Source: Humulus lupulus (taxonomy: Eukaryota > Streptophyta > Magnoliopsida > Rosales > Cannabaceae). Taken from it: DNA of 64,000 nt. The notes under the pieces were generated by a model. The model did no database searches, was not told the origin of the DNA, and saw only the letters and a program-made list of their open reading frames with translations. Positions 1 to 64,000 of the stretch are shown here, piece after piece (positions within the stretch are counted from its first letter, which is position 1; each line of letters begins with the position of its first letter). The stretch lies in the NCBI RefSeq assembly GCF_963169125.1, contig NC_084796.1:211857948-211921947 (forward strand). Direction: 5' to 3'. Made by a program: the position numbers and the translations under genes.

Positions 1-277
1 TCGCGTCCAACTCGATCAAGTTTTTTGTTATTGGACATATTTACCTAATTAATGGTGTCACCCCCTAAAAGGTAGATACTATGGAACAATAACTCTCCCT
101 AAATACCCCACAAGGTATGGATTCTATCTATATATCTATAAACAAAACTTCGCTCTAAATCGTAAACATATCACTTGTAAAAATGTCGACCTTGTATCCT
201 TGCGTTGCTTATTTCCGCTTCTATACTTGTCCAAGCCTAAAGTTTTACCTCGTGCATTCTTTGTGGACTATCTTTCT

Positions 278-680
278 TCATATGTCTGTTATGCTACATC
301 CATAGCAAGCTTGGGAATGTGCCTTGCATTCTGTGAGAAGTCTTCGTTTGCAATTAGGGCAACCTTTCCTTTCTTCTTTGTGTATTCTCTTATCCATATT
401 AGAACGAACTTGTCTTTCCACTTGGTGTCTACTAGAGTGCCCTCTTTTGGACTTGCCCCCTTTTAACCATTCCTTGGTTCTCTGCATCTCGTTAACTTAG
501 TTCATCCAATAAACATTGTATGGGTACTTTCTTTCGATCCTCGTCATACCTTAATCTTGTTTCATAATTGTTACATAGCCCACTTCGAATTTGGTGGATA
601 TAATTTTCTAAATCGTTCACACACCATTTCATACCCAAGTACTTGCATCTAATTGTGAGTATCACTTCCATGTTGGACAC
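278..680 (-). pseudogene. possible gag zinc-knuckle remnant
   Basis: On the minus strand a short open stretch carries the pattern CPNCKRRLLTEC followed by ACYGC. This resembles the region just ahead of the zinc knuckle in plant Ty3/gypsy gag proteins (pattern CPxCGxxHxGxC then CYxCG). The stretch to its right, read first on the minus strand, is open for about 60 residues and I cannot match it to anything. There is no start, no complete CCHC box and no polyprotein around it, so at best it is a relic of a retrotransposon that extends out of the window on the left. The call rests on cysteine spacing alone and could be chance. Confidence 0.25.
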
Positions 681-699
681 CTGTTGTGGTACTACATAA

Positions 700-2500
700 T
701 AAATTAGAATATGATTTCTCTTCTATAAAAAATAAACAAGATTCTTCTCTAATCGTTGAAGTGTGGTTTGAATAATATTATGAACAGTTTATACTTTGAA
801 TAGTGTAGTTTGTGATCTAAAAAGTTATCATATTATTATTTTTTTTTTAAAATCATAGAATTTTTTTTTTTGTTTAATGTTTCTTTTAATATTTTTATGT
901 CATTATTTTATATATCATATCATTTATTTATTTAAAATTTATATGGCAATCGTAAAAAAATAATAAATAAATTTTCTAAATAAAACTAAGTAAATGTGCA
1001 TTGCACGTTGTTTGTAACTAGCACATGTATAAATATACTAAACCCTAAACATATGTATAAATATAAATATATAAAAAAAAAAATACAAAAAAACATATAT
1101 ATGTAGGCAGATTTTTTGTTTGGATTTTTGTTAAGTTCTCGTGACTTACATATTCAACATCTTTAATTAAATAAAGTACAAAGTTCTCACCACCCACACC
1201 CACATCGTCAAACCCATGATTTTAACCAGAAATGCTCATTGGTCTTGTAATTGATTAATAACTAAATCCAGTTATGGGCAAATTCGTTAGCCATGACCTT
1301 AATCAGTTCTATTAAATTCTACACACATTCTTCTATTCCTTATCATAGTTCGACGCTGCAGCCGCCATTGTTACCGGACAAGATGAAGTCATAAACCCAT
1401 TCAGTTCCTACTCCAGTAAAGAAGATGTAGATGAAAAGCCAAAGTCGGCCGAAGTTGTCTTTGTGTTCCATCCAAGTGATTGCTACCTTCATCTCTTTCT
1501 TTCGTCTTTTCTTCTTTCTTCCAGTTTTTCACAACAACACCACTATCGGAGATGACCGTTGATTATCCCATGCACACTACCATCGTCTTCACTGTTGATG
1601 ACCAACCACACTACCGGAGATCCGTTGCCCGACACACCCATCTTCACACACGAGCAACATCTCGAAAAGCTCTTCCTCTACCTAGTCCTTTCTCAGCTTC
1701 AAACACTTAGACTGTAGTAAGACTTGAATCTATAGATGTTGCAGGATCTGTACGCCGTAAAAAAAGTGTGGTCGTATAGATGTTAGTTCTTGGCTTAATA
1801 TAGTGTTAAGTGTAAATATCTCTAGGTTAAAAATAACTGATTTAATCCAATCTACTTTATTATATATAAATAGATAAAAAGGTTTTAAAAATTAATAGTA
1901 TTAAATTTTGTATATTTTTGTAAAAATAATATTTTAGTTTAAATTTAGTTTTTTTTTATTATTATTATTATATTTTAAAAAGTTTAAATTATGTGGATTG
2001 AATCAATTTAGAATTATAGTACAAATTAGATTACAATTAATATTTGAAATTCACACTTAATTAAAGTGTGTTTGAAAATTTTTGACACGGTTTTTTGTCT
2101 ACTTTAGAGCATAAGAGCATGGATTCAAGAATTCATAACCTACATCCACTTAGTCACACTATATTTATAGTGGCTCAGCCCAAAAAAGATGACCTACGTT
2201 GACTTAGTCACTTTTATTCATATTTAAGTTTGAAGAATCATAGTTTCTGGAAAACTTATGTTGCTAATTGCTCTACAGTCCTCATTTACTTTGATATTAC
2301 ATAAGGACTCGTATGTACAAGAATGAAGTTTCTTTGCCTATCAACATTATGAATTGCCTCCTCTATTTCGATCACATCTCCTCTAATTTATAGTGAGGAG
2401 TTTAGGGTTACATTTAAATCATAGGCCTAGGCTATTGGGCTTCGCCCGTAAATAATACCATACAACATTATAATAACACAAATATAGTTTTATTTAGATA
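700..2500. other. AT-rich intergenic DNA, no gene seen
   Basis: Bases 820-1,130 and 1,800-2,050 are long A/T runs. Between them, 1,170-1,740 is less AT-biased and has an open frame of about 76 codons, but it matches no family I know and has no supporting signals. I see no terminal repeats or structural RNA here. Confidence 0.5.
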
Positions 2501-2503
2501 AAT

Positions 2504-2521
2504 GGCGACTCTGTCATCCGC
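2504..2521 (+). other. possible tRNA-Arg-type primer binding site
   Basis: TGGCGACTCTG follows an AT-rich stretch. This resembles the tRNA-Arg-type primer sites described for Ogre/Tat-group LTR elements, which usually begin TGGCGACTC. It lies only about a dozen bases left of CACTA-1. With CACTA-1 removed, it would sit upstream of the decayed element at 5,444-10,954. I could not define an LTR to its left, so this is tentative. Confidence 0.3.
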
Positions 2522-2554
2522 TTCCCAATCCTCACTACAACAATTTTCACTTTT

Positions 2555-2880
2555 AATGACTCTCTATAATGACTTACACTGATAGTGTAAGTCATTAAAA
2601 GTATTCAGGGATATTTAAAGTCTAATGGTGTAAGTCATTAAAAATTCATGTTGATGACTACCAAGGTAAGTCATTAAAAGTGGTGGGAGACGTTAATTTA
2701 AAAATATAAATATAAAATTATTTATTTATAAAATATCAGACATATAAGAGCATCTGACGTCTCCCTTGGGAAGACATGCCAGACATCTAACGTCTCCCCT
2801 GGGGAGACGTGCCACATGGGACGTCTCTCCTGGGGAGACGTTAGATGTCTGGCACGTCTTCCCAGGGGAGACGTTAAATG
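2555..2880. repeat. left subterminal repeats of CACTA-1
   Basis: Two kinds of unit are seen. TAAGTCATTAAAAGT-like words recur between 2,575 and 2,685. Four imperfect palindromes of the form ACGTCTCCCNNGGGGAGACGT then lie at about 2,757, 2,789, 2,820 and 2,857. Subterminal repeats of CACTA elements are the known binding sites of the DNA-binding transposase subunit, and these are probably the same. Confidence 0.8.
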
Positions 2881-4407
2881 TTTGGCCTAATATATATATT
2901 CAGCCTTTCTTTCTTCTTCCTCGAGTGCACGAACCAGAGGCAGAGAAGGGCAATTTTCTAGGTGATTTCAGGGCCATTTTTTGACGATTTTGGCCGATTT
3001 TAGGCTATAAAATCTCATTTAAGGTAAGTTTTTATTATTTATAAGTGTTGTATAATAGTTATGATAATTTTCATACTTATTGCCTCTAGTTATTAAGGAA
3101 TTGATATTGAGACTTTAGGGTTTATGAGTTGCGTTTTTTTTGTGATTTTTGGCTCAATAAAGTGGATTTAAAGCATATTTGAGGTAGGATTTCAAGATTA
3201 AACAATGTATTGTAGTTAGAATGGTAGAAAAAAATATTTTTGTGCATTTTTTTATATGATTTGTGGGTTTTATTAGAAATATTAATTTAAAGTATGAAAA
3301 ATAATTTTTATGTATACTTGAGATACTATATTGTTTAATTTTAAGATGAAACCACATTATTTACTATTTTAAAATTTTATTACTATTTAATCCGAAAATT
3401 ATACATTTTTTAATTAATTTTTAATATTTGTTAAGCATATATATGTAAATATGTTTTGCTAAAATGTATTTAATAATTGTCTAAAATAACAAAAATAATT
3501 TAATTTTAATTTTACATAAAAAATAGTAATTTGAGTTTATAATGTTTATAATTTTTTTTAATTTATATTATTATTTAATTAGAAAATTATATATATTTGT
3601 AATCTTTATTAAAATTTAACTAGGTTATTTATATATAGTTATGTTATTTTATTGATTTAGTAATCTTTTATTAATTAATTAATTAAAATTTTTAAGTTGT
3701 GGTTTAAACTAAGATTTTTGCCTCAAATTTTCGATTTCAAGCACACATTTGAGGTTTTTAAGTTTCTAAAATTTCAATAATAAATTATTGTTAATCTAAT
3801 TATTTAATGAAGTTTGTTTATTAATGTTTTATTTATTAATTAATTTAGTTTTGTAAGTTGTGAATTTAATAGCAAAGTGCGCTCTTTGCAAAGTGAAGTA
3901 AATTTGTTAGCAAGGACTATTAATTGCAAGTGGTACATACATTATCTTCTTTCTTGTTTTAGTATTATTAAACTTTTGTTAGAGGAGTTTAAATATCTTA
4001 AATATTCATCCATAGTGAAGTAGGTTCTGAGATTAAAATTGTGTGTTTCGGTGATAATAGAAGGTTGAGAACTGTGTGTTTTAGTGAAGTAAGTTCTGGA
4101 AAATTTGTTTGTGTGCTGCGCAGCTGTAAGAAATAAACTTATTGTGTGTTATTTGAATTTTTTGACTTGTTGTTCACAGATGGTTAGATCACTATTATAG
4201 GGGAAATGCTGCTCGATTTTGTCTATAATTATTTATTTTATTATTCTATTATTATATTTGTATTGTGTTGTGCTTATTCGATTGGATTTGATTAGATTTA
4301 CAGATGGTTAGGTTACTAATATAGGGGAAATGCTGCCCAATTTTTCGTATGCTTATTTAATATTTTTTTTTAGTTTAATTTTTCATAGACATAGGAGATG
4401 ATATAGA

Positions 4408-4475
4408 TAGAAAATGGATGTCAACGAATAGGTTATCCGTGGAATATAAAAACGGGGTCAACATTTTTCTGACCA
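4408..4475 (+). pseudogene. CACTA transposase-associated domain, N-terminal remnant
   Basis: The + strand reads RKWMSTNRLSVEYKNGVNI and runs on a few residues (about 4,410-4,475). This is the opening of the transposase-associated domain (PF13963 type) found ahead of TNP2 transposases in plant CACTA elements, where the pattern is typically RxWMSxNRLSxEYxxGVxxFL. The zinc-binding CPCxxC part that should follow is absent. The reading frame closes soon afterwards and the next recognisable coding scrap, 150 bases on, is the far end of the element's protease gene. This marks the left side of a large internal deletion. Confidence 0.7.
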
Positions 4476-4619
4476 GTCTACCAAAACATCTCGAGATTCC
4501 AAATAATATATAAATTGTGCAACCTAAAGTAACTAACTACAATTTCAATTATTTTGACAATCTATAGTTGAATTTTACTAATATTCTTTATATTAAGTAT
4601 TTTTAGTTAAATATTAGTG

Positions 4620-4730
4620 TCCACACCAACCAGACAAGTGACATTTGGATATTATGTGATGAGAATGTTGAAGGATTACATTGAACATCCACGACCTGGA
4701 CATTACTTGAAGAAAGTGGTATGTATATAT
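4620..4730 (+). pseudogene. Ulp1-like (C48) protease C-terminal remnant
   Basis: The + strand encodes GYYVMRMLKDYIEHPRP. This matches the active-site region of the Ulp1-like cysteine proteases carried by plant CACTA and some Mutator-like elements, where the motif is CGYYVMR. The residue in the place of the catalytic Cys is Phe (TFGYYVMR), so the relic could not act as a protease. An apparent splice donor follows, and a further exon-like stretch begins near 4,824 after an acceptor. The same stretch occurs in CACTA-3 near 39,740, where the Cys is kept. Confidence 0.65.
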
Positions 4731-5204
4731 AAATTTATACAAAGTTAACAATTTATTTATTATTAAAGTATATATAATTAAATAATAATTAACTAATATA
4801 TTTTACTTTGTATTTTTTTGTAGCTAAACACTATGCAATATACTGGGCGAACTGCGACAACACTGGGTGAACCATATGCTACCAATAATTCAAAGTCATC
4901 GTCCCACATATTAGGTTTTTTTTTACATTTTATTTCTTACCATATGTCTAGCTAGCTAGAGTAATATTTATTAATTTTGTAAGTTTAACAACAAATATTA
5001 CAATTTTGTATATTTAACTAGCAAAAACATATTATATACACATTTCGGTTTTATTAATGAAAATTCACAATTTAAATTTGCATATAATTTAGATTTTTTA
5101 ATTAATATATATAATTCTATTTCAAAAAAAATTAATATATTTAATTCTATTAATTAATATACTGAAAATAATTATTTAATTATTTTTTTTTTAAAATTAC
5201 AAAA

Positions 5205-5415
5205 ACCAATGACGTCTCCCAGGGGGGGATGTTGGAAGTCTACAAAGTCTCCCCATGGGAGACGTTGTAGGTACCTATGACGTCTCCCAGGGGGAGACGT
5301 TGGAAGTCTACAAAGTCTCCCTATGGGAGACGTCATAGGGCCACTTTAGATGGCTCCTGCAACAACGTCTCCCCTAGGGGGAGACATTAAATGTCTACAA
5401 TGTCTCCCCCATATA
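5205..5415. repeat. right subterminal repeats of CACTA-1
   Basis: About six units of the GACGTCTCCC / GGGAGACGT palindrome (near 5,212, 5,250, 5,279, 5,312, 5,364 and 5,399) mirror those at the left end. Many read AAAGTCTCCCNATGGGAGACGT. They stop about 35 bases before the right terminus. Confidence 0.8.
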
Positions 5416-5446
5416 GTTATTAAATGCCTATTTTGTTGTAGTGCCT

Positions 5447-8133
5447 TTTAGCATCGGTAGCCTGCCATGAATGATAAGGAATATATAAATATAGGTAGAT
5501 GACCAGAAACTTCCTCCTAGCATACTAAAAGCTATGCCAAATGAACAGAGCATAGAATAGTGCCTTTAAGAGATCAGACTTCTTGTGTTAGAACATGATG
5601 ACCTTCTTGAGCGAACATGAGTTGAAAAATGGAACTAGGTGACCAAACTATTTCTGTTAGTATTTGATAGTTTTTCTTTGTGAAAACAAGAATGTAATTG
5701 GTTATGTTCATCTTCCCTTCAAAGGATTTAGCTGGCAGGTCAAAAATATTTATAATTGTTATTCTTTGACATGTCATTATGCTAAAAAAATTGGTATAAC
5801 ATTTGCTCCCAAAGTTAGATTCCGTGATTTACATAATTCTGACATAGTTATGCGAGCAATTTCTCTATTCTTTTTTAGCAATCTTCTATTCGCCCTCCTA
5901 ATTAATCAAATAGAATTTCCCTCTTATATAAAGATTAGACCACCTTTAGACCACCTTTATTGCTACCATATTGGTCCATGTTAGCTTTACACAAGTTAGC
6001 CACACAAATAGGATGTATCTGATCATTTCCAAAGGAAATAAAATTACCTTCCACAACAAACATCTTTGGGGTTTAAAATTGTAACTTTCCTGCCCACTGT
6101 AATTTCTACCCATTTCACAAAAAAGTGTATCTTCTTACTTCTGGAGCTACAATCGGCTTTGGAAAGAAACCACCGGTGACGTTACTGATTTTGAGTGAAC
6201 CCGACACATTTGGAGGAGAAACGTCGTTGATCGTCTTGACTTTGAAGTAGACAGCACCGAGAAAAAGCACCTTCTTGTTTGCCAACTTTTTTGAGATTCT
6301 CCCTTAATTTTTTTTCACGACTAGGTAGCATTTAAGGGCTTTTTTTATCTCTGAGAAAATGAGTATATACTATAAAAATTTCTCCAAATTGAGTAGAAAT
6401 CAATCTTCGATTCCGTCGGAATCATTTCTATTTTCCAGTTTCTGAATCTTAAGAATCTCTAGAATATTATGTTGACTTCTGAAACTCTTTGGGTTGTGAA
6501 AGAGCACTAAAGAATGCTTATTTGGTTCTATTATCTTTTAATATAAGCATATATACAAATAGACCATTTTCTGCCATTCTGTTGACTTTGAACCAACTAG
6601 ATGCTTTTTGTTTATTGCGACTCTTTTTTTTTTATACAAGTAGGCGAACAGATCCCTTGCAATTTTTGTTAGTTTTATCCTTTTATGTTTGTAGGCATAT
6701 ATTAATGATCCAACTTGTCTTAGTAGAGTAAAAGTTGAACAAGTTCTATTTGTCTGTATGAATGATGGGCGAACATGCCTTTTCTTTCTCATTTGTCATG
6801 GACACTAATTGAAAAGGATATGTATGATGCAATCAAATTGATCCCACAAAGTACCTTTGCCTTTTCATTCTATTATTCATGCGAATAGGTGCCCATAATT
6901 CCTCTCTGACTCTTGATTCTTGTTTGCCCAATACACACATTTGAACAATCCGAGTAGAATCGACGTTCTTTGTATTCCTTGCTTCATATATAGCTCTGTT
7001 TGTTTCTTCTAAAGGCACGTAAATGACCTATTTTGAAACCTAGCTTCACATTACTATGATCTTCTTGAGCATTTATTAGCAAGGCGAATAGATAAAGGCG
7101 AACATTTTTACAAAGTGAATCTTGTTCAATTCAATTTTATTTATTACACGAGTCCATCGGCTATCATGCTTGTATGTGATAAACCTGAACAAGTTTAAAT
7201 TCCTGCATATATATGAAAATTTGTCTAATTCCACTCTCACCATGAACGAACAAATAAGGGAAAACATATTTACGTTCACTTTTTCTAAACCCAAGGGCGA
7301 ACACACGCGAACAACCTCACTTGGGTCTTTGTCATGTTTGCCTCTTGTGAAAACATAAAAGCGAATAGGTGTGAACCAAGGTTCCGTTTCGTTTTGTTCA
7401 TGATTTTTCATGATGCAAATCTTTTGTGAGTCTCCATTCGCTTTCTCTAAAGTGAACAAACTCTACTATTGTCTCGTAAAGGCACATAAGCGAATAGGCT
7501 ACTTATTCCAGCCTTGAATGCTTTTTGACAAGTTATTTTTGTATTTCATGGCCTCTATTTTCTTAGCATAGGCTAACTTGCCAGAGAATGCTAGTTTATG
7601 CTCTGGAAATAGTCTACACACAAACAAGATCTTTCAAATGAAGAAAGGTGGTCAGCGAACAAGTTTCCTTCAAGTGCCCTGTTCGCTCCTTGTGTAGGAA
7701 TATTACCTATTTGTCCACCCATATAATCCCCTTAGGAAATAAGCGAACAAACACCCTTAAGTATCCTCTTATTCTTGCTTGCCTTAGATTCGCTAGTATT
7801 AGCAAACTATTTTTCCCTTGTGAAGAATGAATTTCATAATACTTTTTAGCTTTGTTGATCAAGTAGCTACGTGACTTTTTAGCATAGATTTTTTGAGATT
7901 TTTATGTTTCTGTATTAAATCATTCTTTTGGTTCTATTGGCCCAACTAGTACACATATGGGCGAACATTCCTCGTAATGTGTATGTGAATAGAACCTAAC
8001 TCATTTCTAATCTTTTTAGGTAACTGGTTTGTACGATCGTTGAGGTGTATAACTACTTTTACGATCTAGCGAGGCCTCGTTCTTTGAAGTGCATAGGGAT
8101 TTGCTCGTTCCTATTTGCTTCTCATCTGTCACC
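5447..8133 (+). other. non-coding part of a decayed retroelement, rich in GCGAAC motifs
   Basis: No convincing coding sequence is seen. From about 6,640 on, the word GCGAACA or GCGAATAGG appears repeatedly on the + strand (for example near 6,643, 6,770, 6,880, 7,081, 7,095, 7,295, 7,363, 7,492, 7,655, 7,742 and 7,960). The stretch leads straight into the broken PF04195-type gene at 8,134. I read it as the 5' leader of that gene within a Tat/Ogre-group element, but its LTRs are not identified. Confidence 0.4.
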
Positions 8134-10340
8134 ATGCTCATGTCTCCCAAGAAATCAAGAGCTTTAAGGAGGATGAAGGAGGTTTATTATATTAAAACAG
8201 AGCTAGAGAAATCTTTAGCTCGAAAGGTTTTGTAAAACCAAGAGCAACCTTTTCTACAAGTGATCTATCCCATTTTGTAGACAGATATGGACTCATTGGA
8301 AAGCTTAGACTTAAAGTCCCTATTGATGATGTGAGAGGATACTCCCCACCAGACGGATATACCACTTGGAGTCCCATGCATTGTCAAGATGGTGTCTTCC
8401 TTCCACTTCACACATATTTTGTAGAAATATGTGATTATTTCGGAATAACCCGTTGCAACTAACATCAAGTAGTTATAGAATATTGGCTCTACTGAGCATT
8501 TTGTACAGAGTGTTAGATTAGTCTCCTCCTGACACTTTGGAGGTTCATTAGTTGTTTAATATCAAGTCCAATCGTGCATCAAGTTCTGAAGGATTCTACG
8601 ACTTGTGAAGCTATTCTGGTTGAGAAATTCTCAGAAGTGGTATTTCCAATCCTAATCATTATTTCAGTCAATACATTTTTACCAATGTCGTCAAGTCTGA
8701 GCATAGGTCATTTCGCGATTTTGATAAGTATCTTGTCGTTTTCCTTTGATAAGGTTGTTCGCATCCTTTTTTGTATGCTTAATCTGCTCGCATACTTTGT
8801 TGTTTTTAGGCTGCTATAGGCGACCAATTCCAACCTCAGAGATGCAAGAGCATCTCTCTCAATTGCTGTGATTGGGTGATAAGTATAGGAATGCTTATTT
8901 CCTCATCAATGATGACAATTTGAGATTAGTTGGTTTGCTCGAAGCACACCATTCCTTGGATTGGCTATCTCCTCCTCCAAAGTCTGACTATGTTTCCTTT
9001 TATGAGGTTCGGGAGTCTATGCATGAGGGGCGAACAAAGGAGGTTCCTGATCCTGTTCGCAATGACTGTATTATTGTTGTCCCATCCTCTTCTCGTGAAC
9101 AACTAAAGTAATTGTGTTTTGATGCTTTACCTGATCGCTCTTCACCGAGTAGTTTATGTTTGCCCGATTTTCCATGGTTGGATTTATCGCTCATGCCTCT
9201 CCCTTCTGATTCTTCTATTGATGTGGAATGTTGTAGTATATTCCTTGGAAATGGGGTACTACCTTTCCCTCATTGGGTAGATGAATATCCTTCGGAGGGA
9301 ACTTTCAATTCTTATAGTCCTTCTGGTATATTATTTATTCTTTACCATATTCTTATTGCTATTTTTTTACATGCATTTTATCTGACCATCTTTCTTTGAC
9401 AAGAGACATGAATGCTATAGCTTTGTTCGGTGGCCTTGAAGTTGTAGGTGTGATGGCTAACAAGACGAGAAAACACTCAATGAAGATGGATAGGGAAACC
9501 TTTCTAGAGTCTTCTTCTACTTGTTCAGGCCAAAGTCGGCCTCCTGATGGGGTTACACCACCAACTCCTATGGCGAATACTATTGAGGTCCCCATGACCA
9601 TGTCCTTAGCCTCCTCTTTGCCTACATGTGTTCAAATGGTGGTGCCAAGATTTGAGGAGGTCATTCAGAGTGACCAGGTTTGAACAGCGTCGCTAGTGAG
9701 ATCATCCGCCATTCCATTACCAACATTGTTCAGGTATGTTGCTTCTCTCATTATTATACATGTTATTTATTCACTTAGTTTTCAGCATTGATCTCTTTTT
9801 CTCCCTTACAGAAAATGATTACCTTGACAAACTTATCTGAGTTTATCGAGTAGTTGAAGAAGGACAAGGAGGATGCATGTCGCAGCCTTATGGCCAAAGT
9901 AGAGACTGTTTGTGACGAGAGTAACACTTGTAGGACTAAGCTTGCATAACTCAAGAGCTCTTCTTGTACCGAGATCAAAAACATAAAGGCTGAGAATGAT
10001 TGACTCTAGAAGTCTCATGCTATAGACATCGAGCAGCTTAAAGTTGAAGCTGACCGCCTTCAAACTCTTGAAAAGGACGGAGAGATCATAAATAACATGT
10101 TTTTTCAGGTTTGGAAACACAACTGTAGTGTTGATTTATCATTTCTGAATGTCTAAGAGAAGTCCCTACTAGACGCTTGCGAACAAAGACTTGCTGAGGA
10201 GGAAAATACTTATGTTCACACCACCTTATTGCAGCAAGGGGATGGTGATGCTAGTTCAAGGCATGAGGATCTCGTGACCAACACTTTTGTTGACCCTTTA
10301 ACAACTTTGGGCGAGGAAACCCTTCAGCCAGAGCCTTGAT
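8134..10340 (+). pseudogene. broken PF04195-type ('putative gypsy type transposon') coiled-coil gene
   Basis: An ATG at 8,134 opens a basic N-terminus (MLMSPKKSRALRRMKEVYY) that stops after 33 codons. After a frame change at about 8,225 the sequence runs on through SHFVDRYGLIGKLRL and VFLPLHTYFVEICDYFGI. That is the core of the plant retrotransposon family PF04195, whose usual form is PLHxFFxxVLxYxGIAPxQL. A segment at 8,872-9,111 starts MGDKYRNAYF. From 9,813 to 10,340 the frame reads as a Lys/Glu-rich coiled coil ending in a WKHNCSVDLSFL motif and an acidic tail. Several in-frame stops and frame changes break it. Such genes accompany Tat-group LTR elements, and their role is unknown. Sense relative to the parent element is unsettled: in element J the equivalent gene is antisense. 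Confidence 0.6.
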
Positions 10341-10954
10341 AGCTTAGTCTCTAGTGCACCTCATGTTCGAGTATTTTTTATTGGCAAAATTTTAATTATC
10401 ATTATTTTGTGTTGTAGTCTGTACTTGTATGCAAACGAACAGACCATTGGCTTTTACTTGTGTACTAACGAACATAATAGTTAGTCTTTTGTACATGGTG
10501 CGAACAATTTTTTTTTTATCTGCTTTTTGTCCCCACGCAGCATGTGTTCTTGTTTCACCATTATGTTATGTAAGCATACAAACTTTTGTCTTCATGGTTA
10601 GAACGAACAAAACACGAGCAAACACATTTTTTGCCTTCATGGATAGAACGAACTGAACATCATTTTTTTGGAAAAATTTCTAGAAAAATTCTCTCTTTTG
10701 AGTTCCTTCTTATACCCTATATGCCCTCAAAGTGATTGAGGAGTCTTGGTCCTTGATCACTTGTTATGATGTGCTTGGGTGTGAGTACATGTTCTGCTCA
10801 TTTATTGTGAGGCACAATAAGCTAACAAAAATTCCTTTCTATGCTAGTGGGCGAACATATCAATTATTATAGCATAAAAGGACTTTTGAGCACTTTTCAT
10901 TTCTTGTTCGCCTAGCATAGATTGTAATGGACGAACATGTTCCATTTTGATACC
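10341..10954 (+). other. 3' continuation of the decayed element, GCGAAC-rich, truncated by J
   Basis: This is non-coding. ACGAACA/GCGAACA words recur (near 10,434, 10,461, 10,500, 10,601, 10,646, 10,850, and once as GTTCGCC at 10,906). The homology to the parent element ends where the left LTR of element J begins. Confidence 0.4.
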
Positions 10955-11282
10955 TGTTCCTGTACTTCATTGGCATAGAAGCGAAAAGATTGCTTGTCAT
11001 GGTCCACGGAAGCTGGTTAGTGTTCCCCAGAACCTGCTTAAAGCTCCATGAGACTTCAGAACATTCCCCATCACAGACCACCACCATCGGAGGAATAACT
11101 TCTCAGGAGAGCATTACCTACCAAGGACCTTGTCAAAGGATAACGCCCCAAGTCTCCCAGGGAGATCATTTACTCATCACTTACTCCTCCAGGCATGCGA
11201 GAACCCTTCTCCTAACAAAAAGGATAGTTGGTAGGTATCCAACAGAGCGACAGTGGACCATAGACAGCCTTCTGACACCTAG

Positions 11283-14077
11283 TGTAACGTCCTACTAATA
11301 AAGGACTGTTACACTGTGTATTTTAAATAGTACTAGACTCGCTAAATTAGTCATTTGGCCATCACTGTGTAACTAAACATGATTAATGATTTAGAGTTAA
11401 AAAATTTGGTCAAAAGATATAACTGTTTCACTAAAACGTTTACTTCCATACATGGGATCCCAAACTAACATTTCAAAAGGTTAACTACAATTGAAAACTT
11501 ACAACCAGCCAACCTAAGCGACAAAATAGGTTTCGACCCTAGTTCCTTTGAGAGACCCCGACCGTGGTGGTCGAGCAGCCGCATATGTACACATTGTCAC
11601 TAAAGCTCTCCGACTCATGGATGGTCCAACTTCCTTTTCCCCTTACATGCACCACAAAGAACCCATGAGCTAAGGCTTAGAAAGAAAACGTAAACATGCT
11701 CATAAGCAGTTAATAACATGTTACCAAATGATACTAAGAATGCATAGCAGTAATAACCCTAATCATGCATGCATACCATTCATATAAATGACTATACCAT
11801 CAAATGGGGCCACCTGCCTTAATACATGATTAATGAATCATACTGGGGTCCGTTGCCCAAGATACATGATTAATGAATCATACTGGGGCTTAGCATCCTA
11901 GAATATTGGACTAATGAGTCACCTCGGAGCCCTTTTCCCTATCCTCTATATAACTAGCCTTGGAGTTGGCCCAACGTACCTGGCACTAAGTTTTCCTTCA
12001 CCATTGGGTCGGACAAGCGTATAATGCGCTCCTCATTTGGCGTAACCTTGTCGACCAACGCTTAGAGTGGTAATGTCGTTCTTAACTTATAAGTCATTTC
12101 CGAGGGCCCAGCCCTAGGATATGGGACTAATAAGTCACCCTAGGGCCCATTGCCCTATCCTTTATATAACCAGCTTGGAGCTGGCCCAGTGTACCTAGCG
12201 TTGAGTTTTCCACGACCATTGGGTCGGACAAGCGTATGATGCACTCCAGATTAGGTATAACCATATCGACCAGTTCTTAGCGCCCTAATGACATTCTTGA
12301 CTTATAATTCAAGTCTGGGGGCCCAACCTTAAGATATGGGACTCATAAGTCAACTCAAGGCCCATTGCCCTATCCTCTGTATAACCAGCCTTGGACTTGG
12401 CCAGCATACCTGTCCATGAGTTTTTGACGACCATTGGGTCGGACAAGTGTATGATGCGCTTCTGATTAGGCCTAACCATTTCGACCAGCGCTCAACGCGC
12501 TATTGCCGCCCTTTACTTATAAGTCAATGATTTTGATCGGTGCACTATTGCAATTCTTAACTTATAAGTCAAGTCTTTTCAATCAGATAATGCAGAAAAT
12601 CATATATCAAATATCTAGATACATAGCATTCAACATGCTTAATCAACAATCACATGCATAATCATAATCATGGACATTCTCAGGAGCTCGAGCCCTATTC
12701 ATATCCCTGTTTAATAGTCCGGGCCAAGCCATAATCGCATGTATCACATACTGGGTGCAGTTTTCTTACATTTGGTCCAAGCACATGTTAAGAATGAATG
12801 ACCCTCGAGCACAATCCTGGTTCCAAGCCCCTAGCGATAACCTAGTCACAACCATGTATAGAATCCCATCAATAACGAAAAAATAGAGCCTTCCAGACTG
12901 AGTCCTAGCCTTCGGGACATTGAATTCTACAAACTGAGTAGTAAAATCAATCTTGAGCCCTTAGGTTTGAGCTCCCCCACTCAAAACCTTCTTTGGAACA
13001 AAACCCCTATTTGCACTGCAGCGCTCCACAATTAGAGCCGCGAATCTCACAAACAGAGAGCCCAGCCCCCCAAATTCTCTGGACATAGGCCGCGATCGCG
13101 GAGCCCAAGAACAGGACCACGAACCCAGCTTTATCTGATCCGATTCCTCCCAAAACTCACCCAAAAATCGTACCAAACCCACCACTCAATCTCAAAACAT
13201 CCCCAGAACGTCCCAGACAACAAAGCCCACTTTTCAAATGGATTAACAACTCACCAAACCATAACATCCAAATCAAAACTTAAGAAACTTAAGGAAACAG
13301 AAACTCAGAAACTTAAAGCTTAAATTACCTTTGACTAAGTTGTTTTCTAACTAAATCCCCTGGCTATCAAGCTTCTAATCTTTCTTAGAATCGTTATGAC
13401 TCTAACCTTGCTTGAATCTGAGCTCTAAAACATGAGTTACTTCGAAAATGCTAACGAGCTGAAATGAGAGAACGGAAGTGAGAACGAGAGAGTTTTTTTG
13501 GGTTATATTGTTATGAGAGGTTACTTCGAGTTCAAGTAACCTTAAGCAAACTCCAATGCTCAGGGTACCCAAAAACATCCTCAAGGGAAAAATGCTCAAA
13601 ATCCCCAGAGTTCAATCTTAATCTCGCTAACTCCAAATATAACCTCGAATATTTATTGTTGTTTTCCAATATGTCGGTAATGTAGTAAATACCCAAAATA
13701 CCCCTGACTCACCTCGAGTTAAGTATTGGTCTCATTGCGACTTTCCCTCTAACTTGCTCCCTAAGATCGCCTTGTACCGAGTAACCCAAATATATCCACA
13801 TAGCAATGTGGTCTCACACATATATCACATATATGCACATATATTCCAAATAAACCCATAACGGGCCAAATTACCAAAATTTCCTTTCTGATGAGAAACA
13901 GGCCCACATGCATATTTAATACACCTAAACATGAATATCATGTCATATTATAATATAACTCACATAATCATATAATGATACACATATAAATTACATAAAC
14001 ACATAATTATCAATAGTTTGCCACCCTGGCCCCCTAATCAAGGCCCTAAGCCTTATTAGGTAATTTGAGACGTTACA
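11283..14077 (-). mobile_element. solo LTR A of a Tekay-like gypsy family
   Basis: It begins TGTAACGTCC and ends GACGTTACA, the TG...CA ends shared by all members of this family in the window. Flanks CCTAG and CCTAC give a 5-base target duplication with one mismatch. It has the family landmarks: TGGGATCCCA at 11,453, a degenerate GGTGCATGTAA-type word (minus sense) near 11,647, a G+C-rich hairpin island near 13,010-13,110, and AATCAAGGCCCTAAGCC close to its right edge. No internal region is present, as expected after LTR-LTR recombination. In retrotransposon sense it lies on the minus strand. Confidence 0.8.
11935..12590. repeat. about 215-base tandem repeat within solo LTR A, three units
   Basis: The word ATTGGGTCGGACAAG recurs at about 12,003, 12,218 and 12,433. 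Each is followed by the same order of sub-words (GCG, ACTTATAAGTCA, GGGCCCA, CCTATCCTCTATATAACCAG). Units differ by scattered substitutions. Solo LTR B has only one to two units and D has fewer, so copy number varies between family members. Confidence 0.75.
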
Positions 14078-14591
14078 CCTACTGTCACATGGATTGTGGT
14101 GTCGACTCCGTACAAGCGGAAAAAAGGATGTCTTACGATGATGCTTGACATGTAAAAACATGCAGCTACCACCCTAACACTGTTGGTGGCCTTTTCCCAA
14201 TAATGTAGTGGCTTGGAATTCCTCGGATTGGGCCCACTGAGATACGCTGGGGCCCTCCAGCTTATTAGATAGAAGAATGTGTATTTATTTCATAACTAAC
14301 CTCCTTTAAGAGAGGACAATTGTAATTATCTCCCATTAATGAGCTTAATTGCTTCAGTTGGATATAAATAGGGCTAGGGCACAAATTGCATAGAATATTT
14401 TTCCTAATTTTTAGAGTGAGCACGAACGCTGCATGAAAACCCTCGAGAGAGATTGAACAATGCAAGTTCTTCATCCTAATACTAGTGACTCGAGGACTAG
14501 GAGTTAATTAATAACATGAACCACGTAAAAATCTGTGTTACTCTTTAAGCTTTTCTATTAATTATTATGTTAGCAAAAAAGCTAGTCAACA

Positions 14592-14612
14592 TTTTGGTGC
14601 TTTCATTGAGAG
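14592..14612 (+). other. primer binding site of J
   Basis: TTTTGGTGCTTTCATTGAGA directly follows the LTR. The TGG start fits pairing with a tRNA CCA end. I do not know the tRNA with confidence. The same sequence, reversed, follows the LTR of element F at about 61,375-61,396, which ties the two elements to one lineage. Confidence 0.65.
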
Positions 14613-14637
14613 CTTGAAGAAAGCAAGAGTTTCAACA

Positions 14638-16374
14638 ATGGTGAACACTCACTTAACACTCCCTGAAGATGACCTCCCCACTATTGTGGGAGGAGAGCAA
14701 GTTTGCCCGCCTTCGCAACTATTTCAGAGGTGGCTGATAATGAAGGTTACGATGGAAACACTGACTACTAAATTTTGTCTCGTTCCGAAGAGCCACTAGA
14801 AGTGGCGGTATTGACGGATTAGATTGCCTCCCAAAAATGTGAAATGGAGGCACAACAGGAAATATCATCGCCCTACAAGAGGTGCTGCCCGCCAAGAGGG
14901 CCACTCTGCCAGGCTAAGGGCTCCAGGTGGACCCCCAAGTTGAGATACCACCTGTGTAGCTAGCTGACGTGCCACCTGTATGCCTAGCTGGTGTACCCCC
15001 GGTACACCCAACTCCTCTGGGAGAAAAGAAAAGGCTCCCCTCAAACGGAAGAGAGCTCGACAAGCTTCTGAGCCACTTGACCATTTGAGAAGGGTACGTG
15101 ACCCAGGGCATTATGGCAACACGCGCTGAAACAATATGTATCATTCCCCTAGAAAGAGAGCCCTTCGTGCACCAGCAGCCTTGGGGAAGCCCAGGGTTGG
15201 GTACCAATAAGAGAGAGGTCTCCATGGACCACGGACATCCCATCAGCATCTTGGTTACATCAAGTCTAATGGGGAAACAGAATTAGGATTCCCAGAGGAT
15301 GGTTACCATGGGCGCGGGCAACCTGACTTGCAAGACAACATCAATGCTCGCAGGAACAGGGCCGACCCCAAGGACCTCCCCAGAAAAAACCCTCAACCAG
15401 ACCTCCGAGATAACCTGAATTCATGGAGAAAAGAAGTAATGACTGACCAGGGTTCACACAATGCCAACAACGATCTTCTCTGGGCAGATTTGGGGAGTAT
15501 AAAAAAGATAATGCTAAAGATGGCTAAGAAGTACGGGCATGACTCAAACTCCGAGGACAAAGACAGAGAGCCATGTGCTCAACACATAGTTGAAGCCTCA
15601 TTCGCCCGAGGATTAAAAATGCAAAGTTGGAGCTTTTGGAGGAGCAATCTCTGCTCCAGGATTGATTTCCTCATTGCCTTGAGGCTACAGACGCGCGAGT
15701 GCTATAGGCTACAAATGCTACAAGCCCCATTGCCTCGAGGCTACATATGCGCGGATGCTATAGGCTCGATTATTTCATTCATCGAACCCAAGAATACATA
15801 CACTGAGAAGATGTCTAGATTGGAGCTTTTGGAGGAGCAATCTTTGTTCCTGCTCCTACCATCCCAGCGGCTACAATGACCAAATCCCATTTCTCACCAT
15901 ATACTCCTGCAAAAATCAGCGTGATGAGTGCTCAGGGCACCATCCATCTGCTACACAAGCTGGCTACAATGCGAAGCCCATTGGGTATGGAGCAACTCCC
16001 ACTGGATTCATTGCTTATCAGTCTGCTTTTATCATTGGAGCAGCTGCTCCCACCTAGTCAACGACACTAAGGCCCAAGTGGGACCAAGTGTAGAGGAAAA
16101 AGTAAAGGGAGCAAGAAACCGAATAAAGCTCCCGAAGAAAAATACTCCGCCCAGTATTCCGAGAACACTGATCTGGTTGATACTGGGGAAAACATATACT
16201 TGGCCACAGAGCAACAAGTTCACTACTGGAGGCCTCAGCCCATCAGGAAAGAGGGGGAAGAGAGATGCCGACAAATTCTGCAAGTACCACAATGACATTG
16301 GTCACAATACCAATGAGTGCAGGCAGCTACTTGATGAGATTAAAACCGTCATCAAGTTGGGGCACCTTCACTAG
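14638..16374 (+). pseudogene. gag of element J, broken
   Basis: The ATG at 14,638 follows the primer site and opens MVNTHLTLPEDDLP. The frame closes within 60 codons. Recognisable gag then continues in shifted frames: a hydrophilic segment at 15,328-15,620 (containing KKYGHDSNSEDKDREPC), and the C-terminal zinc knuckle at about 16,285-16,325, CKYHNDIGHNTNEC, a CxxHx4Hx4C variant common in Tat-like gag. The central capsid part is mostly missing. In its place 15,620-15,860 carries two partial direct duplications: a GGAGCTTTTGGAGGAGCAAT word twice, and GGCTACA...GCTATAGGCT twice. Gag normally forms the cytoplasmic virus-like particle, but this one cannot. Confidence 0.65.
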
Positions 16375-16679
16375 TACACCAGGGGTGGAGCACACCCTGC
16401 ACATGCTTCTTTGGGGCCTCCACCACCAAATCAGTTGGGGGCACCTCCCCCAAAAGCAAAGTCAAGCCTGCTATTTTGCAGCCCATGGCCCATGCACCTC
16501 CTCCGGTCAACAGACGAGTAGGGAGTATCTCAGAAGGACCCCACCTAGGGGGAACCTCGAGGAGTTCACAAAAAAAGTATGCCCGAGCCCTCAACCACGA
16601 TGACAAAGTCTACCCATAAGTCCAGCTTCTGGCACAGATGCCTCAGAGAGTGCACTTCCCACACCATGATCCTTTGGTA

Positions 16680-17160
16680 ATTGAGACCTAGATGGCCAAC
16701 AAAATGGTTTCCCAGATCCTGGTTGACAACGAAAGCTCGGTGAATATCCTATTCAAACAGACCTTCAAAAGAATAGGACTGGCAACAAGTGATCTTGCCC
16801 CATGTATTTGAGCCTCTATGGCTTCTTGGGTGAAGGATTAATCCCAATGGGGCAGATCAAGCTACTAGAGAAACTTGGAGAAATGACTACACAGGCCTTC
16901 AAATATTGCATATTTGTGGTGGTGGACTACTTCTCTCTTACAACGCCATCATTGGCCGACCAGCCCTGGTGGAGTTTGGAGCAGCTACTTGTTCATAAAG
17001 TTCCCCACAAATTCGAGGATTGGTACAATTCACGAGGACCAGAAAGAGGCCCGCCAGTGCTACAACGTGTCCCTCAAGCACCCATTAATGGTGATTGAGG
17101 CAGCAGCTCCCGAGCAGCATCCTCTAGAGGATATGGAGGTCCAAGTGATCCTCAAATAGA
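16680..17160 (+). pseudogene. aspartic protease region of element J, broken
   Basis: Fragments in two frames read ILVDNESSVNILF (the position of the catalytic DxGS/T loop, here DNESS rather than DxGSS), then FGAATC- and FPTNSRIGTIHEDQKEARQC-like segments. These are typical of the protease-to-RT linker of Tat-group polyproteins. Stops and single-base shifts separate them, so no protease could be made. Confidence 0.55.
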
Positions 17161-17199
17161 GAAAGGAACCAAATGAACGTGATCCACAAGTTGGGGATG

Positions 17200-18200
17200 A
17201 TTGGTAGAGCCCCTGGAGGAAATCGAAGAGGTGATCCTCGATGAAGCCAGCTTGGAAAAGAAGACTAGGGTTGCTTGGTCTCGTGCAAACTTGATGGGTA
17301 TCGGCCCTAACATCATCATCCATGCCTTTAACATAGACCCCAATGTTGTTCCAGTGGTAAAAGCAGAGGTTGACAAGCTTCTCAAAAACAGGTTCATATG
17401 GGAGGCCTAATATCCCAAGTGGTTTGCAAATCTAGTGTTGGTCCCAAAGCCTAATGAGACTTGGAGGACGTGCAGTGATTTCATCGACCTCAATAAGGTC
17501 TACCCTAAAGACTGCTTCCATTTACCAATGATTAACCAGATGGTAGACGCTACCTCCAGATATGAGCTTTTGACATTCAAGGATGTATACTCAGGGTACA
17601 ATTAGATTTCTATGCATGTCGTAGACAAAGAACACACTAGTTTTCGAACATAAAATGGCATTTATTAGATTCCTTTTTTTCTGGTGAATGCATGGGCCAC
17701 TTGTCAGAGATTGGTGAACAAGATGTTCAAAAACTAATTTGGTCAGAACATGGAGGTGTACGTAGACGATATGCTGGTCAAATCCAAAAAAGCCCTGGAG
17801 CATGTAAATGACTTCGCGGAAGCTCTCTCAGTCCTCCGTGAAGTTGAGTCCCCAAAAATAAATGTTTGGAGTAGCCTTCGCGAAGTTCTTGGGATACATC
17901 GTTAATGCCCAAGGAATAGAATTAAACCTCAAGAAGATCAAAGCCCTGATCAAGATGTCCTCCCCAAGAAGCACAAAGATGTGCAAAGTTTGACTGGTTG
18001 GATAGCGGCTCTTAGCCGCTTTGTATTAAAGGCGATTGACAAGTGAATCCCCCTCTTCAACACCCTTCGAGAAGGTCAGAGATTTGAATGGACAGAAGAA
18101 TGTGAGCAAGCTTTCCAACATCTTAAGGCACACATGGAAAATCCTCTCATACTATCAAAGGTTCTAGATGGAGAACCATTACTCATTTACAAGGTAATAG
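17200..18200 (+). pseudogene. reverse transcriptase of element J, broken
   Basis: The segment from 17,201 (EEIEEVILDEASLEKKTRVA) leads into the fingers, reading FIWEA, stop, YPKWFANLVLVPKPN, then SDFIDLNKVYPKDCFHLP. The active site is kept as VYVDDMLVKS near 17,759. The thumb/connection region reads RFEWTEECEQAFQHLKAH near 18,090. At least six in-frame stops or frame changes occur. The motif set and the YVDDML variant match the RT of the Tat lineage. Homology to element F over the same domain (40,416-40,910, minus) supports the call. Confidence 0.75.
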
Positions 18201-18229
18201 ACACCCTTGTCTTTCCAAAACATCAAAGC

Positions 18230-18775
18230 CTGTAGATGGAGAACCATTACTCATCCTCAGGCAAAAAGAGAAGTGGAAGCTATCAACAAGATGCTTAAGG
18301 CCACTTTAAAGAAAAGGATGGAGCAGGCGAAAGACGCTTAGCCCAAGGACCTACCTAGAGTACTATGGAGTTACCGTACCATAGCTAGGACGTCCACCGG
18401 TCATTCACAATCCTCCATGGCCTACGGGTATAAATCCATGTTCCCAGTTGAGGCTACCATCTAAACGCTCTGATGAATGACATATGACCTGACTACAAAT
18501 CATGCTTTACTTCAAGAATCATTGGACCTAGTTGAAGATCTCTGATAAGATGCCCACCTCCGAGTAGCTTCTTACTAACAAAAGGTTGCAAATTACTTCT
18601 ATTCTAAAGTGAAGGATTGAAATATCGATGTTGGGGAGTTTGTGTTGTGACGCGTTTTCCTAAAACTCCGAGTTCCTAGTGCTGGAGTGTTGGCCCAAAC
18701 TGGGAAAGCCCTTATCAAGTCGAGAGCATCATATGTCATGAGACATAAAAACTGGCTCGACTAAGTGGGGAGTTG
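18230..18775 (+). pseudogene. integrase C-terminal part of element J, broken
   Basis: It picks up in the second half of the integrase core: REVEAINKMLKATLKKRMEQ, then LPRVLWSYRTIARTSTGHS and MAYGYKSMFPVEA. This is the usual Tat/Athila order after the catalytic Glu (here within REVEAIN). The zinc-binding head and the first two catalytic Asp residues are missing, because RNase H and the first half of integrase are deleted between about 18,200 and 18,240. Stops interrupt the rest. Confidence 0.7.
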
Positions 18776-19088
18776 ATCCCTCATGCCTGGAATTCCGAGC
18801 ACCTTCACCAATATTATCATGAATGCAAACAACTACGTACTTTTGAATTTTATTACTCATGTAGCCTAACAGAACTTAATGAAAATCATGTGCAAAAAAA
18901 ACAATATATGAAATTCAGAAATTATGCTTGTATTTTCTATTTTGTTTTATTTTACTACTCGAGGATGTACTCTCTCGCAGACCTGAGCAAGTGAATGCAG
19001 ATCTCAATCTATGATCACTTATGGGGCATAGGCAAGGGGTGAAGTCATCCTACGAGAATAGCTGCTCACGGAGTAAAACCTAGGGAAC

Positions 19089-21900
19089 TCAACTAGAGGG
19101 ACCTATACGGGGTACCTTATGAGTTAACGTAGTGTCACAAAGCTTACAAGAGTTGCCACGAGAAGTAAGACCTAGGGAACTCAAAAAGCCCGATTGTGGT
19201 CCTCCGCAGCCTGTTGAACCTTCCGAAAAAGATCCAGCCTCCTCTTTTTCCTTGGAAGCCTCGCCCTTTACCACCTAAGTCGCCTCCTTGGCTACTTGGG
19301 CCCTCTTCGTTGCTCGGGTGGCCTCCTCTTGGATGATGGCCATATCCTCCCAGACATTGGTGGCCTCATCTCAAGCTTGGGCGACTTTGTCCTTGGCTAC
19401 TTTTGCTTCATTCCTAGCTGCCTTTGCCTACTCCTCTACTGCTATGGAAGTCTCTGCTAGCCCCCATGAACAAACCTTATCTGCTTTGAGATCTACCAGC
19501 AGCTTGGTCACCTCCTCAGCAGATGCATCGTCCTTGGCATTCAATCTAGCCACCTTATCTTGGGTTCGTTGAATTTTGTACGACTTCTCCATCATAATGT
19601 TGCCAAGGCGTTGGCACATTAAAGTCGAGTGAAAAAATAAAATAAAAGTTAGTAAAATTCATGAAATGGAAACATCTCAGACAATGAAAAGAAGTTTAAC
19701 TTTATGGTGGCCTGCTGGCATAAGGAGATGAGGGAAGCCTCAATGTCATCCCTGAGCTAGACGAATCTGCAATCATTCAGCTCACACATGGAGGACCTAA
19801 CACCCTGAAGAAGCTTTGTGGCGAGCAGAATAATAAACTCACTGAGCTTCTCAGTGAATAGGCTCCCCAGTTGAGCCAAGCCAATGGGAGGCTCTCGAGG
19901 CTTCTCCTTGGGAGGCTTCAACTTCCAGATATAGTCTCCCATCTCATGGAGTGAATGGTTTCCATCCACCACGTGAGCATTGAAGTGCTCCACCATCACC
20001 GATTACTTCTCTAACAACTCCCCCTCATAGTGCTCTGGCTAAACTAGTAGGTGAGGAGGATTTTGGACTTCTGGGGTTTCCTAGCTCTCTCGAATCTTGA
20101 ATTCCATCAGATCTTCAGCGGATTTCTATGGTGACTCCCCCCGATGAAACTCCCGAGTCTCTCGAGCGGGAGTCGACTCCACCCGCTGCCTCCTCATGTG
20201 CCCTCTGGGACCCTCTAGCTCTGGATCTGGCAACCTTTGTGACAAACTGGATGATAGCCCGAGCAAGATCCCTGAGCCTCATTTGATCTGCAAAAAGGAA
20301 AACTCTGTTAGCTAAAAAAACAACAAGGAGATAAGCAATATAAAACTTGAAATACATTAAAAGTGTCGAGAGCACTGGGCTTCTCAGGAAGCCCCACCAC
20401 TTGGAGCCTCTTCCAGGTGAATAATCAATTGAGCAAAACTCCTCATCAGCTGCCCCATCTCCTGGGTAGTATTCGTGTCGTACAGGAAAAACTACGAAGC
20501 TTGGAATGATGCCACGCCATTGAGGAGCACTAAGCCCCAAGGAGGCAAACATATATTTGGCTATTGGAGGTAACAGTCAATGAGATCTTGATAATCCTAA
20601 TACTCCTCCCAAGTCCCGTAACGATCGTTGCTAAGGCCACACCAGAGGAGCGAAGGAGAAACCCAGATGTGCTCAGGACTTACCCCTTCCCCCATAGACT
20701 TAGCATAATAAACAAGGATTGGGAATTTGCCTTGATCTAGAGAGGATGGCTCAATCCCTGCTTGGAGCTCCTCCTCGCGCTCCTGATCTAGATGAGCTTC
20801 TTGGGATGCTCGGACGGCCTAAGAATTCTCCCGGTGCTCCTCCCCCAGTTGCTGGTGATACTCGTCACGGGCCACTGCGTTTATTTGATCTATGTGAGCC
20901 ATGAACCATGCTCTGAAACTCGTGGAATTCCAGAATTTGGTCAAACTAAGTTGCCGATGTGCTTCCCATTCATGACAAGCTCTGTGTTGACCAGCTTCTC
21001 CACTATCACCAATTGGCTCAACTCCAGCTCCACGTCTGAGAGCTCCTTCATCGCCTGTAAGCGATCCTGGAAAGCTTGAACGAATGGAGTGCGATGAAAA
21101 TGACCTAAACGAAGAAAAATAGCTAAGTCTAAAAAAGATCTACGAGGATTAGAGAGGAAAAACTTGGAGGTTAACAAAAAAACTACCAACCCTGGAGATG
21201 TCCAGAAGTAGGATAGGATTGGTTCGGAGTGGGAAACCGTTGGTAAAAAATAAGTGGTCCTTGAATTCTTGAGCATGGCTCTCGTTTAGGTGAGGAGCGT
21301 TGTAATGGATTTGGGAATAGTTCATCAGGGTGTAGAACTCGTCTAATTCACTACCCTTCTACTTGGGGCACACCCAGAAACTATATAATATATGCGCCGG
21401 AGAAGGCTCGGGCCACCTTTGGTGCATGTACCCGACATTCAGGCTAATGAAGACTCTGTAGCCATTCAGGATAAGTTGAGAGGGGGAGATCCCCATATAC
21501 TTCACAAAATTTACAAAATAGTGATGGAGGGCAAAGTGTCTCCCGCTAAGAGATGCGACTAGCTCCAGGCCTCGAGCCTGTAGATGTTGTAAAGAGACCT
21601 CTTTGTCTCCCGGCAAAGGAGGATGATGTAGTCCTCGGATCCTAGCCCATAGTGGGACATGATGTTGGAGCATTAAGATTATTCAACTTAATCAGGATCT
21701 ACTCCGCCTCAAATCTAAAGGACTAGTATCGTGTCGCTTCGTTGGGGATGGGAGAAATATTGACCTACACCTTAGTCAAATGGGGCATTATCGCCAATGA
21801 CCTCTCTATCACTGGAGCAGCCTCCATTGTAGCCAGACGCTCCACAGCTCTAGCCTCCTTGGGGTTTAGCCATTGTTCTCAGGCCATTATCTCAATCTCT
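19089..21900 (-). pseudogene. antisense PF04195-type coiled-coil gene of element J, broken
   Basis: On the minus strand, between pol and the right LTR, an N-terminal to C-terminal series of fragments is readable. The PF04195 core is at about 21,400-21,600 (HYFVNFVKYMGISPSQLIL). A Leu/Glu-rich segment lies at 20,941-21,090, an Arg/Ser-rich one at 20,115-20,280, and a long coiled coil at about 19,290-19,990 (with KVARLNAKDDASAEEVTKLL). The frame changes several times, partly at places that could be old introns. An antisense gene in this position is known from Tat-group retrotransposons such as Grande, and its function is unknown. Bases 21,900-22,870 would be its upstream region and show no coding signal. 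Confidence 0.65.
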
Positions 21901-22872
21901 CTGTCGAAGGCTTAAAAATCTTGTTGATGAAGTTCTCGAAGCTCTTCAGATATCTAAAACAAAAACCAAGCAATTAGGACTCTGACCGAAAGAAAAATGG
22001 TCAGAACACGAGAATACTGTAAGACAACTAATCTATTATAGAAAAAGAAGGAAAAAAATTCGAAAAAAGGAGTGTCCTTGAAGCATCAAGATATCCTTGG
22101 AGACACCAAGCGCAAGAACATGACCAAATGTGACCCGAATCTGGAAATGTTTTAGAAAATCAAATTTATGGTGAAAATGCAAGGAATAAACCACTTACAA
22201 TTGGTTTTGGCACCTAAATGAACCCAAAACAACTCAAAACAAGGCTTAAATAACCTACTCCTAAACACTCAATCAAAAACACATAAATGTAAGAATGGAG
22301 GTGTCAATGTACTTACTCGATATATATCAACGATAAGTGTTGAGTCGAGTCCGAACATGATTATATTGCCTTTGATTCATCTTGAAATAGCAATATTTCT
22401 TCTGATACCTCCTTTAGTGATACAGGATTGAAGAACTATAGAAAAGGGTTTGCAAAATGGAATTTTGAGAAGAGAAGGTATTTTCCTATAAGAAAATGAA
22501 GTGTTTTGAGAATGAATGAAAAAGTTAGGGGAAGTATTGGGGTAGCAAAGTTTAAATTCAAAACCCCAAACATGAGCAAAAAATAACTTGATCACTTGTC
22601 ATTGATCGCCTAAGGAGTAACTCGAGCATGATTTAACAGTTACAAAAATTGAGGCAAAGATTGTACCCGAAAAGGCGAAAGGACGTCTTGACTATGGATA
22701 AAACCTCTCATTAAAAAGCATTGATTGGTGGACCCGAAAATGGGGAGCCAACACGTGGTACACCCTTTTTTGGAAACGTCAGGTCTCAAGGACACCGACC
22801 AATCACTAGCCGAGCACAAACTCCCATGGAAATGTTTTATATAAGTCTCCAATGTCCCCGAGGACAAGTGAA

Positions 22873-22886
22873 GACTTGGGGGCAAA
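22873..22886 (+). other. polypurine tract of J
   Basis: The purine-rich run ACTTGGGGGCAAA lies directly before the TGTTG start of the right LTR. This is the usual place for the plus-strand primer of reverse transcription. Confidence 0.65.
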
Positions 22887-23316
22887 TGTTGTCTGTGTTT
22901 TCACCATGAAACATGTGGCATAAATTAAGATTTATTAGAGGTCCACGGAAGCTAGCTAGTGTTCCCCGGATCTGCTTAAAGCTCCATGAGACTTCATACC
23001 ATTCCCTGTCACGAACCACTACCACTGCGAAAATAACTCATTTGGAGAGCATTACCTCCCGAGGACCTTGTCAAAGGATAATGTCGCAAGTCTCCCATCG
23101 AGATCGTTTACTCATTACTTACTCCTCCAGACATGCGAGAACCCTTCTCTGAACTAGGAGGATAGTTACCAGGTGTCCAACATAATGAAATTGGACCACA
23201 AACAACCTTCTGACACCTATTGCTACATGGATAATGTTGTCGAATCCATACAAGCAACAAAAAGGATGTCCTACGACGCCGCCTAGCATGGGAAAACATG
23301 CAGCTACCACCCTGAC

Positions 23317-26300
23317 TATAACATCCTCCTAATCTAGGACTGTTAGACTATGTACTTTAAATAGTGTCAGACTCGCTAATCAAATTGTTTGGTTATAAAC
23401 GTGTAACTAAGGTTAATGTCAAGGGTTAGGGTTAAAAAAATTTCTCAAAGGAACGCTGAATTTTCTTTTTAAAAGCTTAACACATACAAGGGATCCCAAA
23501 ATGATACAAACAAATGTTTAAAAGGGGATATACAAATCAAAAGTACAACTAGCCGACCTAAGCGACAAAATAAGGGATACAACTCTAGTTCCTCTGATAT
23601 ATCCTCGGCCGTAGTGGTCGAGCAGCCCCATGTGTGCACGCCGCCACTGAAGTTCTCCAACTCATGGCTAGCCTAGCTTTCCTTTCCCCTTATCTGCACC
23701 ACATAGCACCCATGAGCCAAGGCTTAGCAATAAAACTTAAACATGTGCATGAACAGTAATCATAGATTCTAGATACACAGCTAGCATGCCCAGCAGTAAT
23801 AACCTACTCATGCATGCATGCAATTACAAAAAAATGACCACCATGTCATAACGGGGGGACGCTAACCTAAATAAATGTTTAATAAGTCATACTGGGGCCT
23901 TGCGCCCTAGGATCTGGGACTAATGAATCAACCATGTGGTCCGTGCCCTATCCTCTATATAACCAGCCTTAGAGTTGGTCCAACATACTTGGCGCTTTAA
24001 TTTTCCATGACCATTGGGCCAGACAAGCATATAATGCGCTCAAGGTTAGGCCTAACCATATTGACCAGCACTCAGCACGCTATTGCCGCCCTTGACTTAT
24101 GAGCTAAGGCTTTTTTATCAGATAATGCAAACAAACATACATCTTTAATAGTTATCCGAAAATAGAGCATTCACTCATGCATAATCAATTAACCATAGAC
24201 AGAATCATAATCATGTTCATTCTCAGGAAGGGCAAGCCCTATTCATAATCACACTTAACAACCAGATAAACAGATAATCATATATTATTAAGCATACTTC
24301 AGATAATACAAGTATGCATACATATTAATCATATATCTCAATCAATTAAATACAAACATAGTAATGACCATGTTCTTTAACGAGGTCGAGCCCTAATCAC
24401 ACAGACATTCACATATCATCATGCTCATTTACAGGGGCCCAAGACCTAACCACAACCATATCTAACAATCAGGCCAAGACATAATCACATACATCACGTA
24501 TTGGGTGCAATTTTCTTACCTTTGGTCCAAGCACAGGTTAAGAATGAACGGTCCTAGAGCACGATCCTAGTCCCAAGCCCCTATCGATAACCTAGTCACA
24601 ACCAAGTATAGAATCCCATCAATAATGAGAAAATAAAGGCTTCCGAACCGAGTCCTAGCCTTCGGGACGTCGAATTCTACTAAACTGGGTAGTAGGATCG
24701 ATCCCGAGCCCTTAGGTTTGAGTTCCCGCACTCAAAACCTCCCCAGGGCTAAAAATCCCCTTAAGCGTTGCGGCCCAAACATTTGAGTTGGGCCCGCCCC
24801 TAGTTAGAGAGCCCAAGGCTCTCCCCTGGTTCCACCCGCACCGTGGTGCGCCTCAACAGGTGCCACGACTCAAATGGCCTGAAGGCACCTGCTTCTCCCT
24901 ACGTCCAAGAGAGCCACGATGCCCCAAGAACAATGTCGTGGCTCGACATTAAAACTCTATTTTTTTCTCCATTTTCTCAAGACAAATCCCTCCAAAATCC
25001 TATCCAAATATAGCTAAATCTCAAAAGTAAAGTTCTTAATCAACTCAGCATCTCAAAACTATCAAAATCCAAGTTACAAACGAATAAAAACTCATCAAAA
25101 CAATAAAATCCAATCAAAGCTTAAGGAAACATAACTCATAAACATATTTAAATTACCTCTAACTAAGTTATTTTCTAGCTAAATCCCCTAGCTATCAAGC
25201 TTCTAACCTTCCCTAGAATCGTTATGACTCTAACCTTGCTTGAATCCGAGCTCTAAAACTCGAGTTTCCTTCGAAAACTCTAACGAGCTGAAATGAGAGA
25301 ACGGGAGAGAGAACGAGAGAGTTTGCTAAGTTATACGGTTATGAGATGTTACTTAGGGTTCAAGTAACCTTAAGCAAATCCAAAGGCTCGAGGTACCCAA
25401 AAACGTCCCCGATGGCAAAATGGTCAAAATCCCCAGAATTATGTCCTAATCTTACCAACTTCGAATATATCCTCAAATATTTATTCCCATTACCCAAGAC
25501 CCTGGTAATGTATTAAATACCCAAAATACCCTTTGACTCACCTCTAGTTGAGTATTGGTCTAGTTGTGACATTTCCCCTTGCTCGCTAGGATCGTGTGGA
25601 GTCCCAGAATTGTACTTAGCTAGTTAAATATCAGTAGTAGTAGTAGCTAGTTGTAGTTATAGTATGATAATTACTGTAGATTTTGGTTCAAGTCGGGACT
25701 TAGTTGAACACTCGTAGCAGCACTTATAGATTTTATAAGTTTAACCTATAGTTTAAGAATATTATTTATAACATAAGGTTTGACTAATATAGTTGATTAT
25801 AAAGATGCCATTTATTATACTATAAGGTTTAGATAGAATTAATAAGATCATGACACTTGTCGTGTGCATGTTTATTTAAGGATTTAATTATATTTTAAAT
25901 AAAAGAAAGTTCAAGAAAGCTCTAGAATCTTCCAAGACCATTAAGAGCATGACATTTGTCACAATCTTGTTTATTTGAGGATTTAAGCATTTTAAGTGGA
26001 TAATTCAAAAATAGAAGTTTCTAGAAGCTCTAGAACCTTCCAGAACTTGTTGGAATCTCATAATACTCAGTCAAACATGATTAATCAATTCAAATTATTC
26101 TAAAAAAGTGCAATTATGTGTTTAATATATTCACGTATGCCGATATAGCACAGCATGGGAGCCGATGTATCGCCACACGGGGAATACGAAAAACATGTCA
26201 ACTTCGTACAAACTAAACAACGAGCACTCGGGACATAGGGCAAGGCGATATATTGCCTATGATGGGCAATATATCGGCCTTACGGCCATAATTTCAAACG

Positions 26301-28010
26301 TCGTTGAAACTGAGCTTGATTCATTCCTTAACCTCTTGACTAGTCTCTGAACGTTTTGACCGAGTCTTCGGCACCTGTTGAATGAATATTTAAATATTTT
26401 TCAATTAATACTCATTCTTTTTATTCAAGCTAAAAGGAGGTAGTTTCACTCCTTGAACTCTATAAATAGGACCTAGTACCTAGCTATTTCTCTCATTCTT
26501 CAAGCTATGTTTAGAGCCTTCAAGCTGCTAGGATTATTATAGAGTGATAAACACTTAGCTTGGGATATAAGCTTTATCATCCTAAGCTTTATAAATATTT
26601 TGATAAGTGAGATATAGAGTGTGTTTTCAATATCGAGGTGTAGATCGGGTCTAGTACATCAAAAGGTATTCTTATTCTTAAGTTCATTTCTGTTTAATTC
26701 CATAGTTTTCTTTAGTTTTCATTTAGATCCTAACTCATTGTTTTCAATTCTTACTTAGGTATTTAAGTTCTTTGAACTTAAGGTTTCTTTTCGGTAAGCT
26801 TCGTCTTGGTGGTTTAGTTCTCTTCTTTATCATATATTATCCTTAGAAATACTTACCATTCTTATTGTTGGCTTTAGGAGTGTTCCAAATCCCGTACTTG
26901 TTCTCAAATATCCCAGTGTTTGTAAGGAAAATAGGATAGTGTTTATATGCTTATATGTTATGATATGCTTATGTTATAATATGTTATGTGTTATGATATG
27001 TTATGATATATGATTATGTCTTGTAGTCTTCGGGACTCATTGTTGCTTAGCTAGCAAACCTCAATGTATTTTGAGGCTCATTGTTGTTAGCTAGCAAACC
27101 CCAAATGTTTTTATATTGCTTAGGGGCTTATAGTTGCTTAGCTAGCAAACCTCAATGTATTTTGAGGCTCATTGTTGTTAGCTAGCAAACCCCAAATGTT
27201 TACCATGATCATGGGTTAAAGCTGTAATAGATGTTTTATAGTATATGATTTTGATATAGTCTTATGTTTATGTTTTATGTTGTATGTGCTAGTAGATTTT
27301 CATTGCTGGGCATTAGGCTCATTCCTTTATTTTTATGTATGCAGGAAAATAGTTATGGCGGCGGAAGGATTCTTGGCAGCTTGGTTTGTGTATTAAGGAT
27401 GAAGGGATTCGATGGACTGCGTGAACGATTCGAGGACGACGTTATTTTTAGTCTCTTTAAATTATGTTTCTTTATGTATTTTCCACATTTTGCATTGTAA
27501 AAAATTTCCTTTAGTTTAAAGTTATGTTTTATTTTAAAACAATGGGATCCCATACCGCTTATTATGTATTTCAATATTTACTTTGGAGTTTTTAATAAAA
27601 TTATGATTAATTCTTATGTATGTTTTCTCAAAAATAGTAGCTATGTCTAGTAGTTTTAATGGTCCAAGGTCTTAGAATTAGTTGGGTCATTACAGATCGC
27701 CTCGTGCTGAGTATCCCAAATATATCCACATAATAACGTGGTCTCACACATATATCACACATATGCACATATACTCCAAATATACCCGTAACGGGCCACA
27801 TTACAAAAGTTGCCCCTTTTAATAAGAAACTAGCCCACATACATATTTAATACACCTAAACATGCATATCTAGTCATATTATAAAATAACTCACGTAATC
27901 ATATAATTATACAAATATATATATCACATAAACACATAGTTTTCCATAATTTTCCATTCTGGCCCCCTAATCAAGGCTCTAAGTCTTATTAGGTAATTTG
28001 GGTCGTTACA
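23317..28010 (-). mobile_element. solo LTR B of the Tekay-like family, carrying solo LTR C
   Basis: It starts TATAACATCC (a decayed TGTAACGTCC) and ends GGTCGTTACA. Flanks CTGAC and TTGAC form a 5-base duplication with one mismatch. It aligns with solo LTR A along its length: the GGGATCCCAAA word near 23,489, ATTGGGCC-type repeats near 24,010, a G+C-rich island at 24,765-24,950, and the CTCACC...AGTATTGG tail near 25,540. Without C it is about 2,590 bases. It entered the right LTR of J roughly 100 bases downstream of where A entered the left one, so the two insertions are independent. Confidence 0.8.
25595..27694 (+). mobile_element. solo LTR C, diverged Tekay-like LTR
   Basis: It starts TGTGGAGTCCC and ends GGTCATTACA, with a perfect 5-base duplication GATCG on both sides (25,590-25,594 and 27,695-27,699). 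Length is 2,100 bases. A TATAAATAGG promoter word is at 26,461. Two landmarks show kinship with the other solo LTRs despite strong divergence: TGGGATCCCA lies about 150 bases and ATGCAGGAAA about 350 bases from the 3' end, the same spacings as in D and I. Short repeats of GCTAGCAAACC with CTCATTGTTG lie at 27,025-27,200. Confidence 0.8.
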
Positions 28011-28435
28011 TTGACACTGTTAGGGGCATTTTCCCAATAAAGTAGTGGGCTGGAATTCCTCGGATTGAGCCCACCGAGATATGCTGGGGCCCACCAGCTT
28101 ATTTAATATTATAATGTGTATTTATTTCATAACTAACCTCAATTAAAAAAGGATAGTTATAATCATCTCCTATGAATGAACTTAATTGCCTCAGTTGCCT
28201 ATTTATAGGGCTAGGAAACACATTGTAAATAATCTTTTTCCCAATTTTTAGAGTGAGCACAAATGCTGCCTGAAAAACTCTAAGAGAGCTTGAACAATGC
28301 AAGCTCTTCATCCTAATACAAGTGACTCATGGACTAGGGTTGATTAATAATATGAACCACATAAAAATATGTGTTCTTCGTTCTCTTCTAAAAGTTTTTC
28401 TATTAATTAGTTGTTAGCGAAAAAGCTAGTCAATA

Positions 28436-29083
28436 GAATTTTGTTCTACTTGTACGATTGGTTTAATTAAATTAATAGATAGTTATGTTACTAATATATG
28501 GGAAATGTTGCCCAATTTTTTGTAGAATTGACTTTGTTATAAACATCAGCTCGGTCGTATGCTTATTTAGTTTTGTTTATTTCATTTTTGCATAGGAATA
28601 GGATAAGATATAGAAAGAAAATAGATGTCAGTGAATAGCTTATCTATGGAATATAGTAACAGGGTTGATTTGTTCTTAAGACTTTGTTAGGAAAAATGTG
28701 TAACATCTAAATTTTACTTCTTGCCCATGTCTTAAGTGTGGAAATGTAAGAAAGATGGATCTTAGTAAGATCAAAGAACACTTATCTTTTAATGGGATCA
28801 ATAAAATTTCCACGGTTTGGTAAATGCATGGGGCGAGAGTTCTTGTTGCTCTAACTCCACCGAGCATACCCAATGAAGTGAGGAGGAATAGAGTAGAGGG
28901 GAACTGTGATCAATTTTTTGAAAGGGAGAAGATTGGATAAGGAGTTGTAGTTTGCTACATGAGGTATCTCACAATTTTCTTTTCATTTAACTTTTTTATT
29001 TGCTTTATTTAAACAACAAATTTTGTGAACTATATTCTCAACTTTCATAATTAGGTTGTTATACAATTTTGTGGCAGAGCAAG
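28436..29083 (+). mobile_element. CACTA-3, left surviving piece
   Basis: From about 28,460 the sequence parallels CACTA-1 from about 4,280: the shared order is GATTGG...TTA, GGGAAATGTTGCCCAATTTTT, TCGTATGCTTATTTA, and CATAGGAATAGGA. It continues into the transposase-associated domain, which CACTA-1 has mostly lost. The left end of CACTA-3 is missing at the junction with element J. The right edge is the AAG that was duplicated by CACTA-2. Confidence 0.7.
28605..28870 (+). pseudogene. CACTA transposase-associated domain (PF13963 type), broken
   Basis: The + strand reads MSVNSLSMEYSNRVDLFLR, then after a one-base shift FVRKNVTS and a zinc-binding stretch CPKCGNVRKMDLSKIKEHL, ending near a Trp-stop-Met-His-Gly segment that corresponds to the family's closing WxWHGE. 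The first Trp of RKWM is also a stop (RK-stop-MSV). In plant CACTA elements this domain opens the TNP2-type transposase and probably contributes a zinc-binding surface. The transposase core is not found downstream. Its place is taken by CACTA-2, followed by the end of the Ulp1-like protease at 39,4xx-39,8xx. Confidence 0.7.
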
Positions 29084-29094
29084 CACTAGAAGAA

Positions 29095-29400
29095 AAAATG
29101 CTTTTAATAACACCAAAAATGTGTTATCAAAACATACGATAACACTTTCTGATGTGTTAAGACCGACTATGTTATCGTAGGTCAGGGTACTTTACATAAC
29201 ACTTTATCAATGTTATACAGATGTGTTATTGTACTGTCAACGATAACACAATTTCTGTGTTATTTTAATATATAGATAAGTGTTTAATTATGTTATTTAT
29301 AGTCGATTATATAACACTTTTTTTGTGTTATACTACACTTTAGTATAACACTTTTTTTGTGTTATACTACACTTTAGTATAACACATGTGTTATATTAGC
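29095..29400. repeat. left subterminal repeats of CACTA-2
   Basis: The words GTGTTAT and ATAACAC recur about a dozen times in both orientations. Bases 29,310-29,380 contain a direct duplication of a unit built from ATAACAC, a T run, GTGTTATACTACAC and TTTAGT. The right end keeps GATGTGTTATGG near 39,178. These are likely transposase-binding subterminal repeats. Confidence 0.75.
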
Positions 29401-29639
29401 TTAGAGATACATAATCATTTTTTACTTACACAAAACTAGGAAAACAAATATGAAAGTTGAAGCTAAATAAGGTAACATAAATAGATTTTTATTGATTACT
29501 CAAATGTAATTACAATATTTAGTCTACTAGTCTAGGCTTAAGAAATCATATTACAACATAATTTATGCCCAATTCAGATTCCTTTATCACTATATACAAA
29601 ACAAGAAATGTATACAAAAATTAGTGAAATACATTCTTC

Positions 29640-30600
29640 CATTCTAAAGGCCTCAACTACAAATGTTGTCAAGAATTGCTCCAAAGAAATCACTCTACCC
29701 TATTCGTTCTGTCAAGTTTCCAAAAAGTGAGAGGAGGGGTTTAGGTATCGCCACTTACTCCCAATACTATAATCAGCTGCTCTTGCTGCCTGCAAAAGCA
29801 TTAGAGGTGAAACATATAACACAAACAACAGCTAAACCGAAAACCTGCAAACCCAAAGTTACATTCATTCAGCACAACTTAACAGCTTTCATGAAAAAAA
29901 AACATGGAAAGTGCTCATAAATAGGTTTTCAATTTATATGCCAAAAAACAAACCTTTTGAGTAATCTTATATCTGGATAAAGTTGAAAAGTAAAGCATGT
30001 TTAGCATCAGAGATGGAAAAACTCAAAGCAGCTAAGAAAGAAGGTAATATCATATTAAGAATGAATTGGAAAAAGTACCTTCCAAAGCTCTGAAGAAGCT
30101 CTTTCAGTTCTGACTTTGCTCATTTTCAGGTACAGTAATTTTTTCCTGGTAGAATTCCGACCTTAAGGTAGCTAACTTCATATGTATCTTTATTTCCAAA
30201 ACCAGCTTAGAATGGACTACAATCGGCAGGAAACAAGGATTTGATTTCCTGAGAAAATTGGAAAACTCTAGTTAATACAAAGAAATCTTTGTAGAGACCA
30301 TAAAACAGGTTCTACTTCAAAGAAATATATAAAATATGACATAATGGAAAATCATAGGGTGTTGAAAGAGGTTAGACTTGGGCACCCTGGCTTAGATAAT
30401 ATTGCAGCAGTGACTAATTTGAAGAGACTATCTCCACCATCTTGAGAATGTAATACTTGCCCATCAGCACTAAGAAGTAAACCCAGCCAAGGGGTTGTTT
30501 ACATGAAGTGCCAGGTATCTACTTCTCTCTGTTCAGCATCTGAGATAGCAACAATAAGATTCAAGTGGCCAGAAACACTTATTTCAACTTTAACTAACCA
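29640..30600 (-). other. unassigned exon-like segments in CACTA-2
   Basis: On the minus strand a stretch after a TTTTGCAG acceptor near 29,794 reads AARAADYSIGSKWRYL. Another, at about 30,505-30,600, reads KVEISVSGHLNLIVAISDAE. They have the base composition of exons rather than the surrounding introns, but I cannot name their source genes. A + strand stretch near 30,370 (RLGHPGLDNIAAV) is an alternative reading of one of them. Confidence 0.3.
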
Positions 30601-31628
30601 ATTAGATGATATACATCATGATTCAGGCATCTCTAGTTCATTTTGAAGACTTCAGTAAAATTATAGCAAAAGCAAGGACACCGACAGCCTTAATTTTATA
30701 AACAAAGTCTAAAGAAAAGTCTACAAACTTTGTAATAAAGATCAGATCAGGCTACAAAAACAGTGCCAGACCTTGAGGTTTTGCTAGGAGTAGATTCCTT
30801 ATTGGTCTATGATTAATAGAGGGATCTGCTACTCATTTTTCAGCTCTTTTGTTTTGCTTCATCAAACTCAATTTGTTCTAGTTTTTCTTTTCTTTTTTTT
30901 TTCTTTTTGCTTGAGCAAAACATGCATGAGAGTTAATAACCATATATATATATATTACCTTTATTAGTTATATTCAAAGGTATCATGTAGAGTTATTAAT
31001 GACCGAATATTACTTCTGTATTCCACAAATACTCTACATGTCTATCTATCTAAATGGAATTTTAAAAAATTTGACCATATATTATAAACAAGGTAGCAGA
31101 CAAAAGGGAAAGAAAAAAAATTAATAAACTTAAACAGTACACAAATAGCAAACATTCAAACTCAGATTTAGAGCATTGATCTCTTTCATATTTATAGAAT
31201 ACCAATAAAGCAACAACAAATGACATGATAACACCAGTTATATACACATATCAAGAAAAATGCTCTGTATGGGCATGTTAAAAAATTCCCATCCAATTCA
31301 CACAAACCATGTCTTATGGTCGATTCTAAAATATATTCACAAGAACAATGCATTTGTTCTGTTCAAAATTTCCAGGTATGCTTAAAAATATCTATATTGT
31401 ACGTGTCTTCAAAATCAGTATTTTCTTTAAGTTCTATTTGGTTTCAAATGAATTTTAATGTTATGCCATGAATGTTGGCTAACCTTCAATGGCAATTGTT
31501 ACTTTGTTAGAATAAAAACTTGTCAATTTCTTTATAGACCATATACTTCTTGGATTTGCAAGGTCAAAATATTACTCAGCTAAAATATTACATTAATAGA
31601 TGAATGAAGTAAGGGTAGAGACTCTTAC

Positions 31629-31894
31629 CATAAAATGCTCTCCACTTGCAAATGTAAAAGCCAATTAAAATCATCCCACAAGTTAATCCAATCAGAATAG
31701 CTATAATTACCACTGCTCTCTTCACCTTAAGATCAGCTCTTTCTTTTCCTAAATAAATTTTTGGAGCAAGAAAAGAAAATATTAATGAATTAAAATAGAA
31801 GGAAAGGAATTTGAACTTGATAAGGAACTAAACTTTTCAACCTGTAATCTGTACCAGTTGTTTTTCAAGAATAACCTCCCTCTTGTGTCCAACA
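31629..31894 (-). pseudogene. captured exons of a single-pass membrane protein, possibly a receptor-like kinase
   Basis: Two exons join in frame. 31,842-31,894 follows a CTGCAG acceptor and ends ACAG before GT. 31,629-31,748 follows a TTTAG acceptor and ends before GTAAGA. The joined frame has a charged stretch (KERADLKVKR), about 22 hydrophobic residues (AVVIIAILIGLTCGMILIGF), then YICKWRAF. A stop-transfer segment flanked by basic residues fits the transmembrane exon of S-domain or related receptor-like kinases, but no extracellular or kinase domain is present, so the family is a guess. There is no start or stop, and it is one in a row of same-strand captured fragments. Confidence 0.4.
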
Positions 31895-32053
31895 CTGCAG
31901 TCAGTAAAGAAAAAAAAATCAGTGGAAATAGATCAATCATATCGGGGAATAGAAAACGCATAATATAAAGGTGAATACAGCAAGGTCAATCTCTATTAAA
32001 TATATCTTCGATTGTATATTTAGGAAGGCACCACTAATCAGTAAATAACTAAC

Positions 32054-32192
32054 TTGGACCATTCCCAGTTTGAAAGAAAGTAGCACCACCACCAGGGAAT
32101 CCCCCTGCTGCATAAGGGGGTGGCACTTGTCCTTTGAGACCTTCTTCAGCATATTGATCATATATGGCTCTCTTCTCAGGATCACTTAAAAC
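32054..32192 (-). pseudogene. captured exon of a DNAJB-type J-domain co-chaperone
   Basis: The exon follows a T-rich TTGTAG acceptor and ends before GTTAGT. It encodes VLSDPEKRAIYDQYAEEGL, the end of helix III/IV of a J domain, then KGQVPPPYAAGGFPGGG and a Phe/Thr-Gly stretch that begins the G/F linker. This order matches plant class II (DNAJB1/B13-like) Hsp40 proteins, which hand substrates to Hsp70 in the cytosol. The HPD-bearing part of the J domain and the client-binding domains are absent, so it has no chaperone function alone. The frame is intact, which suggests a young capture or chance survival. Confidence 0.8.
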
Positions 32193-33931
32193 CTACAAAA
32201 AAAACCATAGAAAGAATCATATCAACAAAACCAGAAAACTCATAACAGAGCATAAGATACCGAGACAAACATATACCAAGTGTTAGCAACTGTTCTTGAA
32301 CATAGCTTTTAAACATATGGATACTTATTCAAACCCTCATTTACTTCTGGCCTAATGATTGAGATCACATCTATACACACCACTCTTCTATTAGGATACA
32401 ATGAAGAAATCTAAAACTTTCTAGAATTTTCCAAGTCATTAACTAGTTTCTACTATTCTCTAAATAATTCTATAATAATCTATATCATAGTCTAATTAAT
32501 TCTAGGTTTCTCCTAGAACATTCTAGAATACTTTTAACAGAAGAACATCATAATAAATGAAGCATGTTTGCATATGAGAACATTCAAACAATTTTAGAAA
32601 GGGGACCAAAAACACATTCGAAGCATTAGTTTATTTCTTGCAATTAAGGAAAGAAATTTAAACAGCCAAAAAAAGAAAGAAAAAAAGAAAATCCAGGAAA
32701 GAATAAAGAAAATGATTAAAAGGGGTGTGAATTATTTGTAAAACGATAGAATAAAAAAAAATCAGATTGTCTCTCAATAAAACCGTTATCTTTCTCTCTA
32801 GTTCTTTGTCATTTCTGTCAATGTCTATGTCTCTCATTCTTTTTTCTTTCTTGGTTCTGCATCAGTAAGGAGGTTTAATTCCAATGTCAAATTCAATTAA
32901 AATGTTCAAAAAAACTGACCTATGGGTTATTACTTGATATTTTATATAGGAAATTCTAGAAAGTGCTCATAGAATCAAGCATACAAAACAGAGAACTTGT
33001 GCTAGTAACAGGAAAATAAAATGCAGCCAATTTATACAGAAAGAAAGCACTTTAAAAAAAATCGACATGTCCTTCATAAGAAATCAAAAAAAATATACAA
33101 GTCATCTAAAGCAAACCACAGAGGCATACCTACTAGCACGAACATAGATGACATACATTTTAAAAGAAATCATAAACACAATCAAAATTTGGGGTGTGGG
33201 CAACACAGGGAAGGTCACTCTTCTAAAGTAACATATCAACTAAAAAAACCAAAACTTACCTCAATGATATCACATTTTACACAAAATAAATAAATAAACA
33301 CATTTATGAAAACAGAGAGAGAATGGGAGACTTAAGCAAAATAAGCTAGAAACAATGTTAAGCTGGTGGGAAAATATCACAAACTATTTAACTTAAGAGA
33401 CGATTCATCAAAACTATCAATCATAAGATTCCATTTTCTAAAGATCATAATCATCAACAATTATGCTAATTGATTTATTAATTAAACCCAATAGCTCATA
33501 ACCAATGTAGTTTAAAGTAGTTAGCAAAATAAGAATAAAAGTTTGTTTAATTATTAGATATTTAATCTACAAAACTAGGCACTAATATTGGTATTAAAAA
33601 TAAATAATTACTAGTCACTACTACTAGCATCAATTCGTAGCCTAGATGCTTAATAACTAATAGGCACTAATATTAATATTAAAAGTCAATAAACAACTTA
33701 ATTAAATTATACCAATCTGAACCAGAAACCCCTCTTGCATATTTTTCTGATTTAAATATTTGGACACCTCTGTCATACCAAGACTTAGTTTAATTTGGAT
33801 CCAATTCCAATTTCCTCTCAAGTTTCAAACTCTAACAATAAGTTAGAAAGGAACAATGCTGCATAAATATACAGTTTAGACATTAGACTCTCACAAAAAT
33901 AATTTAGCAATCTCATAAATTTAAAGCTTAC

Positions 33932-34073
33932 CGGTTCTCAAAAATGACATATAGAGGAATATGAAAGTTAATCTCTTTGCCATCTTCATCAACCTCTGTT
34001 GGTGCAAGCCCAGATTTACGAGCCTTCTCCAATTCAAGTTGTTTTCTATGATCCTCCCAAGATTTAAATGCCA
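33932..34073 (-). pseudogene. SLU7: captured exon of pre-mRNA splicing factor SLU7
   Basis: After a TTTTCAG acceptor the frame reads [20 protein letters not shown], then [20 protein letters not shown]. This is the conserved N-terminal block of SLU7, the second-step splicing factor that helps select the 3' splice site in the nucleus. Where the family goes on to a conserved SSAPWYLN segment, this copy instead reads LYVIFENR and then meets GTAAGC, a good splice donor. The exon is therefore hybrid at its 3' side. The zinc knuckle and the rest of the roughly 500-residue protein are missing. Substitutions such as Pro to Phe in the INPHIP motif suggest relaxed constraint. Confidence 0.85.
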
Positions 34074-34634
34074 CTGAAAATCTCAATACAATAAGACTAA
34101 CAATTCATGCCAGCACATCCAAAACATCAACAATAAAATATCTTAAAATTAATTCGTAAAAAAAATATTAACACAATTGTGTTGTACAGTCAGACATTTC
34201 CTTGAACACCTCATATACATTTGCCTATGCCTACTCTATTTTAAAATATGAAATGAGCATTTGTACATACTCACTACATGGATTCAGTAGCTTATAACAG
34301 ATAGAAAATCTATAATTATATCCAAATATATATGTATGAATGCAGTAGCTTATAACATAAGGTCTAAAATTATGTATATATATCTATGTATGGATACGGC
34401 TAAACAATAATCTGGCAGCCATGGAGATGAACCATAACAGTACAACCTGGCATGACTATCAATCCTTGTAAAGATGCACAACATAAAAGGGCACACCAGG
34501 AAAACAGTAATATAAAATACAATGAGCAAATTATTCTTAATTAAATATCCCGACTGTATAGATGAAACTGAATATCCTGACTGTATAGATAAAATGAAAT
34601 TGAACAAATCACAAAATATAATGAAAATTTGTAC

Positions 34635-34688
34635 CTCGATGTAAGCTGAATTAATGGCTCGTTGTGCTTCCTTAACAGCAGTGTCAAA
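34635..34688 (-). pseudogene. PFK: captured exon piece of ATP-dependent 6-phosphofructokinase
   Basis: A short frame reads FDTAVKEAQRAINSAYIE and ends at GAG before GTACAA, a plausible donor. The plant phosphofructokinase family has FDTAVEEAQRAINSAYIEAH at this position, so the match is 17 of 18 residues to my memory of the motif. The enzyme phosphorylates fructose 6-phosphate in glycolysis. Only this fragment is seen. Its upstream edge has no clear acceptor, so it may have been cut at capture. The active-site residues of the enzyme are not included. Confidence 0.75.
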
Positions 34689-35368
34689 CCATTAACACAA
34701 GTCAAAAGTTGGAAAATTTTATTGAAAGAACTAAAACCAACAAGAAAAAATAGCTCAAAAAGAGACGTTTATTAAATTTTGATTTATTAAAGTTGAATAA
34801 AGATATTTAGTCTTCAAAGTACACGTTTTTATTTAATTTTCAAGTAGTGGGACAAAAGTGAAGCATATAATTGTAAATTTAGATTTCTATTCATTAAGAT
34901 TTGTCCACTAAAAAAATATATAAGAGTGTAATCCCCCATTCTCTCTATTATGTAGCCATTAAATAATTTATTATACTTGCCATGGAATGAGACCATACCA
35001 AACTAGCTAAGATTTGTTAGTAGACATTATCTAACTTGACATGACCTCCACATAATTTAGATTTCTATTTTAATTTTTTGTTATCAATATGGGGCAGAAT
35101 GTTCACAGAATCATGCAAACGCATCAGACTGATGAAAAGTTCAGATTTTAAATTTCCCTCTATTGGTTCAGCTCAATATTCAAAATTGTCCCCTGTTTCT
35201 ATATCTTATACTTTTCCCTGGTAGATTATGTATCTTTTCAAAATGAGTATAGAGAAATTAAACATTCTAGAGAAAATGACTTAGTACTTTGAGTGCCTTG
35301 GTACTAATAGAGAGTGTTTATCACATTAAATAGAAAAATAAAAGAGAGGTCTTCGTGAATCAAAGAAC

Positions 35369-35494
35369 CTTGCAAAAACCAGTGATGATAACTTTATCAC
35401 CATCTTCTAGGAATTTACGGGTTGCCCCTTTCAATGAGAGTGACTTCTGTCCATTCCATGACAACTCTAACAAGCATCCCAAGGACTTTGGCTC
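35369..35494 (-). pseudogene. FAH: captured exon of fumarylacetoacetase
   Basis: The exon follows an AAACAG acceptor and ends TGCAAG before GTTCTT. It encodes EPKSLGCLLELSWNGQKSL, then SLKGATRKFLEDGDKVIITG and FCK. This is the C-terminal part of fumarylacetoacetase, where the family reads GCLLELxWNGQ...TTRKFLEDGDEV. The enzyme splits fumarylacetoacetate at the last step of tyrosine breakdown. The metal-binding catalytic centre is upstream and absent here. The frame is open and the splice sites are kept. I first considered translation initiation factor IF3 because of the FLEDGDKV words, but the GCLLELSWNGQ block fixes the assignment. Confidence 0.85.
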
Positions 35495-36503
35495 CTGTTT
35501 GGACATACAACATTCAGTAGTTCTATTCATACTAGGTAAGAGAGCATTCAATAGGAAACTGAACAAGGAGAATAAAATGTTTCAATAAAATAAATAGGAC
35601 TATTGATGATTAGTCAGAACAGCAAAGTAATAACTTGAAAATCAAGTGAGTACAACAAAAAAATAAAAATAAATAACAAATAACAAATAAGAATGCACAC
35701 ATTTCACAATTTTAAGAAGTATTTCAGCAAATACATCCTATGCTTCAAATATCTTTTGCAGGAGTGTACTGAAAACAAAAAGTAGAGGACTTAGACTCTT
35801 AGTATTAGAAACAAAGTACTAAGCAACCATACACTTGATATGATCTAGAGTAAGAAGGTAACATAAAAATTAACATTGGCCAATCCCCTCAAAGATATTG
35901 GAAAATACTTAAAAGCATTGATACTTGTTAATTGCCAATCAAAAACAATGTCTGCAACTATTCTTTTACCAAAAATAAGTATGAGAGTACATAATAGGTA
36001 GACTAAGCCATTGTCAATTTGTCATACAAATAAAATGAAGAGAAATAGATCAATGGTGCTGAGAGAAACATGTATTTTGGTGATTCAAGCTTATAGACAA
36101 AATAATGATGGCCACATACCAGTAGTATATACAGTAGAAGAAGCCAATACAACATGCCAACTCATATATACATATATTGCAAGGGAACAATACTGTGGAA
36201 TCAGTAATAGAAGAAATCGAAGAAACAATATGAAAGAAGAACTTCGAAAGATCATCAGAAAATCAACAAAAAAATGCAATACTTTATGTGCTGTCATTTC
36301 AGTTTAAGCACAGGGGCACTATCACGGTTGATATTATCAGATGATTCATTTTTGTGTTATGTGCTGTCATTTCAGTATAATCAGTTAGTAATGCCACTGA
36401 TTCAGAGACTGCAGTATAGTCTAAGGAAAAGTATAATACATTAATAACTTTTCAAATAAAGTAGTTGAAAATAATAAATAGCTTCTGTAACATATAACCC
36501 ACC

Positions 36504-38314
36504 CGTGGAGCCATCCAAAGCAAGAGTATCAATACAGTGCCGGATAGAATCGCATATGTTTGCCAAAGCCCAAGAAGCAGTTATTCGCACCTGAAACAAC
36601 AAACGTACAGGAAAATATTACTCCCTTATGAACAAATTAGAGAGCAGGGTTATTATAAAAACTGAAAGTAAAAGAGAAATAGCGATATTGAGGGGTCGCG
36701 GGTATTAATCTCCACTGCGTGAAACAGTTTGTTCAGGATCTCTGCACTATACCATTTAAGTTTCTAGTAATTCTTCTGTCTATATTTCGAGCTCAAAGAA
36801 ACATGAAAGCATGAAAAAAAATTTAAAATCACCTCTGGAGAACTTCAGGAAAACATGAAATGACACCAATGGCTTGACAAGAAGCTGATCTAACTGAAGG
36901 CACCTCGTCTTGTTTGGCTACATTAATCTGCAAAGTCTCTTAGTTATAATGCATAAACTTGTCTGCAAATAATTAATTTCCAAGAGAAACAAGTCAAAAA
37001 CACATAATCAATGCTTACCGCGGCCGAAATAATGAAATCATGTTTCTCCTTCGCAAGAGAGAAGAATACAGAGGAAGTTATGCCCGCAAAACATGTTACT
37101 GATGCAGCTCTCACCTTGCAGAACACATAGAGGTGGTTCAGAAGTAACTACAGACACTTAAAAGTCCAAGCTAAATTAATAAAACGAAACTTCAGGGGGC
37201 TTATAATCAATCTTTAAAAATCCTACCTAAATTAATAAACCTAAACTTCTGTCAATTCTTGATAATTAATATTACAAGGGTTCTTAAACAGATTAACACT
37301 TTGCAGAGAAAGAAAAAAGAATGATAATGAATTGTCTTTTCTTAGTTACTTTATACTTAATGATATCAGGTCAATGTTAATCAACCACTGCAGAAGCATA
37401 ACGCAGAATCAATGGAAAATGCTTGAGCAGATACTACTCAGATCTTCTATTCGCTTCTATTTTATCTTTCATAAACTGTATAACTAGATCCAATTACAAT
37501 GACAGATAGCCACTTTCTCAATTACAGCTAATTAACAAAAACACATACCCTAATACACACTCATGCCCTCACTTGACACGAGATAAATAACTACAATTAT
37601 AATAGAAAAATGTATTCAGAATTATATAATATCTATAGCAAAAAATAGCTAATTCCACCATTGAAAACCTGATACATCAACACAAGCATACAAATAGTAA
37701 ATCCAAGATTCCAAATACAAAGTACTTCAAGCAATGCCTAGATTCTTGACAAGAGAATAATTTCTGACAACCATAAAGCATGGTATTTCCAAACTAACTA
37801 ATAGGTTACCTGGAGAGCCTCTAAGCATACTGTGTGATTGTTTACTTTTTCCAAGTAATGAAACAAAGTAAGAAGAACACCTGGCTTCTTTTCAGCCTCA
37901 ATAAAACCTGTAAGAAAGCCAATAATTAATTTATAATATTAAATGAAACAAGGAGTTTTGTGTAAAACTCTTGAGCATACTTCTGACAATATGAAATATT
38001 AGCACTTGACCATCCTCATGGCATGAAATAATACTCACCTTCATTCATCTCTTTAAGAAGCACTTCTTTAACTTGCGTTGAGGATGGTGAGATAGTGAAA
38101 CTTGCTGTCAAACAACTAAAAGAAGCAGTCTGTTGAAAAGAAAAGTATCACTAAGGCGTGCAATGAAGTGAATAAAATTATGTAATTGTTATAATCAGAG
38201 AGGGAACCATACCAGTAGACCTGTCTGGTCATTTCTGAAAGGGAAACCGACTTCAATCCTTTTTTTATGGATGTTATAACTGTTGGCAACAGTTCAATAG
38301 TCATTCTTGAATAT
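36504..38314 (-). pseudogene. captured multi-exon segment of a HEATR6-like HEAT-repeat protein
   Basis: Six consecutive exons with AG and GT borders lie at about 38,221-38,314, 38,039-38,129, 37,810-37,907, 37,019-37,114, 36,833-36,927 and 36,504-36,590. They read, in order, MTIELLPTVITSIKKGL, SFSCLTASFTISPSSTQVK, FIEAEKKPGVLLTLFHYLEK, VRAASVTCFAGITSSVFFSL, VPSVRSASCQAIGVISCFPE and VRITASWALANICDSIRHC. These are alpha-helical HEAT repeats, and the last three have the VR(A/S)A...GI/NL signatures. The set resembles plant relatives of HEATR6, which are uncharacterised ARM/HEAT proteins. Exon order and introns are preserved, so genomic DNA rather than mRNA was captured. It is the largest captured piece and sits nearest the right end, where transcription on this strand would begin. 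Confidence 0.65.
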
Positions 38315-38639
38315 CTGTAATACAAAATAGTCAGCAGTCAATCTCATTTCACAAATTTCACAAATTGGCGACAAAAAGGAATTTTCTGCTCAGTAGTAAA
38401 ACACTGAGTCCTACTCGAGCCATATGACAAATAGATCAAAAAGGGGATTTCATCAAATTTATAAAGCTTCTCAAGGAAGCTTCGATGTTCTTCAAGAACT
38501 CAGAAACCCAAGAACTAAAATTGGGATTTTGAGTCATTTTTTCACAACATTTCAACAAATCAGAGGTGAAATTGGTTAACCCAAAGCCTAGGCTATATCA
38601 AATCAACATAGAAATGCTAGTTCTACCTATATCAAATCA

Positions 38640-39175
38640 GAATGAAGAAGAGAGAGAAGAAAGGGAGCTAGAGAGAGAGCAAGGTAAAAGCATTTGGTGA
38701 TGGTGACGAGAACATTACCTGATTTCAATGTTCAAAGACAGTGGAAGGATCCATCCATCAACCTTTCTATCTCCACAGCGCTGACCTGCACTTTCCACCT
38801 AGTTCACCGACCTCACAAGTCTGATTTGGCCAAAGCCTCTAGGGAAGATCGTGCCTCCTATATCGCCTTCGAATGTGGTGTAGCCCTTCTCAGGATTTGT
38901 CTTTCGTTAAGGGGAGTGAGAGACCGAGAGAGATAGGTCCGGGAAATGAGACATGGGAAATGGGTATACCAGGAAGAGAAATAGAGAAGAAAATAAGACA
39001 CAGGAGAGTATACCAGGAAGAGAAAGAGAGAAGAAAATGAGGGAAATGGGTATACGAGAAATGGGTACACGGGAGTCTGCTGTAGAAAAAACTTAGAGTG
39101 ATTTGGCGCTATTTTATTTTCCCTTGCCGCCTGAAACTTTCCTAATATACAATAACTCTTTTTAAATAGTATTAT
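38640..39175 (-). other. right end of CACTA-2: possible promoter/leader and short tandem repeat
   Basis: Bases 38,930-39,070 hold about two copies of a purine-rich unit containing GGTATACCAGGAAGAGAAA and GAGAAGAAAAT. Minus-strand bases from 38,940 down to 38,700 are G+C-richer than the surroundings and end at a CAG/GTAATG donor-like site near 38,718. They could be a captured first exon or leader. An open frame on the opposite strand (38,694-38,936) matches nothing I know. Confidence 0.35.
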
Positions 39176-39214
39176 AATGATGTGTTATGGTAATGGGTGT
39201 TTGGTGTAGTGAAG

Positions 39215-39818
39215 GCTGCCACAATAATTTTTTATTTGTCAATCCTAATGTTGTAGCCAGTAAAGGAAGTTCATTCCAACATTGTGTGCAAAATTTGTTC
39301 CAAAGATGTTGTCAAGTAAAATGAAATTAACAACTTATGCTTGTCCCTTGAAACCATGGGTAAGTTCAAAAGTTTGTCATTGTCAGATAATTAGTACATA
39401 GATTATTTTTTGTCATTGGAGTTATATCTAGTATCATTTTTCTTATGCAGTGAGCATTGGATTATATTGGCGCCATATGCTTATTACACTTGTTGTTGTA
39501 ATCCATTGAACGCAATACATGAAATTTGTAAAGAAATTGTAGCAATAATTGTCAATGCTTCTAATATTTTCGTCACTAATCCGCCAAATTGTCTTGAGAT
39601 CCTAAATGAGCTAAGTTTTATGCAATTTCAAGTAAATAACCACATATTTAATTATTTTGTTCTGTATAATTCTTTAGAAAATATACATGTAATTTTACTG
39701 AGTTATTAATTTTTGCTTAACCTTTTATTTAAATTATAGTGTCGACAACAATAAATAATGTATCATGTGGATACTACATGATGAGTATGTTGAAGGACTT
39801 GATTGGACATACACGTTG
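39215..39818 (+). mobile_element. CACTA-3, middle surviving piece
   Basis: It resumes after the second AAG of the CACTA-2 target duplication. It holds the end of the element's Ulp1-like protease and parallels CACTA-1 from about 4,620. The match stops at CATACACG (39,811-39,818), where CACTA-1 continues CATCCACGACCTGG. The rest of CACTA-3 reappears at 62,335, beyond element F. Confidence 0.65.
39440..39811 (+). pseudogene. Ulp1-like (C48) protease C-terminal part, broken
   Basis: After a TTATGCAG acceptor near 39,450 the frame reads EHWIILAPYAYYTCCCNPLN, with the catalytic His in the HW pair. The family's Asp (in the xxDPL motif) is Asn here (CNPL). A second exon near 39,745 reads VSCGYYMMSMLKDLIGHT and keeps the nucleophile Cys in CGYY. 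Proteases of this type are encoded by many plant CACTA and Mutator-like elements. Their role in transposition is unclear. The two exons are separated by an intron-like stretch, and the gene is cut off at 39,818. Confidence 0.6.
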
Positions 39819-39984
39819 TTAGGTTGATTCTAGGTTAGTTTAGAGAACCATTTAAGATGTCATGGAAGTATTTTTACTTTAGTTTTATGCATATTTATGC
39901 TTGTTTCGCTCTTGTTTCGGGTTTTAATGGTCAAGTACATAATATGGAGTGAAATAAGAAGAAAGATGTTGGACGTGGCCTTCC
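39819..39984. other. unassigned filler between CACTA-3 and element F
   Basis: This 166-base stretch matches neither CACTA-1 nor the Tat elements by eye. It stands where the 3' part and right LTR of element F should be, and it probably arose during the deletion that removed them. Confidence 0.35.
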
Positions 39985-40910
39985 TCGTGTACTAAGGTGG
40001 CACTGATGGCTTTCTCTGAGATAGCCATGTAAAGAATGAGGGGTTCTTCGTCTACGGGCTTTGACAAGATAGGTGGGTTGGCCATGTATGCCTTTAGCTG
40101 CTGGAATGCATGTTCACAATCCTCTGTCCATTCAAACCTCTGACCCCCTCGAAGTATGTTAAAGAATGGGATGCACTTGTCAGTTACCTTAGAAACAAAG
40201 CGACTCAGGGCAGCAATCCTCCTTGTGAGGATTTGAACATCCTTATGCTTTCAAGGGGATGGCATATCGACCAGAGCTTTGATCTTCTTGAGGTTTGCCT
40301 CTATCCCCCGAGCACTGACAATGAAGCCTAGAAAATTTGTGGATGCTACTCCAAAAGTGCACTTTTGCGGATTTAGTTTCATCCCAAACCTATGAAGTAC
40401 TGAAAACACTTCTGCTCAGTCCTTTGCGTGGCTGGGGGTTGTTCTAGACTTGACCAACATGCCGTCTACATAAACCTCCACGAGCCTTTGGTAGGTGGCA
40501 CCAACATTCTTCAGCCCGAAAGGCATTACTTTGTAGCAGTAAACTCCTTTATTGGTTCGGAAGCTGGTATGTTCTTGATTCGCGACATGCATGGAAATAT
40601 GATTATATCCCAAGTATGCGTCCATGAATGGCAAGAGCTCGTACCCAGAGGTGGTGTCGACCATCTGGTCTATCTCCGGTAGCAGGAAACAGTCCTTAGG
40701 GCATGCTTTATTGAGGTTGGAGAAGTCTATGCATGTCCTACATTTGCCATTTGGCTTTGGCATGAAGACCGGATTGGATACCCACTTGGGAAATTGGGCA
40801 TCTCGAATGAATCTATTTGCAAGTAGCTTTTCCACCTCCATCTTCAAAGCCTCGGCCCTGGTCTGGTCAAAAGTCCTCTGCTTCTATTGAATCATAGCGT
40901 CGTTTGGATC
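39985..40910 (-). pseudogene. reverse transcriptase and partial RNase H of element F
   Basis: The RT fingers and palm are open over 40,416-40,847 (minus): EVEKLLANRFIRDAQFPKWV, PNGKCRTCIDFSNLNKACPK, YELLPFMDAYLGYNHI and CYKVMPFGLKNVGATYQRL. The catalytic strand reads VYVDGMLVKS: the second Asp of the YVDD motif is Gly, which should abolish polymerisation. Between the ATYQRL block and VYVDG the usual dozen-odd residues are missing. The connection/RNase H entry (RFEWTEDCEHAFQQLKAY) lies near 40,100, in another frame. The sequence ends near 39,985 inside RNase H. Confidence 0.75.
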
Positions 40911-41500
40911 GACATTTAAGGCATGACAAATGAGACCAGGAAAAAACATCCTAATTTTCTTGGAGAAAGCTCATCAATTCTTCTCAAACTTCTGCCTTCA
41001 GATTTTTCTCGACCTTGGTCTTCGTTTTGGGGAAGGAGGCATCGAGGGACACTTCCTCGACCTCCTCCATGGTTTTGATAGCCCTCTCTTCCTGAACTCA
41101 CGGGTCTAACTCATTGGTTTCATCAACTCGACCAAGATGCACATCCTCCTCTCCGAGAGGGGGAAATTCGGGGGCTAACACCTCAATAACAATTATTGGT
41201 TGCCTAAGGGACACATTGTAGCATTACCTTGACTCTTTTTGGTCTCCTCGAACCGTTTCGATCCCCGACTCCGTGGGGAACTTCATGCACATGTGTTGAA
41301 TGGAGATAACTGACCGAACTCCACTGAGTTCGGACGCCCCAAAGTGGCGTTATACGCCGAGGAGAAATCCACTACCACGAATGTGAAATACTTAAAGGCC
41401 TAGCGAGGTGCATCTCCAAGTGTCACGGGCAACTTGATTTGGCGAAGATGGGACTATCACGGTCAGTTCCTATGCCTGTCATGATCCATACCGAGCGTAC
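40911..41500 (-). pseudogene. protease/linker region of element F, degraded
   Basis: By position between the gag zinc knuckle and RT this must be the protease and linker. Short readable pieces on the minus strand (for example an acidic EEVEEVSLDASFPKTK stretch near 41,030-41,080) match the RT-proximal linker of Tat polyproteins. I cannot make out the DxGS/T active-site loop. Confidence 0.4.
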
Positions 41501-42086
41501 TAGCGGGGGTGTCCCAACTTGATGAGGTTTTCGATCTTGTCTTTGAGTTGGTGGCACTCGTTGGTATGGTGCCCCCACATCGTTATGAAAACAAAAAAGT
41601 ATTTTTGGATCTCGATTTTCTCGGTCTCTTCAAATGGGTTGTGGCTTCCAATAATGGACGTACAGTTCTGTGGCCACATAAATTTTCTCCTGAGAATCCA
41701 CTCAGTCAGTGTACTCAGAGTATTGCAAGACATACTTCCCATCAGGGGCAGTTCCCTGTAGATTCTGCGATGTCCCATTTCCTTTAGGCTTTCTGCCCTT
41801 GCCCTTGCCCCCGCATCTACTATTGATGAGGGTCTGACTGGGTGCAGCAAACTGGGATGGAGTAGCAACTCCAGCACTGTATGCAGGCAGATCAGTATTA
41901 TATCCAATAGGCACTGCTCCATATCCCGTTAGAGATGCACTAAAACCAGCGGTTGACACAACACTAAAGCCAGGTGGCGGGACGCTTTGACTGGACTGGG
42001 CTTCCGCTATAATTGGTTGGACGAGAGCATAGGGTGGATACTGGGTCCATGAATTCCCCAATCTGAGTGTCTTCCCAGCTTATATA
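41500..42086 (-). pseudogene. gag C-terminal part of element F
   Basis: On the minus strand a Pro/Ser/Ala-rich linker (42,061 down to about 41,790) leads to a second segment in a shifted frame. That segment ends GHHTNECHQLKDKIENLIKL near 41,510-41,570. This is the second half of the Tat-type gag zinc knuckle followed by its conserved helix. The expected CxxH half is mutated or lost (an ITMWGHH stretch stands in its place). The piece is cut on its upstream side by solo LTR D, and gag resumes at 47,296. Confidence 0.6.
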
Positions 42087-42381
42087 TGTAACGTCCCAAA
42101 TTACCTAATAAGGCCTTGATTAGGGGGCCAGGATGGAAAATTATGGGAATTTCATGTTTATGCGTTATATATGCAAGTAATTCTGTGATTATGTGAGTTA
42201 TATTATAATATGACTTGATATGCATGTTTAGGTGTATTAAATAAGCATGTGGGCCTGTTTCTTATTAGAACGGTAATTTTTTTAATTTGGTCCATTATGG
42301 ATATATTTGGCATATACGTGATATATGTGCGAGACCACATTATTATGTGGATACAACTGGGTTACTCGGCACGAGGCGATC

Positions 42382-44947
42382 TATAATACCCTACTTCCTT
42401 AGAGTCGTTACCAAGTGATTTATAAATGTGCCATTAGCTCGCTAATCAAGGTTTAAGATTAGAAAGTGTGTTCGGATAAAAATAAAGACTCATTTAACAA
42501 ACATTAAGTATAAAGAGTTGGTATTTTATTGAAATTCGTAAAAAATATTACATTGGGATCCCAAAAAACTGTTTTGAAATACATTTACAACCCAAAATAC
42601 AGTACAGTCAACCTAAGCGACAAAACCAAACGTTTACCACGTGTTCCTTAAAATAACTCCAGCCGTGGTTGCCAAGTAGGCCAAACATGTACACACCACT
42701 CCATGCCCTCTAACTCATGGCTATAAGATCCAGATTCCTTGCTCTTACCTGCACCACAGAGCACCCATGAGCCGAGGCCCAGCAAGAGAACTTCAAGCAC
42801 TAAATACAATAAAAATATATCTCACAACTCATATTTAATCAGAGCAACAAACAGATACCAGATCTTACTAGCATGTTAAACAACACAACATCTAGACTAG
42901 CTCAAAATCACAATGGCATAACAGCCTAATAGTACAGCAGTGCAATCACACATTAGCACTATAACACGACAACATAATAGTACAACGGTATATTCACACA
43001 GCAGCTCAATACTACAACAGCATATAACAAAGCAACCAACAAGCTAAACACATAGTGGCCATGCCGTCCGAAGCGCTTTACCAGACCCTGGGTTCGCGGT
43101 CTGCACCGAGGGGATGAATACAGCATCCTAGGAGGGTCTCGCCCTAACAGCTTGCACTCCATGTGCTCAACACTGTTTCTGGCACCTTGTCATTCTCGAC
43201 TTTGTACTCTGCGTGCTTTACACCGATCCCGGCCCCTTTCCGCTTCCGGCTCTTGCCGCTTCTGGCCCCTGCCTCTCCCGACTTTTGCTGATTTTGACTC
43301 TTCCTGCTCCCGGCCCTTGCCTCTCCTAGCTTTTACTGATTCCAACTCTTGCCGCTCCCGGCCCTTGCCTCTCCCAACTTTTCTGATTCCAACTCTTGCC
43401 GCTCCCGGCTCTTGCCGACCAGTCATAATCACACGTATGACATAACAAATATAAAACAATACATGCAGTACAACACACCACATAGCTCTATGAGTACAAA
43501 CAGTTCTCTTACCTGGTGTCCCGAGCTGACAATCCAAAGTGATCCCGAGCACGATCCTAATCTCGAGCCTGAGCAGTAATACCTAGTCATAACGCATCAA
43601 CAATAGCCATCCATCAAGTTCTAATCCATTAAATAACTTTGGGTTGCATTTCTAGTCTCTGGGACCTTGGATTCTACCAATCCGGATGGTAAAATCCTTC
43701 CTGAGCCTTAACATTTGAGTTCCTAAACCTAAAACCCTCAAATGGCCAACATCAGACACTTGAGCCACGGCCCAGCCCCTTAAGGGTCGCGGTGCGTTCA
43801 AGTTAGAGGCAAAAGCCTCACTGATTGAGGGACACGGGCCACGACATTCCCTTCCTTAGGCCACGGCGCGCCTAGCTGGCAGAGGCTTCCCAGCCTCTTC
43901 GAACACACGGGTCGCGGCGCCTAAAGAACAGGGTCGTGGCTCAAGCCTAAAACCCAGAAATCCCACCATTTTCTACATTTTTCCTGAACTCAATTCACCA
44001 AAATTCCACCCTAAACATGAAATACAACCTTAACTAAGTCTCTCAAGTATTCCCAAGTACCTTAAACAACATCACCATAATAATAGCTAAATCAAAACTC
44101 CATCACAACCCCAAAATTCAAACCTTGAGTTTGCAACTCAAGAACATCAATATCAAACTGATAATTCAGCAGAGAAGCATATGAATTCACTTACCCTATC
44201 TGGCAATGATAACCCTGAACCAATCCTCAGCTGATCCCAGCTTGATTCTTCAATCTCCAAGTTTCCACACCTTAGAGTCTCAGCTAGTTCCTCAAAGAAT
44301 TCCCCTTAGCTCCAAGAACACCAAATGGAGAGAAAAAGGAAAACGTTAAGGGAGTTCTTTCTATTCGGGTGGTAACTACTATCTAAAGCCATCCAAACTT
44401 ATCCCCAAGTGAAAAGTCCATAATGCCCTCTAGACATAACCCTATCCTGTAACAGCCCCAAGGGCTAAATCGTCATTTCCCACGTTCCTTTAGTTCCTCA
44501 AGTGTTCCTAATAAATTCCCATCTAATCCTGACATGTCTAAACCATTACTAAACTACCACCCGTTACTCAATAAATCCCAAACTCATATTATATCCCAAA
44601 AATACCCCTAGGCTCCTCCCGAGTCGGATATCTAACCCCGTTGTGACTTTCTAGCTAAATTTCTCCCTAGGATCATCTCGGATCACACATCTCAAATATA
44701 TATCCCCATAACACTGGGATCTCACTCACAACACATGCATATTTACATTTATGCCCCCAACGGGCCAAAGTTACAAACACGCCCCTGTTCACAAAAATGG
44801 GCCTACATGCATATTTCATACACACAATCATGCATGTCCAATCACATAATTACGAAATTCATATAATATCATAATTATATCTATTATTGCCCTACTGACA
44901 CACTAATCAAGGCCCTAAGCCTTATTAGCAAATTTTGGGACGCTACA
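42382..44947 (-). mobile_element. solo LTR E of the Tekay-like family, inside D
   Basis: It starts TATAATACCC and ends GGGACGCTACA, decayed forms of the family ends, with a perfect 5-base duplication CGATC (42,377-42,381 and 44,948-44,952). Length is 2,566 bases, in opposite orientation to D. It has TTGGGATCCCAAA at 42,556, CTTACCTGCACC at 42,747, a minisatellite at 43,210-43,430 and a G+C-rich island at 43,755-43,935. This is the deepest level of the nest. Confidence 0.85.
43205..43430. repeat. G+C-rich minisatellite in solo LTR E
   Basis: Words of the type CCCGGCTCTTGCCG / CCCGGCCCTTGCCTCTCC recur about eight times. They are grouped in a longer period of about 60 bases that also contains CTTTTACTGATTCCAACTC. 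The reverse complement (CGGCAAGAGCCGGG) is the unit of the array at 53,480-53,610 in solo LTR I. Confidence 0.8.
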
Positions 44948-45654
44948 CGATCCTAGGGCGCAAGCTAGTGGAAAGTCACAACGGGATTAATACTTGACTT
45001 GGGGTGAGTCAAGGGGTATTATGAGTATTTAGTACATTATCGGAATATTGGGTAACGGGAACGAATATTTGAGGATATGTTGGGAGTTAGTGAGATCAAG
45101 AGGAAATTCTGGGAATTTTGACTATTTTACCCTCGGGGGTGTTTTTAAAACCCCAAGCCTTGAGCTTCATGTAAGGTTACTTGAGTTTGAAGTAACCTGA
45201 TATACGTTCATTGCATTCATTGCATTTTTGAAGGAAACTCGAGTTTTAGGACACGGATTCAAGCAAGGTTAGAGTCATATCGATTCTAGGAAATATTAAA
45301 AGATTTTTAGCCAGAGGATTTACCGAGAAACAACATAAGCAGAGGTAATTTAAGCTTTGAATTTTCGAGTTTCTGTTTCCTAAAGTTTCGTATGTTTTGA
45401 ATTTGGATTTTATGTTTTGATGAGTTTTTGAGTTGTTTGAAACATGGGTTTTGATCGTTTTGGGCCATTGAGATGATTGGAAACTTTGTTTTTGGAATTT
45501 TGATATGTTTATGGAGGGTTTTGAAATGGGAAAATGGAGATTTTTGGCTAGGTTCTGGGTCTGGTCACAGACCTGTTCTTAGGTGTTGCAGCCACAGCTT
45601 GACGAAGAACAAGACATGGTTGATGGGTACTTAGGGTCGCGGCACCTGATAGGT

Positions 45655-45825
45655 GTAACGTCCTCCTAATCAATAAATGTTATACTATGTACTTTAAATT
45701 GTGTCAGACTTGCTAACCAAGTCATTAGGTTTAAAATGTGTAACTAAGGTTAATGTTAAGGGTTACGGTTAAAATTTTTGGTTAACTGAACCGTTGACTT
45801 TTATATAAAAAGTTTCATGTCGCCG
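45655..45825 (-). mobile_element. truncated piece of a Tekay-like LTR inside D
   Basis: TGTAACGTCCTCCTAATC at 45,655 opens about 170 bases that match the first 170 bases of solo LTRs A and B (ACTATGTACTTTAAAT, GTCAGACTTGCTAA, AACTAAGGTTAATGT). No matching right end follows. It is bracketed by two versions of one host stretch, AGCTTGACGAAGAAC...GGGTACTTAGGGTCGCGG before it and AGCTTGATGAAGAAG...GGGCATTTAGGGTTGCGG after it. That suggests an unequal exchange or template switch. Confidence 0.6.
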
Positions 45826-47295
45826 CGGCCCAAGCTTGATGAAGAAGAGGACCTGGCTAATGGGCATTTAGGGTTGCGGTGCAAGGTGCAGGCAGAAAGA
45901 GGCAGGGCCTCTGTTTTTGGCGAGCCACGACTCAGAAGTTGGGGGCTGCAACGCTTAAGGGGATTCTTGGGCTCTGAGAGGTTTTGAGTGAGGGAACTCA
46001 AACCTAAGAACTCGGGGTCAATCCTACCACCGTTTTAGTAGGATTTGACGTCCCGAAGGCAAAGACTTGGTCCAAAATCCTTTATTTATTCATTATAGAT
46101 GGGATTCTATACTTTGTTGTGACTAGGTTATCGCTAGGGGCTTGGGATCAGGATCGTGCTCGAGGGTCGTTCTTATTTTACATTACACTTGGACATGATG
46201 TAAGAAAACTGCACCCATTATGTGACATACATAATTAGGGCTTGGCCCAAATGCTGAATATAGTCTCGATTGGGCATTGGCCCCTGTAAATGCGCATGAT
46301 TATGATTATGCTTGTGAATGATTGATTAAATCATGTTGAATGCTTTGTATATGGATATTTTTTATATGATGAATGCCTGATAGCATTATATACTTGTGAA
46401 AATCATTGACTTATTAGTCAAGGACGACAATAGCGCTGAGCGCTGGTCGTAAAGCATTGACTTATGAGTCAAGAGCGGCAATAGCGCGCTGAGCGCTAGT
46501 CGATATGATTTGATCTAATCTGGAGCACATTATACGCTTGTTCGACCCAATGGTTTTAGAAAACTAAAGCGCCAGGTACGTTGGGCCAACTCTAAGGCTG
46601 GTTATTTAGTGGATAGGGCAATGGGCTTCGAGGTGACTTATTAGTCCCAAATCCTAAGGCATTGATCCCGGTGTGATTTATTAGTCATGTACTTGGGAAA
46701 CGAGCCCCGATATGATTCAGTTAATCATTTATTTAGGGCATTAGGTCCCATATGACGATGTAGTCATTTATATGAATTGTATGCATAAATGAGTAGGGTT
46801 ATTACTGTTGGGCATGTCTATTATGATTTAGAAATGTGTTAATCAATGCTTACAAGCATGTTAAAGTTTTCTTGCTGGACCTTGGCTCACGGGTGCTATA
46901 TGTTGCAGGTAAAGGGAAAGAAAAGTTGGACCATCCATGAGTTGGAGAGCATAGGTAGCGATGTGTACGTATGCGGCCGCTTGACCATTATGACCAAGGT
47001 TTCTCAGAGGAACTAGGGTTGAACCCTATTTTCACCGCTTAGGTGAACAGGTTGTAACTTTTTAGTTGTAATGACCATTTTGGAACTGTAAACTACTTTG
47101 TAAACGTTATTATGGGATCCCATGTACAGTTTAATGTTTTAATGAAACATCCATTCCTTTTAACCAAAAAATTTAACCCTTTACCAGTAATATCACATAG
47201 ATGCATGTTTATGACCTAATTACTCGTTTAGCGAGTTGAGCACTATTTTAAATACATAGTGTAACGATCTTGGCTAACTAGGGTGTTACAATATA

Positions 47296-48731
47296 ATCTT
47301 GTGGTCGATGGATGAAGTCTTCGATTCTTCGACACCCTCTCTATAGGAGGTCATCCCACAATGGAGACCCCGCACGAATGCCTACCTGTAAGGCCATTAG
47401 CTGCTGGTCGTTGTCAACCCTCTTGGTCCTTGCAGCTTCCTCATTGAAGGATCTCGAAGGGTCCTTGCTTTATGTTGGCCAGAGCATTGACCTCAATCCT
47501 CACCTTCAGAGTTGCTATGTATTGTCTTCAAAATGACGAAAATAGCTGGTGCAACAAATGAATGCATCTCGGCCTGTGATTCTTGAACCATTCGCCTATT
47601 GGTCTTTTAAGGTTATCGAGAACACATGACACTTGGTGTCTTCAGAGACATGATGTACCAACATCAACGTATAGAACTTTGACAAGTGGTCGGTGGGATC
47701 AATGTTGTGATCATAGGACATGATGGCAAGCATCTTAAAGCCTCGCGGTAATGGGGTTTCCACATTGTGAGGAGCACATGGATCCCCATCCTCGTCCTCT
47801 AAGTCAGAGTCATGGCCTTGACGTCGGGCCATTATGAGCATTATCCTCTTTAAGCTCTCTAACTCTGCGAGGAGGGGCTCACGGTCTTGTTTGGCACTTT
47901 GTGTCAGGTTATCCCTCTTTTGGGCGTTGAGGCTGTCCCGAAAGTCTTGTTAGACCTATGAGCGTTCAGGCCTTCTCATATGTCAGTTTGACATCGGAAT
48001 GCACCACTTCCCTCGTGGTACACTACTTCCGTTTCTCCGTCGGACTCAACGTTTTCATTGTTTACCAAGATGATGATGTCCCGCTCTCGACTAACAGATA
48101 AGTTTCGCTTGTTGGCTACTTGGCCATTGTTCTTGTGGTGATGGTGAGATGTTTGGGGGAAACTACCTCTGGGCCTCACATGATTCGTATTGGCACGCCT
48201 GGGTAGAACGATCTCGGCTCCATGGGCACTAACGACCTGGCGGTGTCCTCGGGCACCCAGGCCTTTACCCTTGCCGGCTGGCCTCGGGGCCTGGGTGCCA
48301 TCAGAGTCCCGACGAGCCTTCTTTTACTTCGGAGCAGGGTTGCAATTGATCTTACCCTTGCCACAATCTTAGGGCACAGGTGGGGCTCCAACTCTAGCTG
48401 GGTGCACGGGGGCACGCCAGCTAGCGGATCTTGCACCACATCAGCCTGGTACCCCAAAGCCACACCGACTGGGTAGACAGGTGGCACTCCAGCTAGGTGC
48501 ACAAGTGGCACACTAGCTGGCTGCCAAGATGGTACTTCGCTACGGGGATCCACTTACAGCCTTGAGCCGCTAGAGTAGCCCTCATGGAATTAACCATCTC
48601 CTGTAGGGCAATGATATTTCCCTCCTGGGTGTCTAGTTTCTCCTTCTGGGTGGCCACCTGGTCACGGAGCATTGCCACCTCTGGCGTCTCCTCCGCATCC
48701 ATGGGTTGAGGATATTCCTCCTCATATTTCT
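47296..48731 (-). pseudogene. gag middle part of element F
   Basis: Minus-strand pieces in several frames, from right to left: EEYPQPMDAEETPEVAMLRD and a heptad-like QKEKLDTQEGNIIALQEMV near 48,600-48,720; a Pro-rich variable stretch at 48,180-48,550; RQGHDSDLEDEDGDPCAPHN at about 47,770-47,830; then YDHNIDPTDHLSKFYTLMLV (capsid start, about 47,650-47,720). The last corresponds to the capsid opening of Tat gag proteins. In-frame stops and shifts break it. It is cut on its right by element L and on its left by D. Confidence 0.6.
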
Positions 48732-51200
48732 TGTAACATCTTGGATAACCAAGACCGTTACACTGTGTGTTTAAAATGGTGCAACACTTGCTAATCAAGT
48801 CATTTGAATAAAGGTGTGATCCTAAAGTCATAATCAAGTTAGGGTTAAAAGATTTTCGTCTTAAACGGATAATTTTCATTAAAATAAATGTTTAGTACAT
48901 GGTATCCCAAAAACAGGGATTAAAGGACAAATTTACAAAATTCCAAAAGTTGTATACAATCAGGGACACTCAAATGTAAAAATACACATTTTAGGTGTCT
49001 GTCCCTGTACAATCCCTCAGCTGTGGCATACGAGCACCTGACAATGTACACCTCACCCCCAAAGCTCTCCAACTCATGGTTGATCCATCTTACCCTTGCC
49101 TTTACCTGCACCACGTAGCACCCGTGAGCCAAGGCCCAGAAAGAAAACCATAACAGAATAGCATAATCAATAATGATAAACACATAATTCACAAGACAGA
49201 TAACCAGATATTCAGCATGTCATAGTAGACACATAATCAGTGATAACATTCAATGAATCATCAAGCCTTTGTCCAGATATTCAACAAGCTATAAGCATCA
49301 GATTAACAACAGTATACATATTTATATTCACCAGTTTATCATAATCATCATATAATACATAGGGTCAACGCCCTTAGGCCGCAACCTTTGCTTAACCCAC
49401 AGCTCGCTTACGCCGAGTGCATCTAGCTGACCACAGCTCTAAGTGGCCGAGCCACGTCCTGTGCGCAAATTATTAGCCATGACTCTCTTAGGCCATTTAT
49501 TTCATGCTCACATGGCATATCACAGTCATACAACATTTGTATTCAAATACAGGGAATCTCAGTCCAAACACAGCCACACAAGGGTGCAATTTTCTTACCT
49601 TTGATTCCAAGCAGAGAAAATGAAATGGTTTCAAGCACAATCCTCAGCTCCGAGCCTTGGCGATAAACCTAGTCATAGTTTCCAATGGGTAATTATTAAC
49701 TTACAATCCAAATATATACTTAGGAGACAGAAACTAGCCTCCACGACCCAATTTCTACTAAACCAGGTAGTAGAAATTGTCCCGAACGCCTAGGTTTGAA
49801 CCCATGAGCCTTGCCAATTAAAGAAATAATTCTAAGGCTAAAATCCCAAGTGGGTCACGACATGGCTTAGTGGGTCGCGACTTGCCCCCAAGTCAGAGAG
49901 GAAGGTCCCAAGCCAAAAGGGGAGGCGAGCTGCGACTTGCCTTAGTGAGTCGCAGCGCGCCCCCATCTCAGAGAACACGCTCAGGCCAAAATTTCCATAC
50001 GTACCGTGGTGCCTCAGGGCTGGGACGCTGCGCGGCCCATTCGAACTCAGAAAATCTGGGTTTTTCACATGCATCTCTTAGCCAAGAACACCAAGATTAA
50101 ACCTAGAAGTTTCCAAACAAATCTCCTCAATTCAACACCAAACCAGCAACGAATTCAAGATTAAATCACATATTTCTAATCACCAAAACCTTAGCAATAA
50201 TATCAAAATCACTATCCCAATTAATTTTCTATTATCACCCAAAAACTCAGTCCAATTCATCATCCAATTCATACTCAAGAATCCAGAGTTTTACCTAGAC
50301 AACCTAGCAAAAATTCAGAAATGAAAGCTAGAGTTCTTACCTTAATTATGACTAAACCTTCTCTCATTTCCAGCTCAAATCCCCATCTTGAATCCCCAAG
50401 CTTCTAAGTTGAATTTCTGACCTCCAAGCCTCAACCAAACCTATCCTTCAATTTCCTCCTTCAATTAGCACTAGCTCAAGGCCTAAACTTATGCCCCCTT
50501 TGTGTCCTTAGCTTCAAAGTTTAATAAGGGAGAGTGATAGAGAGGGAGTACGTGAGGGAGAGTTTGAGAGTTCTGAGTTGCTTCTACACCATTCTGCCTT
50601 AGTCTTAGGTGACTCCTAAGTATATCCTTAGACTTATGAAAAGACTATTTTACTCTCCAAGGCTTACTAGTCCTTAAGTTGTCCCTAGGGTAACTTGGTC
50701 ATTTCCCCTGGTGCCCATTAATTCCTCAAATGTTCCTAATATTTGCAAATTAATCTCGTCATCCAGTTAATTACTGATTATTTATTCAACATCCAATAAT
50801 TTCCTAATTTCTCTCTAAATTCCCAAAAATACCCCTAGGCCCCAACCAAACCGGGTATTAATCCCCGATGTGACTATTTCACCAATCCGCTCACTATGAC
50901 CGTCTCGAGCCATATGCTGCAAATATATCCAAATAATAATGTGGTATCAACAATTTATCACATATAACAACATTTATGCCCTCAACAGGCTAAAATTACA
51001 AATATGCCCTTATAAGCTAGAAAGGGCCCACATGCATAATTAATACTCATAAACATGCTTATCACATGTCCATATATTTATATAATCATGCATGCCACAT
51101 AATCATGCATTAAACTTTTAAATCACACATATAGCAAATATGCCCTCTCAGCACGCTAATCAAGGCCCTTAAGCCTTATTAACAATTTTGGGTTGTTACA
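48732..51200 (-). repeat. 3' LTR (G) of element L
   Basis: It runs from TGTAACATCTTGG to GGGTTGTTACA in + reading. In the first 125 bases it differs from the other LTR at about ten positions, so the element is not very young. The GGGATCCCA word is mutated to GGTATCCCA (48,902). The G+C-rich TCGCGACTTG island is at 49,853-50,045. Confidence 0.85.
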
Positions 51201-51216
51201 ACTATTCCCTCCTACT
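51201..51216 (-). other. polypurine tract of L
   Basis: In element sense the bases before the 3' LTR read AGTAGGAGGGAATAGT, a purine run directly against the TGTAACAACCC start of the LTR. Confidence 0.65.
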
Positions 51217-51229
51217 AAGAATTTCGTCC

Positions 51230-51667
51230 TCGAAATTTACTTGAATAATTTGAGATACTGATCCCACATCGCTGACTCTAGCTCCCAGGTCACTTCCTCT
51301 ACCTTGCTATTCCTCCATAACACTTTGACTAGAAGAATCGTCTTGTTCCGTAGAACCTTGTCTTTCATGTCTAAGACCTGAACCACTCTCTCCTCATATG
51401 ACTAATCTGTCTGTAATTCCAAGTCATCATACTTCAACGCATGAGTTGTATATGAAATGTACTTCTGAAGCATAGAAATATGGAATACATTATGAACTCC
51501 TGACGGCGATGGTGGCAGAGCTAATCTGTAAGCCACCTGCCTGATACTCTCCAGGATTTCAAAAGGTCCAATGAATCTAGGGCTCAACTTTCCCTTCTTC
51601 CCAAACCTTCTCACCCCTCAAAGTGGTGAGACTCGCAGAAACATGTGGTCCCCTACCTGGAACTCCG
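51230..51667 (-). pseudogene. integrase C-terminus and chromodomain of element L
   Basis: Minus strand: [20 protein letters not shown], the GPF/Y module of gypsy integrases, with [13 protein letters not shown]; then, after a stop at the old QTDLSYEE position, VVQVLDMKDKVLRNKTILLV and KVLWRNSKVEEVTWELES with a final stop near 51,234. The last block is a chromodomain of the plant chromovirus type. In active relatives it steers integration toward certain chromatin, but aromatic-cage residues are usually poor in this group. The stretch is separated from the integrase core by solo LTR I. Confidence 0.8.
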
Positions 51668-52899
51668 TGTAACGACCCAAATTCGCTAATAAGGCTTAAG
51701 GGCCTTGATTAGTGTGCCTGGAGGGCATATTGGGATTTATGTGTGACTTTAATGAGTAAAATGCATGGTTATGATTTAAATCATGTTATATGACTATTTG
51801 ACTATTTGAGATGCATGACTATGTGTATTAGTATGCATGTAGGCCCTGATTGTGTTAGAAGGGCATAACTGTAATTTTGGTCATTTTGGGCATAACTATA
51901 TTGATATGTGCTGATTGTTGAGACCACATTGTGATGTGGATGTATCTGTGATTTGTGACTCGAGACGATCCCAGAGAGAGCAGATTAGCGGAAAAGTCCA
52001 GGCGAGAATTTATACCCGGCTCGGGGCGAGCCTGGGGTATAAATAGGAATCTGGTGAGTATATTGGGGTCTATTTTGATATCGAGGAACATTATTTGGTG
52101 ATTTATCAGGTATTGGGAAGCAACGGGAAAATATTAGAGACACTTGAGGAATTAGCGGGAATTGGGTAAAATGACTAAAATGGCCCTACATGGAAAAAAA
52201 TGTTTAGAATTAGTAGGGAGGGCATTTTGGTCAATTGGCTTCTTAGAGATGAGTTTATTGGGGCTTTATATATACTTAGTGGGATTGTTAGATAGAGTGA
52301 GAAGGCTGTGGAAAAGAAAGAAAAAGGAAGAAAAAGAAAACAGAGAAAACAGAGGGGTTTTTCCAAAAGGGGCGGTTTGTGGTTCTCCCACCATTTCTCT
52401 TCAAATTTCTTTGAGCAAAGCTCAGTGGAGAGCTAGGATAGGCTGAGCATCAAGGATCCTAAGCTAGGCTTGAAGATTTGGCAAGGGATTAGCAAGATCA
52501 CATCAATGTTTGAGGTGAGTTTTTAGAGTTTTCAGTTTTGGGTTTTGACTGGTTTGGGCTGTGTATCTAAGCTGGATTGATGGGAATCTTAGGGGAATTT
52601 CTGGGCAAGCTTTGAGAAGATCAAGCTAAGGAGGTCTAGGAGTTGAATCAAAGTCAAAATTGCATCAACGTTATGAATTCTAAGCCTTTAACTTTGATGT
52701 TTGACTGAATTTCTGGGTTTAGGGTTAATAATGGTAAATTTTGAGATTTGGGATGAATGTGCTTGGGTTTTGAGGTTTTGGGATGCTTGGGATGAGTGGA
52801 GAGTGTTTATAAGCTTGATTTTGAGTTTGGTAAAGATTTGGGGAAGTTTGGGTTGAGATTGGCTCAAAGAAATCGCAGAAAAAGAAGTTGAGAGTTGCC

Positions 52900-53020
52900 T
52901 GCCTGCAACTAGCGCTACAGCGCTAGTCTTTGGGCGCTGTAGCGCTAGGCCCTGTTTCTGGGTGGTGCGGTTCTGCTTGTAGTGCTATAGCGCCCTCTTT
53001 TGAGCGCTATAGCGCTACCC
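52900..53020. repeat. AGCGCTA hairpin cluster in solo LTR I
   Basis: CTAGCGCTACAGCGCTAG, GGGCGCTGTAGCGCTAG, and TGAGCGCTATAGCGCTA follow each other within about 100 bases. Each is self-complementary or complementary to its neighbour, so several hairpins could form. It sits at the place where the other LTR copies have unrelated G+C-rich islands. Confidence 0.8.
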
Positions 53021-53479
53021 TATTCCCAGAAAGGGGATTTTGGGTTATTTTTAAGGGATTTTGACCTAGGGTTCGGGGTTCGATTCCACCATCTTGTTTT
53101 GTGGATCTAGGACTTTCCGGGGGGCTCGGGATTGGTTCCGAGGCTAGGTTTTCGGACTTGAGGTTCGGTGATGACTTTGACCTATGGCTATGTTTATGTG
53201 TGCGCTAGGGCTTGAGTGGGATCGTGCTCAAGGAGTCAAGTGATGAAAGCTATCAAATTGACAGGTAAGAAAACTATAGCACCCCTAGGACAGGGCATGG
53301 GCCCATAGTGTGATTGCAGGGCACGGCCCTATATTGCATTACATGTTAGGGTGCAGACTTAATTGAATTGATATCAGGGCACAGCCCTATATTGCATTAC
53401 ATGTTAGGGTGCGGACTTAATTGAATTGATATATGTTTGAATGTTATTTGAGTTATGCTATTTGTGATTATAGTAAGAA

Positions 53480-53610
53480 TGAATGGCAAAGGAGCTGGGA
53501 ACGGCAACGGAGTCGGGAACGGCAAAAGAGCCGAAACGGCAAGGAGCCGAGAACGGCAAGGGAGCTAAGAACGGTGAAAGGCCGAGAACGGCAGCTGGGC
53601 CGGAAGTAAC
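53480..53610. repeat. minisatellite in solo LTR I
   Basis: About six to seven units of roughly 17 bases, consensus near GGCAAAGGAGCCGGGAAC, with substitutions. It is the same unit as the array in solo LTR E read on the other strand. Confidence 0.8.
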
Positions 53611-54229
53611 ACTTAGCACGCGAAGTGCTTGTAGACAGGGTGGGACCCTAATGGATACAGGGGATATCCTACGGTGAGGACCGAGACCCCAGGCTTAGGT
53701 AATGCCTCTGGGACGGCATGGCCGTGTTTGTTTAGTTGATGGAATACTCGTTTATCTGTGGATAATCTGATAGGTTAACTATATAATTTGCATATGTTAT
53801 ATACTGTATGAGTTTTCTTGCTGGGCCTCGGCTCAGGGGTGCTCTGTGTTGCAGGTAAGGGCAAAGATTGAGTCAACCAGCCATGAGTACGGAGAGCGTG
53901 AAGCGACGCGTACATGTTTGGCCTGCTCAACTGCTTTGGTTGGGGGTTTATTTGAGAAATGGCTGTAATAATCTGTGATTTTAATAATTAATCGAGTGTA
54001 AACTTATTTTAAGTTGTAAATAGTATTCAAACCTTATTTTGGGATCCCAAATGTTAAATACTAGAAGTTTTCAATGAAACAATGCATTTTTAAAGATTAC
54101 AGCCTTAACTTTTGCTTAGTCACACTTTTGTTTTAAAAACCTCGGTTAGCGAGTTCATTGCACATTTTTCGTTTTAAAACTCACTTAGTAACGGCTCTAA
54201 GGAGGTAGGGCGTTACACTCCGTGTCCCT

Positions 54230-55200
54230 TCGCTTAGGAACAGTGTAGCTTTTCTATCTGCTCTATCAAGCGAGCATTTGGGCTCGGATCTTCTCGATAG
54301 CCTCATTAGTCTTCTAAACCATATCCGGTCCCACATACTTCCTCTCACCCATCTCTTCCCAATGGATGGCGATCTACACCTCCTCCCATATAACATCTCA
54401 TATGGAGCTATTCCAATCGTTGATTAATAATTGTTGTTGTACGAAAACTCAATCAACGGGAAATACTTACTCTAAGACCCCTCGAAGTCTATTACACATG
54501 CTCTGAGCATGTCCTCCAGTACCTAAACCATCCTCTTAGACTGTCCATTAGTCTGAGGATGAAAGGTCGTACTGAACTTCAATTGAGTCCCCATACCCTT
54601 CTGCAATCCACCCCAAAACTTGGAGGTATAGATAGGATCCTGGTCTGACACTATAGACTTAGGAATCCCATGGAGACATACAATCTCCCTCACATACAGC
54701 TCTGCATACTGATCCACAGTATAAGTTCTTTTCACTAACAGAAAGTAAGCTGACTTGGTGTATCTGTCTACTATCACCCACACTGAGTCATGTAGCCCCA
54801 ATGTCCTTGGTAAACCTCCCACAAAATCCATCGTAATATCCTCCCATTTCCACTCGGGAATACCCAAAGGCTATAGCAACCCCGCTGGCCGCTGAGGCTC
54901 GGCCTTCACTTGCTGATAGGTCAAACACCTAGCCACATACTCCACCACATCCTTCTTCATCCCAGACCACCAATACAACGCCTGTAGATCCCAATACATC
55001 TTCGTGGTGCCTAGATGAAGAGAGTACGACGTAGTATGGGATTCATCCAATATTTCATGTCTAATCCCCATATCAGTCGGAACACATATCTGGTCTTTAT
55101 ACCGTAGCAAACCAACCTCAAAAATAGAATAGTCCTTAGCAACTCCCACTATGACATTCCCTTTAACTTCTTGTAGTTTTTCATCAACCATCTAACCCTC
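54230..55200 (-). pseudogene. integrase core of element L, inactivated
   Basis: The zinc-binding head (55,191-54,871) keeps the His region (SHTTSYSLHLGTTKMYWDL) but reads CLTYQQVKAE where the family has CxxC, so one zinc Cys is Tyr. The core follows after a stop near 54,870: DFVGGLPRT, IVSDQDPIY, then HPQTNGQSKRM. The third residue of the DDE triad, normally Glu in QSER, is Lys. Downstream is MLYGRRCRSP with an altered frame, until solo LTR I at 54,217. Integrase inserts the cDNA in the nucleus. Loss of a zinc ligand and the catalytic Glu means this one cannot. Confidence 0.8.
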
Positions 55201-55428
55201 CTTAATCTGCTCTAGCAAGGTTGATTGTAAAGTAATATTGGCCAACCGGCCCACAATCAGTTCTATCCTCGCTCTGGACATTTCCTCTGCTAATTCTCTC
55301 GATATCTGAGTAGAACTAAACAACTATCCTGGGCCTCTCCGGCTCAGTGCATCCACCAATACATTGGCTTTCCCTGGGTGGTACAGAATATCACAGCCAT
55401 AGTCCTTTACCAACTCATGCCAACGCCT

Positions 55429-56769
55429 CTACCTCATGTTCAGGTCCTTCTGGGTGAATAAGTACTTCAAACTTTTGTGATCGGTGTATATCTCGCGCTT
55501 CTCTCCATATAGATAATGTCGCCACACCTTCAGTGCTAATACCACCGCTGCCAATTCCAAATCATGGGTAGGGTACCGCTGCTCATACTCCTTCAGCTGT
55601 CGTAATGCATAAGTTATAACCTTTTCATTCTGCATCAACGCACAACTCAATCCTAACCTCGATGCGTCACAATATACAACAAACTTCCCTTCTTTCGAAG
55701 GAAGACTCAACACATGTGTTGTAATAAGCCGTCGCTTCAATTCCTGAAAGTTGTTCTCACATTTGTCTGACCAAACAAACTTTAGATTCTTCCATGTCAA
55801 TTCTGTCATTGGTGCAGCAATCTTCGAGAACCCTTCCACAAACTGCCTATAATAACCCGTTAATCCAAGAAAACTCATAACTTTCGATGCGTTCCTTGGC
55901 CTCAGCCAATCTCTCACTGCCTCAACCTTAGATGGATCAACCTTAATCCCATCTTCGCCGACAATATTTCCAAGGAATGTCACTTCTGGTAGCCAAAACT
56001 CACACTTCTTGAATTTGGAATACAACCAATGCTCTCTCAACCTCTGCAAGACCTGTCGTAGATGTTGCTCGTGTTCTGCTTCTGAACTGGAGTACACCAA
56101 AATGTCAATGATGAAGACAATCACAAACTGATCCAAGAAGTCCTTGAACACCCTGTTCATTAGGTCCATAAAAGATGTTGGGGCATTTGTCAAACCAAAC
56201 AACATGAACAGATACTCATAATGCCCATACCTCATTCAAAAAGTTGTCTTCGGTATATCCTCGTCCTTGATCCTCACCTGGTGATAACCAGATCAAAGAT
56301 GAATCTTCGAGAACATCGTCTTTCCCTACAGCTGATCAAACAAGTCATCAATCCTTGGTAAGGGGTATTTATTCTTGATGGTCAACTTGTTCAACTCCTT
56401 GTAGTCTATACACATCCTCAGAGTCCCGTCCTTCTTTTTCACAAACAAAACTGGAGCACCCCATTGCGAGTAGCTAGGCCTGATGAACCCCAAATCTAGA
56501 AGTTCCTGTAATCCTATCTTTAATTCTTTCAATTCCACCGGAACCATCCTATATGGTGCCCTCGACACTGGCTCTTTCCCCGGCACTAACTCAATGACGA
56601 ATTGAATCTCCCTGTGCGACGGCAACCTTGGTAAATCCTCAGGGAAAACATCCAAGAACTCTCTAACTAATCTGGTCTCTCTCAGCCCTATTGGCAAAAC
56701 TCCGATAGTATCCACCACACTAGCTAGGAAACCTATACAATATCCCTGTAATAGGTCTCTAGCTCTCAA
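55429..56769 (-). pseudogene. reverse transcriptase and RNase H of element L, inactivated
   Basis: RT starts around 56,600 ([20 protein letters not shown]) with [21 protein letters not shown] stop-containing gap at 56,236-56,325 separates the fingers (56,326-56,769) from the palm ([20 protein letters not shown]). The catalytic strand reads [10 protein letters not shown] where the family has FIDDILVYS: the first Asp is Ile. RNase H is readable with [28 protein letters not shown] and [11 protein letters not shown], so its acidic residues are kept. The run ends in a stop (MR-stop) near 55,429. Sequence style is that of Del/Tekay pol. Confidence 0.85.
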
Positions 56770-56772
56770 TGT

Positions 56773-57200
56773 TCATATCATGGGTATGCGTGGTCCATGT
56801 ACCGCACCCACAAAAACAAAGGGATCCTCTCCCTCAGGTGCAAAAGTCACCATCTTTTTCCTACAATCAATGGTAGCCCCATATCTGGCCAACCAATCCA
56901 TCCCAAGAATCATGTCAAAATCCTTCATACCTAACTCAATCAAGTCCATTGATAGCTCCCTACCATTAAATATCACTGGCAGTGCTCTAATCCACCTCCT
57001 AGACACAACCATATCCCCTGTAGGAAATATAGTCCAAAACCCCACAGTATAATATTCGTTAGGTCTACACAATCTATCAATTACTTTATTAGAAACAAAT
57101 GAATGTGCAGCACCAGAGTCAATCAATACAGTAAAAGGAGAGCCAGCACTAGAAAGCTAACCTGTCACCACCAAGAGACTAGCCTCGTCCTCTGCCTGCG
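56773..57200 (-). pseudogene. aspartic protease of element L
   Basis: The minus strand reads VLIDSGAAHSFVSNKVID, with the DSGA active-site loop of plant gypsy proteases, then LGMDWLARYGATIDCRKKMV, the conserved ILGMDWL strand. The frame is open for 117 codons from the M ahead of the loop. A stop near 57,160 separates it from gag and another near 56,773 separates it from RT. Protease normally cuts Gag-Pol into mature parts. Confidence 0.8.
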
Positions 57201-57219
57201 TCAAGGTGAACACTCGAGC

Positions 57220-58352
57220 TGGAGTCAAGTTGTCCCCCTTTCTTGCCTCCTCTTTCTTCACTGTTGGGCAGTCCTTCTTGAGGTGTCCCACCACCCCACA
57301 CACATAGCAAGCCTTGGCCCGACATTCACCTGGATGGCGTCTTCTGCACCTCGTGCACTATGGATAGCTTCTCCATGTCTCACAGCCTCCCCGACAGCCA
57401 CCTTGAGCACCCTGACCCCTCCTATCAAGACTAGCAACGGTCGAAGTGTCAGGGATCTTCCTCTTCAAATCACTAGGGCCTCCGCCCCTACATGACCCTG
57501 AGTATGGAGGCATTGCCCTGCGAACCTCCCGTCTTGCAACGTTCTCCCTCTAAAGCTTATTCTCTGCCTCCTCAACGGTAAGAGCCTTCTCAACAGTCTG
57601 GGCATAAGTCGTCCCCCCAGGTATTGTTGTAATCCTCACATCTCTGGCTATCCTTGCATTAAGCCCTCTAATGAATTTGTCCTTTATAGTTGAGTCAGTA
57701 GGCACTAGATCTAATGTGAACTTCACAAGCCTATCAAACTTCAGGACATATTCTGTAACTGTCATATTGCCCTACATTAACCCCACAAATTCATTTACTT
57801 TCGCTGCCCTAACGGCAACATTATAGTACTTCTAGCTGAAGAAGTCTCTAAACCCAGCTCAAGTCAGAGTGGAAACATCCCTGGTCTGTGATGCCAATTC
57901 CCACCAAATGCGGGCATCCTCTTTCAGCATATAGGTGGCACAGGCCACCCTACCATTTCCTTCCACCCTCATGAAATCCAGGATAGAAGTAATCATACTC
58001 ATCCATTATTCGGTCTTCAGTGGATCCGGTCCCCCCCCCCCCCCCCCCCCCCCAAAAAAAAGGTTGGAGGATGCTGCCTCCTAAACTACTCATACAAAGG
58101 CTCCCACCTATTCCCAATCTCAGGTGCCTGAACAACTAGTGCCACAGCAGGTGGCAAAATAGGTGCAGCACTCCCTGATGGAGCCTGTTGTCTCAGTAAG
58201 CGAATCTGCTCTTCCTGACTCTGTAACCCAGCTTGCATGTCTGCAAGTATCTGCTGCCAGTTCTCAGGGACTGGCGAAGGGTTCTGGCCTTGGTCATCAT
58301 CTCTAGCCTCAGACCCTGTGCTGGCTAGTCGTATAGATTGCCTTGGACGCAT
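57220..58352 (-). pseudogene. gag of element L, broken
   Basis: The first Met at 58,352 opens MRPRQSIRLAST, followed by a Gln-rich heptad-like stretch (MQAGLQSQEEQIRLLRQQA). The frame is then disturbed by a run of 23 C and 8 A (+ strand 58,031-58,061). Capsid resumes as MDEYDYFYPGFHEGG and later MTVTEYVLKFDRLVKFTLDL with a terminal TVEEAENKL. Near 57,260-57,350 a zinc knuckle region reads CRRC..HPGECRA..CYVCGVVGHLKKDC, a complete CCHC box. Several stops break it. The start was chosen because it is the first Met after the primer site with gag-like sequence. Confidence 0.75.
58031..58061. repeat. homopolymer run C23-A8 in gag of L
   Basis: Twenty-three C are followed by eight A on the + strand, inside coding sequence of gag. 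A pure C run this long is rare in plant DNA, and its exact length is uncertain in most sequencing data. Confidence 0.9.
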
Positions 58353-58721
58353 AGCTATCTAAGTTTATCTGCAATTAACGACTCGGGGTCAGACAATGAT
58401 GACAGGGTAACAATCTTTCCATGATCCATCGTTGAAACTCAACAAACCACAAGCAATCAAGACACAAACAATTATTCAAATAGTCATCAACATGCACATC
58501 AATGCTAATAAGCACACCTCAATATCATCACACAACAGTCAAGGGTCAGGCTCTATCAGTATCATATGCTCCATATTAATCATGTAGTAAAGCATTCATA
58601 TTATTTTCACTCATTTAAACATATAATCACATATATTAAATTAACAAACCCTGAGTCGAGCTTGTCTTTAGCAGTAAGTGTACATGTCCATCCAGTCTTT
58701 AGGAACCCTTAAACCTAGACC

Positions 58722-58733
58722 GCTCTGATACCA
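58722..58733 (-). other. initiator-Met tRNA primer binding site of L
   Basis: In element sense TGGTATCAGAGC lies three to four bases after the 5' LTR (+ strand GCTCTGATACCA). It is complementary to the 3' end of plant initiator tRNA-Met, the standard primer for many plant LTR elements including chromoviruses. Confidence 0.9.
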
Positions 58734-58736
58734 AGT

Positions 58737-61195
58737 TGTAACGTCCTAGATAACCAAGACCGTTACACTGTGTGTTTAAAATGGTGCAACACTTTCTAAT
58801 CAAGTCATTAGAATAAAGGTGTGATCCTAAAGTCATAATCAAGTTAGGGTGAAAATATTTTTCTCATAAACGGATGATTTTCATTAAAATAAATGTTTAG
58901 TACATGGAATCCCAAAAACAGGGTTCAAAGGACAAATTTAAAAAATTCCAACAGTTGTATACAATCAGGGCCACTCTAATTGAAAAATACACATTTTAGG
59001 TTTATGTCCCTCTACAATCCCTTGGCCGTGGCGAACGAGCAGCTAACAATGTACACCTCGCCCCCAAAGCTCTCCAACCCATGGCTGATCCAACTTACCC
59101 TTGCCTTTACCTACACCACGTAGCACCCGTGAGCCAAGGCCCAGCAAGAAAACCATAACAGCATAGCATAATCAATAATGATAAACAAATAATTCACAAG
59201 ACAGATAAAAAAAAAAGATATTCAACAGGTCATAGCAAACACATAATCAATGATAACAGTCAATGAATCATCAAGCATTCGTCCAGATATTCAACAAGCT
59301 ATAAGCATTAGATTAACAACAGTAAACATATTTATATTCACCAGTTTATGATAATCATCATATAATACTCTAGGTTAACGCCCTTAGGCCGTATCCTCTG
59401 TTTAACCCACTAACTCCAGCTCGCTTAGGTCGAGTCCAATGTTTATCTAGCCGACCCCAACTCTCAGTGGCTAAGTCGTATCCTGTGCACAAATTATCAG
59501 CCCCAGCTCTCTTAGGTCATTTATTTCATGCTCACATGGCATATCACAATCATACAACATTTGTATTCAAATAAAGGGAATCTCAATCCCAACACATCCA
59601 CACAAGGATGCAATTTTCTTACCTTTGATTCTGAGCGGAGAAAATGAAATGGTTCCAACCATGATACTCAGCCCCGAGCCTTGGCGATAAACCTAGTCAC
59701 AGCGTCCAATGCGTAAATGTTAACTTCCAATCCAAATAAATACTTAGGAGACAAAAACTAGCCTACGGGACCTCAATTTCTACTAAACCGGGTAGTAGAA
59801 ATTGTCCAGAGCGCCTAGGTTTGAACCCTCGAGCCTTACCAATTCTAGAAATAATTCTAAGGCTAAAATCCCCAAGTGAGTCGCGACTTGGCTTAGTGGG
59901 TCACGATTTGCCCCTATGTCAGAGAGCAAGGTCCACGAAAAAAGGGGAAGGGGGCCACGACTTGCCTTAGTGAATCGCGGCGCGCCCCTGTCTCAGAGAA
60001 CACGCTCAGGCCAAAATGGCCATACGCGTCGTGGTTCCCCAAGGCTGGGTTGCGGCGCGCCCTCTTCAAACCTAGAAAATCTGGGTTTTCACATGAATCT
60101 CCCAGCCAAGAACACCAAGATTAAAACCATAATTTCCCTAACAAATCTCCTCAATTCAACACCAAACCAACTACGAATTCAAGATTAAATCAAATATTTC
60201 TAATCACCAAAACCTTAGCAACAATATCAAAATCACAATCCCAATTCATCAGCTATTATCACGCAAAAACTCAGTCCAATTCATCATCTAATTCATACTC
60301 AAGAATCCAGAGTTTTACCTAGACAACACAGTGAAAATTCAGAAATGAAAGCTAGAGTTCTTGCCTTAATTATGACTAAACCTTCTCTGATTTCCAACTC
60401 AAATTCCCAGCTTGAATCCCCAAGCTTCTAAGTTGAATTTCTGACCTCCAAGCCTCAACCCAACCTTTCCTTCCATTTCCTCTTCAATTAGCACCAGCTT
60501 AAGGCCTAAACTTATGCCCGCTTTGTGTCCTTAGCTTCAAAGTTCAATAAGGGAGAGTGATAGAGAGGGAGTACGTAAGGGAGAGTTTGAGAGTTCTGAG
60601 TTGCTTCTACACCATTCTGCCTTAGTCTTAGGTGACTCATAAGTATATCCTTAGACTTATGAAAAGACTATTATACCCTCCAAGGCTTACTAGTCCTCAA
60701 GTTGTCCCTAGGGGTAACTTGGTGATTTCCCCCGGTTCCCACTAATTTCTCAAATGTTCCTAATATTTTCCAATTAATCCCATCATCCAGTTAATTACCG
60801 ATTATTAATTCAACGTCCAATAATTTCCTAATTATTATCTAAATTCCCAAAAATAACCCTAGGCCCCTACCGAACTGGGTATTAATCCCTGCTGTGACTA
60901 TTTCGCCAATCCGCTCACTAGGACCGTCTTGAGCCATAATCCACATAATAATGTGGTCTCAACAATTTATCACATATAACTACATTTATGCCCTCAACGG
61001 GCCAAAATTACAAATATGCCTTTATAAGCTAGAAAGAGCCCACATGCATAATTAATACTCATAAACATGCTTATCACATATCCATTTAATTATATAATCA
61101 TGCATTAAACAATTAAATCATAAATATACCAATTATGTCCTCCTGGCACGCTAATCAAGGCCCTTAAGCCTTATTAGCAATTTTGGGTCGTTACA
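58737..61195 (-). repeat. 5' LTR (H) of element L
   Basis: It pairs with LTR G along the whole 2.46 kb. The GGGATCCCA word is GGAATCCCA (58,908). The TCGCGAC/GGCGCGCC island is at 59,876-60,065. Its element-sense start (+ strand right edge) reads TGTAACGACCC. Confidence 0.85.
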
Positions 61196-61348
61196 ATTAT
61201 CTTCATCCATGCCATCGTATTCGGCATTTTCGTCATAGATTTCCACCATCTCAGGGAGGTCCTGGGGTGGTGGACGACTAATTTCTCCTCCCTCATCTCT
61301 GACAGGAGGAGCTACATCGTCTGGTGCATTTCGCCAATTGGTCACCAT
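61196..61348 (-). pseudogene. gag N-terminus of element F
   Basis: The start codon at 61,348 opens MVTNWRNAPDDVAPP and runs through an acidic stretch (EMVEIYDENAEYDGMDED) to the edge of element L at 61,195. It was chosen because it follows the primer site by about 30 bases and has the same context as the gag ATG of J (ATGGTGA). Gag continues at 48,731 on the other side of L (KKYEEEYPQP). Confidence 0.7.
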
Positions 61349-61374
61349 GATTAAGTTCTTCAAGCTTTCTTCAA

Positions 61375-61396
61375 ACTCTCAATGAAAGCACCAAAA
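61375..61396 (-). other. primer binding site of element F
   Basis: In element sense TTTTGGTGCTTTCATTGAGA follows the LTR end. It is identical in its core to the site of element J. Confidence 0.7.
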
Positions 61397-62334
61397 CGTG
61401 GACTGCATTTTTCGCTATCAACTAAATCTGATAGTATAACGAAAATAATATAAAAGAACACAAGGGTTTTTACGTGTTTCGGGCTATAATAGAGCCCTAG
61501 TCCACGAGTCTATGGTATTTAGTGAGCTTGAAGCTTATTTTAGCAAGCTTCAATGGTGGTTCTCAAGCAGCATATATATTGCACTAATTTTCAGAGTTTC
61601 TCTTTCTTAAAATTCGAACTATTTACAAGGAAATACCCCAGCCCTATTTATAGATGTTGGAGTCATTAATGTTAATCATCTATCATTAATACAAGATCCC
61701 CCCAACCTGGGGTTTTAATGTTGAGTTAATACAAAAAAAAAGGCTGCACTAAAACAAAGACTACGACCCACGTGGTTTCTACAAAGCCCATTGCAGAAAG
61801 TCACGCACCAAATTTATAGGGAAATGTCGATTGTCAGAGTGCGGTGCACGTTTGCCCATGTCAGGCGGCATTGTGGGAAATGTCAATTATCTAGTGTACG
61901 ATCTCGACACCACTAATCGAGGCCCACCAAAAAATTTCAAATGATCTTCTGGTGGCCCATGCACGCAGTGACTAACACATGGTAGCCACTCTGGGGTTGA
62001 GGACTAGAGTCATAAACCTGGAAGGTTGGCGAGTAAGGAGAGCTTCTCGGTACGTAGTCTCATACGAAGACATCCCCGCCTCGATAACAGATCTTGGGAC
62101 GTGGCCTCGCTTGGAAACATCCATGACCTAGAGATTGGCTCGGGGCATTCTCGGGACGTGTCCTCACTCGGAGACATCATCACCTTGAAGACAGACCTCG
62201 GGGCGTAGCCTCACTCGGAGACACCCACGCCTTGGTCGGACTGGATTTCCTGGAGGAGCTCACACTTCGAGAACTTCATGACTTGTCGCTAATTACTCCT
62301 AATTGCCACGTATCAGGTGGCGAAAACACGAACA
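61397..62334 (-). repeat. 5' LTR of element F
   Basis: In element sense it begins TGTTCGTGTTTTCGCC and ends GCAGTCCACG before the primer site. The start and the ATACGTGGCAATTAGG region parallel the LTR of J (TGTTGTCTGTGTTTTCACC ... ACATGTGGCATAAATT). A promoter word, CTATAAATAGGG in element sense, lies at about 61,643-61,654. Length is 938 bases. Confidence 0.8.
62060..62235. repeat. short tandem repeat in the LTR of F
   Basis: About three diverged units of 50-60 bases, each with GGGACGTGGCCTC(A/G)CT(C/T)GGA followed by GACATC and ACCTTG, start near 62,095, 62,153 and 62,202. Confidence 0.65.
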
Positions 62335-62573
62335 AAAATTAGATTTTATTTTTACTTTTTCTTTCATATTATGGCTAGCTCAAGAAATATTTTTTAATTT
62401 TGTATATGTCAAACAAATATTGCTCATTTTGTATATGTCTAGCTAACTAAAACTTATTATAAGTACATTTCAGTTTTTATTAATGAAAATTTGGAGTTTA
62501 AAATTCCATTTAATATTCTTCTAAATATATATATATCATATAATTAAATATATCAACAATTATATTAAAAATA

Positions 62574-62933
62574 GGGTTTATACCTTTTTGGATCCTGTGT
62601 TTTTCCCCATTACCTGTTTGGACCCTGTATTTTGACAAATTACTTTTTGGACCCTATGTTTTTTAAAATGGTTAAAATAGAACCCTAAACTCAATTTTGA
62701 TGAAGAAAAAGTTGAATATAACAACAGTTTTAAGCATAATGATTTTATTTTTGCTCTGAATTGTTAGTTTGGTAAATTATTTGTGATTTTAGTTGAGAAA
62801 ACATTGACCAAAATCGGGTTTAGGGTTCTATTTTAACAATTTTACAAAACATAGGGTCCAAAAAGTAATTTGTCAAAACACAGGGTCCAAATAGGTAATG
62901 AAAAAAACATAGGGTGCAAAAAAGTATAAACTC
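62574..62933. mobile_element. 360-base fold-back MITE, Mutator-like
   Basis: Long inverted repeats of about 125 bases at each side: left GGGTTTATACCTTTTTGGA, right (reversed) GAGTTTATACTTTTTTGCA, with shared inner words TTTGGACCCTGT, ACAAATTACTTTTTGGACC and AAAATAGAACCCTAAAC. It is flanked by a perfect 9-base duplication, TTAAAAATA at 62,565-62,573 and 62,934-62,942. A 9-base TSD and long TIRs are the marks of Mutator-like MITEs. No coding capacity. Confidence 0.9.
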
Positions 62934-63006
62934 TTAAAAATATATATAAGTATTGCTAATTATGAATATACATATAAGTATTAACTATATGTAATATATT
63001 TTTTTG

Positions 63007-63298
63007 TTCAACACATGTGGCTAACAGAATGCTGACATGGCTCTTTACATGATGATGTGTCTTGGTCATGTCAGCGCCATGTGTGTAATTTTATTGTGTT
63101 TTAAATATGGTTTTTATTTTTTTTTAATGTATTAAAAATGGTTTAATTTATTAATTCTATTTTTTAGTTTTTAATTCATTAATTTTTAATATGATTATAG
63201 ATTTTTTAATTTAAAATTACACACATGGCGCTGACATGGTCAAGACACATCAACATGTAAAGAGCCATGTCAGCCTTCTGTTAGTCACATGTGTTGAA
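63007..63298. mobile_element. second fold-back element, about 290 bases
   Basis: Left arm TTCAACACATGTGGCTAACA ... TGACATGGCTCTTTACATG ... CAGCGCCATGTGTGTAATTTT; the right arm is its near-perfect reverse complement, with an AT-rich loop at 63,095-63,210. Arms are about 90 bases. No clear target duplication was found, so the class is unsettled (a Mutator-like MITE is likely). Confidence 0.75.
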
Positions 63299-63692
63299 AG
63301 TTAACGGAAGTCCTTCTTTACATTACTGTGAATATTTCGGGGGGAATTTTTAACGGCCTGAAAAAATTAAGGGCACGATACGGTAGTAGTATAGTTCGGC
63401 GGGTAAAAATCCTAAATACATATATAATAAATATTAACATATTATAGATATTATTAACCACCCTAAAACTATTATTTTTAATTAAAGCTGGTATTAATAT
63501 TATTAATATATTTTCTAATAAAAAATAAGAAAAATCTACGATGAAGACGTGACAGAGCTCCAACGTGTCCTCCTGAGAGCGTCATAAGACAATTTACAAT
63601 GACTCCCACTTCAACGTCTTCCCTTATGGGAGACATTGTACATCTTCAATAACTCTTATATGGAGTCATAAAACCCCAACATTATTGCAGTG

Positions 63693-64000
63693 AATATCAT
63701 ATAATTGTATAATAATTGAGTAAATATAAAACTAAATGGAACACTTAAAGATATGCATTAAATAAGTCATAAAAATATATTTTTTTTAAACAAAGTAAAT
63801 ATTTTTTATAATTTAATTTTTTAATCATTTTTTATGTTTATTATTTAAACTATTTTTTATTCTCAATAAACTATATAATAATCAAATAAATATATATAAA
63901 ATTACTATAGACGTTTCTATAAACTAAAATTTGTAATTGGGATGTAACAACTTTAGTTTATAATTTTAGTTTTCGTGTAAATTCTTTAATAATAAAGACT
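63693..64000. other. AT-rich flank, no gene seen
   Basis: Bases after the CACTA-3 terminus are mostly A/T with poly-T runs. They should be the original flank of CACTA-3. No repeat family or coding signal is recognisable. Confidence 0.5.

Follow-up and report, generated by a model that had tools for sequence, protein, structure and literature searches.

A CACTA transposon of Humulus lupulus carrying pieces of several unrelated host genes on one strand, and the family of elements around it

Pack-CACTA elements, non-autonomous transposons that bear pieces of host genes, are already known, with Tgm-Express1 and Tpn1 as examples. The way in which cut-and-paste transposons take up host exons is still debated. 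The comparisons made here draw on parts of the published reports. In soybean, Tgm-Express1 has CACTA ends around five unrelated host-gene pieces, introns included, and these are spliced as exons of one transcript, so that they apparently lie on one strand (PMC1947982). In the Tpn1 family of the Japanese morning glory, the termini are conserved while the interior has been substituted by captured genic regions, and almost all copies are non-autonomous (PMC5105172). In Arabidopsis, rice and maize, Pack-CACTA and Pack-TYPE elements have been described as growing by the joint movement of neighbours in the same orientation, with the new DNA being internal (PMC8903248). Gene direction is not reported in the portions of the latter two sources that were consulted. 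Maize Helitrons, likewise, have captured several gene pieces in successive steps (PMC3288121).

The element described below resembles these systems and differs from each of them. Tgm-Express1 measures 5.7 kb and a single insertion has been described (PMC1947982), whereas the hop element spans 10.1 kb, and its family comprises thousands of ends and several different gene sets. Against the 339 non-autonomous Tpn1 copies (PMC5105172) stand 3,075 left ends in Humulus lupulus, and unlike the elements of PMC8903248 the hop family conserves one end and exchanges the other.

The window, that is the whole stretch of 64,000 nt that was analysed (Humulus lupulus, GCF_963169125.1, NC_084796.1:211,857,948-211,921,947, forward strand), contains a real CACTA element carrying several unrelated gene pieces on the minus strand (Table 1). 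An earlier note, made from the letters of the window, had placed CACTA ends and an AAG duplication around these pieces, and this is confirmed: the left end reads CACTAGAAGAAA at 29084, the right end reads TTTGGTGTAGTG with its last base at 39211, and AAG stands on both sides. Most copies read CACTACAAGAAA at the left end, and the left end of the window element thus bears one change. The left terminal part has subterminal repeats, TATAACAC...GTGTTATA, with units repeated within 29106-29386. Hence the CACTA/TAGTG terminal inverted repeats, the 3-bp target site duplication (TSD) and the subterminal repeats of the CACTA superfamily are all present. Helitrons are rolling-circle elements without CACTA ends, terminal inverted repeats or TSDs, and Pack-MULEs have long terminal inverted repeats and TSDs of 9-11 bp; the terminal inverted repeats and TSD therefore rule out the former, and the short CACTA repeats with a 3-bp TSD the latter. 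A 9-bp inverted repeat marks the insertion site (25 of 5,000 random sites reach at least 9), but a general rule of insertion into palindromes was rejected, as among nine further elements L010 reaches 7 and the remaining eight at most 5.

Table 1. Features of the CACTA element, in positions of the window
Feature	Position	Strand	Remark
Left target site duplication AAG	29081..29083	.	
Whole CACTA element	29084..39211	-	10,128 bp; genes run right to left
Left terminal 609 bp	29084..29692	.	Found in all 20 relatives read, with small indels
AATAAA	29488..29493	-	Nearly the same place in 7/7 elements checked
Lipin/LNS2 exon piece	30114..30251	-	Pfam E 4.7e-6, below curated cut-off; in-frame stop
Open stretch with membrane segment	31591..31827	-	Pfam E 0.021 only
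DNAJB-type J-protein exon	32052..32192	-	PDB search E 5e-7
SLU7 piece: two exon parts and retained intron	33740..34104	-	PDB search E 5.8e-8
Candidate phosphofructokinase (PFK) exon piece, unconfirmed	34626..34690 (about)	-	21 aa
Fumarylacetoacetase (FAH) exon piece	35366..35494	-	PDB phmmer E 1.7e-10
Junction FAH/HEATR6	35517..35518	.	
HEATR6-like exon F	36503..36590	-	
HEATR6-like exon E2	36683..36746	-	End points read by eye
HEATR6-like exon E	36833..36927	-	
HEATR6-like exon D	37019..37114	-	
HEATR6-like exon C	37810..37907	-	
HEATR6-like exon B	38039..38129	-	
HEATR6-like exon A	38221..38314	-	
Right terminus, class-specific	39042..39211	-	
Right target site duplication AAG	39212..39214	.	

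Pfam revealed no transposase domain in the scanned stretches of ten elements, the window element among them. Transposase_21 genes occur elsewhere in the genome, and none of 150 scored matches lies within 20 kb of the listed ends (100 left ends on C1 and 100 right ends on C1 and C2, compared by eye). With no transposase tied to the ends of the element, we infer its promoter direction from the AATAAA of the left end, which has no plus-strand counterpart in the left 620 bp of the seven elements checked, and from TATA-like stretches, such as the TATATTA read by eye at 39143-39149 within the right terminus. The window gave no match to Rfam families and none in a tRNA scan.

As first Pfam scans of single open reading frames proved too weak, whole frames with stops written as X were scanned on both strands. 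In the window element one minus-strand match reaches E 1e-3, and no plus-strand match does, the best being a nematode family at E 0.0017. PDB searches bore out the FAH, SLU7 and J-domain fragments that the earlier note had listed, and the lipin piece is an addition to that list. Two other listed fragments are unconfirmed: the PFK piece, named after a motif, matches nothing in PDB even at E values as high as 10, and the membrane-protein exon has no PDB match either. The queries for these PDB searches were chosen from the minus strand and are therefore left out of the strand counts given below.

The HEATR6-like piece (36503-38314, minus strand) is indeed a gene piece with introns, as had been claimed, with seven exons rather than six. 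Exons A-E when spliced yield a single open frame of 157 aa. Its family name is tentative: the matches to DUF4042 and HEAT are weak (E 0.094 and 0.15), the one to DUF4042 in the relative L021 is stronger (E 9.1e-6) and still under the Pfam cut-off, and the product gave nothing significant against PDB (best E 0.95). In all of 11 copies the exons diverge more than the introns, and codon changes comprise 109 non-synonymous, six of them stops, against 40 synonymous ones; a coding function was rejected on these two grounds, and the piece is without coding selection. C>T/G>A changes per site amount to 1.10 in CG, 0.75 in CHG and 0.09 in CHH contexts (12 copies), so that the copies decay in the manner of methylated DNA. 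Together, these observations make a protein role unlikely. They also bear on the idea that the element serves the host, and is kept for its benefit, either as a functional chimeric gene or through small RNAs that regulate six host genes. The splicing of the Tgm-Express1 pieces into real transcripts (PMC1947982) offers a precedent, across the 11 copies exons A-F retain 127 of 130 readable splice dinucleotides (E2 set apart), and the CG/CHG decay suggests silencing marks. However, such survival of splice sites is expected anyway at about 3% divergence, the donor site of E2 is broken (CT in the window element and likewise in 4 of the 11 copies, GT in the other 7), and the SLU7 piece, at 77-80% identity to its parent, would make a poor small-RNA match. 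We consider such a function very improbable.

SLU7 is the sole gene whose parent was found. A genome search located it on contig C2 with an 80% DNA match, and alignment gave 77% over 273 columns, with the parental intron included in the piece; the window element is accordingly a Pack-CACTA with a demonstrated parent for SLU7. The earlier note had proposed locating host parents for the pieces and would have been refuted by their absence from the rest of the genome, an outcome that the SLU7 parent contradicts. The search did not succeed for FAH and HEATR6, whose parents were not pinned down among the 40 scored candidates of each DNA search, filled as these were by copies of the element.

Genome-wide, 3,075 left and 2,112 right ends match those of the window element at up to 3 mismatches, and reversed controls of both patterns match nowhere. 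Of 20 relatives read, 18 have more than the left end in common with the window element, and in L027 and L028 the similarity is confined to roughly the left 609 bp. Eight relatives have a right end accompanied by a matching 3-bp TSD at their own site; at the right end of L021 the TSD is mismatched, and in the other 11 a motif scan of 10 kb detected no end with a matching TSD. The right ends of L017 and L027, both reading TAATG, were placed by alignment to L009. The window element and its relatives have thus moved, as their own TSDs attest. That the pieces might instead belong to a host locus in which CACTA ends came to lie by chance, or reflect an assembly artefact, found no support: the left 2 kb is copied on ten large contigs, relatives keep the order of the pieces, and the SLU7 parent sits within its own gene on a contig other than that of the window. 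The other refuting outcome of the earlier note, a larger contiguous host locus in relatives lacking the CACTA ends, did not appear, given the eight relatives with ends and matching TSDs at separate sites, and we practically discount this reading.

The copies are closely alike and share their left side, and they differ in right parts that bring their own right terminus. Counting as shared those fragments covered over >60% of their length, the lipin piece is found in 16 of the 20 relatives, the first SLU7 exon part in 15, PFK in 14, DNAJB in 10 and FAH in 7, with HEATR6 exon F in 7, exons E and E2 in 3 and exons A-D in 2. These siblings with subsets of the fragments agree with the stepwise build-up that had been envisaged; read-through, which the earlier note had suggested as a route of capture, gained no support. 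Between classes, the left 170 bp are 94-99% identical (86-89% for L016, which has an indel), and the right 170 bp only 62-86%; within one class the latter are 92-96% identical, and 90% between the window element and L016. Several classes of right part occur, and these bring in other genes (K+ transporter, P450, exportin, topoisomerase and others). The terminus swaps as one with the right part, as would fit a merger of adjacent elements or an exchange from one element to another. The shared left side combined with right parts that have their own terminus points to diversification in which the left end is kept, and a new right end is gained along with host DNA.

Most right-part differences could stem not from fresh capture but from Pack-CACTA copies already present, by recombination or template switching among them, with a likelihood that we place a little short of even. 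At the FAH/HEATR6 junction, which unites blocks that are separate elsewhere, the match ends at about 35517 in 18 of 40 scored sites, and in 13 it begins only at 35513-35534. The block 35519-38335 also sits between other flanks; the left flank of L034 and the right flank of L038 match stretches of L027, and the right flank of L040 matches L024, all in the same orientation and in a different order. Since pieces were shuffled among lineages in this manner, simple rightward growth is not the full account. Nevertheless, every block needed an initial capture, and the right modules of L010, L020, L021 and L023 hold gene families absent from the window element.

The minus-strand placement of all pieces, asserted earlier for the window element, extends to the relatives scanned. 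When ten elements were searched on both strands with Pfam at E <= 1e-3, 11 of 11 families lay on the same strand (two-sided p 0.001; 0.016 when counted per carrying element, of which there are 7), nine of them above Pfam's own cut-off and LNS2 and DUF4042 below it, with the proviso that most element sequence has no family assignment and antisense pieces lacking a Pfam match could be missed; L009, L015 and L024 gave no match on either strand. Blocks of at least 150 bp shared among 12 elements keep one orientation in 148 of 148 cases, the pairs not being independent. The window element has a positive mean A-over-T skew, as do all 7 further modules that belong to elements with a found right end. 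Individual steps of 500 bp within elements can be negative (2 of 20 for the window element), and A-richness of the plus strand is no peculiarity of the element, as it also characterizes much of 11001-25500 of the window. The capture step itself may have imposed this direction, with right ends entering genes in sense or repair switching templates along transcribed strands, in which case antisense pieces would never form. The uniformity of the 11 families, which includes L027 and L028 with little more than the tail in common, the joint arrival of new genes and right terminus, and captured gene pieces reported in the 5' region of Chenopodium CACTAs (PMC8978399) speak for it. Against it, the PPR piece of grapevine Cactavine-5 lies opposite to the transposase direction (PMC2528002), and the tandem-fusion model alone supplies no reason for gene direction (PMC8903248). 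We regard it as doubtful. Family-wide sense-only capture did not turn up in the open-licence CACTA literature searched, an absence of little weight.

Our preferred reading, with a probability of about 0.7, is that the window element is a non-autonomous Pack-CACTA whose interior gave way stepwise to host-gene pieces of genomic origin, with their introns, by the following route. Two nearby elements in the same orientation would move as one, with transposase supplied in trans, and thereby create a new right part; alternatively, templates may be switched between elements. No donor locus flanked by two elements was seen. The direction of the genes would be that from the promoter end at the right to the poly(A) end at the left, and sense pieces might be retained because antisense ones would introduce poly(A) signals, obstruct transcription or trigger silencing, unless the capture step is itself directional. 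A stricter proposal, that host DNA enters only in sense and always behind a promoter-side terminus that has just been joined, which would make the family a one-way collector of exons with a fixed tail and exchangeable heads, appears to us unlikely.

With 3,075 left ends, alternative gene sets on a common tail and a strict direction so far, the question becomes one of counting, for a single genome allows capture direction, capture age and the origin of each terminus to be scored. A direction fixed at capture would tie the mechanism to transcription or insertion polarity; were it the outcome of later loss, mixed directions would be expected among young captures.

Every gene piece that could be assigned in the CACTA element of the window lies on the minus strand, hereafter the gene strand. 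This holds for the fumarylacetoacetase (FAH), SLU7 and DNAJB-type pieces, for a lipin piece (E 4.7e-6, below Pfam's own cut-off) and for a HEATR6-like gene piece. The single orientation described in the earlier note therefore stands for FAH, SLU7, DNAJB and the HEATR6-like piece; protein comparison gave no support for the 21-aa phosphofructokinase (PFK) piece or the membrane exon also named there. The HEATR6-like piece does retain exons with introns, but these number seven rather than six, and five of them (A-E) join by splicing into a single 157-aa open frame. Its name is in part our assumption, and a DUF4042 match attained E 9.1e-6 only in the relative L021. Subterminal repeat units of the type TATAACAC...GTGTTATA occur in the leftmost 300 bases of the element. 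The empty site reads TTGTGGCAG-AGCAAGG-CTGCCACAA, with an inverted repeat around the insertion; in nine further elements the longest such repeat is 7 bp (L010). Elsewhere in the window are several tandem arrays and an open frame on the minus strand whose motifs resemble those of a Ty3/gypsy-type reverse transcriptase/RNase H piece.

Coordinates of features in the window, in related elements (L012, L020) and on contig C2
Feature	Position	Strand	Remarks
CACTA element	29084-39211		boundaries CACTAGAAGAAA and TTTGGTGTAGTG; AAG flanking each side
Inverted repeat at insertion	29069-29077 / 39216-39224		9 bp
HEATR6 block	35519-38335		
Tandem units	2738-2886; 5205-5333		33-35 bases, with palindrome-like GACGTCTCCC...GGGAGACGT
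Tandem arrays	43223-43417; 53481-53593		short GC-rich units, 16 and 18 bases
Open frame	55429-56235	minus	268 aa
L020, cytochrome P450 stretch	element bases 6888-7982	gene strand	profile 1-379 of 462, E 2.1e-43
L012, insert	element bases 5330-7186		1.86 kb; 5549-7187 matches right part of L011 in reverse
SLU7 place	C2:295921783-295922172		whole domain

The same direction is seen in related elements of this genome. The window element and modules particular to each of nine relatives were compared with Pfam, three frames per strand, at one threshold (E <= 1e-3); 11 families appeared on the minus strand and none on the plus strand. Nine of the 11 pass Pfam's cut-off, namely K_trans and Branch (L010), TOPRIM_C (L021), p450 and a CRM1 repeat (L020), ATP-synt_C and GT43 (L023), Mito_carr at two places (L028) and PTP-like phytase (L027); LNS2 in the window element and DUF4042 in L021 fall below it. 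L009, L015 and L024 have no family at this threshold on either strand. Weaker matches, excluded from the strand count, were zf-RING (L020, E 0.0027), DNA_pol_A_exo1 (L027, 0.011), Potass_KdpF (L010, 0.05), PipA (L015, 0.086), HMG-CoA_red (L009, 0.12) and HEAT (window element, 0.15) on the minus strand, and Ly-6-related (window element, 0.0017), DUF3641 (L023, 0.023), AUX_IAA (window element, 0.08) and FANCE (L024, 0.21) on the plus strand. A two-sided binomial test gives p 0.001 for the 11 families and p 0.016 for the seven carrying elements counted once each. Blocks of at least 150 bases common to pairs of 12 elements, which are related copies, share orientation in 148 cases and oppose it in 0. 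The L020 P450 match is a long coding stretch. When the window element is divided into 20 steps of 500 bases, A exceeds T on the plus strand in 18 of them, as expected from T-rich plant introns on the minus strand; the skew also occurs outside it, as in much of 11001-25500.

The family is large: in the 2.48-Gb genome (the window lies on contig C4) the 30-base left terminus has 3,075 matches and the right terminus 2,112 at up to 3 mismatches, with 0 for reversed controls. Among 20 relatives chosen from the genome list of copies, the right end is flanked by a matching target site duplication in eight and by a mismatched one in L021; a motif scan found no right end with matching duplication in the other 11, although for L017 and L027 among these it could be placed through alignment to L009, with TAATG in both. 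These siblings, a search for which the earlier note had proposed, carry subsets of the fragments, and pieces are shared by fewer of the 20 toward the right of the window element: lipin by 16, the first exon part of SLU7 by 15, the PFK piece by 14, DNAJB by 10, FAH and HEATR6 exon F by 7 each, exons E and E2 by 3 and exons A-D by 2. Some absences are internal deletions. L012 has an insert that is perhaps a nested transposon.

The right parts of the relatives form several classes that diverge from the window sequence at different points; for L027 and L028 the part in common with it is limited to about the left 609 bases, while the other 18 share more. Over the left 170 bases, similarity across all classes is 94-99% (86-89% for L016, with an indel); over the right 170 bases it is 92-96% among members of the L009/L013/L017/L018 class, 90% for the window element against L016, and 62-86% between classes. 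The last 60 bases of the window element are identical to those of L016 and L028; this identity aside, matches of at least 100 bases between L028 and the window are confined to those left 609 bases. These comparisons show that a new right module comes together with another right terminus. Filling of gaps between fixed ends does not predict such joint arrival, which is as predicted by fusion of neighbouring same-orientation elements, the model set out in the available parts of PMC8903248 (section 9) and PMC13317346. Under such fusion, neighbouring elements would join to give a new right module with its own terminus. Exchange between elements contributes too: the HEATR6 block is found between other flanks elsewhere, and sequence of other family members recurs in the flanks of L034, L038 and L040. 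Among the best 40 of 53 candidates for the FAH stretch, 9 (window included) match in full, 18 only to about 35517 and 13 only from 35513-35534 onward.

A Slu7 family search of the genome (13 matches from 12 candidates, all 12 scored) pointed to four places. Three have the whole domain, in pieces, and at two of these three a piece contains a TAG. Aligning the captured piece to the host gene, as the earlier note proposed, located an SLU7 locus on contig C2, one of the whole-domain places, at 80% match; the alignment continues across the intron (77% over 273 columns, 1,001 bases of parent compared), which shows that capture took place at the DNA level. Element copies of this stretch are 96-98% identical to the window over the whole 481-base query, so that the capture is far older than the spread of copies. 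No clear HEATR6 parent emerged among 45 matches (best 40 of 201 candidates scored). For the DUF4042 family, 37 candidates yielded 29 matches with E of 10 or less, of which 23 pass the cut-off; three of the matches lie 666-681 bases inside a right end on the same strand, among the right ends listed and with coordinates compared by eye.

In 11 copies of the HEATR6 piece, divergence from the window is 3.2-5.3% in exons and 2.2-3.2% in introns, and single-change codons comprise 40 synonymous and 109 non-synonymous changes, 6 of the latter being stops. Per-site C>T and G>A changes in 12 copies stand at 1.10 for CG, 0.75 for CHG and 0.09 for CHH. Together these patterns indicate decay as methylated DNA, with no coding selection on the piece.

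All seven elements checked have an AATAAA on the gene strand, roughly 405-410 bases in from the left end, and none on the opposite strand of their left 620 bases. Near the right end, TATA-like stretches and pyrimidine-rich leaders were read by eye on the gene strand. The AATAAA and TATA-like signals suggest transcription from right to left, which would place the pieces in sense. The genome yielded 8,572 first-look candidates for Transposase_21, the CACTA transposase domain; 145 of the 150 scored lack an internal stop, making a rich transposase supply possible, and none of these 150 was linked to the ends listed.

The observation that a CACTA element carries same-strand gene pieces is thus real, and this kind of element is already known. 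In the available part of PMC1947982, splicing of Tgm-Express1 uses five gene pieces as exons, a precedent for a same-strand array like that of the window element, and the Tpn1 family shows replaced interiors in that of PMC5105172. A single direction is not universal among CACTA elements, since the captured piece of grapevine Cactavine-5 runs opposite to its transposase (PMC2528002, in the part available). The open-licence literature searched contained no report of a family-wide gene direction. What is unusual in the present family is the number of its ends, the exchangeable right end and a direction that is, so far, strict.
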